Source of the DNA: Prochloraceae cyanobacterium
GTDB lineage: Bacteria > Cyanobacteriota > Cyanobacteriia > Cyanobacteriales > JASJDA01
Direction: 5' to 3'
Assembly: GCA_030065755.1 (NCBI GenBank)
Contig: JASJDA010000099.1
Span: 1-34,320, forward strand
Length of the DNA: 34,320 bases
A program made the position numbers and the translations under genes. The notes under the pieces are model-generated. The model did no database searches, had not been told where the DNA came from, and saw only the letters and a program-made list of their open reading frames with translations. This document shows, one piece after another, positions 1 through 34,320 of the stretch (the stretch's first letter is position 1; each line of letters begins with the position of its first letter).

Positions 1-215
1 CGTTGTAAAATAGCGTCTAGCTTACTGTTAGCAGAGTCTAATTTAGTTTCTAGATTATCGATATCTTCATAGACTCTTTCAAATGCTTCTCCAATCCAAC
101 CTTGAGGATCTATAACTCGATCGTGTTCCTCTAGACCTAATTCTAATTTACTTATGCGACGCTCCAGAGCTGCTATTTTTAGATAAAGGTTATTGATCTG
201 CTTATCTTCTGGCAT
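1..215 (-). CDS. Small coiled-coil protein, 3' end outside the window
   Basis: An open frame starts at ATG (213-215) and runs off the left edge after 71 complete codons. The protein begins MPEDKQINNLYLKIAALERR. It has heptad-like Leu/Ile spacing in two stretches (about residues 6-30 and 50-71), separated by a short IDPQGWIGEAF segment, so it should be mostly helical coiled coil. There is no signal peptide, membrane segment or catalytic motif. I do not recognise the family. A role in protein-protein contact is only a guess. It is too short and incomplete to place further. Confidence 0.6.
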   Translation of the reverse strand, partial: MPEDKQINNLYLKIAALERRISKLELGLEEHDRVIDPQGWIGEAFERVYEDIDNLETKLDSANSKLDAILQ

Positions 216-566
216 TATTATAGGATATTTGGATCACTATTCTTTATTCATCGTTATTTTAGCTTAATTACTTCAAATACTTTTCTAATAGTTAAAAAGA
301 CCACGCTCTGCATAATCCTCGAAAAAGAAGATAATACGATCGCCTCTTTATACTCAAGCAATTTAGCCGTTCATCTTCAGTTAAAACCAGATAAAATAAC
401 GCTCGCCACCCCTCGCTCCATGCCAGAGTCCCTATCCTTTTTTGATGTCTTACTATTTAATCTTAATAATCAACATTCTCCCTGTATTCCTCTTATAGAG
501 TCTCTTCAGTTTGATGGGGGTCCAATGATTGCTATTTTTAATAGGGAACCCTTCTATACGATAAGT
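216..566. other. Gene-free stretch left of a tnpB relic
   Basis: AT-rich sequence between the coiled-coil gene and the recognisable tnpB remnant. An ATG at 420 opens a frame that runs into the remnant, but residues before about position 567 resemble nothing I know and are probably chance or decayed sequence. I see no RNA gene, strong hairpin or clear promoter. Confidence 0.5.
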
Positions 567-740
567 TCTAAGTGCGGAACGAAACACATAGATCGCGATA
601 TTAACGCAGCTAAAAATATCAGAGATGAAGGTCTACGAATTATTTCCTGTGGGACGCGGGATCAAGCTTATTGCCCAGATGTAAGACCAAGTAAAGGTGG
701 ACGTAAAAAATCGACCATTACAAGGCAATTTGTTGGATAA
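567..740 (+). pseudogene. C-terminal relic of an IS200/IS605-type tnpB
   Basis: The translated segment contains CGTKH, then DRDINAAKNIRDEGLRI, a CGTR step and DVRPSKGGRKKST. These match the C-terminal end of zinc-ribbon TnpB proteins: the second zinc knuckle, the RuvC-III Asp in the DRDINAA box, and the basic tail. Everything upstream (RuvC-I, RuvC-II, first zinc knuckle) is missing. An extra Ile sits between KH and DRD, and the frame stops at 740 with an atypical tail, TRQFVG. It is a dead remnant of an element older than the neighbouring tnpB, which lies on the other strand and belongs to a different subgroup. Confidence 0.75.
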
Positions 741-879
741 GAAGCCTACGGTATCAGCGAGCGCTCTTTGGGTAATAGCTTTTTGAGTTAAGCGCCAGAT
801 GAAGGCAGAACTGAAATATACGCCACCTATCACGTTGCCTACTGGTAGCAGCTATTAGACATAATTCCGCAACGTCGCG

Positions 880-1010
880 TAACGAGGGTGTTGCATCCTA
901 GTTCGGCTAAGAATTAAGTATAGATTAATAGTTAGAAAAAATATAGGCAAATATTACATTGCCATGAAAGGCATTTCAGCCTCTCCCTTCATCTTTTCTT
1001 TAGTAGGTGT
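880..1010 (-). ncRNA. Expected position of an omega/reRNA and right end of the first IS (approximate)
   Basis: For TnpB elements the guide RNA is normally derived from the 3' end of tnpB and the adjoining element end. Here that is the last codons of the minus-strand tnpB and the sequence to its left. A small perfect hairpin, TGCC / GGCA with a 6-base loop (960-973), overlaps the stop codon. The limits are guesses: I could not define the element end or a guide boundary. This is an inference from family architecture plus one short hairpin. Confidence 0.25.
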
Positions 1011-2228
1011 GACCAACCTGGGCTGAACTACACAGCTCTCTATCCCATCAGCAAAGGCTTTTGGGAATACTTTTCGTAGAATATTGTAAGCAGCATTAAC
1101 GTCAGCGTTAATTGATTTTCCAGAACTACTTCGGTAGAGTCCGCGCTTAACTCTTTTGCCACTAAATTTAATTAATTTAGCTTCATCGTCACCATAAACA
1201 GGAATTGGATCGCTGTCTAAAAAACTGCTTGCCGAGGTATACGACTCTTCGGTCAGAATAACTTTTATTCCGACCTTATCACACTTGTAAGTTAATTGTG
1301 CAATCAGTTTAGAATGAGAAATATTGACAAAATTTTGATTGTTAGTTTTGCCAATATTAATCGACTGTTTTTGTTGTTTGTTTTGACCTATTACCAAGGT
1401 TCCAATCGAGTGGTTCCGTAAAATATTAACAATCTGATTACTGGCATGATGCAAGTAATTGTTAATCTTTTGATTGCGACGGCGAGTTAATCTGAGTATT
1501 CTTTTGGAGTTATAATTAAAGCGCGGTAATTTCTCTTGAAGACTAGCTTTTTTCTTGTTATAGAATTGATTGATACTTTTCAAAGGTCGCCCGTTAATCA
1601 AAATAGGTTGAAATCCTGGTTGATTTGAAGTTAGCGCGATTAAATTGTTCAATCCTAAATCTATACTAGCTATATTTTTATCATTTTCTGACTGGCTAAT
1701 ACTATTTATTTGTTCATAAATTACCTCGACAATATAACAATCAGTATTGGGAACTATCCTGACTTCTTTGATAGATTCAGGGGCTATTTTGGTGGGTATT
1801 TTGATATGAGCTTTAGATGGAGCAATCACTCCTTTTTTTAACCATAATTTACTAATTGCTTGTTTAGTATAAACAAGAATATTTCGCCCTTTTTGCTTAT
1901 CTTTATATTTAGGTAGCTTTGGACGACCTGTAAATTTCTCTGGTGATTTCTTCCATTCTGCAAGTGCAGCGAAGAAAGTAGACCAGTTTCGCTCTAAGAC
2001 TATTAATACTTGTTGAGCGACTTTAGCTGGTAATGCTTTATATTCTTTTGTCTGCTTTAGAGCTCGAGCGAGTAAATTATAATTAGAGTAAGTCTTAGTA
2101 TAAATAAAACCCTGACGAATATTGTAATTAGCTAGGTTATAAAGATTTTTAGAAGCAAAACATAGAGAATCACATTCATCGAAAAATTGATGACCTTTTT
2201 TGATGATATGTCTCTCTACTAACTTCAT
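954..2228 (-). CDS. tnpB: TnpB-family RNA-guided nuclease homologue (IS200/IS605)
   Basis: A 424-residue protein with ATG start at 2228, of normal TnpB length. The N-terminal half carries the basic WED/REC-like part (LERNWSTFFAALAEWK, GRPKLPKYKDK). RuvC-I is clear as SIDLGLNNLIAL (Asp190), and RuvC-III as NADVNAAYNIL (Asp376). The strand where most TnpBs have the RuvC-II Glu (VVEDL-like) reads GTLVIGQNKQQKQ, with Gly281 in the Glu position. The nearest acidic candidates are Glu327/Glu328 in LTEESYTSASSFLD. There are no paired CxxC zinc knuckles before RuvC-III. These traits mark a recognisable TnpB subgroup without the zinc ribbon. In the family, TnpB cuts DNA next to a short TAM using an RNA from the element end. 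Activity here is unproven. The partner tnpA is divergent at 2474. Confidence 0.88.
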   Translation of the reverse strand: MKLVERHIIKKGHQFFDECDSLCFASKNLYNLANYNIRQGFIYTKTYSNYNLLARALKQTKEYKALPAKVAQQVLIVLERNWSTFFAALAEWKKSPEKFTGRPKLPKYKDKQKGRNILVYTKQAISKLWLKKGVIAPSKAHIKIPTKIAPESIKEVRIVPNTDCYIVEVIYEQINSISQSENDKNIASIDLGLNNLIALTSNQPGFQPILINGRPLKSINQFYNKKKASLQEKLPRFNYNSKRILRLTRRRNQKINNYLHHASNQIVNILRNHSIGTLVIGQNKQQKQSINIGKTNNQNFVNISHSKLIAQLTYKCDKVGIKVILTEESYTSASSFLDSDPIPVYGDDEAKLIKFSGKRVKRGLYRSSSGKSINADVNAAYNILRKVFPKAFADGIESCVVQPRLVTPTKEKMKGEAEMPFMAM

Positions 2229-2428
2229 TCATCTTCTCCATTGCTACTTTCAAGTTGGGCGAAGATAATCATTTTCATGCAGTACCGCATCCATTCCCAA
2301 TGAATTTGACCAAGTTGGTATAATATCTGCTTTAAACTCAGGAACAGTCTCATCAACAAAAGTTCTAGCTTCTGAGATGTAGTTGGTAGTAATCGATACT
2401 GGTATGTATATTTCACATTTAGAGTCAA
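2225..2428 (-). pseudogene. N-terminal relic of a second tnpB between tnpA and tnpB
   Basis: A 67-codon frame (TTG at 2428) begins with VKYTYQYRLLPTTSQKLELL, the typical N-terminal strand and helix of TnpB proteins (KYxYRxYPTxxQxxxL). A weaker echo of the following helix is visible in YQLGQIHWEWMRY. After that it degenerates and stops, overlapping the first codon of the intact tnpB by four bases. The intact tnpB has its own, different N-terminus (MKLVERHIIKKGHQFFDE), so this is not its missing start. It looks like a leftover from another element. Assignment rests on about 45 residues. Confidence 0.5.
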
Positions 2429-2473
2429 TTAATAAGCTACACTGATTATAGCACAAACAAATTAAATAGTAGT

Positions 2474-2890
2474 GTGAAAAAAGATTTCGTTTCTCGTGGT
2501 CGTTCCGTATCCGACTTGAAAGCTCATTTAATTTTAACAACAAAATATCGGCGAAAAGTCTTCAATGCAGCAATGATTAAACGAATTCACGAACTTTTTG
2601 AAGATTTACTAGAGAAATGGGAATGTAAAATAGTCGAGTTCAATGGTGAAGAAGACCACATACATTTGCTATTTCAATATCATCCCGATCTACAATTAAG
2701 TAAATTAGTTAATAGTTTAAAAAGCGTTTCTTCAAGAAAACTCCGACAAGAATTTTTAGATGAATTAGAAAAAGTATATTATAAAAAGAAAGTAGTTTGG
2801 AATAGTAGTTATTTTATAGCTTCATGTGGGGGCGTGACTATTTCTACTTTAAAAAAATACATTGAGAACCAAAATACACCAGAACAATAG
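2474..2890 (+). CDS. tnpA: IS200/IS605 Y1 (HUH) transposase TnpA
   Basis: A 138-residue protein, the usual size for single-domain Y1 transposases, with GTG start at 2474. The metal-binding HUH motif is DHIHLLFQ (His62, His64). The nucleophile is Tyr129 in KKYIENQ. The N-terminus RGRSVSDLKAHLILTTKYRRKVF is the conserved first strand and arginine cluster. The frame is full length with all key residues, so it may be active. It would excise and insert single-stranded element DNA by recognising end hairpins. It is divergent from the intact tnpB, with a tnpB relic in the gap. Confidence 0.93.
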   Translation: MKKDFVSRGRSVSDLKAHLILTTKYRRKVFNAAMIKRIHELFEDLLEKWECKIVEFNGEEDHIHLLFQYHPDLQLSKLVNSLKSVSSRKLRQEFLDELEKVYYKKKVVWNSSYFIASCGGVTISTLKKYIENQNTPEQ

Positions 2891-2991
2891 TAATCAAGTT
2901 AATTATAAAAAACAGAACTTCCAGAAACGAGAATTAATTTATAACAATAAAAAGTTGAGGAGAAAAATAGCGCTGTCCCCATCTAGGATAA

Positions 2992-5900
2992 CTAGGGGCT
3001 AGAGGGATTTGTTTCATTAATGACTCCAGTGACGGCTGGTGGAGAAGAGTCTTTCGGCTCTAAGACAGCTTTTTGAAGGGCTTGTTGTAAAGTTTCTGCC
3101 ATAACAATGCGATTTTCGTAGACGACAATTACCCGTGCCAGAGTAGGCAAACTATTTCTTTCTGCTTCTAAATACAAAGGTTCGACGTAGAGTAAAGAGT
3201 CGGCGATCGGAATTACTAAAAGATTCCCCTGAATCACTCTCGAACCCTGACGATTCCAGAGAGAAATGCGCTCTGAAATTACCGGATCTTGATTGATCCG
3301 CGCGTCAATTTGTTCTGGTCCGTAGATTTGTCTTTGCTTGGGATATCGATAGAGTAAAAGTTTGCCGTATTCATTTTCATCAGAGCGACCGAAAAGAGTA
3401 GCAATGAGATTGTTGCGTCTAGTGGGGGTATAGAGATTAATCAGAATGAATTCTTCATTGGCTGCCGTAGGCAGTTTGATAATTAAGTAGTAGGGTTCTA
3501 CTTTTTGTAATTCAGTGCCGTAGATTTCTTGCGCAGATTGCCACTGGTCTTCGCGGTTGTAGAAGATCTGAGGGTCAGTCATTTGATAGGTGCGCAACTG
3601 TTTCGATTGAATGCTAAATAAATCTCGTGGATAGCGAATATGAGGTCGCAGATTTTTCGGCATCGCATTGAGAGGTTGAAAGAGCTCGGGGAAAATATGG
3701 TTCCAAGTTTGAATAATGGGGTCTTCAGGTTCGGCAATATAGAAATCAATATCGCCGTTATAGGCATCGACGACTATTTTGACCGAGTTGCGAATGTAGT
3801 TAAACTTGTTATCTCCTGGATCGGAATAGGGGTAGCGATCGCTGATGGTATAGGCATCAATAATCCAGTGGAGATAATTTGGCGATCCGGCTTGATTGAC
3901 ATCTCCAGCATCAGAAACTACCAAATAAGGATCGCGATCGTAATAAAGAAATGGGGCGATCGCTTCTACCCGACGCATAATTTGGCGGCGAAATAGGATG
4001 CGGCTGTCTTCAGTCAGATTTCTGGCAAATAGCATTCTCCAGTCTTTGAGATACTGAACAAATACCCAACGCCGCCAAAGTGAGCCAATATTAATACCCC
4101 CAGTCCCGTCGTAAGTATTGTAGGCATTTTCTTCCCCTTTAGGAAAATCTAACTCTAATACGTTAGTATTGGTCATCACGTAGGTATTGGTTAATTCCCC
4201 GTAGTATATTCTCGGTTTGCCAATGGGAATGCTTTCTTCGATTAATTCACTGGAAGTACGTAAACCTCCTGCGTCTGTTGGTGTGCCGATATCTTTAACG
4301 TAATACTCTGGCAATCCACTTTCTTCATTGACTTGATTGACGGGAGAGAGAGTAAAACCATAACCGTGGGTATAAACTAAATGTTCGTTAACCCAGGTTT
4401 TTGCTCGATCGGGTACGGCACTGTAGTCTAACTCTCTGGGGGCTATAAATATTTGTTCTTTTTTGGATTTTGGATCTAGTGGGTCATTATCTAATCCCAA
4501 TTTATTCTCTTCTGTGCTGAAGAGTGGTTCTCGCGATCTTTGACTTAAGTTTTGATTATCTTCTGCCTTAAAGTTATATCGATCGATATCAGCATCGGGA
4601 AATTTGTAATAAAGTCTGATTTGTTGAAGTTGTCGATTAGTTTGCAGCAGGGGACGGGTATCCCAAAGACGAATATTGTCAATTGTCAGGTTATTATTTT
4701 TTAGTTGTAAAGCTGTTAATGTTCCCTTTGGATTGATATTTGTTTCCTCAATTTCGTTTAGTTTAAACCCAGCTCTAGTTAGATTAATACTATTTTCTAT
4801 ATAAGGTGCTTCTCTGTTTAGTTCGTTCGGTTGAACTTCTACAAGTTGGACTATTTCACCTATTAAAAACCCGATCGATCTAGCACTCAAGTAAATAGTG
4901 AGGACAAAAATCAATACAGGTATTTTTTTCCTTTTCTTCTGCTTAGTTCTTAACCTACTTTCCTCTGTTTCTGGGACAACTCTAGCTTTTAAAAGTAACC
5001 AAATTGCCAGTAAAAGTGACAATAACGCTAAAATAGTTTCTACGGGCAAGTGAATTTGAACGTCTGTATAGCCAGCTCCATAAACTACACCTACACCCGA
5101 ATATAGTAATTCGTATCGTCTCAGCCAGTGATGGAGAGAAATTGCTAGTAATACCGCCCCTCCCAAAGCGTATATGTGACGAAGTTGAGAGCGAGAAAAA
5201 CCTGGGAATTTACCTTCAGAAAGACTATTTGCTGACAGTAAATAAACAATACTAACTGATAATAAAGCGTAAAGAAATAGTCCTCCGAGCCAAAAATCTA
5301 ATAGTTGTCGCCAGGGCAAACTAAAAATATAAAAACCTATTTCATCTTTTAATATGGGGTCTTTCTGACCGAAAGCTGTGGGATTTAAATATAGTAAAAC
5401 TTTAGTCCAATTAGCTGCTATTAACAGTCCGAAGACTGCACTCATAATATAAGCGATCGCCTCAGTCCAAAATTTAGTATTGTATACAATCAAAATCAGA
5501 ACTGCAGCTATTGTCCCTGCTTGCCATATATGTTTAGAGGCTTCCGAGAAAAAGATTTCCAGAGAGAAAGATTCTATTTCAAAAGGAAATAGAATAGGGG
5601 GTTTGACTCGAAACAGAGTAAAATCACTTTGGGATAATCTAAATACTTCTTGACCGTAGTAGATTAAAACTAATCCGATCGACAAGCCCAATACCATTAC
5701 CATCAATAATAAGAGAAATAAACCAATTACTGGGGATTGGGGAATTTCCTGCTTATTATTTCGCTCGGAGTCAAAGAATCTTTTTATACCTGTTTTATTT
5801 CGAGCGCTTAACTGAGGTTGAGATTTCCATTTAAAATGGTGAGCTACGCGCAAATTAATGATTAAGAATAATGCGGATATTCCACCTGCAAAAAACCACA

Positions 5901-6063
5901 AACTCAATTGCCAAGACAAACGCTTGAGAAAAGGTGAAAGATAATTAACTTCTTCAAACCAAAGGATTTCTGCTGTTAAGTGAGCAATGCCAATAAAAGC
6001 GAGCCACACTCCTAACACTGCGAAACATATTTTATAAACCGATTGATATAAACGTTGAGACAC
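2992..6063 (-). CDS. UPF0182 family large membrane protein
   Basis: About 1023 residues if started at the GTG at 6061-6063 (VSQRLYQSVYKICF). A TTG nine codons upstream, at 6090, is the only longer option; I prefer the GTG because it directly precedes a basic segment and the first membrane helix. The N-terminal 400 residues hold about seven to eight hydrophobic helices (for example ICFAVLGVWLAFIGIAHL). The conserved UPF0182 stretch HHWLRRYELLYSGVGVVYGA lies between helices. The C-terminal 600 residues form the soluble family domain, with PRIYYGELTNTYVMTNT, and end in VIVVYENRIVMAETLQQALQ. Length and order fit the family, whose function is unknown. Bases just after the stop contain only a weak CCCC/GGGG hairpin. 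Confidence 0.92.
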   Translation of the reverse strand: MSQRLYQSVYKICFAVLGVWLAFIGIAHLTAEILWFEEVNYLSPFLKRLSWQLSLWFFAGGISALFLIINLRVAHHFKWKSQPQLSARNKTGIKRFFDSERNNKQEIPQSPVIGLFLLLLMVMVLGLSIGLVLIYYGQEVFRLSQSDFTLFRVKPPILFPFEIESFSLEIFFSEASKHIWQAGTIAAVLILIVYNTKFWTEAIAYIMSAVFGLLIAANWTKVLLYLNPTAFGQKDPILKDEIGFYIFSLPWRQLLDFWLGGLFLYALLSVSIVYLLSANSLSEGKFPGFSRSQLRHIYALGGAVLLAISLHHWLRRYELLYSGVGVVYGAGYTDVQIHLPVETILALLSLLLAIWLLLKARVVPETEESRLRTKQKKRKKIPVLIFVLTIYLSARSIGFLIGEIVQLVEVQPNELNREAPYIENSINLTRAGFKLNEIEETNINPKGTLTALQLKNNNLTIDNIRLWDTRPLLQTNRQLQQIRLYYKFPDADIDRYNFKAEDNQNLSQRSREPLFSTEENKLGLDNDPLDPKSKKEQIFIAPRELDYSAVPDRAKTWVNEHLVYTHGYGFTLSPVNQVNEESGLPEYYVKDIGTPTDAGGLRTSSELIEESIPIGKPRIYYGELTNTYVMTNTNVLELDFPKGEENAYNTYDGTGGINIGSLWRRWVFVQYLKDWRMLFARNLTEDSRILFRRQIMRRVEAIAPFLYYDRDPYLVVSDAGDVNQAGSPNYLHWIIDAYTISDRYPYSDPGDNKFNYIRNSVKIVVDAYNGDIDFYIAEPEDPIIQTWNHIFPELFQPLNAMPKNLRPHIRYPRDLFSIQSKQLRTYQMTDPQIFYNREDQWQSAQEIYGTELQKVEPYYLIIKLPTAANEEFILINLYTPTRRNNLIATLFGRSDENEYGKLLLYRYPKQRQIYGPEQIDARINQDPVISERISLWNRQGSRVIQGNLLVIPIADSLLYVEPLYLEAERNSLPTLARVIVVYENRIVMAETLQQALQKAVLEPKDSSPPAVTGVINETNPSSP

Positions 6064-6132
6064 GGTTATTAACTTCAGATAGTGGATCAACAGTTCGCGT
6101 TACCCGAACTGTTGACATTTGACACACTTTCA

Positions 6133-6160
6133 CCGTTAACCGCTAATCGGGGTTTAACGG
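6133..6160. repeat. Imperfect palindrome of the ccgttaaccgctaat family
   Basis: The arms CCGTTAACC and GGTTTAACGG pair with one bulged base around a centre CGCTAATCGG. It sits between UPF0182 and hemA, both on the minus strand, so after the hemA stop codon. The left arm and centre are nearly identical to the perfect palindrome at 31074-31108, which indicates a dispersed palindromic repeat. It may help end or stabilise the hemA transcript. Confidence 0.6.
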
Positions 6161-6187
6161 GAGTACCCTCGCGACATTTAAGATAGA

Positions 6188-7474
6188 TTAGCTATATTGC
6201 TGTTCTGTATCTAAATTAAACAACATTTGCAGCGATTCGATCGCCCGTCGTCGTGCTTCTATATCTTGCTGCGCTCGTAATTGAACCATTGGTTCGTTAA
6301 TAATTTTATTAACAATTCCTCTAGTTAGAGCTTCGATAGTTTCTTGATGTTTTTCAGCAAATTCCGTACCCAAACGAGATAGTGCTTTTTCTAACTCTTG
6401 TTCGCGAATACTTTCTACTTTAGATCGCAAGCATTTAATTGTAGGTACTGCTTCGAGACTTTGCCACCAATTTTCAAAGTTTGTTATTTCTTCTTCTAAT
6501 AAAGATTCGGCTTCACTTGCCATTTGACGACGAGCTTCTTGATTTTTCGCTACGACCTCTTTAAGATCGTCTACATTATATGCTGCCACATTTTCTAATT
6601 CATTGACATTGCGATCGATATTGCGAGGTACGGAAATATCGATCAACATTAAATGGCGCTCGAGGAGCAAATTACCTTCTAATTTAGCTCGATCCAAGAT
6701 TGGCTCTGATGCTGCGGTACTAGTAAAAACAATATCCGATGCAGCGATCGCCCTTATCATATCTTCGAGAAGGTGAATTTTGAGATTAGCATCGGGAAAC
6801 TTCTGTGCTAATTCTTCTGCTCTTCTAGAAGAGCGATTGACAATAGAGATCTTTGTTGCTCCTTTTGCCAAGAGATGTTGCACCAACAAGCGGGACATTT
6901 TCCCCGCACCGATAATAGTTATGCAGTAAGGGGATAAATCTTCAAGTTTCAAATGAGCTAATTCTACTGCTGCAGAGCTAATCGACACTGCTCCCGTCCC
7001 GATACTGGTTTCGCTGCGGACTCTTTTCCCTGCTGTGATTGCTTGTTTGAACAAGCGGTCTAATAATTTACCAATACCTTTGTATTTTTGTGCTTGTTTG
7101 TGGGTATTTTTGACTTGAGCTAATATTTGTCCTTCCCCTAATACCAGACTTTCTAACCCCGCACTTACTCGCATTAGATGGCGCAAAGCATCTTGATGTA
7201 GCAAGATAAATAGGTGTCGCCTTAGGTTATGTAAAATACTTTTACTTGTTTCCGAGAGGAAAAGAATAATCTCCCCTACTCCTTTTTCCGTTTCACTAAT
7301 AACGGCATATATTTCTAGACGGTTACAAGTGCTGAGTACGGCTACTTCTTCTATATGAGGTAACTGTCGCAAATGGGCGATCGCGCTTTCTAGTTTAGCC
7401 TCTGGAATGCTTAATTTTTCCCGAATGTCTACTGGTGCTGTCTTATGGCTTAGACCCACAACTACAATATTCAT
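6188..7474 (-). CDS. hemA: Glutamyl-tRNA reductase
   Basis: HemA reduces the glutamate on Glu-tRNA to glutamate-1-semialdehyde with NADPH, the first committed step of the C5 route to haem and chlorophyll. The start is ATG at 7472-7474 ([20 protein letters not shown]), preceded by GGAGA; a TTG four codons upstream is less likely. The protein is 428 residues, the normal length. The catalytic Cys is Cys50 in [12 protein letters not shown]. Next come the tRNA-contact segment [19 protein letters not shown], the NADPH-binding [15 protein letters not shown], and the C-terminal helical dimerisation domain. glpX lies upstream on the same strand; the 329-base gap suggests a separate promoter, but read-through is possible. 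Confidence 0.97.
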
Positions 7475-7803
7475 GTGTTCTCCCAAGCTTGGCGTTTTAA
7501 ATCTAGGCGGTTTGTGGTTTGGTCAAAAAAAAATCTAAATTACCGCTTAGGCTTTTAATTTTCTCAAGTTTACTCAATCGATCTTTTAGAAAAATCAAAT
7601 GCCAAGTACCTTATTTCTAAGGCCGATCGGCACCTTATTAACCGATTTTTTTTCGGCTACAACATCCTAGCTTAACACCACTGCAACCACTCGTCTTGTA
7701 TTGGTTAAAAGTATTTATTTTCAATAGCTAGGTATTTTGCTCCCTCAATTTACCCAAGTTGAGACGTTCTAGAGAACGTCTCTAAAAAAAGGAAATTTAA
7801 TCC
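7475..7803. other. Intergenic region between glpX and hemA
   Basis: This 329-base stretch should hold the glpX 3' end and the hemA promoter and leader. Visible items are the strong inverted repeat at 7761-7782, a GCCGATCGGC palindrome at 7622-7631 and an A/T-run region near 7645. I see no further gene and cannot name a promoter with confidence. Confidence 0.5.
7761..7782. repeat. Perfect inverted repeat 22 bases after the glpX stop
   Basis: GAGACGTTCT and AGAACGTCTC pair perfectly around a 2-base centre. A run of seven A follows on the + strand. Read on the minus strand, in the glpX direction, the T-run comes before rather than after the stem, so it is not a textbook intrinsic terminator for glpX. 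A 3'-end stabilising hairpin is plausible. Confidence 0.6.
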
Positions 7804-8841
7804 TTATCGTAATTGCAAGCTTTTAGTTTTCTCAAACATGTGTATGGTATCTACAAAGCGTGCGGTTTTTGATTGAGAAGAAATTACCAAGCTTTGAGTC
7901 CTGGCTCCTCCGTGGAAGAAGCGCACTCCTTCCATTAGGGTCCCTGGGGTAATTCCGCAAGCAGCAAAGAGAACAGTTTCTCCCCCAGCTAATTCTTCGG
8001 CATTATAAGCGCGATCGGGCTCTTCTATGCCCATTTCTTTAAGACGAGCAATATTCCCTTCTTTACTTTCCCCGATCAAGCCTGTTTTCACGATTTCTGG
8101 GTCGTAAATCAACTGTCCTTGGAAATGACCTCCCAAACAGCGCATTGCGGCTGCAGAAATCACTCCTTCTGGGGCAGCACCTATACCCATCAGTGCGTGG
8201 ATATTGGTACCAGAAAAAGCACAAGATAGGGCTGCAGATACGTCCCCATCGCTAATTAATCTTACTCTTGCTCCTGCTGCACGGATTTCTGCAATTAGTT
8301 CCTTGTGACGAGAGCGATCCATGACCACTACTACTAATTCTTCAACGGCACGATTCATACACTCGGAAATAATTTTGAGATTTTCGGTAGCCGACTTGTT
8401 AATATCTACGTGATTTTTAGCTGCTGGTGGTGCGGCTAATTTTTTCATGTAAAAGTCGGGTGCAGCAAATAAACCGCCTTTTTCGGAAATTGCCAGTACA
8501 GCCATTGAACCAGGTTGTCCGTAAGCTACGAGGTTAGTCCCCTCGCAAGGATCTACAGCAATATCTATCTCTACTAGTTCGTCTGGGTTGCAATAACTTT
8601 TAGCATCTTCGCGAGTACAAATTCCCACTTCTTCACCAATATAGAGCATGGGAGCTTCGTCCCGTTCTCCTTCTCCGATGACGATGCGACCGCGCATGTA
8701 AATTTTATTCATTCTTTCGCGCATTGCTTCTACTGCAACTTGGTCGGCGGTATTTTTTTCTCCTTTCCCCATCCATTTCGCTGAGGCGATCGCTGCTTGT
8801 TCTACTACTTCAATAATTTCTAAACCTAGGGTGTTTTCCAC
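7804..8841 (-). CDS. glpX: Class II fructose-1,6-/sedoheptulose-1,7-bisphosphatase
   Basis: In cyanobacteria this GlpX-type enzyme removes the C1 phosphate from FBP and SBP in the Calvin cycle and gluconeogenesis. The 345-residue length matches the family. Start is GTG at 8839-8841, with a clear GGGAGG nine bases upstream. Visible family motifs are [17 protein letters not shown], the metal site [28 protein letters not shown] (Asp97, Glu100) and [20 protein letters not shown]. All key residues are present. It is followed on the same strand by hemA, an adjacency I recall from other cyanobacteria. Confidence 0.97.
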
Positions 8842-8990
8842 GAAACTTTTCCTCCCAATTGCTTATTATGGTTGTTTTTTAGTTTTCGCACTATTTAAGC
8901 TTCACCTCAAAAGTCTATCAGAGATAGGGCTCTCCGAGATCGTCTTCCTGGCTATAATCTTCGATCGATTTTTTTAGGAACAGCAGATCT

Positions 8991-9047
8991 GGGAACGGGG
9001 AATAGGTTAAAAGGGAACAGGGAATAGGGAATAGGGAATAGGGAACA
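8991..9047. repeat. Short tandem heptamer repeats (GGGAATA/GGGAACA)
   Basis: Five adjacent 7-base units occupy 9013-9047: GGGAACA, three GGGAATA, then GGGAACA. Degenerate copies lie just before (8991-9006), and another GGGAACA lies near 9125. Short tandemly repeated heptamers in intergenic DNA are well known in cyanobacteria. Copy number is likely to vary between strains. Confidence 0.85.
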
Positions 9048-9050
9048 GAG

Positions 9051-9082
9051 CAATAAGTTGGAGATTTTACCCCAACTTATTG
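9051..9082. repeat. Perfect 11-bp inverted repeat
   Basis: CAATAAGTTGG (9051-9061) pairs perfectly with CCAACTTATTG (9072-9082) around a 10-base loop. It lies four bases from the heptamer tract and has no T-run on either side, so it is more likely part of a repeat element than a terminator. Confidence 0.7.
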
Positions 9083-9584
9083 GAGACTAACCTAATAGGG
9101 AGCCTTGAACTACCGATCGCTGGAGGGAACAGAAAATAGAAACCCGCTCGTCTTTGGACTACATCGCTACTTCGCTCATGGGATTGGGATCTGACAACGG
9201 CGATCGCGACTTTCAGTAGATGGAAAAGTTTTTTTAGAGGCGATCTCCAAATTTTGATTTCTTAACCAATGAAAGTGTTAAAATATCCCTCTAGCATAAT
9301 ACAAATATATATTACAAATTAAATACTAAGGGTAAGGGTAGAAGTTGACAAAATTTTTTGATGCAAACAAACAAAAATAAATAAAATAGAAAAAAACTCG
9401 TTATTCAGTGGTCAAAAAGACAGTAACTCGCCAAAAAAAAAGCGGATAATTCGGCTGCTTAAATCAAATATTTAGACTATTACTATTATTCGGAGCTTTT
9501 TTAACAAGGTTCCTCAAATTTTCATGTTAAGCTTTCAGGTTGTTTTTTCCTAACAATTATAGATAACTTGTTTTTTAAAACCAA

Positions 9585-9644
9585 ACATACTTAAAAAAGT
9601 ATGTACTAGGATATAGCATGTCAGAACTTTATCTTAGGATATAG
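9585..9644. promoter_or_regulatory. Palindrome and direct repeats upstream of the DUF2092 gene
   Basis: ACATACTT-AAAA-AAGTATGT (9585-9604) is a perfect 8-bp palindrome with a 4-base centre. It is followed by two identical TAGGATATAG decamers (9607-9616 and 9635-9644) spaced 28 bases apart. They lie 65-124 bases before the start codon, a natural place for operator or promoter elements. No regulator is identified. Confidence 0.35.
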
Positions 9645-9708
9645 ACCCTTGGGAAGATGTAACCTTTACTGCTTCTAATTTTCAAATGCTTTAGTTAAGA
9701 TTGACCTT

Positions 9709-10509
9709 ATGTTATTGAGTACTCGAATTCTTGTTCCCTTACTTGTGAGTTTTACAATTCCATTTGTAAGTGCATCTCAGGTATTACCTCAAACACCAGC
9801 ATCTTCACCGAAGCTTCCCAGTACGGGATTGAAAACAACAGATGAGCTTTTGAATCAAGTATGCGATTTTTTGAAAGCCCAGAAATCCTTTACAGTGGAA
9901 ATGGATATTACCTATGATAACGTGCTGGATTCAGGAGAAAAAGTGCAGTATGCTGCCTATCAAAGAATTTGGGTGCGTAAACCTAACCAACTGAGATCGG
10001 ATTACACGGGTGACGAGCGCAACACAAGCTTTTATTACGATGGCAATTACTTGACATTGCAAGACACAGATCTGGATTTGTACGCTACCAAACCAGCAGC
10101 CCCCAGCATTGACGAATTAGTTAAAAATGTTGAGACCAAATATGGTTTCACTATTCCTATGTCTAATCTACTGGTGAGCGATCCCTGTGCTGCCGTAACT
10201 TCTGATATTCAAAAGTCTGTGTTTGTTGGCTCTAATATGGTAAACAGAGTTCCGGCATATCATCTTCTATTTACTGGGGAGGATGTAGATTGGCAAATAT
10301 GGGTGAGCAAAGCTCAACAACCCCTACCCATGAAGGTTGCGATTACTTACAAAAACTTGCCCAATGCCCCACAATATACTGCTGTGCTATCGAAGTGGAA
10401 CTTTGTTCCCAAGATTTCCGCTGACATATTTACCTTCGAGCCACCAGAAGGAGCAATTGGTATTGAGTTCCTGCCAGCCGAAAATGTCAGTGATGCCGCT
10501 GAGAACTAG
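9709..10509 (+). CDS. DUF2092 family secreted protein
   Basis: A 266-residue protein starting at ATG 9709. The N-terminus (MLLSTRILVPLLVSFTIPFVSASQ) is a signal peptide with probable cleavage after VSA, followed by a Pro/Ser-rich linker. The mature part has DUF2092 features: FLKAQKSFTVEMDITYD, RIWVRKPNQLRSDYTGD, FYYDGNYLTLQD, LYATKPAAPSIDELV and PLPMKVAITYK. These strands suggest a half-barrel fold like LolA/LppX lipoprotein carriers, but ligand and role are unknown. The stop is 19 bases before the DUF6515 gene, so the two are almost certainly co-transcribed. Confidence 0.85.
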   Translation: MLLSTRILVPLLVSFTIPFVSASQVLPQTPASSPKLPSTGLKTTDELLNQVCDFLKAQKSFTVEMDITYDNVLDSGEKVQYAAYQRIWVRKPNQLRSDYTGDERNTSFYYDGNYLTLQDTDLDLYATKPAAPSIDELVKNVETKYGFTIPMSNLLVSDPCAAVTSDIQKSVFVGSNMVNRVPAYHLLFTGEDVDWQIWVSKAQQPLPMKVAITYKNLPNAPQYTAVLSKWNFVPKISADIFTFEPPEGAIGIEFLPAENVSDAAEN

Positions 10510-10528
10510 TAAATACAGGAGTTAGATT

Positions 10529-11296
10529 ATGAAAATTTCTTCATCTCAGTCTTTAGCTGTTCTCTTTACCTTACTTTTGTGTTCCAGTATATTTCCCCTC
10601 GATATTGCTTACGCCCAGCGTCGTGGTAGTGGAGCTCGCCGCAGTAACTTTCGTAGTGGTGGTGCTTCACCTCGCATCAACACTAATGTTAACTTGCAAA
10701 ATCGGGGAAATATCAGATCTCCTTCTCAAAACCGCTCTCAGTTCCAGCAAACTCGGCAGGAGCGACAAGTGCAACGCACCGAACGCACAGATATTCGCCA
10801 AGGGGATCGACAAGGACAACGCACTGAACGCACAGATATTCGCCAAAGTGAGCGCACGGAACGCACCGATATTCGTCAAAGAGAAACTACTGAACGTCAG
10901 CGCAATCGACAAGATTTCGTAGATGACAATTATTACGGTGGTCGTTGGTCTGGTGGTGGTTGGTATGGTGGTGGCTACAGGGTTCCCCCTGGGTGGGGAT
11001 GGGTCGGCTTTACAACCGGTTTAGTAGTTGGGGCTGCTGTCGCACAACTTCCGCCTTACTACAGCACAGTATATGTAGGTTCAACTACCTACATTTATTC
11101 AGATGGGATCTTTCTCCAACCCAGTGGCAGTTCTTATGTAGTTGTCAAACCTCCTGTAGGGGCGGTGGTAACTTATTTGCCAGAAGGATGTAAAAAGATT
11201 CAGACTAACAACACGTTATACTACAATTGTAGCGATATTTATTACCAGCCATTCTACCAGAATGGCAGTACTGTCTACAAGGTAGTCCGATTTTGA
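10529..11296 (+). CDS. DUF6515-like secreted protein with Arg/Thr-rich repeats
   Basis: A 255-residue protein with ATG at 10529 and AGGAG seven bases upstream. A signal peptide (residues 1-30, ending AYA) is followed by a basic low-complexity region. There the unit RTERTDIRQ occurs three times (about residues 85-115), encoded by DNA copies spaced 45 and 33 bases apart. A Gly/Trp/Tyr-rich patch (GGRWSGGGWYGGGY) leads to a hydrophobic Gly/Ala segment (GFTTGLVVGAAVAQLPPYY). The C-terminus has YYNCSDIYYQPFYQNGSTVYKVV, typical of the small DUF6515 beta domain. It may bind anionic cell-envelope polymers through the basic repeats, which is speculative. It forms an operon with the DUF2092 gene. Confidence 0.8.
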   Translation: MKISSSQSLAVLFTLLLCSSIFPLDIAYAQRRGSGARRSNFRSGGASPRINTNVNLQNRGNIRSPSQNRSQFQQTRQERQVQRTERTDIRQGDRQGQRTERTDIRQSERTERTDIRQRETTERQRNRQDFVDDNYYGGRWSGGGWYGGGYRVPPGWGWVGFTTGLVVGAAVAQLPPYYSTVYVGSTTYIYSDGIFLQPSGSSYVVVKPPVGAVVTYLPEGCKKIQTNNTLYYNCSDIYYQPFYQNGSTVYKVVRF

Positions 11297-11419
11297 TCTG
11301 AACTTTACTGAACTTTGTTTTAGGGCAATCTCCGCACTTCCAGGACGGAGAGGAGGTCAAAAAGCGAGATAAAATGATAAGACACTTGTAAAGCTTTAAT
11401 ATATTTAGATCCTCGTTAG

Positions 11420-12823
11420 ATGAGTAAAGGAACACTATTTGACAAAGTTTGGGACTTACATTCAGTTGGTACATTGCCTTCTGGTCAAACTCAACTTTTT
11501 ATTGGTTTGCACTTAATCCACGAAGTTACCAGTCCTCAAGCTTTCTCGATGCTAAGAGAGAGAGGACTCAAAGTGCTTTATCCACAAAGGACGATCGCCA
11601 CAGTAGACCACATCGTACCCACAGAAAACCAAGCACGTCCTTTTGCCGATGTTTTGGCAGAAGAAATGATGCAAGCTTTGGAGCAAAATTGTCAAGAATT
11701 CGGCATCAGATTTTGTAATATAGGCTCTGGTAATCAAGGTATAGTTCACGTAATTGCTCCAGAGCAAGGTTTGACCCAGCCAGGAATGACCGTTGCTTGT
11801 GGAGACTCCCACACTTCCACTCACGGCGCTTTTGGCGCGATCGCTTTCGGTATCGGTACTTCCCAAGTTAGAGACGTTTTAGCCTCTCAAACCCTCTCTC
11901 TATCTAAACTCAAAGTCCGTAAAATCGAGGTCAACGGCAAGTTATCTCCTGGAGTTTACGCTAAAGACGTTATCTTACACGTCATCCGCAAATTAGGGGT
12001 AAAAGGAGGTGTGGGTTATGCTTACGAATATGCTGGCAGTACTTTTGAATCCATGAGTATGGAAGAACGAATGACTGCGTGTAATATGTCTATAGAAGGT
12101 GGGGCTCGTTGCGGTTACGTCAACCCCGACGAAGTAACCTACGAATACCTAAAAAATAGAGATTTTGCTCCCAAAGGCGAAGATTGGGACAGAGCGATCG
12201 CTTGGTGGAACAGTATCAAGAGCGACAAAGATGCAGTTTACGACGATATCGTTACTTTTGATGCTAGTGAAATTGAGCCGACAGTAACTTGGGGAATTAC
12301 ACCAGGACAGGGAATAGGTGTAAGTGAAAAGATTCCCACTGCTGAGAATTTACCCGCAAGCGAAAGAGAAATAGCCTCTCTAGCCTTCAACTACATGAAA
12401 CTTAACCCAGGAAGCCCCATTAAAGGCACTCCCGTTGATGTTTGTTTTATCGGTAGTTGCACCAACGGAAGACTCAGCGACTTGCAAGAAGCCGCTAAAT
12501 TTGCTAAGGGAAAACACGTAGCTCCAGGAGTCAAAGCATTTGTCGTCCCAGGTTCCGAAAGAGTGAAAAAACAAGCAGAAGCACTCGAACTCGATCGCAT
12601 TTTTACAGATGCAGGGTTTGAGTGGCGAGAACCAGGATGTTCTATGTGTTTGGCAATGAATCCCGATAAATTAAAAGGCGATCAAATTAGTGCATCTTCT
12701 TCCAATCGTAATTTTAAAGGTCGTCAGGGATCGGCAACAGGACGCACTTTACTTATGAGTCCCGCTATGGTAGTAGCTGCTGCTATTAATGGGAAAGTTG
12801 CTGACGTACGCGAATTGCTTTGA
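11420..12823 (+). CDS. leuC: 3-isopropylmalate dehydratase, large subunit
   Basis: LeuC with LeuD isomerises 2- to 3-isopropylmalate in leucine synthesis, using a 4Fe-4S cluster. The frame has 467 residues and starts [17 protein letters not shown]. The cluster ligands are all present: Cys347 in [10 protein letters not shown], and Cys407 and Cys410 in [11 protein letters not shown]. Other landmarks are [20 protein letters not shown] and [11 protein letters not shown]. No leuD follows: the next 97 bases hold a hairpin, and then comes an unrelated small frame, so the small subunit must be encoded elsewhere. Confidence 0.97.
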
Positions 12824-12865
12824 CAAAAGAAGAGGTAAGAGGGAAGAAGATCGAGCGACCAATTA

Positions 12866-12886
12866 GTAGGGGAATTATACCCCTAC
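12866..12886. terminator. Hairpin after leuC
   Basis: GTAGGGG and CCCCTAC pair perfectly around a 7-base AT loop, 43 bases after the leuC stop. No T-run follows, so it is a possible 3'-end structure rather than a standard intrinsic terminator. Confidence 0.4.
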
Positions 12887-12919
12887 ACTATTGTTGACCA
12901 CATTAGGAAACTCTTACAA

Positions 12920-13120
12920 ATGACTGACGAAGAGTTATTTTTCTTAAAAATAAAAGATAAAAAAATATTTTCACGTGAAATACCCAAAAACATTGATATG
13001 GATATAGACATAGCATTTTTCTATATGGAAAAAATAAAAAATCTTTTTAAATCTAATGAATGGAATGCAATTAAAGAAGCTAGAGAAGAAATTGTAGATG
13101 TAATAAGAGCCTATTTATAG
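12920..13120 (+). CDS. Small hypothetical protein
   Basis: A 66-residue, Lys/Glu/Ile-rich frame with ATG start, beginning MTDEELFFLKIKDKKIFSRE. The C-terminal half (FYMEKIKNLFKSNEWNAIKEAREEIVDVIRAYL region) looks like two amphipathic helices. I do not recognise the family. There is no signal peptide or clear ribosome site. It is more AT-rich than leuC and sits beside a toxin-antitoxin pair, so it could be acquired sequence. It may also be a chance frame; the non-random helical pattern makes a real gene slightly more likely. Confidence 0.45.
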   Translation: MTDEELFFLKIKDKKIFSREIPKNIDMDIDIAFFYMEKIKNLFKSNEWNAIKEAREEIVDVIRAYL

Positions 13121-13363
13121 AAAAAATTCAAAAATATAATGGCTTTACCGAACCGATAATGTAAAACTATTAGAAATAAGAGCCTACAAGCCTTATTGAA
13201 TAAAGACTTCTAACCTCCCTCGAATAAAATTTTACTTCCACCAACTACGCTACATAGGGTGTAGTTTGAAAAAAGCAAACAGAAATTAAAGCTTTAAATA
13301 TCTTAACCAATACCACATATCTTAACAGAGACAAATGTGGCATTCTCATATATATTTTAACTG

Positions 13364-13690
13364 CTAGTGCGGGCTGTTAACTATTTGTATTGCTGCACAA
13401 GGTTTTATTCGATCTAGTTCTTCTCCTTCTTTATTTAAAGTGTTATATAAGTCATATCTAAGTTGTAAATTCATCCAAAAATCTGGTGTGGTTTTAAAAA
13501 ATTTAGAGAGTCTTAAAGCAGTGCTAGTAGTTATCCCGCGACGACCATTAATAATTTCATTTACTCTTTGATATGTAGTTAATATACCCTCAGCTAATTC
13601 TCTTTGATTTAGACCTAAAGGTTCTAAAAAGTCTTTTAGTAATACTTCACCTGGATGTGTTGGTTGTCTATTTGTTGGTACTCTGATCAC
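13364..13690 (-). CDS. higA: HigA-type antitoxin (HTH, VapI/HigA family)
   Basis: A 108-residue protein with GTG start at 13688-13690. The opening RVPTNRQPTHPGEVLLKDFL is the diagnostic HigA/VapI signature. It is followed by a helix-turn-helix, LNQRELAEGILTTYQRVNEIINGRRGITTSTALRLSKFF, and the helix TPDFWMNLQLRYDL. In this family it binds and neutralises the toxin and represses the shared promoter. It lies 25 bases downstream of higB on the same strand, the usual toxin-first order. The C-terminal tail (LDRIKPCAAIQIVNSPH) is typical. Confidence 0.93.
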   Translation of the reverse strand: MIRVPTNRQPTHPGEVLLKDFLEPLGLNQRELAEGILTTYQRVNEIINGRRGITTSTALRLSKFFKTTPDFWMNLQLRYDLYNTLNKEGEELDRIKPCAAIQIVNSPH

Positions 13691-13715
13691 TGTTAATTAC
13701 CTTTGTTTGTTCACT

Positions 13716-14030
13716 TTAGTGGTAATCCACTATTTCTACTTGTTCAGCTCCACGCTCGATTATTTCCGTTTCCTGTTCTACCCAATAAAAACAAATACGA
13801 TATCGATCGTTAATACGTATGCTATATTGTCCTGCTCGATTTCCTTTAAGTGCTTCTAATTTATTACCTGGTGGTACTAATAAATCTTGAAGGACTTGCG
13901 CTGAATCTAAAATATCTAGTTTACGAGCTGCTACGCCCCATATATTTTGTGGACAAGTCGATCGCGCTTCTTTAGTATCTTCACCATTAAATATGTCCTC
14001 TGTTCCTTTGTTCCTAAAGGTTTTAATCAT
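13716..14030 (-). CDS. higB: HigB-type toxin (RelE/ParE superfamily)
   Basis: A 104-residue protein with ATG start at 14028-14030. It begins MIKTFRNKGTEDIFNGEDTK and continues with VAARKLDILDSAQVLQDL, PPGNKLEALKGNRAGQYSIR and NDRYRICFYW, ending VEIVDYH. This is the complete HigB pattern; HigB toxins are ribosome-dependent mRNA interferases. The segment between GEDTKEA and VAARKL (RSTCPQNIWG) differs from the usual LPxxI-type sequence but has the same length, and an insertion near the C-terminus (EQETEIIERGAEQ) is slightly longer than usual. No frameshift is seen, so the pair may be functional. Confidence 0.93.
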   Translation of the reverse strand: MIKTFRNKGTEDIFNGEDTKEARSTCPQNIWGVAARKLDILDSAQVLQDLLVPPGNKLEALKGNRAGQYSIRINDRYRICFYWVEQETEIIERGAEQVEIVDYH

Positions 14031-14229
14031 TCATACTTTATTATAACGTTCTCCGTTTAATATGATATCAGGTATAATGTGTTATATGTTAGTAAGAGTT
14101 CTACTACTCACTACAATATAAAAATATTTCTCTTTAGCGGTGCGAGGCGCACAAAGAATGAGGAGTTTCCTTCGATCGCAGCGAGGTTAAAATAGAAGAA
14201 AAAATGTAAAGAAATACAAAAAAACATTT

Positions 14230-15750
14230 ATGTCAAGCAATAAGGGGAGTAAAAGCAAGTCCCGCGTAGTAGTAGTAGGTGCGGGAATAGGCGGGTTAAC
14301 TGCTGGAGCCTTACTCGCCCGTAGAGGATATGATGTACTAATATTAGACCAAGCGATCGTCCCTGGAGGATGCGCCTCTACTTTCAAACGTCGCGGTTTT
14401 ATCTTCGACGTAGGAGCAACTCAAGTAGCAGGTTTGGAACCAGGGGGAATTCACAAGCGAATTTTTGACGAATTAGAAGTGGATCTTCCTCCTACTACTC
14501 CTTGCGATCCAGCTTGTGCGGTGTTTTTACCTGGAGAAAAACAACCGATTAATGTATGGCGCGATCGCGAAAAATGGGCAGTAGAAAGGCAAAAACAATT
14601 CCCAGGTAGCGAACCTTTTTGGCAATTAATGGGTAAGTTATTTGCTGCTAGTTGGAAGTTTCAAGCACGAGATCCCGTCCTACCACCCCGCAACCTCTGG
14701 GATTTATGGCATTTAGTTTCTTCAATACGTCTCGACACTTCCATTACCTTTCCCTTTACTTTCGCGACAGTTGGGGACGCATTGCGGTTGTATGGGGTTT
14801 ATGGAGATAAGCGTCTCAAGACTTTTCTCGACATGCAACTCAAACTTTATTCCCAGGTAGATGCAGACGAAACCGCCTTATTATATGCAGCCACAGCCTT
14901 AGCAGTTTCTCAAGAACCCCAAGGATTATATCACTTGCAAGGCAGTATGCAAGTATTGAGCGATCGCCTGGTAGAAGCCCTAGAAAAATATGGCGGTAAA
15001 CTATTAATGCGCCATACTGTAGAGAAAATAAATACAAAATCGGGAAAAGTTACTGGGGTAACTATTCGCGATCTAAAAACAGGGGAAGTTTGGACAGAAA
15101 ATGCCGATCGAGTAGTTGCTAATGTTACTACTCAAAATTTAGTGCAGCTAGTTGAAACTGATTCGATCGCAAATTATCAACGTCGGGTTGATAAACTACC
15201 AGATGCTAGTGGTGCATTTGTAATTTATTTAGGAGTCGATCGCGCTGCCATTCCAGAAGGATGTCCCCCTCACCTACAATTTCTCTACGACTATAATGGC
15301 CCGATCGGCGAGAATAATTCCTTATTCGTCTCCGTAAGTAAAGCAGGAGACGGACGCGCACCAGAAGGAAAAGCTACAATTATTGCCTCTTCTTTTACAG
15401 ACGCGCAAATGTGGTGGCAAGGAACTAAAGAAGAATACGATAAACTCAAACAAGAGTATACAAAAGAGGCGATCGAGCGTTTAGGAGAATATTTTAATCT
15501 GTCTCCAGAAAATATAATTCATCAAGAAACAGCCACTCCTCGAACATTTGCCCGCTTTACAGCACGCGATCGAGGTATAGTAGGAGGTATTGGGCAGAGA
15601 GTATCTACTTTTGGGCCTTTTGGCTTTGCTACTCGAACCCCAGTCAAACATCTCTGGTTAGTAGGCGATTCTACTCATCCAGGAGAGGGAACTGCTGGCG
15701 TTAGTTATTCTGCCCTTACCGTTGTCAGGCAAATAGAAGCTGCCAAATAG
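14230..15750 (+). CDS. crtD: Carotenoid desaturase of the CrtD group (FAD-dependent)
   Basis: A 506-residue FAD enzyme of the phytoene desaturase/CrtISO superfamily. The dinucleotide-binding motif VVVVGAGIGGLTAGALLARR is at residues 14-33, followed by DQAIVPGGCASTFKRRGF. The C-terminal FAD motif is HLWLVGDSTHPGEGTAGVSYS. Whole segments (GATQVAGLEPGGIHKRIF, PCDPACAVFLPGE, GLYHLQGSMQVLSDRLVEAL) match what I remember of cyanobacterial CrtD, the C-3',4' desaturase of myxoxanthophyll synthesis, rather than CrtH isomerase, which opens differently. A CrtISO-like activity cannot be excluded. The 75-base gap to yggT allows co-transcription. Confidence 0.78.
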   Translation: MSSNKGSKSKSRVVVVGAGIGGLTAGALLARRGYDVLILDQAIVPGGCASTFKRRGFIFDVGATQVAGLEPGGIHKRIFDELEVDLPPTTPCDPACAVFLPGEKQPINVWRDREKWAVERQKQFPGSEPFWQLMGKLFAASWKFQARDPVLPPRNLWDLWHLVSSIRLDTSITFPFTFATVGDALRLYGVYGDKRLKTFLDMQLKLYSQVDADETALLYAATALAVSQEPQGLYHLQGSMQVLSDRLVEALEKYGGKLLMRHTVEKINTKSGKVTGVTIRDLKTGEVWTENADRVVANVTTQNLVQLVETDSIANYQRRVDKLPDASGAFVIYLGVDRAAIPEGCPPHLQFLYDYNGPIGENNSLFVSVSKAGDGRAPEGKATIIASSFTDAQMWWQGTKEEYDKLKQEYTKEAIERLGEYFNLSPENIIHQETATPRTFARFTARDRGIVGGIGQRVSTFGPFGFATRTPVKHLWLVGDSTHPGEGTAGVSYSALTVVRQIEAAK

Positions 15751-15825
15751 CTTCAACTGTAGGATGCCTCAAGTTAATATTATCAGTAAAACAATTACCA
15801 ATTTAGAGAGGGAAACTTTTAACTT

Positions 15826-16113
15826 ATGAACGACGCTACTTTTTTGCTAGGGAGTACCATATACAATTTTCTAAACATCTATATGGTGTTATTGATCGTT
15901 CGGATTCTACTTAGTTGGTTTCAAAGTGCTGGCTGGGCATACCAAATTATGTCTTTCTTGAGTCCGATTACCGATCCCTACCTCAACATTTTTCGCTCTA
16001 TTATTCCCCCGTTGGGAGGAATAGATTTTTCCCCTATTTTAGCGTTTTTGGCACTCAGTTTCGTTCAGAACTTAGTTGCAGGATTATTCGCTAGCGGAAC
16101 TGCAATGTATTAA
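15826..16113 (+). CDS. YggT family membrane protein (Ycf19-like)
   Basis: A 95-residue protein with two hydrophobic segments: IYNFLNIYMVLLIVRILLSWF (residues about 12-32) and FSPILAFLALSFVQNLVAGLF (about 68-88). The conserved loop between them reads SPITDPYLNIFRSIIPPLGGIDFSP, the YggT signature. Relatives in plastids and cyanobacteria (YlmG/Ycf19) affect nucleoid or thylakoid organisation, but the molecular function is not settled. It follows crtD on the same strand. Confidence 0.92.
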   Translation: MNDATFLLGSTIYNFLNIYMVLLIVRILLSWFQSAGWAYQIMSFLSPITDPYLNIFRSIIPPLGGIDFSPILAFLALSFVQNLVAGLFASGTAMY

Positions 16114-16128
16114 ACTTAAACGCCTATT

Positions 16129-16626
16129 TTAGTCATCATAGTAAAAGGGACGTACTCTACCAGCGAAGCCAGAGGCTTTGAATTGTTTGAGTTGTAAGGG
16201 TGTTGGTTGATTGGCTGCAACGCTGATCCTGATTTCAAAATCACTGACACCTGGAGGTACTTCAACAATTGTCCCTACCCGACCCCGATTTTGAAATACG
16301 GGGTTATTATTTGCGTCGTAGATCCTGCCGTATACGTCCGCATCGACTACGGGTTTACCAGAAGGATTTTTAGCTTTGCCCGTAATTATAAAGCAATTAG
16401 CAGCAATAACTTCCCCACTGGTAACGTTACCTTCTGCTAATTCAGGAGGACACTCTTTGTAATCAAGGTCGTATAACTTTATTTGAGTTAGCGCCAAAGC
16501 AGTAGGAGCAATTATCCAACTCATAATCGAGAAAATACAGCAAATGAGGGCGATAGTTGCGGAGCGAACTATTCTGGAGTTTCCCCAGAATAGGCCATAA
16601 CACCAAGAATAAGTTTTTGATCGCAT
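16129..16626 (-). CDS. Conserved secreted protein of unknown function
   Basis: Started at ATG 16624-16626 (MRSKTYSWCYGLFWG) the protein has 165 residues. Earlier starts exist at ATG 16680 and TTG 16698, but they add only basic sequence before the signal peptide. A hydrophobic helix (SATIALICCIFSIMSWIIAPTALA) ends in a plausible cleavage site. The mature domain contains LTQIKLYDLDYKECPPEL, AANCFIITGKAKNPSGKPV, DADVYGRIYDANNNP and VPPGVSDFEIRISVAANQ, a beta-rich pattern like extracellular Ig-type folds. I recognise it as a recurring cyanobacterial protein without known function. Convergent to yggT, with 15 bases between. Confidence 0.75.
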   Translation of the reverse strand: MRSKTYSWCYGLFWGNSRIVRSATIALICCIFSIMSWIIAPTALALTQIKLYDLDYKECPPELAEGNVTSGEVIAANCFIITGKAKNPSGKPVVDADVYGRIYDANNNPVFQNRGRVGTIVEVPPGVSDFEIRISVAANQPTPLQLKQFKASGFAGRVRPFYYDD

Positions 16627-16759
16627 AGACAGCACTATCAAATTCACGTTAATTTTCAGCTTAGCGCGAATTCGCCACATAATAATATCAAACCACAAAT
16701 GTTTCTCCCACTCGCTCCATTTATACTTAAAGTTAGCTACTAATATAATTTGAGTTTAA

Positions 16760-17131
16760 GTGAATAATTTGACCAAATTTACTAAAATAAGCCTTTTAGT
16801 TCCTGCTGGAGAGAATGTTCGCGAAACAGTTTCTTTTTACGAGAAACTGGGATTTAAAGTAATTCATACTGAAAAAGAACCACCCCGCTTAGCAGTTGTA
16901 CAAAGGGACACAGCAGAATTTTTTTTGTGTCATCAAAATTATCAGCAATTAGGTCAACCAATTAATATTAGGATAATGGTAGACGATATCGAGCTATTTT
17001 ATCGAGAATGTCTCGCACAAAATGTAATTGATTCCACAACTACAATACAAGAGCGACCTTGGGGTACAAAAGAACTTGAAATTGCTGCTCCAATGTCGGT
17101 AAATCTAGTTTTTTATACCTTTTTAAATTAA
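16760..17131 (+). CDS. Glyoxalase/VOC superfamily protein
   Basis: A 123-residue protein with GTG start. Two beta-alpha-beta-beta-beta modules typical of the vicinal oxygen chelate fold are visible: FTKISLLVPAGENVRETVSFYEKLGFKV for the first, and NIRIMVDDIELFYRECLAQ then PWGTKELEIAAP for the second. The usual DPDGN turn near the end is replaced by APMSVN. A His metal ligand is not obvious at the first strand (KISLLVP), so it may act as a binding rather than metal-enzyme member. Substrate unknown. Confidence 0.8.
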   Translation: MNNLTKFTKISLLVPAGENVRETVSFYEKLGFKVIHTEKEPPRLAVVQRDTAEFFLCHQNYQQLGQPINIRIMVDDIELFYRECLAQNVIDSTTTIQERPWGTKELEIAAPMSVNLVFYTFLN

Positions 17132-17133
17132 CT

Positions 17134-17367
17134 AACAACAACTATCGAGATATAGAACTTTTAGAAAAAGTAGATTATACTTCTTTTTGGACTCCCTACG
17201 ATTTTTTAATTGTTCCTCCAGAAAGTTCTTTATTAGGGATAGGAAAAGAAATAAAACTATCCGTATTTACTCACGGAATGATGGCCAGAGACGATCGCAG
17301 TTTCAAAGCGATCGGTAGAGTTTTAACGAGCTTCCCTCTTCCTTCTTTTAAGTATCTCGGCTTCTGA
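17134..17367 (+). pseudogene. C-terminal fragment of a lipase-like alpha/beta hydrolase
   Basis: Immediately after the VOC stop, in another frame, an open stretch without a start codon reads NYRDIELLEKVDYTSFWTPYD, FLIVPPESSLLGIGKEIKL and VFTHGMMARDDRSFKAIGRVL before TGA at 17367. The TPYD...PxxSS...H...DDRSFKAI spacing resembles the Asp and His of the catalytic triad at the end of lipase-type hydrolases. The nucleophile region is absent, so this is a remnant. The family assignment is from memory of pattern only. Confidence 0.45.
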
Positions 17368-17398
17368 TGCGTGAGATAATTATTCATTCAATAGTTTT

Positions 17399-17439
17399 CA
17401 ATCAGTAAGAGATTTAAATCTCCTACTGATTGCTTTTTT
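17399..17439 (+). terminator. Strong intrinsic terminator
   Basis: CAATCAGTAAGAGATTT (17399-17415) pairs with AAATCTCCTACTGATTG (17416-17432), 17 bp with a single G-T wobble, and is followed directly by C and six T. It would end transcription of the VOC gene and the lipase fragment. Confidence 0.85.
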
Positions 17440-17586
17440 GCTTCGTTTAACGAGTAACCAGTTTTGAATTAATTCAAGGAGTTATTATTAACTCTTTAAC
17501 CTTATTTTAGACGAAGATGGCATCTTCATTGAGATAGTGCCGCCATTTAAAAGGTTGTTTGGAGTTCATGAAAGTGGATCGGACAA

Positions 17587-17620
17587 TGAGTATTATTTAT
17601 TTATTATATTGTAATACTCA
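17587..17620 (-). terminator. Hairpin after the RTX protease gene
   Basis: TGAGTATTA and TAATACTCA pair perfectly (9 bp) across a 16-base AT loop, 43 bases past the protease stop codon. No T-run follows on the minus strand, so it is a candidate 3'-end structure only. Confidence 0.35.
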
Positions 17621-17662
17621 CTGACCTCATTTTTTGCGACAGAACCTTCAATCAAATTGACA

Positions 17663-20600
17663 CTAGACCAAAATAATATCAGTGGCAACATTGAAGCTAA
17701 TGACATTCTCTAAAGTTGCTATTTGCTGCGTTCCAAATAAGAGAGAGTTATTTGCTACGTTAAAGCGGAAATTATCAGTATTTGTTATGCTACCAAATCC
17801 GCTCTTACTAATTTGAATTCGATCGCCTTGTTGGCCAGCATTAAAGTCAGTGATAATATCAATTCCTTCACTGGCAGAATTAAAGACAAAGCGATCGGCA
17901 CCTGCTCCTCCAGTTAAATTATCATTTCCAGTTCCTCCAGTTATAATATTATTCAAGGAATTTCCAATAATGTTATCGCTCTGGCTACCACCAACAACAT
18001 TTTCTATTTCAATACCAAACGCAGAATCTATAACAAGAGACAGATTGGCATTAATTTTTTGTAGTCTATGGTTACTAAGATCAATATTGATACTTTGAGA
18101 TGTTGTTTCTGAAAAGTTTAGTTCATCGTGACTATCGGGATTACGCTTAATTGGAGTGAATGATTCCCAAGTGTTAATAGAATCGTTCTGATTAATAGAC
18201 CAATCGGTGTCTCCATGAGGTAAATTAGGATTTCCCGCTCGGAAATACTTGTTGTGAAAAGTTTTAAAAGCTACTGTTCCGTTAGCATTTGGTATGATTT
18301 CAAATGATTCCCAAGTGTTAATAGAATCGTTCTGATTAATAGACCAATCAGTGTCTCCTTCAGGTAAATTAGGATTCCCTGCTCGTAAATACTTGTTATG
18401 AAAAGTTTTAATGGCTACTTTTGTTCCGTTAGCATTTGGTATGATTTCAAATGATTCCCAAGTGTTAATAGAATCGTTCTGATTAATATTCCAATTAGTA
18501 TCTCCATGAGGTAAATTAGGATTCCCTGCTCGTAAATACTTTTTATGAAAAGTTTTAAAAGCCATTCTAGTTTCAGAGATTCGATCAACTCCATTAGAGT
18601 AATCTGCATCAAAATAGTAAACGTCATTGCCAGTGCCACCCATTAACAGATCGTCACCCTGATGTCCTCTTAAAGTATCATCTCCATCGTCACCATAAAG
18701 GGTATCGTTATCTTGTTGACCCCACAGATCGTCATTCCCAGAACCTCCATAGAGTTTATCTCTACCTAGCCATCCACTTAAAGCATCATTTCCAGAACCG
18801 CCAACAAGACTATCATTTCCTTGCCGTCCATCTAAAATGTCGTTACCATCATTTCCTCGGAGAAGGTTATTGAACTGATTCCCTAATAATCTATCATCTA
18901 AACTTCCACCCACTGCATTTTCTATATCTACATAACTTTTTGAACCTAAAGTAGTACCTAAAGTCAAAGAAAGATGCTCATTAATTATCTGTTCTCCAGC
19001 AATATTAAGATCCAAGTTGATATTTTTTGTGGTGGTAACTGAAAAATCTAATGTATCTCTATCTCGATTTCGAGCTATGGGGGTAAATGTTTCCCAATCA
19101 CCAAGATTACTAGATTGGCTCATAGTACGCACCCATCGCGCTTGAATATAAGAATTTGCTGTTTTGCCCCAATCACCCCAATGATTTTGTAATGCAATCT
19201 TTCCAGCACCGCGATCGATCAGTTTAAATTTTTCAAACTTATTCAGCGCATCTGCTTGATCCACTATAAGTAGAGTATTTGCTCGAAGATAACGATTATG
19301 AAAAGTTTGTAGTCCAATTTTGCCGTCACCAACATCAATAACTTGAAATTCTTCCCAAGTATCAATTTGATCTGATTGATAAGTGGTTCTTAGAGCATCA
19401 GCTCTAACATAAGTGTTATGGTGAGTCTTGAGGGCAATTGTGGTTTCGTTAATTGTGTCAGATCCTTGCTGGGTATCTGTATCAAATACATATAAATCGT
19501 CTGTATTTGTTCCTTTCCCTGAATGTGACTCGTTTCCAGTTGCTCTTAAGTCACCATATAAATATTCCAAAGCTTTGAGATCGTAAGACTCAGGACCAGT
19601 ATTTACAGGAAGCTTGCTCTCATCCATCGCGGTGTTAGGGTTATCTTGTTTTGCACCACGGTAATATGACATCACTGTATTAAGACCGTTATCCTCGTTT
19701 GCGGGCAAAAAAGGTGAGTCTCCAGGTCCATCCCCATTGTAATCACCAGGATGTTTAAGACCCAAAGCATGTAAGGTTTCATGAACAAGAGTACTGTAAT
19801 TTCCGCTTCCTGCTCCTTCTCCCCAATTGTGTTGGGGGTTTAAATGTACATCTCCACCTGTTTCCGAATTACTTGGATAATATGCATAGGCATAAGATGG
19901 TCCATCAGAAAGTAAATAGCGAAGTTGACCATAACTTTTTCCTGCATCTGAAACTTTGACAAAATCTACATTAACTAATGACTCGATATTTTTTAGAACA
20001 TTTCGTATGTTAGATTTCGTTTGATTGCTAACTTCCCTAGGGTTTGTTTCCCCACCATAATAATCACCACCATCAAAAAAGCTATAAGTAATTCTGTTAT
20101 TTGCCCATTTTGTACCCCCTAACAAAGCATCAATCTGATAATCTCCAGTAGAACGAGACACTCCAATAGCATCACCAGCAGCTTGCTCGATCTCCATAAC
20201 CTGACCATCAAGGCTAATAGTAGCTTTATCATTCTCTGTCCGCAAAGCTGCTAACTCCCACTCAGTTAAAGTTTTACCCTGCACCAAGTTGGCAAAAATA
20301 TTACCTTCATCTCCAGTAGTATCGGTCTTATTAATTGATGAATCAACAAAATGTCCGTATTCTTCTAATAAAACATCGGTAATTAGTGAAGAATTTCCAC
20401 TATTTAAAAGCTCTTCAGCAATGTAAATCTTGCTAGTATCTGCTGAATATGCTCCGTTTGCTCCGTTGATTTCAGCCGAAGAACGAATTTCAATTTCTGG
20501 AAAAGAATCAAAAGTACCTGTTTGCCATTGCGTAATTAATAAAGAAACAGCTTGACGATCGTATTTGTCTCCAAAAGCCGTAGTAAGATTAGTTAGGAGT

Positions 20601-20692
20601 TCCTCTTTGAATGCAAAAGAAGTGAGTTGTTCTTTTGTAACTAAAATTGCTTTATTTAAAAGATTAGAGTAACTGTTTTGATTGTTCGTCAT
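17663..20692 (-). CDS. Secreted serralysin-type metalloprotease with RTX repeats and two fascin-like trefoils
   Basis: 1009 residues with ATG start at 20690-20692 and no N-terminal signal, as in type I secreted RTX proteins. Residues about 80-165 hold a zincin-like segment with LLEEYGHFVD (His114) and GDEGNIFANLV. The serralysin domain (about 175-385) has HETLHALGLKHP (His304, Glu305, His308, His314) and the Met-turn VMSYY (Met341). A first fascin-like beta-trefoil spans about 416-545 (LKTHHNTYVRA, LQTFHNRYLRA). RTX nonapeptides follow (about 596-700: GGSGNDALSG, GDDGDDTLRG). A second trefoil of three nearly identical lobes spans 710-856. More RTX repeats (about 897-940) and a C-terminal domain (ADRFVFNSASEGIDIITDF) close the protein. 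It should cleave extracellular proteins; the trefoils may bind polysaccharide or protein. No T1SS genes are nearby. Divergent from the CHAT gene. Confidence 0.9.
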   Translation of the reverse strand: MTNNQNSYSNLLNKAILVTKEQLTSFAFKEELLTNLTTAFGDKYDRQAVSLLITQWQTGTFDSFPEIEIRSSAEINGANGAYSADTSKIYIAEELLNSGNSSLITDVLLEEYGHFVDSSINKTDTTGDEGNIFANLVQGKTLTEWELAALRTENDKATISLDGQVMEIEQAAGDAIGVSRSTGDYQIDALLGGTKWANNRITYSFFDGGDYYGGETNPREVSNQTKSNIRNVLKNIESLVNVDFVKVSDAGKSYGQLRYLLSDGPSYAYAYYPSNSETGGDVHLNPQHNWGEGAGSGNYSTLVHETLHALGLKHPGDYNGDGPGDSPFLPANEDNGLNTVMSYYRGAKQDNPNTAMDESKLPVNTGPESYDLKALEYLYGDLRATGNESHSGKGTNTDDLYVFDTDTQQGSDTINETTIALKTHHNTYVRADALRTTYQSDQIDTWEEFQVIDVGDGKIGLQTFHNRYLRANTLLIVDQADALNKFEKFKLIDRGAGKIALQNHWGDWGKTANSYIQARWVRTMSQSSNLGDWETFTPIARNRDRDTLDFSVTTTKNINLDLNIAGEQIINEHLSLTLGTTLGSKSYVDIENAVGGSLDDRLLGNQFNNLLRGNDGNDILDGRQGNDSLVGGSGNDALSGWLGRDKLYGGSGNDDLWGQQDNDTLYGDDGDDTLRGHQGDDLLMGGTGNDVYYFDADYSNGVDRISETRMAFKTFHKKYLRAGNPNLPHGDTNWNINQNDSINTWESFEIIPNANGTKVAIKTFHNKYLRAGNPNLPEGDTDWSINQNDSINTWESFEIIPNANGTVAFKTFHNKYFRAGNPNLPHGDTDWSINQNDSINTWESFTPIKRNPDSHDELNFSETTSQSINIDLSNHRLQKINANLSLVIDSAFGIEIENVVGGSQSDNIIGNSLNNIITGGTGNDNLTGGAGADRFVFNSASEGIDIITDFNAGQQGDRIQISKSGFGSITNTDNFRFNVANNSLLFGTQQIATLENVISFNVATDIILV
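18162..18565. repeat. Three tandem near-identical 144/147-bp repeats inside the protease gene
   Basis: Copies begin at 18162, 18306 and 18453 on the + strand, each starting GATTCCCAAGTGTTAATAGA. They encode 48-49-residue lobes (KTFHNKYLRAGNPNLP, then INQNDSINTWESF). The lobes differ at only a handful of residues, indicating recent tandem duplication or gene conversion. They lie in a coding frame with no spacers, so this is not a CRISPR array. Confidence 0.9.
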
Positions 20693-20801
20693 GGCTAAAA
20701 TTCATTGGGTAATTTCCTGATTTATCTAGAGAATAACTATTGTTTTCAAATAGTGCATTTACTGTTTATGCATATTTAATTGCTGTTTTAGGTAGGGTCA
20801 A

Positions 20802-20817
20802 TTGCACAAAAGTGCAA
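20802..20817. promoter_or_regulatory. Palindrome in the divergent protease/CHAT promoter region
   Basis: TTGCAC-AAAA-GTGCAA is a perfect 6-bp inverted repeat 110 bases upstream of the protease start and 145 bases before the CHAT gene start. The position between two divergent genes fits an operator. The cognate regulator is unknown. Confidence 0.35.
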
Positions 20818-20962
20818 GCTATTAGCTAAAAAAAGAAAATTACCAAAAAAATCTTATCTTTTTCTAAAAAATAGTAATTAATTAGAAAAAATATGTTATG
20901 AGCAATTAGAAAAGTTGAAATGGACGATCGAGGGGATTTGCTGCCAGAACAAGAGTTTCACT

Positions 20963-23611
20963 ATGTTCAATTCTCATAAATTTTGGTTTCGTCGCGGACT
21001 GGCGATCGTTTTTCTAATTAGTCTCACTCTCAACCTAGGTTTAGCTAATATTTCCGCTAACGGTTTCCATTTAGCATTAGTAAAAAGGGCAATAGCGACA
21101 TCTTCTCATCCGAGGGAATTAGTGCAGCAAGGAGTAGAACTATATCAAACAGGAAATTTTCTAGGAGCGATCGACCGTTGGGAATCTGCTTTAAATATTT
21201 ATCAAAATAGCAATAACCGCCCTCATGGTGCCATTGTCTGGGAAAACTTAGCTAGAGCATACCAGCAAATTGGTAAAATCGATCGAGCTATTGAGTCTCG
21301 CTCGAAAGCGATCGACTACTACCGTCAAGAAAAAGACCTAGCTAGAGTAGGAAGGATATCGATCGAACAGGCTCAAGCCTACACTCATCTGGGAATATAT
21401 AAGCGATCGCTAACTCTCTTGTGTTCCCCCTCTGAGGAGGACTCAGAATGTCTTGCTGGGTCAGCTTTAGAAATTGCTCGCTCCACTGGCGATCGCCTTG
21501 CTGAAGCTGCTGCTGAGGGAAGTTTAGGGGATGTTTATCGTCTAAAAGGTTCTTACGATCGAGCCATAAAAGCCTTAGAAAATAGTTTAAAAATTGCACT
21601 AGAGATCGACAATAAATCTTATCAATCTTCGGCTTTGAATAGTTTAGGTAGTGTTTACGTCGGTCTAGCTCAAGTAAATTATCGCCGCGCTCGAGGAGCT
21701 GCAGAAATAGGAGATATCCACGATGCCGCTCGATTTCAACAGAGCGGACGCAATTACGATAATAAAGCGAGAAAATATTTTCAGCAAAGTTTAGATATCA
21801 GTAGTTCTCTAAATAATCGATCTGCACAACTAAAAACCCTTCTCAATTTAATTCGTCTCTATTACCGTATTAAAAAACTAAATTTAGCTGAGGATACTTT
21901 TAAAGAAGCTCTACCCTTGCTTAAAAGTCTGCCCGATTCTCGAAATAAAGTTTACGCTACGATCGATTTGGCTAATCTTTTACCACCTGTTATTTCGGTA
22001 GAGGATATTTCTTCTCCCACTCATTGCCAAAAACCAGAAGTTGACGAGCGAGCTGAAGAACTACTTAACCAAGCGATCGCCACTGCTAGTAGCCTTGAAG
22101 ATTTTCGCGCACTCTCTTTCGGTCTGGGTGAATTAGGTCATCTCTACGAGTGTCGCCAAAACTACGATCGAGCCCTAAATCTTACCAGACGTGCTTTAAG
22201 AGCAGCAGATAAAAATTTTTATGCCAAAGACAGTTTATATCTGTGGGAATGGCAAACGGGACGGATTTTAAAAGCACAAAATCACAATAAAGAGGCGATC
22301 GCAGCCTACGATCGTGCGGTGAAAACTTTAGAGAAAATCCGCAGCGACATTCTTATTTCCAGTCGCGATCTGCAATTTGATTTTCGAGATAGAGTTGCTC
22401 CTGTTTATCGAGAATTAGCTAAGTTGAAACTAGATAGGTTTTCTGTTCCATCTATTTCACCAATTACTCGCACATCTGAAGTTAACTCAGCTTTGATTAC
22501 AATCGACTCTCTGAGATTAGCAGAACTAGAAAACTATTTCGATAATAATTGTGTCTCAGAAGAGATCGACTCCAAAAATGTGACCCAGGTGCGAGAAAAT
22601 TACACAGCAATTTTCAATCTAGTTATTTTTGCCGATCGCACCGCTATTTTGCTCACCCTTCCTAACGGAGAACGGAAATTAGGGTGGATCGATATCGATC
22701 GCGATCGCTTGCGAGAAGAAATAAACGAATTTCGTCGAGGTCTAGAAAGATTCCGAGACTTTGTTTACAATCCCCAACAGGCACAAAAACTCTACAATTG
22801 GATTATTCGTCCTTTTGAGGAGCAACTGCGCCAAAATAAGATAAAAACACTTGTTTTTGTCCCAGACGGAATTTTACGCAGCGTACCGATGGCAGCTCTT
22901 CACGACGGGAAACAATTTCTCATTCAAAAGTATGCCATTGCTACTACTCCCAGTCTTTCGGTCACTGTCGCTCGCTCCCCAGACCCTAAAAATATTAAAG
23001 CACTAGCTTTAGGTTTGACTAAAGTAGCGAGGGTGGAAGGTCGCACATTTCCCGCTCTCAATAATGTTAGGTCAGAGATCGAGGCGATCGAGAATCAATT
23101 TCCCTCTAGCACAGTACTTTTGAACGAAGATTTTACCCGCGATCGCCTGGAACGAGAACTCACTCAAACAGTTTATCCCATTATTCACATAGCTACTCAC
23201 GGAGAGTTCAGCACCTTACCAGAAGATACTTTTTTAGTCACGGGAAATCAACAAAAATTAACTATTTCCCAGCTAGACGATCTCATCCGTAATATTAGTG
23301 GAGGGTCGCGATCGGTAGAACTGTTGGCACTTACAGCTTGCGAAACTGCTGTAGGCGACGAGCGTGCGGCTCTTGGTTTAGCTGGAGTAGGTGTGAGAGC
23401 TGGAGTCAGAAGTACTTTAGCTTCTCTGTGGTCGATTCAAGATGCACCCACTGCTAGTTTAGTATCTAAATTTTACGCTCGTCTGAGCCAAACCAATACG
23501 ACTAAAGCAGAGTCTTTACAATTCGCTCAAAAAGCTGCGATCGAAGCTGGGGGAAGATATGCTCATCCTGCTTACTGGGCACCTTTTATTTTAATTGGGA
23601 ACTGGAGATAA
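20963..23611 (+). CDS. Exported TPR-CHAT caspase-like protein
   Basis: The start is placed at ATG 20963 (MFNSHKFWFRRGLAIVFLIS), giving 882 residues; a TTG 48 bases upstream would only add a non-hydrophobic leader. Residues about 10-30 are a signal peptide or anchor. TPR units fill about 45-460 (ELVQQGVELYQTGNFLGAI, AAEGSLGDVYRLKGSYDRAI, LGELGHLYECRQNYDRAL, KEAIAAYDRAVKTLEKIRSD). The C-terminal CHAT domain (about 600-880) has the catalytic His in IIHIATHGEFS (His746) and Cys in LALTACETAVG (Cys793), then GLAGVGVRAGVRSTLASLW and HPAYWAPFILIGNW. Both dyad residues are present, so it is probably an active cysteine protease outside the cytoplasm. TPRs would bind a substrate or partner. It lies beside DUF928 and a CHASE2 kinase. 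Confidence 0.9.
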   Translation: MFNSHKFWFRRGLAIVFLISLTLNLGLANISANGFHLALVKRAIATSSHPRELVQQGVELYQTGNFLGAIDRWESALNIYQNSNNRPHGAIVWENLARAYQQIGKIDRAIESRSKAIDYYRQEKDLARVGRISIEQAQAYTHLGIYKRSLTLLCSPSEEDSECLAGSALEIARSTGDRLAEAAAEGSLGDVYRLKGSYDRAIKALENSLKIALEIDNKSYQSSALNSLGSVYVGLAQVNYRRARGAAEIGDIHDAARFQQSGRNYDNKARKYFQQSLDISSSLNNRSAQLKTLLNLIRLYYRIKKLNLAEDTFKEALPLLKSLPDSRNKVYATIDLANLLPPVISVEDISSPTHCQKPEVDERAEELLNQAIATASSLEDFRALSFGLGELGHLYECRQNYDRALNLTRRALRAADKNFYAKDSLYLWEWQTGRILKAQNHNKEAIAAYDRAVKTLEKIRSDILISSRDLQFDFRDRVAPVYRELAKLKLDRFSVPSISPITRTSEVNSALITIDSLRLAELENYFDNNCVSEEIDSKNVTQVRENYTAIFNLVIFADRTAILLTLPNGERKLGWIDIDRDRLREEINEFRRGLERFRDFVYNPQQAQKLYNWIIRPFEEQLRQNKIKTLVFVPDGILRSVPMAALHDGKQFLIQKYAIATTPSLSVTVARSPDPKNIKALALGLTKVARVEGRTFPALNNVRSEIEAIENQFPSSTVLLNEDFTRDRLERELTQTVYPIIHIATHGEFSTLPEDTFLVTGNQQKLTISQLDDLIRNISGGSRSVELLALTACETAVGDERAALGLAGVGVRAGVRSTLASLWSIQDAPTASLVSKFYARLSQTNTTKAESLQFAQKAAIEAGGRYAHPAYWAPFILIGNWR

Positions 23612-23631
23612 TTGTTATTTAATTGCAGTTT

Positions 23632-23719
23632 AACAGTTATCAGTCAACAGTTATCAGTTAACCGCTCGCGAAGTGAGAAATAACTTATAGGCTATAACTG
23701 ATAACTGATAACTGATTTA
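23632..23719. repeat. Large inverted repeat of cagttatcagt units
   Basis: The left arm (23632-23663) contains two CAGTTATCAGT units ending in TTAACC. The right arm (23695-23719) contains repeated ACTGATA units, the reverse complement. The loop carries CTCGCGAAGTGAG. It fills the gap between convergent CHAT and DUF928 genes and abuts the DUF928 stop. Such gttatcagt repeats are common between cyanobacterial genes. It may act as a two-way terminator. Confidence 0.75.
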
Positions 23720-24412
23720 ATCAATAGCACCTCTATATTCGATAATCTGTCTCAAACGATCGCCAGAGTGGTTTTCTGGGGTTGTTTTTGTTTCTTCCTC
23801 AATCTCAGCCAAATTCCCTAACAAAGCGGAAGCCTCTGAAGAAAGTTGGCCATTTCCACTACTTTCTAAAGCTGCTGTGAGGCGATCGTACCAGAAGCTA
23901 GATCCCGAAGAGGCACCTATCTCGACAACATCAATCTCTGCATTAGCCACCAAATCCCTCGAAGGTCGGTTAGGATTGCAAATAATTGCCACTTGCCAAA
24001 TATATCTACGACCTACTTTTAGACCGAGTTGCTCTTTTGGCATAGAGAACTTCATAATTCCTGGAGAACTTTTTAGATCGACCGCGAAGATTGGTGTGGG
24101 TCGATCGAGAGATCGATCGTATTCGTAGATAGTAAATGTGAGGGGAAAAGATTGGGAATCTGGAATAAACCAAGCAAAACTCGGATGAGTAGAAGCTGTT
24201 TGTCCGACGTGAGATTGAGGAGCGAGTAATGTTAGGGGAATTTCTCGATCGAGATCGCATCCACCCCGACTACCTGCAGATTGTGTTTTCTCTTTCGGAG
24301 GAGGTCGATCGTCTGCGGGAGGCTTATATTCAGCCAATCCTACAGAGGTTGTACCTAAGAAAAAGAGAAGGAGCGAGCTACTGAATAATGCGATCGCAAT
24401 ATTTTTATTCAT
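23717..24412 (-). CDS. DUF928 family secreted protein
   Basis: 231 residues, ATG start at 24410-24412. A signal peptide (MNKNIAIALFSSSLLLFFLG to about residue 27) is followed by PPADDRPPPKEKTQSAGSRGGC, a family hallmark. LTLLAPQSHVGQTASTHPSF and AWFIPDSQSFPLTFTIYEYD form the first half, and LKVGRRYIWQVAIICNP the second, followed by a helical tail. The pattern is complete for DUF928. In cyanobacteria this family is often found near CHAT, CHASE2 and haemagglutinin-type genes; function unknown. It is transcribed with the same polarity as the kinase gene, 204 bases downstream of it. Confidence 0.88.
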   Translation of the reverse strand: MNKNIAIALFSSSLLLFFLGTTSVGLAEYKPPADDRPPPKEKTQSAGSRGGCDLDREIPLTLLAPQSHVGQTASTHPSFAWFIPDSQSFPLTFTIYEYDRSLDRPTPIFAVDLKSSPGIMKFSMPKEQLGLKVGRRYIWQVAIICNPNRPSRDLVANAEIDVVEIGASSGSSFWYDRLTAALESSGNGQLSSEASALLGNLAEIEEETKTTPENHSGDRLRQIIEYRGAID

Positions 24413-24511
24413 GAAAGTTCCTCCGAATGGCGAAACTGCTTCTTGTCCTTCAATTATTGACTTTTTTTGAGAATTTGTAAGTGAGAAAAAGTAATAAAAA
24501 GTATGGAAATT

Positions 24512-24540
24512 GAAAAGTCAAAAGTCAAAAGTTAAAAGTA
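24512..24540. repeat. AAAAGTC-type short tandem repeat
   Basis: GAAAAGTCAAAAGTCAAAAG followed by TTAAAAGTA forms about four 7-base AAAAGTC-like units. A related, oppositely oriented TTACTTTTTACTTTTTACC tract lies at 24617-24635 and encodes the last residues of the CHASE2 kinase. Confidence 0.7.
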
Positions 24541-24616
24541 ATTTTAAGTTTTGTATTAAAATCGCCGACTTACAATATACTGGCCTATTAAACTCAAAGT
24601 TTGTCAGAATATTTTT

Positions 24617-26530
24617 TTACTTTTTACTTTTTACCAAAGGCCAAAATTTGCTCAGCAATGAAAAAGAAAAAGACTTTTGCATCGGCCAAGTTAACTCGCA
24701 CACAGTTCCTCGTGGAGAAAGAGGCGATCGCTTAAATTTTCCACCTAGTTTAAGAGATAATTTTTTAGATTGCTTTGTTCCTTGACCTTCAAAGGAAAAG
24801 CTACCACCTCTTCCATTATCTTCAATTCTTAAAACGCACCACTGTCCTTCTTGAATTAAAAATACCTTAAGACGAGTTAAGCCAGTGGCATATTTACCCG
24901 CATTACACAAAGCTTCTTCGAGAAATCTACACAGTCCTCGCTTGTCTTCCGTCTTTAAATTTGGGTAGTCGATCGGATCGAATTTAGGAATGGTAACTTT
25001 TAGAGTTCTAAAACAAGGAAAGTTTCTTTCTAGAGTATGGCGGTAGACTTGATAGAGAAGTTCGTGAAGAGGAAGATTGAGATCTAACTTTACCCCTTCT
25101 CCCAAAAGAATACTGTCTTCAAAACTAACAGTTTCTTGTTCGAGGAATTTATAGACTTTTCTTAAATCCGTATCTACAGTATTCAATCTTGAAAGTAATT
25201 GTTCTGTTGGTAAATCTCCATCTCGAACATCTCTAATCAAAGATTTTAGAGTTTGTAGTGGGCCATTGTGAATATCTTCAAAAGTTCGTTCGATCGTCGA
25301 TCGCTGAATACTAATTCTAGAGCGTAAAGCTAAGTCATATTGATAAAAACCAAATAAAACTAAGGCATTAACAACGAAAACTAACAAAGCTGGTACTACA
25401 GGAATCCACCAACCCCATCCCAATAATAGATAACTTACTCCCACAAGAGTTATACTACTGACAAATACAATGCTTAAGTTTTTTATAGGAGATTTAAAAA
25501 TCCGACCGAGAATAATTCCCAGCACTCCCCAGCCGACTATCCACAAATAATCCCATACTTCCCACCAAGAGCGCAACAGAGGTCTATTATCCTCGATCGC
25601 GCTGAGGATTTGACTGACGGCGTGAGCGTGAACTTCTACCCCATATATTAAACCAGAGCCTGCATTAGTATCATCAATAGCAGAACTACTAAAAACATCC
25701 CCCACACTAGGTGCAGTCATACCAACTAGGACAACGCGATCGCGCGCCCAATTCGGGTCAAAATTGCCTGTTTCGAAGTCATTTAATGATATTGTTCTAA
25801 ATGGTCTCGAACCGCTGCGAAAATTAAGCAATATCTGCACTCCACCATCATCTGCTCCTACGTAGCCTCCAGAATTAGGAAAAAAGCGAGGAAGTTCCAC
25901 ATTACCAAAGCGCACAGCGTAAGGATCGCGGATGCCATTTTCTAGAGTTATTCCTTCAACTGATAGATAAGCTTCTGCTAAACGCAGAGACAAAGAGAAC
26001 TTGTATTCTCCAGAATTAGAAATTACTAAAAACATTCTTCTGAGAGAACCATCAGCATCGATCGTTACATCTGAAAAACCAATTTGTTCGGGAGCTAAAG
26101 CTAGTGGTGCAGAGAAGCGATCGGGCATGACTTTTTCAATTCCCACGATCTTTTTATTATTTTTAAAAACAGTGGCAAGTTCTTTATTTCCTGGTTCAAC
26201 TGGTCGATCTCTAACCAGATCCAGACCAATAGCTCTAGGATTGTATTTCTGTAACTTTGTTATTATTTCGGCAATTTTCTCATCTGGTAAGGGATAAGAA
26301 GGAGCTTGGCTAATATCATTTTCGTCAATACCAATAATTAAGATTCGCTCGTCTATTGCTTCTGGAGATCGTAATTTAAGAAAGCGATCGAAAGCAAACC
26401 ATTCCAAAGATTGCAACTGACCTGTTAAGCGACCGACAATGACCGTCATTATAATTATCAGTCCTGGCAGCCATCCTACAGACCAAAGAGAAATTTTCTC
26501 TTGCCATTGTTTTTTTCGATGAGACCGCAC
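24617..26530 (-). CDS. CHASE2-domain sensor histidine kinase
   Basis: 637 residues with GTG start at 26528-26530. One N-terminal membrane helix (WLPGLIIIMTVIVGRL) is followed by the extracytoplasmic CHASE2 domain (about 35-325: DERILIIGIDENDI, PRAIGLDLVRD, VVLVGMTAPSVGDVF, GVEVHAHAVSQIL). Three further helices span about 327-397. The DHp-like box RTFEDIHNGPLQTLKS supplies His421, in the NarX-like style. The ATPase part has LEEALCNAGKYA (Asn543), RIEDNGRGG (Asp571) and a short G2 region before RGTVCELTWP. The signal is unknown. It starts 18 bases after the response regulator stop, so they form an operon. The final 21 residues extend past the usual domain end and are encoded in part by a simple repeat. 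Confidence 0.9.
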   Translation of the reverse strand: MRSHRKKQWQEKISLWSVGWLPGLIIIMTVIVGRLTGQLQSLEWFAFDRFLKLRSPEAIDERILIIGIDENDISQAPSYPLPDEKIAEIITKLQKYNPRAIGLDLVRDRPVEPGNKELATVFKNNKKIVGIEKVMPDRFSAPLALAPEQIGFSDVTIDADGSLRRMFLVISNSGEYKFSLSLRLAEAYLSVEGITLENGIRDPYAVRFGNVELPRFFPNSGGYVGADDGGVQILLNFRSGSRPFRTISLNDFETGNFDPNWARDRVVLVGMTAPSVGDVFSSSAIDDTNAGSGLIYGVEVHAHAVSQILSAIEDNRPLLRSWWEVWDYLWIVGWGVLGIILGRIFKSPIKNLSIVFVSSITLVGVSYLLLGWGWWIPVVPALLVFVVNALVLFGFYQYDLALRSRISIQRSTIERTFEDIHNGPLQTLKSLIRDVRDGDLPTEQLLSRLNTVDTDLRKVYKFLEQETVSFEDSILLGEGVKLDLNLPLHELLYQVYRHTLERNFPCFRTLKVTIPKFDPIDYPNLKTEDKRGLCRFLEEALCNAGKYATGLTRLKVFLIQEGQWCVLRIEDNGRGGSFSFEGQGTKQSKKLSLKLGGKFKRSPLSPRGTVCELTWPMQKSFSFSLLSKFWPLVKSKK

Positions 26531-26548
26531 AATATTCTTTGATTCTCC

Positions 26549-27229
26549 TCAATCTATTAAACCTTCTTCTCTAGCTCTTATTTGAGTTTGAATGCGAATA
26601 TTTTTACCTGCTTCGGGATATACCCCCAAAGTGTCTTGAATCTTAGTCCAATAATTGCGAACTGTGCGCTCAGATATCTGCATTCGTCTAGCAATTTCTT
26701 TATCTTGTAATCCTTCTTCAAAAGCCAGAGAAAGTAAAGTAAGCCACTCCTGTTTGACTTCTAATCCTTTGAGCTTTCCTCTGATATCTTTGGTATGAGT
26801 TAATCCTTGGATAGCCCAATCTACTCTAGTTAACATTTCCTGACTAGAAATACTCTTATCTGCTACTGTAAACCCTCCTTGATGGGCATCGATATCCAGT
26901 TTAATCCGCACTAATGCCTCTACATAAGTACTTTGTACGACTAAATTTAGAGTTGGATAATCTTTCATTAAAGTTTTTAATAATTTAATACCAGTATCGA
27001 CGCGAGCATTTTCCCCAGGCTTTTCTGGAATTGAGAGATCGGTGACCACCAATTCGGGTTGGTTTATTTCCATTTGCTCGATCGCTTTTTGCGCAGTTAA
27101 AGCGGTGAATATTTTCGCATCAGGATATTGCTTTTTCAGTATGTCGAGAGTTCCATTTAATACTATTTCGTGGTCGTCAACTACAAGAAATTTGGTCTGA
27201 TTCGACGTTTCTGATAAAACTTTGCTCAT
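26549..27229 (-). CDS. NarL/FixJ-type response regulator
   Basis: 226 residues from ATG 27227-27229 (MSKVLSETSNQTKFLVVDDH); a GTG 12 codons upstream is possible but less likely. The receiver domain has Asp18/Asp19, phospho-acceptor Asp64 in VVTDLSIPEK, Thr/Ser in VVQSTYVEAL and Lys125 in TVADKS. The LuxR-type helix-turn-helix is LQDKEIARRMQISERTVRNYWTKIQ. It should receive phosphate from the CHASE2 kinase encoded just downstream, and bind DNA as a dimer. Possible targets are its own operon and the divergent exoprotein gene; this is inferred from position. Confidence 0.92.
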   Translation of the reverse strand: MSKVLSETSNQTKFLVVDDHEIVLNGTLDILKKQYPDAKIFTALTAQKAIEQMEINQPELVVTDLSIPEKPGENARVDTGIKLLKTLMKDYPTLNLVVQSTYVEALVRIKLDIDAHQGGFTVADKSISSQEMLTRVDWAIQGLTHTKDIRGKLKGLEVKQEWLTLLSLAFEEGLQDKEIARRMQISERTVRNYWTKIQDTLGVYPEAGKNIRIQTQIRAREEGLID

Positions 27230-27322
27230 GGTTAATATTGCGATCGTAGCCGAGCAATACGGCACTATTTTTTAATTTTTCTTCTTGAAGAAATATAACC
27301 AGAAACAAGTGCAAGTGAGTCA

Positions 27323-27350
27323 AACCAATATCAAAAAATTCAAATTGGTT
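27323..27350. promoter_or_regulatory. Inverted repeat between regulator and exoprotein genes
   Basis: AACCAAT and ATTGGTT pair perfectly (7 bp) over a 14-base AT spacer, 67 bases before the exoprotein start and 94 bases upstream of the regulator start. It is a candidate binding site for the NarL-type regulator, unproven. Confidence 0.3.
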
Positions 27351-27416
27351 AGAGGTTCGAGATGATAAACTATCCCAAGCGCCTTCCTCTGTCCGCTAAC
27401 CGCCCTAAAAAAATTA

Positions 27417-30400
27417 ATGATTAACTATAGTAAGCTGGCAATAGTTTTTTCTTTTAGCTGTTCGTTGTTATTTTCTAATTCTGTGACTGCACAGCTAGCA
27501 CCAGATCGCACTTTAGGATCGGAAAGTACCAGAGTTAGGCGCAACGTAAATATAAGAGGGTACAATAGCGATCTCGGAGAGATCCGCGAAGCGGTGCGTA
27601 TTGATGGGGGTGCGATAAGAGGAAAGAATTTATTTCACAGTTTTCGGGAATTCAATGTGGGACGAGGGAGAGGAGTATATTTCACGAATCCAACAGGAGT
27701 TGAGAATATTCTCACCCGCGTAACTGGAAGAAATCCCTCGAATATTCTGGGAAGATTAGGGGTATTAGGGGGAGCCAATCTATTTCTGATTAATCCCAAT
27801 GGTATTTTATTTGGCAAAGATGCTACTTTAGACCTGCGCGGTTCATTTTACGCCACAACAGCAGATGGGATAAAGTTGGGAGAAAATGGTGTATTTAGTG
27901 CGAGTGACCCTCCTAATAGTAATTTGCTGACGGTGCAGCCAGGGGCGTTGTTTCACAATGCCATGAGGAATTATTTAGCAACAATTGAAAATCGAGGAAA
28001 TCTCAGCGCACAGGGAAATCTATTTTTATCTGCCGATCGACTTAATTTACAAGGACAGCTTTTTGCGGGAGAAAATCTGATTTTGCAAGCAAGAGAGACC
28101 CTGAAAATCGGAGATAGTCTCACCCAAGCGTTTATCGCCACAGCAAGAGAAAATCTCATCGTCGAGGGTCAGGAGACATTAAATATTTTAGCTTTGAATC
28201 ATCCCCGCAGTGGTCTATTTTCTGGAGGAGATATGGTGTTGCGAAGCGCAAATACCATAGTAGGAGATGGCTATTACTGGAGTGGGGGCAATTTTAGCAT
28301 CGAGCAATTAGATCGAAGTTTTGGAAATTGGTCGAGTATCAAAGATCCAATTATTCGCTCCATAGGAGATGTAGTTTTTAATGAATATACAGGAGGGTCA
28401 CTACAGATTATCGCTGGGGGAAGTGTGAATGTTCCAGGTATTATTACTATAGTAAGTCCAGAGCCATTCACTTCTATCCCAACTCAAGTAACTCTCTCAG
28501 ATGGAACAGAGATATCTCTTGACAGGAGTACTAGACCAACTGTTGACATACGTGCAGGAGTAGACCCAAATCAAATTGATTTTAATGTTCCTATATCTAA
28601 CAATCTTTTAGCTCAAATTATTACCTCCGATCGCGCTACAAGTGCGGATATAAATATAGGAGGTATTGTGATGTTGGGTGAAAATGCCGCAAATGGAACG
28701 GTATTGTTAACTAATCAGTACCGACCATTACTCTCATTGCCAGGTGGAGATATTAGAGTAGGAGCAATTATTACAACCGATCGCCTGTCTGAAGTTTTAA
28801 GTCAGCCGCAATTAAGTAAGGTTTTCCAACTTCCTCCAGGAGTGAATCCAGATTTTAATGGAGACGGGGGGGATGTAATTATTGATTCGAGAAATAGTAT
28901 TCAATCTCTACTAAATCCAATTTCACGACAAAAGTTTAGCTTTATAAATACGAGTTCGGCTTCTGGAAATTCTGGAGATATAACTCTTCTTGCCAAAGAT
29001 AATATTTCTGCGACTAATAGTTTTATTTTAGGCGATACATTTGGCGCAGGTCAAAGTGGAAATATTACTATTAAAGCTAGCTCAATAGAACTGATTGACA
29101 GCACGGTAGCTTCTAATATTCGAGAAAGTGGGGCAGGAAACGGTGGCAATATATCGATCTACACAGAGAAACTAAGACTTAATGGAAATACCTTTATATC
29201 AACTGCTAACTTTAGTGCTAACGAGAATAGTATTGGAGGAGATATTACTATCTCTGCAACAGAGTTACTAGAGTTTATTGGCACTCAAAAGAACCCAGGG
29301 CAAACTATTGCTGAGGGTGTTCAGAAAGGAGACTTTAGTCTATCCGATATCAGCAGTTTTATCACTACTGTTACTAGTGATAATGGGTTAGGTGGCGACC
29401 TAACAATTAATGCTGGAAAATTGATTGCTCAAAGAGCAATAATCAGCACTGGTACCTTAAATGGGGGAAATGGAGGTAAATTAAACGTAAATGCAACTGA
29501 AAAAATTGAGTTAATTAATGCTGTTCTATTTTCTCCTGCTGCGAGGGCAGGAAATGCACAAGATGCCACGATTAATACGAGGAAATTGATTGTTCGGGAT
29601 GGCTCGCAAATAACTACGAATACCTTTGGTGATGGAAATGCAGGTGATATGTTTATAACTGCAACAGAGTCAGTAGAATTATCATCCTCATTGGTAAATA
29701 ATCTGTTTCCCAGTGGCTTATTTGCCAGCACGATCGGCGGAACAGGAGATGCAGGCAACATAATTATTAACACGGGACGTTTGATTGTGCAAGATGGAAC
29801 GTCAATTAATACTCTTACTGGTTCCCTTAGCCAAGACACTATTTTCGAGCTTTCAAACATTGGAGGTCAAGCGGGAAATATTGTTATCGACGCCAGAGAA
29901 TCTGTTGTGCTAAGTGGCTCTACCAAAATCAGCGGTGCAAGGGACTCATTAGCCCGCCCTAGCATAATAACTGCTTCTACTTCAAGCAAATACCCTGGTG
30001 GCAATATACAAATAACAACGGGAAAGTTTATTCTTCAGGGAGGGGCACAGGTATCAACTGCTAGTTTTTTCACAGGAAATCCAGGAGAGTTGAGGATTAT
30101 TGCTGATGAAATAGATTTGACAGGTGCTGAGGTACGATTATTACCTGACTATATACAAAGCAGTGGTTTGTTTGCTTTGGCTGCAGAAACTTCTACAAGT
30201 ACTGGGAGTACTATTATCCTCGATTCCCAAAGTATAATCATTCGAGATGGTGCCAGAATTGCGGTTGACAGTCAGGGTTCTGGAATCGCGGGTAATATTA
30301 ACTTAACCTCAGATTCTCTTACCCTCGATCGTCGTGGAACCATTTCAGCAGAAACAAATAGCGATCGGGGCGGAAATATCACGATCGATCTGGGCGATCG

Positions 30401-31061
30401 ATTAATATTACGACGCAACAGTATCATTTCCACAACTGCTGGCTTAGAAGGAGGAAGGGGAAATGGCGGTAACGTCACCATCAACACTCCTTCGATCGTC
30501 GCTTTCCCCAGAAATAACCAAATTATTTCTAAAGCTTTTGAGGGGAATGGCGGCAAGATTAACATTAGCACTAATGCTATTTTAGGCTATCCTCAATATC
30601 TAACTATCGATGCTTCTTCACAACGAGGCATCGACGGCACAATTACTTTTAATAACCTAGAAACCGATCTCAATTCTAATCTCACCAAATTATCGGAAAA
30701 TGTTATTAATACTGAAAATATAATAGCCAGCAGTTGTTTGCGAAGGAGCCGAGCGAAAAAAAGTACTTTTATTGTCTCTGGAGCAGGAGGATTACCGCAA
30801 CGACCCAACTCCTTATATATCTCGGATTTCCCGACAGGAGAGGTGCGCTCGATTCCCATTTCAACAGATGCTTTAGAACCAAGCATTGACAAAAAAGCGG
30901 TTGTTGTGGTAAGCAAAAAACCTGAAAATGAACCAGTGGTAATTCGACAAGCGCGAGGTTGGATTAAAAAACCAGATGGTACTATAGTTCTGACTGCTTA
31001 TCCTACAGAGGGAACGTCTCCTTCTCCTTCGGTAAATCGCTCTGATTGCTCGACTAATTGA
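27417..31061 (+). CDS. Two-partner-secretion exoprotein (filamentous haemagglutinin N-terminal domain)
   Basis: 1214 residues with a signal peptide (to about residue 25, SNSVTA). The TPS domain follows: GKNLFHSFREFNVGRGRGVYF, VTGRNPSNILGRLGVLGGAN, and the NPNGILFG motif (Asn126). The body is a long right-handed beta-helix built from about 25-residue repeats with GNGGNI-, GGDITI- and SGNITI-like turns. The C-terminus has SSCLRRSRAKKSTFIVSGAG, GGLPQRPNS and a tail ending in Cys, all typical of cyanobacterial members. A TpsB/FhaC pore would export it; none is in this window. It is probably a surface adhesin. Divergent from the response regulator. Confidence 0.92.
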   Translation: MINYSKLAIVFSFSCSLLFSNSVTAQLAPDRTLGSESTRVRRNVNIRGYNSDLGEIREAVRIDGGAIRGKNLFHSFREFNVGRGRGVYFTNPTGVENILTRVTGRNPSNILGRLGVLGGANLFLINPNGILFGKDATLDLRGSFYATTADGIKLGENGVFSASDPPNSNLLTVQPGALFHNAMRNYLATIENRGNLSAQGNLFLSADRLNLQGQLFAGENLILQARETLKIGDSLTQAFIATARENLIVEGQETLNILALNHPRSGLFSGGDMVLRSANTIVGDGYYWSGGNFSIEQLDRSFGNWSSIKDPIIRSIGDVVFNEYTGGSLQIIAGGSVNVPGIITIVSPEPFTSIPTQVTLSDGTEISLDRSTRPTVDIRAGVDPNQIDFNVPISNNLLAQIITSDRATSADINIGGIVMLGENAANGTVLLTNQYRPLLSLPGGDIRVGAIITTDRLSEVLSQPQLSKVFQLPPGVNPDFNGDGGDVIIDSRNSIQSLLNPISRQKFSFINTSSASGNSGDITLLAKDNISATNSFILGDTFGAGQSGNITIKASSIELIDSTVASNIRESGAGNGGNISIYTEKLRLNGNTFISTANFSANENSIGGDITISATELLEFIGTQKNPGQTIAEGVQKGDFSLSDISSFITTVTSDNGLGGDLTINAGKLIAQRAIISTGTLNGGNGGKLNVNATEKIELINAVLFSPAARAGNAQDATINTRKLIVRDGSQITTNTFGDGNAGDMFITATESVELSSSLVNNLFPSGLFASTIGGTGDAGNIIINTGRLIVQDGTSINTLTGSLSQDTIFELSNIGGQAGNIVIDARESVVLSGSTKISGARDSLARPSIITASTSSKYPGGNIQITTGKFILQGGAQVSTASFFTGNPGELRIIADEIDLTGAEVRLLPDYIQSSGLFALAAETSTSTGSTIILDSQSIIIRDGARIAVDSQGSGIAGNINLTSDSLTLDRRGTISAETNSDRGGNITIDLGDRLILRRNSIISTTAGLEGGRGNGGNVTINTPSIVAFPRNNQIISKAFEGNGGKINISTNAILGYPQYLTIDASSQRGIDGTITFNNLETDLNSNLTKLSENVINTENIIASSCLRRSRAKKSTFIVSGAGGLPQRPNSLYISDFPTGEVRSIPISTDALEPSIDKKAVVVVSKKPENEPVVIRQARGWIKKPDGTIVLTAYPTEGTSPSPSVNRSDCSTN

Positions 31062-31073
31062 CAATTCTCATTC

Positions 31074-31108
31074 TCGCCGTTAACCGCTAATCGCGGTTAA
31101 CGGCGAGA
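31074..31108. terminator. Perfect 15-bp palindrome between convergent genes
   Basis: CTCGCCGTTAACCGC pairs perfectly with GCGGTTAACGGCGAG around TAATC. Outer arms CTCATT and AATGAG add a second partial stem. It lies 13 bases past the exoprotein stop and 20 bases from the SDR stop, so it can serve both directions. No T-run follows. The core is shared with 6133-6160, marking it as a dispersed repeat. Confidence 0.6.
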
Positions 31109-31127
31109 GTATGTCAATGAGTAAGGA

Positions 31128-32126
31128 TTAGTTAGGGTTAGTAGGAGGTAAACAACTGGATTGATTTGTAGGAACTAACAAAAGTTGAGGGTGAACTAGC
31201 TGATATCCTGCTGCTTTGATCTTTTGATTGCTAATTCTTACACTCTTACCTTTAAGGCTGGGTTTGGAGGGATCCCACTGTACAGGTGGCAGACCGTACC
31301 GCGAACAGACTAGCTCGACCTGTTTTTTGAGCGTAAGCTGGCTGTCATCAACTAAATTGTAAATTCCTTCCAGTTTGTTTAAGCGGGCAAACTCAATCGC
31401 CCCAACGATATCATCGCGGTGAATCCAATTGATGAAGCGTTCGCCTCTTCCTGCTAAGGTCATGCCAGCTAAACCGCCAAACATCTTGATTAACTCTCGA
31501 CCAGGACCATAAATACCTCCCAGGCGTAGAACACAGACCCTTTGGTTCTCGTTAGCTGCCTGCAGCAAGATTTTCTCAGCCTCACAAATGACCTGGCTTT
31601 TACGCTCCTCTGGGGCAACTAGGGAACTCTCATCGACCCACTCTCCCTGCCGATCTCCATACACGGAGGAACTACTCAGATAGATGATTTGCTTTACTGT
31701 AGGAGTTTGGTTCAATACCTGGGCCAAATTCCAGGCCGTGGGGAGGTAAGTGCTTTCATAAATTTCTTCATTTACCGCTTTAGATCCAATGGGCGCAACA
31801 CTAACCACCACAGCATCTCGCTCTTGGAACAGGGACTGCACAGCATTAGCATCATCTCCTTTCATTAGGATTACCTGGGAAGTGACTTCCGAAAGTGAAA
31901 CCACACGTTGGCGGCTAGTTGTCGTTCCAGTTACGAAGTGTCCTTGCTTTTGCCAATATTTAGCCAATGCGCTTCCTACATAGCCACAACCGAGAATAGC
32001 TAAATTATTCTCATAGAGAGGACGTTGCTGAGACTGCTGTCGCAATAGTTTTTCTAGGTGAGCAGCCCGATCTACCTCAGAGAGATTTTGGTTAAAATAG
32101 CTATTTCTGTTAATGGAGTTTTGCAT
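31128..32126 (-). CDS. NAD-dependent epimerase/SDR-type protein (YeeZ-like)
   Basis: 332 residues with ATG start at 32124-32126. An N-terminal extension of about 38 residues (NRNSYFNQNLSEVDRAAHLE) precedes the Rossmann motif LAILGCGYVGSALAKYW; no closer ATG or GTG is evident. Further extended-SDR features are VVVSVAP, IIYLSSSSVYGDRQG, VCVLRLGGIYGPGR and INWIHRDDIVGAIEFARL. It resembles the YeeZ-type NAD(P)-binding proteins; the substrate is unknown, and the usual YxxxK pair is not clear. Convergent with the exoprotein gene. Left neighbour of the second IS locus. Confidence 0.82.
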   Translation of the reverse strand: MQNSINRNSYFNQNLSEVDRAAHLEKLLRQQSQQRPLYENNLAILGCGYVGSALAKYWQKQGHFVTGTTTSRQRVVSLSEVTSQVILMKGDDANAVQSLFQERDAVVVSVAPIGSKAVNEEIYESTYLPTAWNLAQVLNQTPTVKQIIYLSSSSVYGDRQGEWVDESSLVAPEERKSQVICEAEKILLQAANENQRVCVLRLGGIYGPGRELIKMFGGLAGMTLAGRGERFINWIHRDDIVGAIEFARLNKLEGIYNLVDDSQLTLKKQVELVCSRYGLPPVQWDPSKPSLKGKSVRISNQKIKAAGYQLVHPQLLLVPTNQSSCLPPTNPN

Positions 32127-32387
32127 TGTGGTAGTAGTAGAGGTTGATTTGTATTTGGGATATTAGAAATTTTGCGAGTTAAGGGGTTAGGGTTTTGACT
32201 TTTCTAATATAACAAAAGTTTAAGCGATTCATTAATATTTGTTGCAAAAACTTGACATCATCATTATTTAGATATTTTAGAAAGTATCTAAATAAAGTAG
32301 TGATTCCCATGTAGTGGAAATTTGTCGATCGCCTATTTATTAGTACATAAATTCTAGTTAATACCCTTCGATCGAGTTTCTTAAAAT

Positions 32388-32504
32388 TCAAGCTCTATCC
32401 AAAGTTCTCAAAGTTTGCTGCAAAACTTGAGCATTAGCTGATTTAAGAAAATCACTATCTTTTTTAGCTGCAGTTAAATACTTGGCTTGTTGTGAAACGA
32501 GATC
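32388..32504 (-). pseudogene. Internal fragment of a tnpB fused behind tnpA
   Basis: One base after the tnpA stop, in another frame, 38 codons read DLVSQQAKYLTAAKKDSDFL then KSANAQVLQQTLRTLDRA, followed by TGA. This is the helical segment of classic TnpB (LxxLKxxxxFLKEVNSQVLQQALRNLDRAF). The start of the gene and everything after LDRA are missing, so the fragment marks a former tnpA-tnpB pair on this strand. Downstream sequence to 32127 shows no further recognisable TnpB. Confidence 0.65.
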
Positions 32505-32505
32505 C

Positions 32506-32925
32506 TTACTTTTTTTTTCGATAATCATCTTTTTCATTCCATTTCTGATTTTCAATATATTTTTTAACTACTTCTATAGGTGCGCCACCAACTGTAGAGA
32601 CGAAATAACTATTAGTCCATAAACTAGGCAATCTACTTTTAAGCCAAGGGAATTCTTGTCTTAAAAATCTCGAAGATCTTCCTTTAATTCTTTTGATAGC
32701 TTTATGAACGCCAAATTGCGGATCTACCTCTATTAGTATATGTACGTGGTCTGGCATTATCTCTAACTCTAGAATTTCGCATTCCATATCGTTTGCAGTT
32801 TCATAAATAATTTCCTTTAATCTCGTATCTACTCCATTCTTTAAGACTGAACGACGATATTTAGGACAAAAAACTACATGATATTTACAAGAGTAAACGA
32901 TATTATTGTTACTTTTATATTTCAC
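32506..32925 (-). CDS. tnpA: IS200/IS605 Y1 (HUH) transposase TnpA
   Basis: 139 residues, full family length, ATG at 32925. The N-terminal YSCKYHVVFCPKYRRSVL is the conserved first strand. The HUH motif is MPDHVHILIE (His60, His62), and the nucleophile is Tyr123 in KKYIENQ. All key residues are intact. It differs clearly from the first tnpA, so the two IS loci are not copies of one element. It may mobilise either locus only if their end hairpins match, which I could not test. Confidence 0.94.
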   Translation of the reverse strand: MKYKSNNNIVYSCKYHVVFCPKYRRSVLKNGVDTRLKEIIYETANDMECEILELEIMPDHVHILIEVDPQFGVHKAIKRIKGRSSRFLRQEFPWLKSRLPSLWTNSYFVSTVGGAPIEVVKKYIENQKWNEKDDYRKKK

Positions 32926-32929
32926 TCTC

Positions 32930-32958
32930 TTGCATTAGATAGTATATGCCTGTATAAT
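32930..32958 (+). promoter_or_regulatory. Sigma70-like promoter for the second tnpB
   Basis: TTGCAT (32930-32935) and a perfect TATAAT (32953-32958) are spaced by 17 bases. The expected start point is near 32965, about 22 bases before the tnpB ATG. It overlaps the region upstream of the divergent tnpA. Confidence 0.55.
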
Positions 32959-32986
32959 AGCAAATATCGCTATAACTAGAGAAAAT

Positions 32987-34240
32987 ATGGCGCGAAGATC
33001 GGCATCACCTAGTTTTATTACAGAAATTCCTCTTCAGACAAGTTTAGTAGAGGAAAAGGTGCTGCTGTCGCGACTCGAAGCTGGACGACAACTATATAAT
33101 GCTTGCTTAGGTGAAGCGATGCGGCGAGTACGATTAATGCGTCAAAGCAAGCTACCTAAAAAAGCAAGAAAGTTACCGAAAGACAGTAAAGAGAGAACCT
33201 CTTTATTTAAATTCGTCAACCAGCAATATTGCTACTCTGAATATGCTTTACATAGTTACGCTAAACATATTCGAGCATCATGGATAGGAGAACATATCGA
33301 TGCTAACACAGCTCAAACTCTAGCTACTCGTGCTTTTACCGCTTCTCAAAAAGTTTTATTCGGGAAAGCAAGGAGAGTTAGGTTTAAAGGTAAAAATCAG
33401 CTAGATTCGGTTGAAGGAAAAAGTAACAAACAAGGCATACGTTGGAAGAACGAACGGGTTATTTGGAGTCAGCTAGAAATAACCCCCTTAATTACAAAGA
33501 ACGATCCAGTTATTCTGCATGGACTTAACAGTAAAATCAAATATGTTCGTCTAGTAAGACGAAAAATGAATGGTAAAAATAGGTTCTACGTTCAATTAGT
33601 TTGTGAAGGATTTCCTTATCAAAAAACCATTAATTTTAGTGGGAATGAAACTATTGGTTTGGACTTAGGCCCGTCTACAATTGCTATTGTTGGTAAAACC
33701 CAGGCAAAATTAACTGAATTCGCTCCAGAACTTGATTTAAATCAAAAATATAGTGGAGCTAGAGAGAAAAAGCCTTTATCCCAAAGAGTTCATAGTTGTA
33801 ATTGTGGTGTAATCAGCCAAAGAGATTTATACTCCGCGTATTTGGCTCGTTTTGTCGATGATAATCGCTTGCAAGCAGATCTGGCTCAAAAAGCTTGGTC
33901 GGGGGCGGAACTGCTCCTGCGGACGGCTTGGCAACAGGCGATCGAACAAACTAACCAGCAATTAGATGGTCGAGTACCTTCTTCCTTTGGCAAAATTCCC
34001 CCAGAGTTAGAGTTGGTCGTCCCGAAGGTAATAGGTACTACTGAGAGTTTGGATGATGTATCTATCAGCAATGATGGAGAGAGCCAAATAAAGGTAGTTA
34101 ACCAATTTACTAACCATGCCTCTGGTGGTGGGTGTTATGAACCCCCTCCCTGCCTTGAACGACTGATAAGGAGTGGAAGGCTTCAACTACTAAGACCAAA
34201 TCTCGCGATTATGGTCTTAGATTGTCGAGATTCAGCTTGA
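32987..34240 (+). CDS. tnpB: TnpB-family protein with an internal in-frame deletion
   Basis: 417 residues, ATG at 32987. The N-terminal part is well preserved (RSASPSFITEIPLQTSL, EAGRQLYNACLGEAMRRV, HSYAKHIRASWIGEH, GLNSKIKYVRLVRRKMNGK). RuvC-I is intact (GLDLGPSTIAIVG, Asp226). At about residue 254 (DNA near 33750) the sequence jumps from FAPELDLNQK to GAREKKPLSQRVHSCNCG, which in the full-length relatives I remember lies beyond the RuvC-II Glu and the first zinc knuckle. RuvC-III remains (QRDLYSAYLARF, Asp280). Over 100 residues seem lost with the frame kept. Without the Glu it should not cut DNA; it may be a decaying gene or a binding-only protein. A promoter and a 3' pseudoknot remain. 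Confidence 0.8.
   Translation: MARRSASPSFITEIPLQTSLVEEKVLLSRLEAGRQLYNACLGEAMRRVRLMRQSKLPKKARKLPKDSKERTSLFKFVNQQYCYSEYALHSYAKHIRASWIGEHIDANTAQTLATRAFTASQKVLFGKARRVRFKGKNQLDSVEGKSNKQGIRWKNERVIWSQLEITPLITKNDPVILHGLNSKIKYVRLVRRKMNGKNRFYVQLVCEGFPYQKTINFSGNETIGLDLGPSTIAIVGKTQAKLTEFAPELDLNQKYSGAREKKPLSQRVHSCNCGVISQRDLYSAYLARFVDDNRLQADLAQKAWSGAELLLRTAWQQAIEQTNQQLDGRVPSSFGKIPPELELVVPKVIGTTESLDDVSISNDGESQIKVVNQFTNHASGGGCYEPPPCLERLIRSGRLQLLRPNLAIMVLDCRDSA
34150..34240 (+). ncRNA. Candidate omega/reRNA scaffold at the tnpB 3' end
   Basis: Stem 1 pairs CTAAGACCA (34190-34198) with TGGTCTTAG (34212-34220). Stem 2 pairs AATCTCG (34199-34205), inside the stem 1 loop, with CGAGATT (34226-34232) beyond it. 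Both are perfect, giving an H-type pseudoknot. A shorter GCCTT/AAGGC helix lies upstream (34152-34181). Overlap with the last tnpB codons is where guide RNAs of TnpB elements normally arise. Limits are approximate. Confidence 0.5.
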
Positions 34241-34288
34241 CAACGTAAGTGTTGAATAGGTCATTAGAGCTTAATCTTGGTACAGACT

Positions 34289-34311
34289 TCCGAGTATTTT
34301 CCTAGCTCGGA
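34289..34311. repeat. Short hairpin near the right edge
   Basis: TCCGAG and CTCGGA pair perfectly over an 11-base AT-rich loop, 49 bases past the tnpB stop. It may be an element-end hairpin or part of the flanking DNA; the window ends too soon to tell. Confidence 0.35.
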
Positions 34312-34320
34312 CAAACTCTA

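Follow-up and report, generated by a model that had tools for sequence, protein, structure and literature searches.

In the HMW1 and HxuA systems, a disulfide-closed C-terminal anchor stays in the periplasm and locks the TpsA protein in its TpsB partner, and the C-terminal tail of another two-partner secretion (TPS) adhesin, CdrA, is cut by the periplasmic protease LapG (PMC5422565, PMC11898600). TPS fusions with beta-helical passengers have been noted previously, as in Tery_3487 (PMC3297439), and protease activity has been proven for the TPR-CHAT protein Csx29, which acts via the same His/Cys pair as that discussed below (PMC10028731). Few unexplained envelope genes of large cyanobacteria are as common as those for CHAT, DUF928, CHASE2 and haemagglutinin-like proteins. 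Our literature search returned nothing linking CHASE2 to CHAT in cyanobacteria, and DUF928 is barely mentioned in the literature searched. Here we describe a locus in which all of these genes lie side by side, and we ask how it compares with the systems above.

Results

The window, meaning the whole stretch of DNA analysed, comprises 34,320 nt from Prochloraceae cyanobacterium (assembly GCA_030065755.1, contig JASJDA010000099.1, positions 1-34,320, forward strand). A preliminary description of this DNA had named a CHAT protease, a DUF928 protein, a CHASE2 kinase, a response regulator and a TPS exoprotein, and Pfam searches recovered all five genes intact (Table 1). The genome to which the window belongs holds seven clusters of this CHAT/DUF928/CHASE2/TPS kind, and its domain matches number 26 for CHAT, 11 for TPS, 9 for CHASE2 and 8 for DUF928. 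A scan of the locus for promoters and terminators gave signal no higher than in shuffled sequence. A flanking RTX/M10 protease was considered as a member of the cassette and rejected, as its matches elsewhere are nearly all to the RTX repeats alone.

Table 1 Coordinates of the five genes and of the exoprotein tail in the window
Feature	Position	Strand	Evidence
Exported TPR-CHAT caspase-like protease (putative), 882 aa	20963..23611	+	Pfam CHAT, E=5.9e-61, and TPRs
DUF928 exported protein (predicted), 231 aa	23717..24412	-	Pfam DUF928, E=8.6e-26
CHASE2 sensor histidine kinase, 637 aa	24617..26530	-	Pfam CHASE2, E=8.1e-66
NarL/LuxR-type response regulator with LuxR-type HTH, 238 aa	26549..27265	-	Pfam
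TPS (type Vb) exoprotein, 1214 aa	27417..31061	+	Pfam TPS, E=3.9e-40; NCBIfam TIGR01901, 2.9e-25
Two-cysteine C-terminal tail of the TPS exoprotein	30705..31058	+	Sequence comparison; outside Pfam and NCBIfam coverage

The same combination of genes is found repeatedly in cyanobacteria, and the locus in the window is one example of it. Within 10 kb of 59 DUF928 genes in eight genomes, CHASE2 was found in 41 cases (1.9 expected), TPS in 27 (2.0 expected), TpsB in 16 (0.6 expected) and CHAT in at least 33 (3.8 expected), the last figure being drawn from the approximately 150 of 209 CHAT matches that were listed. Random rotation of two complete genomes gave the same picture, with 12 DUF928-CHASE2 pairs against a null mean of 0.55, and none of 20,000 rotations reached that value. 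Because a broad DUF928 alignment is too diverse, the contig scan was made with the clade of close relatives of the window's DUF928; its 64 loci are all cyanobacterial and carry a CHASE2 histidine kinase in 57 cases, a response regulator in 55, CHAT in 46, TPS in 26 and TpsB in 9. Seen from the response regulator, 40 neighbourhoods contain a CHASE2 histidine kinase in 32, DUF928 in 22, CHAT in 16 and TPS in 11. The earlier statement that these genes are often close in cyanobacteria thus describes a real, phylum-wide association far above chance.

In the layout common to the 64 loci, the response regulator, CHASE2 kinase and DUF928 share a strand, CHAT is read from the opposite one and TPS lies beyond CHAT. 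In the window, by contrast, the TPS gene lies on the regulator side, and the divergence of regulator and exoprotein that had been remarked upon is therefore a local feature; it is present here, but it is not the conserved layout, and we rejected it as a conserved regulatory unit. The end of the window's TPS tail also belongs to a class that is normal in other cassettes and is found in only 3/28 cases in this cassette class, and for both reasons the window's TPS may be a substitute.

The exoprotein has the TPS domain and the NPNG motif (position 27792, residue 126) of type Vb TpsA proteins, along with a signal peptide and beta-helical repeats as judged from its sequence, and its closest relatives outside its own genome are the TPS proteins of other cassettes with a response regulator, CHASE2 histidine kinase, DUF928 and CHAT. 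Its only cysteines after the signal peptide are Cys1107 (30735-30737) and Cys1211 (31047-31049), both in a C-terminal tail that also contains a GAGGLP motif at 30780. Exactly two cysteines, both in the conserved C-terminal tail, are found in 58/60 separate complete TPS proteins, and the other two have the tail pair plus two more. This is the cysteine pattern of an HMW1-type anchor, and closure of the loop between the two residues is predicted. The tail was overlooked in the preliminary description and is the best clue to the mechanism. As that description had noted, the 34,320-nt window holds no TpsB pore; the search that it proposed for an FhaC-like gene yielded eight ShlB/FhaC-family matches, all on other contigs of the genome.

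The TPR-CHAT protein bears the catalytic residues of the CHAT (caspase-like, clan CD) family, His746 (23198-23200) and Cys793 (23339-23341), from which protease activity is predicted, and this dyad is kept in 108/109 related CHATs. An N-terminal signal-like segment makes the protein look exported, in agreement with the first reading of the locus as encoding an exported caspase-like protein, and 86% of cassette CHATs carry an N-terminal hydrophobic segment. A sequence search of the PDB with the window's CHAT domain returned nothing meaningful.

Gene architecture elsewhere ties CHAT to TPS. Twenty one-piece genes encoding a TPS passenger, tail, POTRA and barrel were chosen by sequence and not by context, and in every one the tail lies between passenger and POTRA, immediately before the POTRA, a position consistent with a periplasmic tether. 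A CHAT gene sits beside the one-piece gene in 20/20 of the fetched pieces, in 18/19 newly fetched loci it begins before the TPS gene has ended, and DUF928 and CHASE2 are present at 17/20 one-piece loci. A further 25 TPS genes end in a CHAT domain; in all 25 the tail is missing and the CHAT cysteine is retained, often as the sole cysteine in 950-3700 residues. Only 4/25 of these fusions have DUF928 nearby in the short pieces fetched, and for this reason the CHAT-TPS pair may be partly independent of the DUF928-CHASE2 pair. The fusions and overlapping genes make the suggestion that the protease processes the adhesin considerably stronger.

The DUF928 match spans only profile positions 2-118 of 184, and Cys52 and Cys145 are invariant in an alignment of relatives. 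An AlphaFold model (mean pLDDT 84.6) predicts an Ig-like beta-sandwich followed by C-terminal helices. Comparison of this model with the PDB gave only weak, generic and partial matches to Ig-like sandwiches, and we therefore assign no function on this basis; a PDB sequence search with DUF928 gave nothing meaningful.

The regulatory genes form the complete two-component pair that had been proposed. The kinase has an H-box (HNGPLQT) with phospho-acceptor His421 at 25268-25270, together with N- and G-box residues, and the H-box His and N-box Asn are each present in 96/97 relatives; its HATPase domain scores 24.5 bits, slightly under the Pfam cut-off of 26.4. The regulator has its Lys and phospho-acceptor Asp76 (27038-27040; Asp in 99/99 relatives), its start codon is uncertain, with an ATG at residue 13, and it adjoins a kinase of this type in 38/40 neighbourhoods. 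From cassette to cassette the output attached to CHASE2 differs, whereas the envelope components are retained. A PDB comparison with the AlphaFold model of CHASE2 gave no match. Gapped 4+4-mers compared with 400 control upstream regions gave no promoter motif common to the response regulator, CHAT and TPS genes; no motif was convincing after allowing for the number tested, and none was common to the three sets. Control of the neighbouring exoprotein or protease genes by the pair is thus putative.

Discussion

We hypothesize, with a probability of roughly 45%, that the CHAT protease releases or matures the exoprotein by cutting a disulfide-closed retention plug, within a module that includes DUF928 and the CHASE2 sensor. 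The giant exoprotein would cross the outer membrane via a TpsB pore whose gene lies at another genomic site. One disulfide bond, joining the only pair of cysteines, would close the tail of ~110 residues into a periplasmic plug, and this plug would keep the exoprotein attached to the cell surface. Cleavage at or near the plug by the exported TPR-CHAT protease would then release or mature the exoprotein. DUF928, as an exported Ig-like protein, probably helps to bring together the protease, exoprotein or sensor, and the CHASE2 sensor would pass the state of the envelope to the cytoplasm, here by way of the histidine kinase and LuxR-type regulator; in sister cassettes a cyclase, an AAA ATPase or some other output would take their place. 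More tentatively, and still short of an even chance, this may be a phylum-wide mode of adhesin release in which an exported CHAT, whose gene shares a cassette with that of its TPS substrate and which is watched by CHASE2, cuts a disulfide-locked plug, the protease itself being the plug in the fusions.

Several alternatives must be weighed against this model. As a counterpoint to the plug, the tail might do no more than cap the beta-helix, as a disulfide loop could, and CHAT might serve quality control in the envelope by degrading exoprotein that has stalled, much as DegP degrades HMW1 and FHA upon secretion block (PMC5422565). However, this would leave unexplained both the replacement of the tail by CHAT in the fusions and the overlap of CHAT with one-piece TPS-TpsB genes, and those TpsA tails known to carry a disulfide serve as anchors in the periplasm; we consider it improbable. 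The fusions also invite a hypothesis of contact-dependent competition, in which TPS delivers CHAT, fused or bound, to neighbouring cells, where the protease would be toxic, and DUF928 or CHASE2 protects, since TPS proteins deliver toxins in CDI systems and CHAT occupies the site of those toxins. Yet CHAT is a separate exported protein in most cassettes, its domain is well conserved rather than hypervariable, and a small immunity gene is not consistently found 3' of the fusions, all of which makes this explanation very improbable.

A different alternative makes the exoprotein mainly a sensor antenna, such that surface contact or damage leads CHAT to cut the exoprotein or DUF928, the product serves as the CHASE2 ligand, and genes are switched on. 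No gene accompanies DUF928 more constantly than CHASE2, whose outputs change while the envelope parts remain constant, and CHAT-CHASE2 fusions exist (loci L036 and L031). The CHAT domain of those fusions, however, scores weakly and lies on the cytoplasmic side, and is therefore not the exported protease; moreover, the CHASE2 model lacks a PDB match and the ligand is hypothetical. We regard such a sensing cascade as rather unlikely.

If retention and release by CHAT cleavage proves true, one shared mechanism would account for CHAT, DUF928, CHASE2 and haemagglutinin-like genes together, and would provide a role for exported caspase homologues in bacteria. It would also extend the retention-release logic of CdrA/LapG to a phylum without LapG, and DUF928 and the uncurated C-terminal tail would become testable parts of one machine.

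Among described CHAT proteins, craspase (Cas7-11/Csx29) offers the combination of TPR and CHAT with a His/Cys dyad in a proven regulated protease (PMC10028731), and cyanobacteria have the putative CHAT protease HetF (PMC8406250). Csx29 and HetF work within the cell or at the site of division, whereas the cassette CHATs look exported. The proposed likeness to c-di-GMP-controlled CdrA/CdrB and LapG of Pseudomonas aeruginosa is that a cysteine-bearing C-terminal tail would hold a TPS adhesin at the surface and a periplasmic cysteine protease would cut near the C-terminus for release (PMC11898600, PMC5422565). Here, however, a caspase-like enzyme of the TPR-CHAT type would do the cutting. It has no relationship to LapG, whose family (PF06035) was found in 0/120 genomes of the order, the window's own included, with a positive control genome. 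The sensor also differs, being CHASE2; a LapD-like protein is absent among the identified cassette genes, and no GGDEF/EAL protein occurs among the Pfam-scanned genes of the locus. Moreover, the CHAT gene frequently adjoins or overlaps the TPS gene, whereas according to a 2017 review none of the known proteases for TpsA maturation has its gene in a TPS operon. With HMW1 and HxuA of Haemophilus influenzae, the exoprotein shares a C-terminal cysteine pair, the expected loop of which could not pass TpsB, but the cyanobacterial loop, with its predicted disulfide, spans ~65-130 residues, carries a conserved GxGGLP motif and lies outside any sequence family. Finally, the one-piece passenger-POTRA-barrel genes of sister cassettes resemble type Vd or fused two-partner secretion (PlpD; Trichodesmium Tery_3487), from which they differ in having a TPS beta-helix passenger, a two-cysteine tail before the POTRA and a CHAT gene overlapping their 3' end.

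Genomic context and co-occurrence of the cassette

All five genes named in the preliminary description were found intact where it placed them. In order they are TPR-CHAT on the + strand; DUF928, CHASE2 kinase and the response regulator, all on the − strand; and the TPS exoprotein on the + strand. The window indeed holds no TpsB gene. It makes up contig 65 of a draft genome of 8.46 Mb whose Pfam-family matches comprise 26 CHAT, 11 TPS, 9 CHASE2, 8 DUF928 and 8 ShlB-family, and which contains seven such clusters, five with TpsB. Transposase genes lie at both window ends (see table).

Co-occurrence was counted over the Pfam matches of five families in eight genomes, about 150 of 209 for CHAT, scoring pairs at most 10 kb apart. 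A CHASE2 gene lay this close to DUF928 for 41 of 59 genes (expected 1.9), TPS for 27 (2.0), CHAT for at least 33 (3.8) and TpsB for 16 (0.6). A second null rotated positions 20,000 times in two complete genomes, thereby preserving clustering: 12 DUF928-CHASE2 neighbours were observed against a rotated mean of 0.55, a value reached in none of the rotations, and 7 CHAT-TPS neighbours, fused genes left out, against 1.13 (29/20,000). By both measures, and with seven clusters in the window's own genome, the proximity noted in the preliminary description exceeds chance.

Relatives of the response regulator occur in 69 of 245 genomes of the order, and 40 of their neighbourhoods contained a kinase of the window type in 38 cases (with a CHASE2 domain in 32), DUF928 in 22, CHAT in 16 and TPS in 11. 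A contig scan for the window's DUF928 clade gave 64 loci, cyanobacterial without exception, with CHASE2 kinase at 57, response regulator at 55, CHAT at 46, TPS at 26 and TpsB at 9. In the usual layout one strand carries response regulator, kinase and DUF928, separated by median gaps of 66 and 268 bases; CHAT is on the opposite strand, and TPS lies past CHAT. The two-component pair was described earlier as divergent from the exoprotein; this holds for the window, where TPS lies on the regulator side and a metalloprotease gene takes the usual TPS side, but not for the common layout. The window TPS has a 65% identical second copy in its own genome and, with that copy set aside, is closest to TPS of other cassettes of the same class. 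In four pieces fetched from other genomes (L102, L104, L109, L112) the regulator relative adjoins a soluble kinase of ~300 aa that lacks CHASE2, near other conserved genes, possibly an ancestral or split form of the pair.

Coordinates of features in the window and in pieces fetched from other genomes (L-numbers)
Source	Coordinates	Feature
Window	954-2228	IS605-type transposase (OrfB), one end
Window	17663-20692	RTX/M10 metalloprotease at relatives' TPS position; has beta-trefoil-like FRG1/DUF569 repeats
Window	20963-31061	Five-gene cassette
Window	32506-32925	IS200 transposase, opposite end, adjoining next entry
Window	32987-34240	TnpB-like protein, no Pfam match, C-terminus apparently damaged
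L015	890-7396	Glycosyltransferase family 2 domain reading in frame into TPS-CHAT exoprotein
L024	4933-9324	One-piece gene: TPS beta-helix, tail, POTRA, ShlB barrel
L031	13257-16184	CHASE2 protein, weakly scoring N-terminal CHAT on cytoplasmic side, cyclase domain
L036	5379-7661	CHASE2 protein, weakly scoring N-terminal CHAT on cytoplasmic side
L230-L248		Further one-piece genes
L236	3-6185	Subtilisin-like protein, ~2000 residues (S8, P-domain, Calx-beta, FG-GAP, SBBP), upstream of one-piece gene
L236	7584-11906	One-piece gene, as in L024

Constant envelope parts and variable outputs

Across sister cassettes the envelope parts are constant and the output varies: CHASE2 proteins beside DUF928 end in a histidine kinase, an adenylate/guanylate cyclase, an AAA_35 ATPase or a PAS-rich hybrid kinase. 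Some have at their N-terminus a CHAT domain that scores weakly and faces the cytoplasm; in L036 and L031 it is perhaps an inactive adaptor. DUF928 has two invariant cysteines and was modelled well (mean pLDDT 84.6), as an Ig-like sandwich followed by helices at the C-terminus; against the PDB it gave generic matches only and the CHASE2 model (pLDDT 85.5) none, with no ligand indicated for either.

A two-cysteine tail exchanged for CHAT in TPS-CHAT fusions

After its signal peptide, the 1214-residue window exoprotein has cysteines only at 1107 and 1211. Exactly two cysteines, both within the last ~150 residues, were found in 58 of 60 complete separate TPS proteins, the remaining two having the same pair plus two extra. 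The conserved tail between them carries a GxGGLP motif and is covered by neither Pfam nor NCBIfam; its profile matched TPS proteins, one-piece TPS-TpsB proteins and six unassigned open frames, and no TPS-CHAT fusion. Tails from response regulator/kinase cassettes and the DUF928 clade that goes with them have a VEPQGVYRLxNGxLVLSREC-style end in 25 of 28 cases, 20 recognised by pattern and five by eye, the window's being one of the three exceptions; the pattern matched none of 32 tails from other cassettes.

CHAT stands at the end of 25 TPS proteins, all of which lack the tail and keep the catalytic cysteine, in about half as the sole cysteine; since fusions of one kind may stem from few events, these are not 25 independent observations. 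The short pieces fetched around them held DUF928 in 4/25 and CHASE2 in 3/25, and the set may for this reason consist of two pairs that overlap. In L015 the long frame could come from an upstream gene that continues in frame, or it could be a genuine chimera.

Genes encoding TPS, tail, POTRA and barrel in one polypeptide occur in some 18 of the 245 genomes. The separate TPS loci had in part been picked for nearby DUF928, which biases their CHAT counts; one-piece genes were chosen from sequence alone, and their counts are free of that bias. CHAT was present in the fetched piece for all 20 examined; among the 19 fetched anew it lay downstream on the same strand in 18, with its start overlapping the TPS gene end. 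DUF928 and CHASE2 were present as well in 17/20. Every one-piece gene examined places the two-cysteine tail between passenger and POTRA, a domain that is periplasmic in known TPS pores. The literature search found one cyanobacterial example mentioned, Tery_3487 (PMC3297439). Upstream ORFs similar in size to the L236 subtilisin-like gene occur in L230, L247 and L232 (the Pfam scan covered the L236 pair), often with a small ORF of ~215 aa in between, with a PEP-CTERM-like end in L236.

Model for exoprotein release

How might an exoprotein with such a tail be released? In HMW1 and HxuA a disulfide-closed C-terminal loop remains periplasmic and locks TpsA in TpsB (PMC5422565), and in Pseudomonas aeruginosa a cysteine hook holds the TPS adhesin CdrA in place until LapG, a periplasmic protease, severs the adhesin's C-terminal tail and frees it (PMC11898600, PMC5422565). 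The cyanobacterial cassette likewise pairs a tail, presumably disulfide-closed, with a neighbouring, putatively exported cysteine protease, and in the fusions CHAT occupies the tail's place. Given this anatomy, and since no LapG family member was found in 120 genomes of the order, we propose that CHAT would take LapG's role in cyanobacteria, cutting the tail, possibly under control of the kinase pair; no promoter motif common to the response regulator, CHAT and TPS genes was found. Of 109 CHATs compared, 108 retain the catalytic His/Cys pair, the same one that Csx29, a TPR-CHAT protein and proven protease, uses (PMC10028731).

TPS exoproteins, disulfide anchors, release by protease and a cyanobacterial TPS-TpsB fusion are already known; the literature search found no publication describing the gene set. 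According to a review, the proteases known to mature TpsA are all encoded outside TPS operons (PMC5422565), whereas here a candidate protease gene often adjoins or overlaps the TPS gene.
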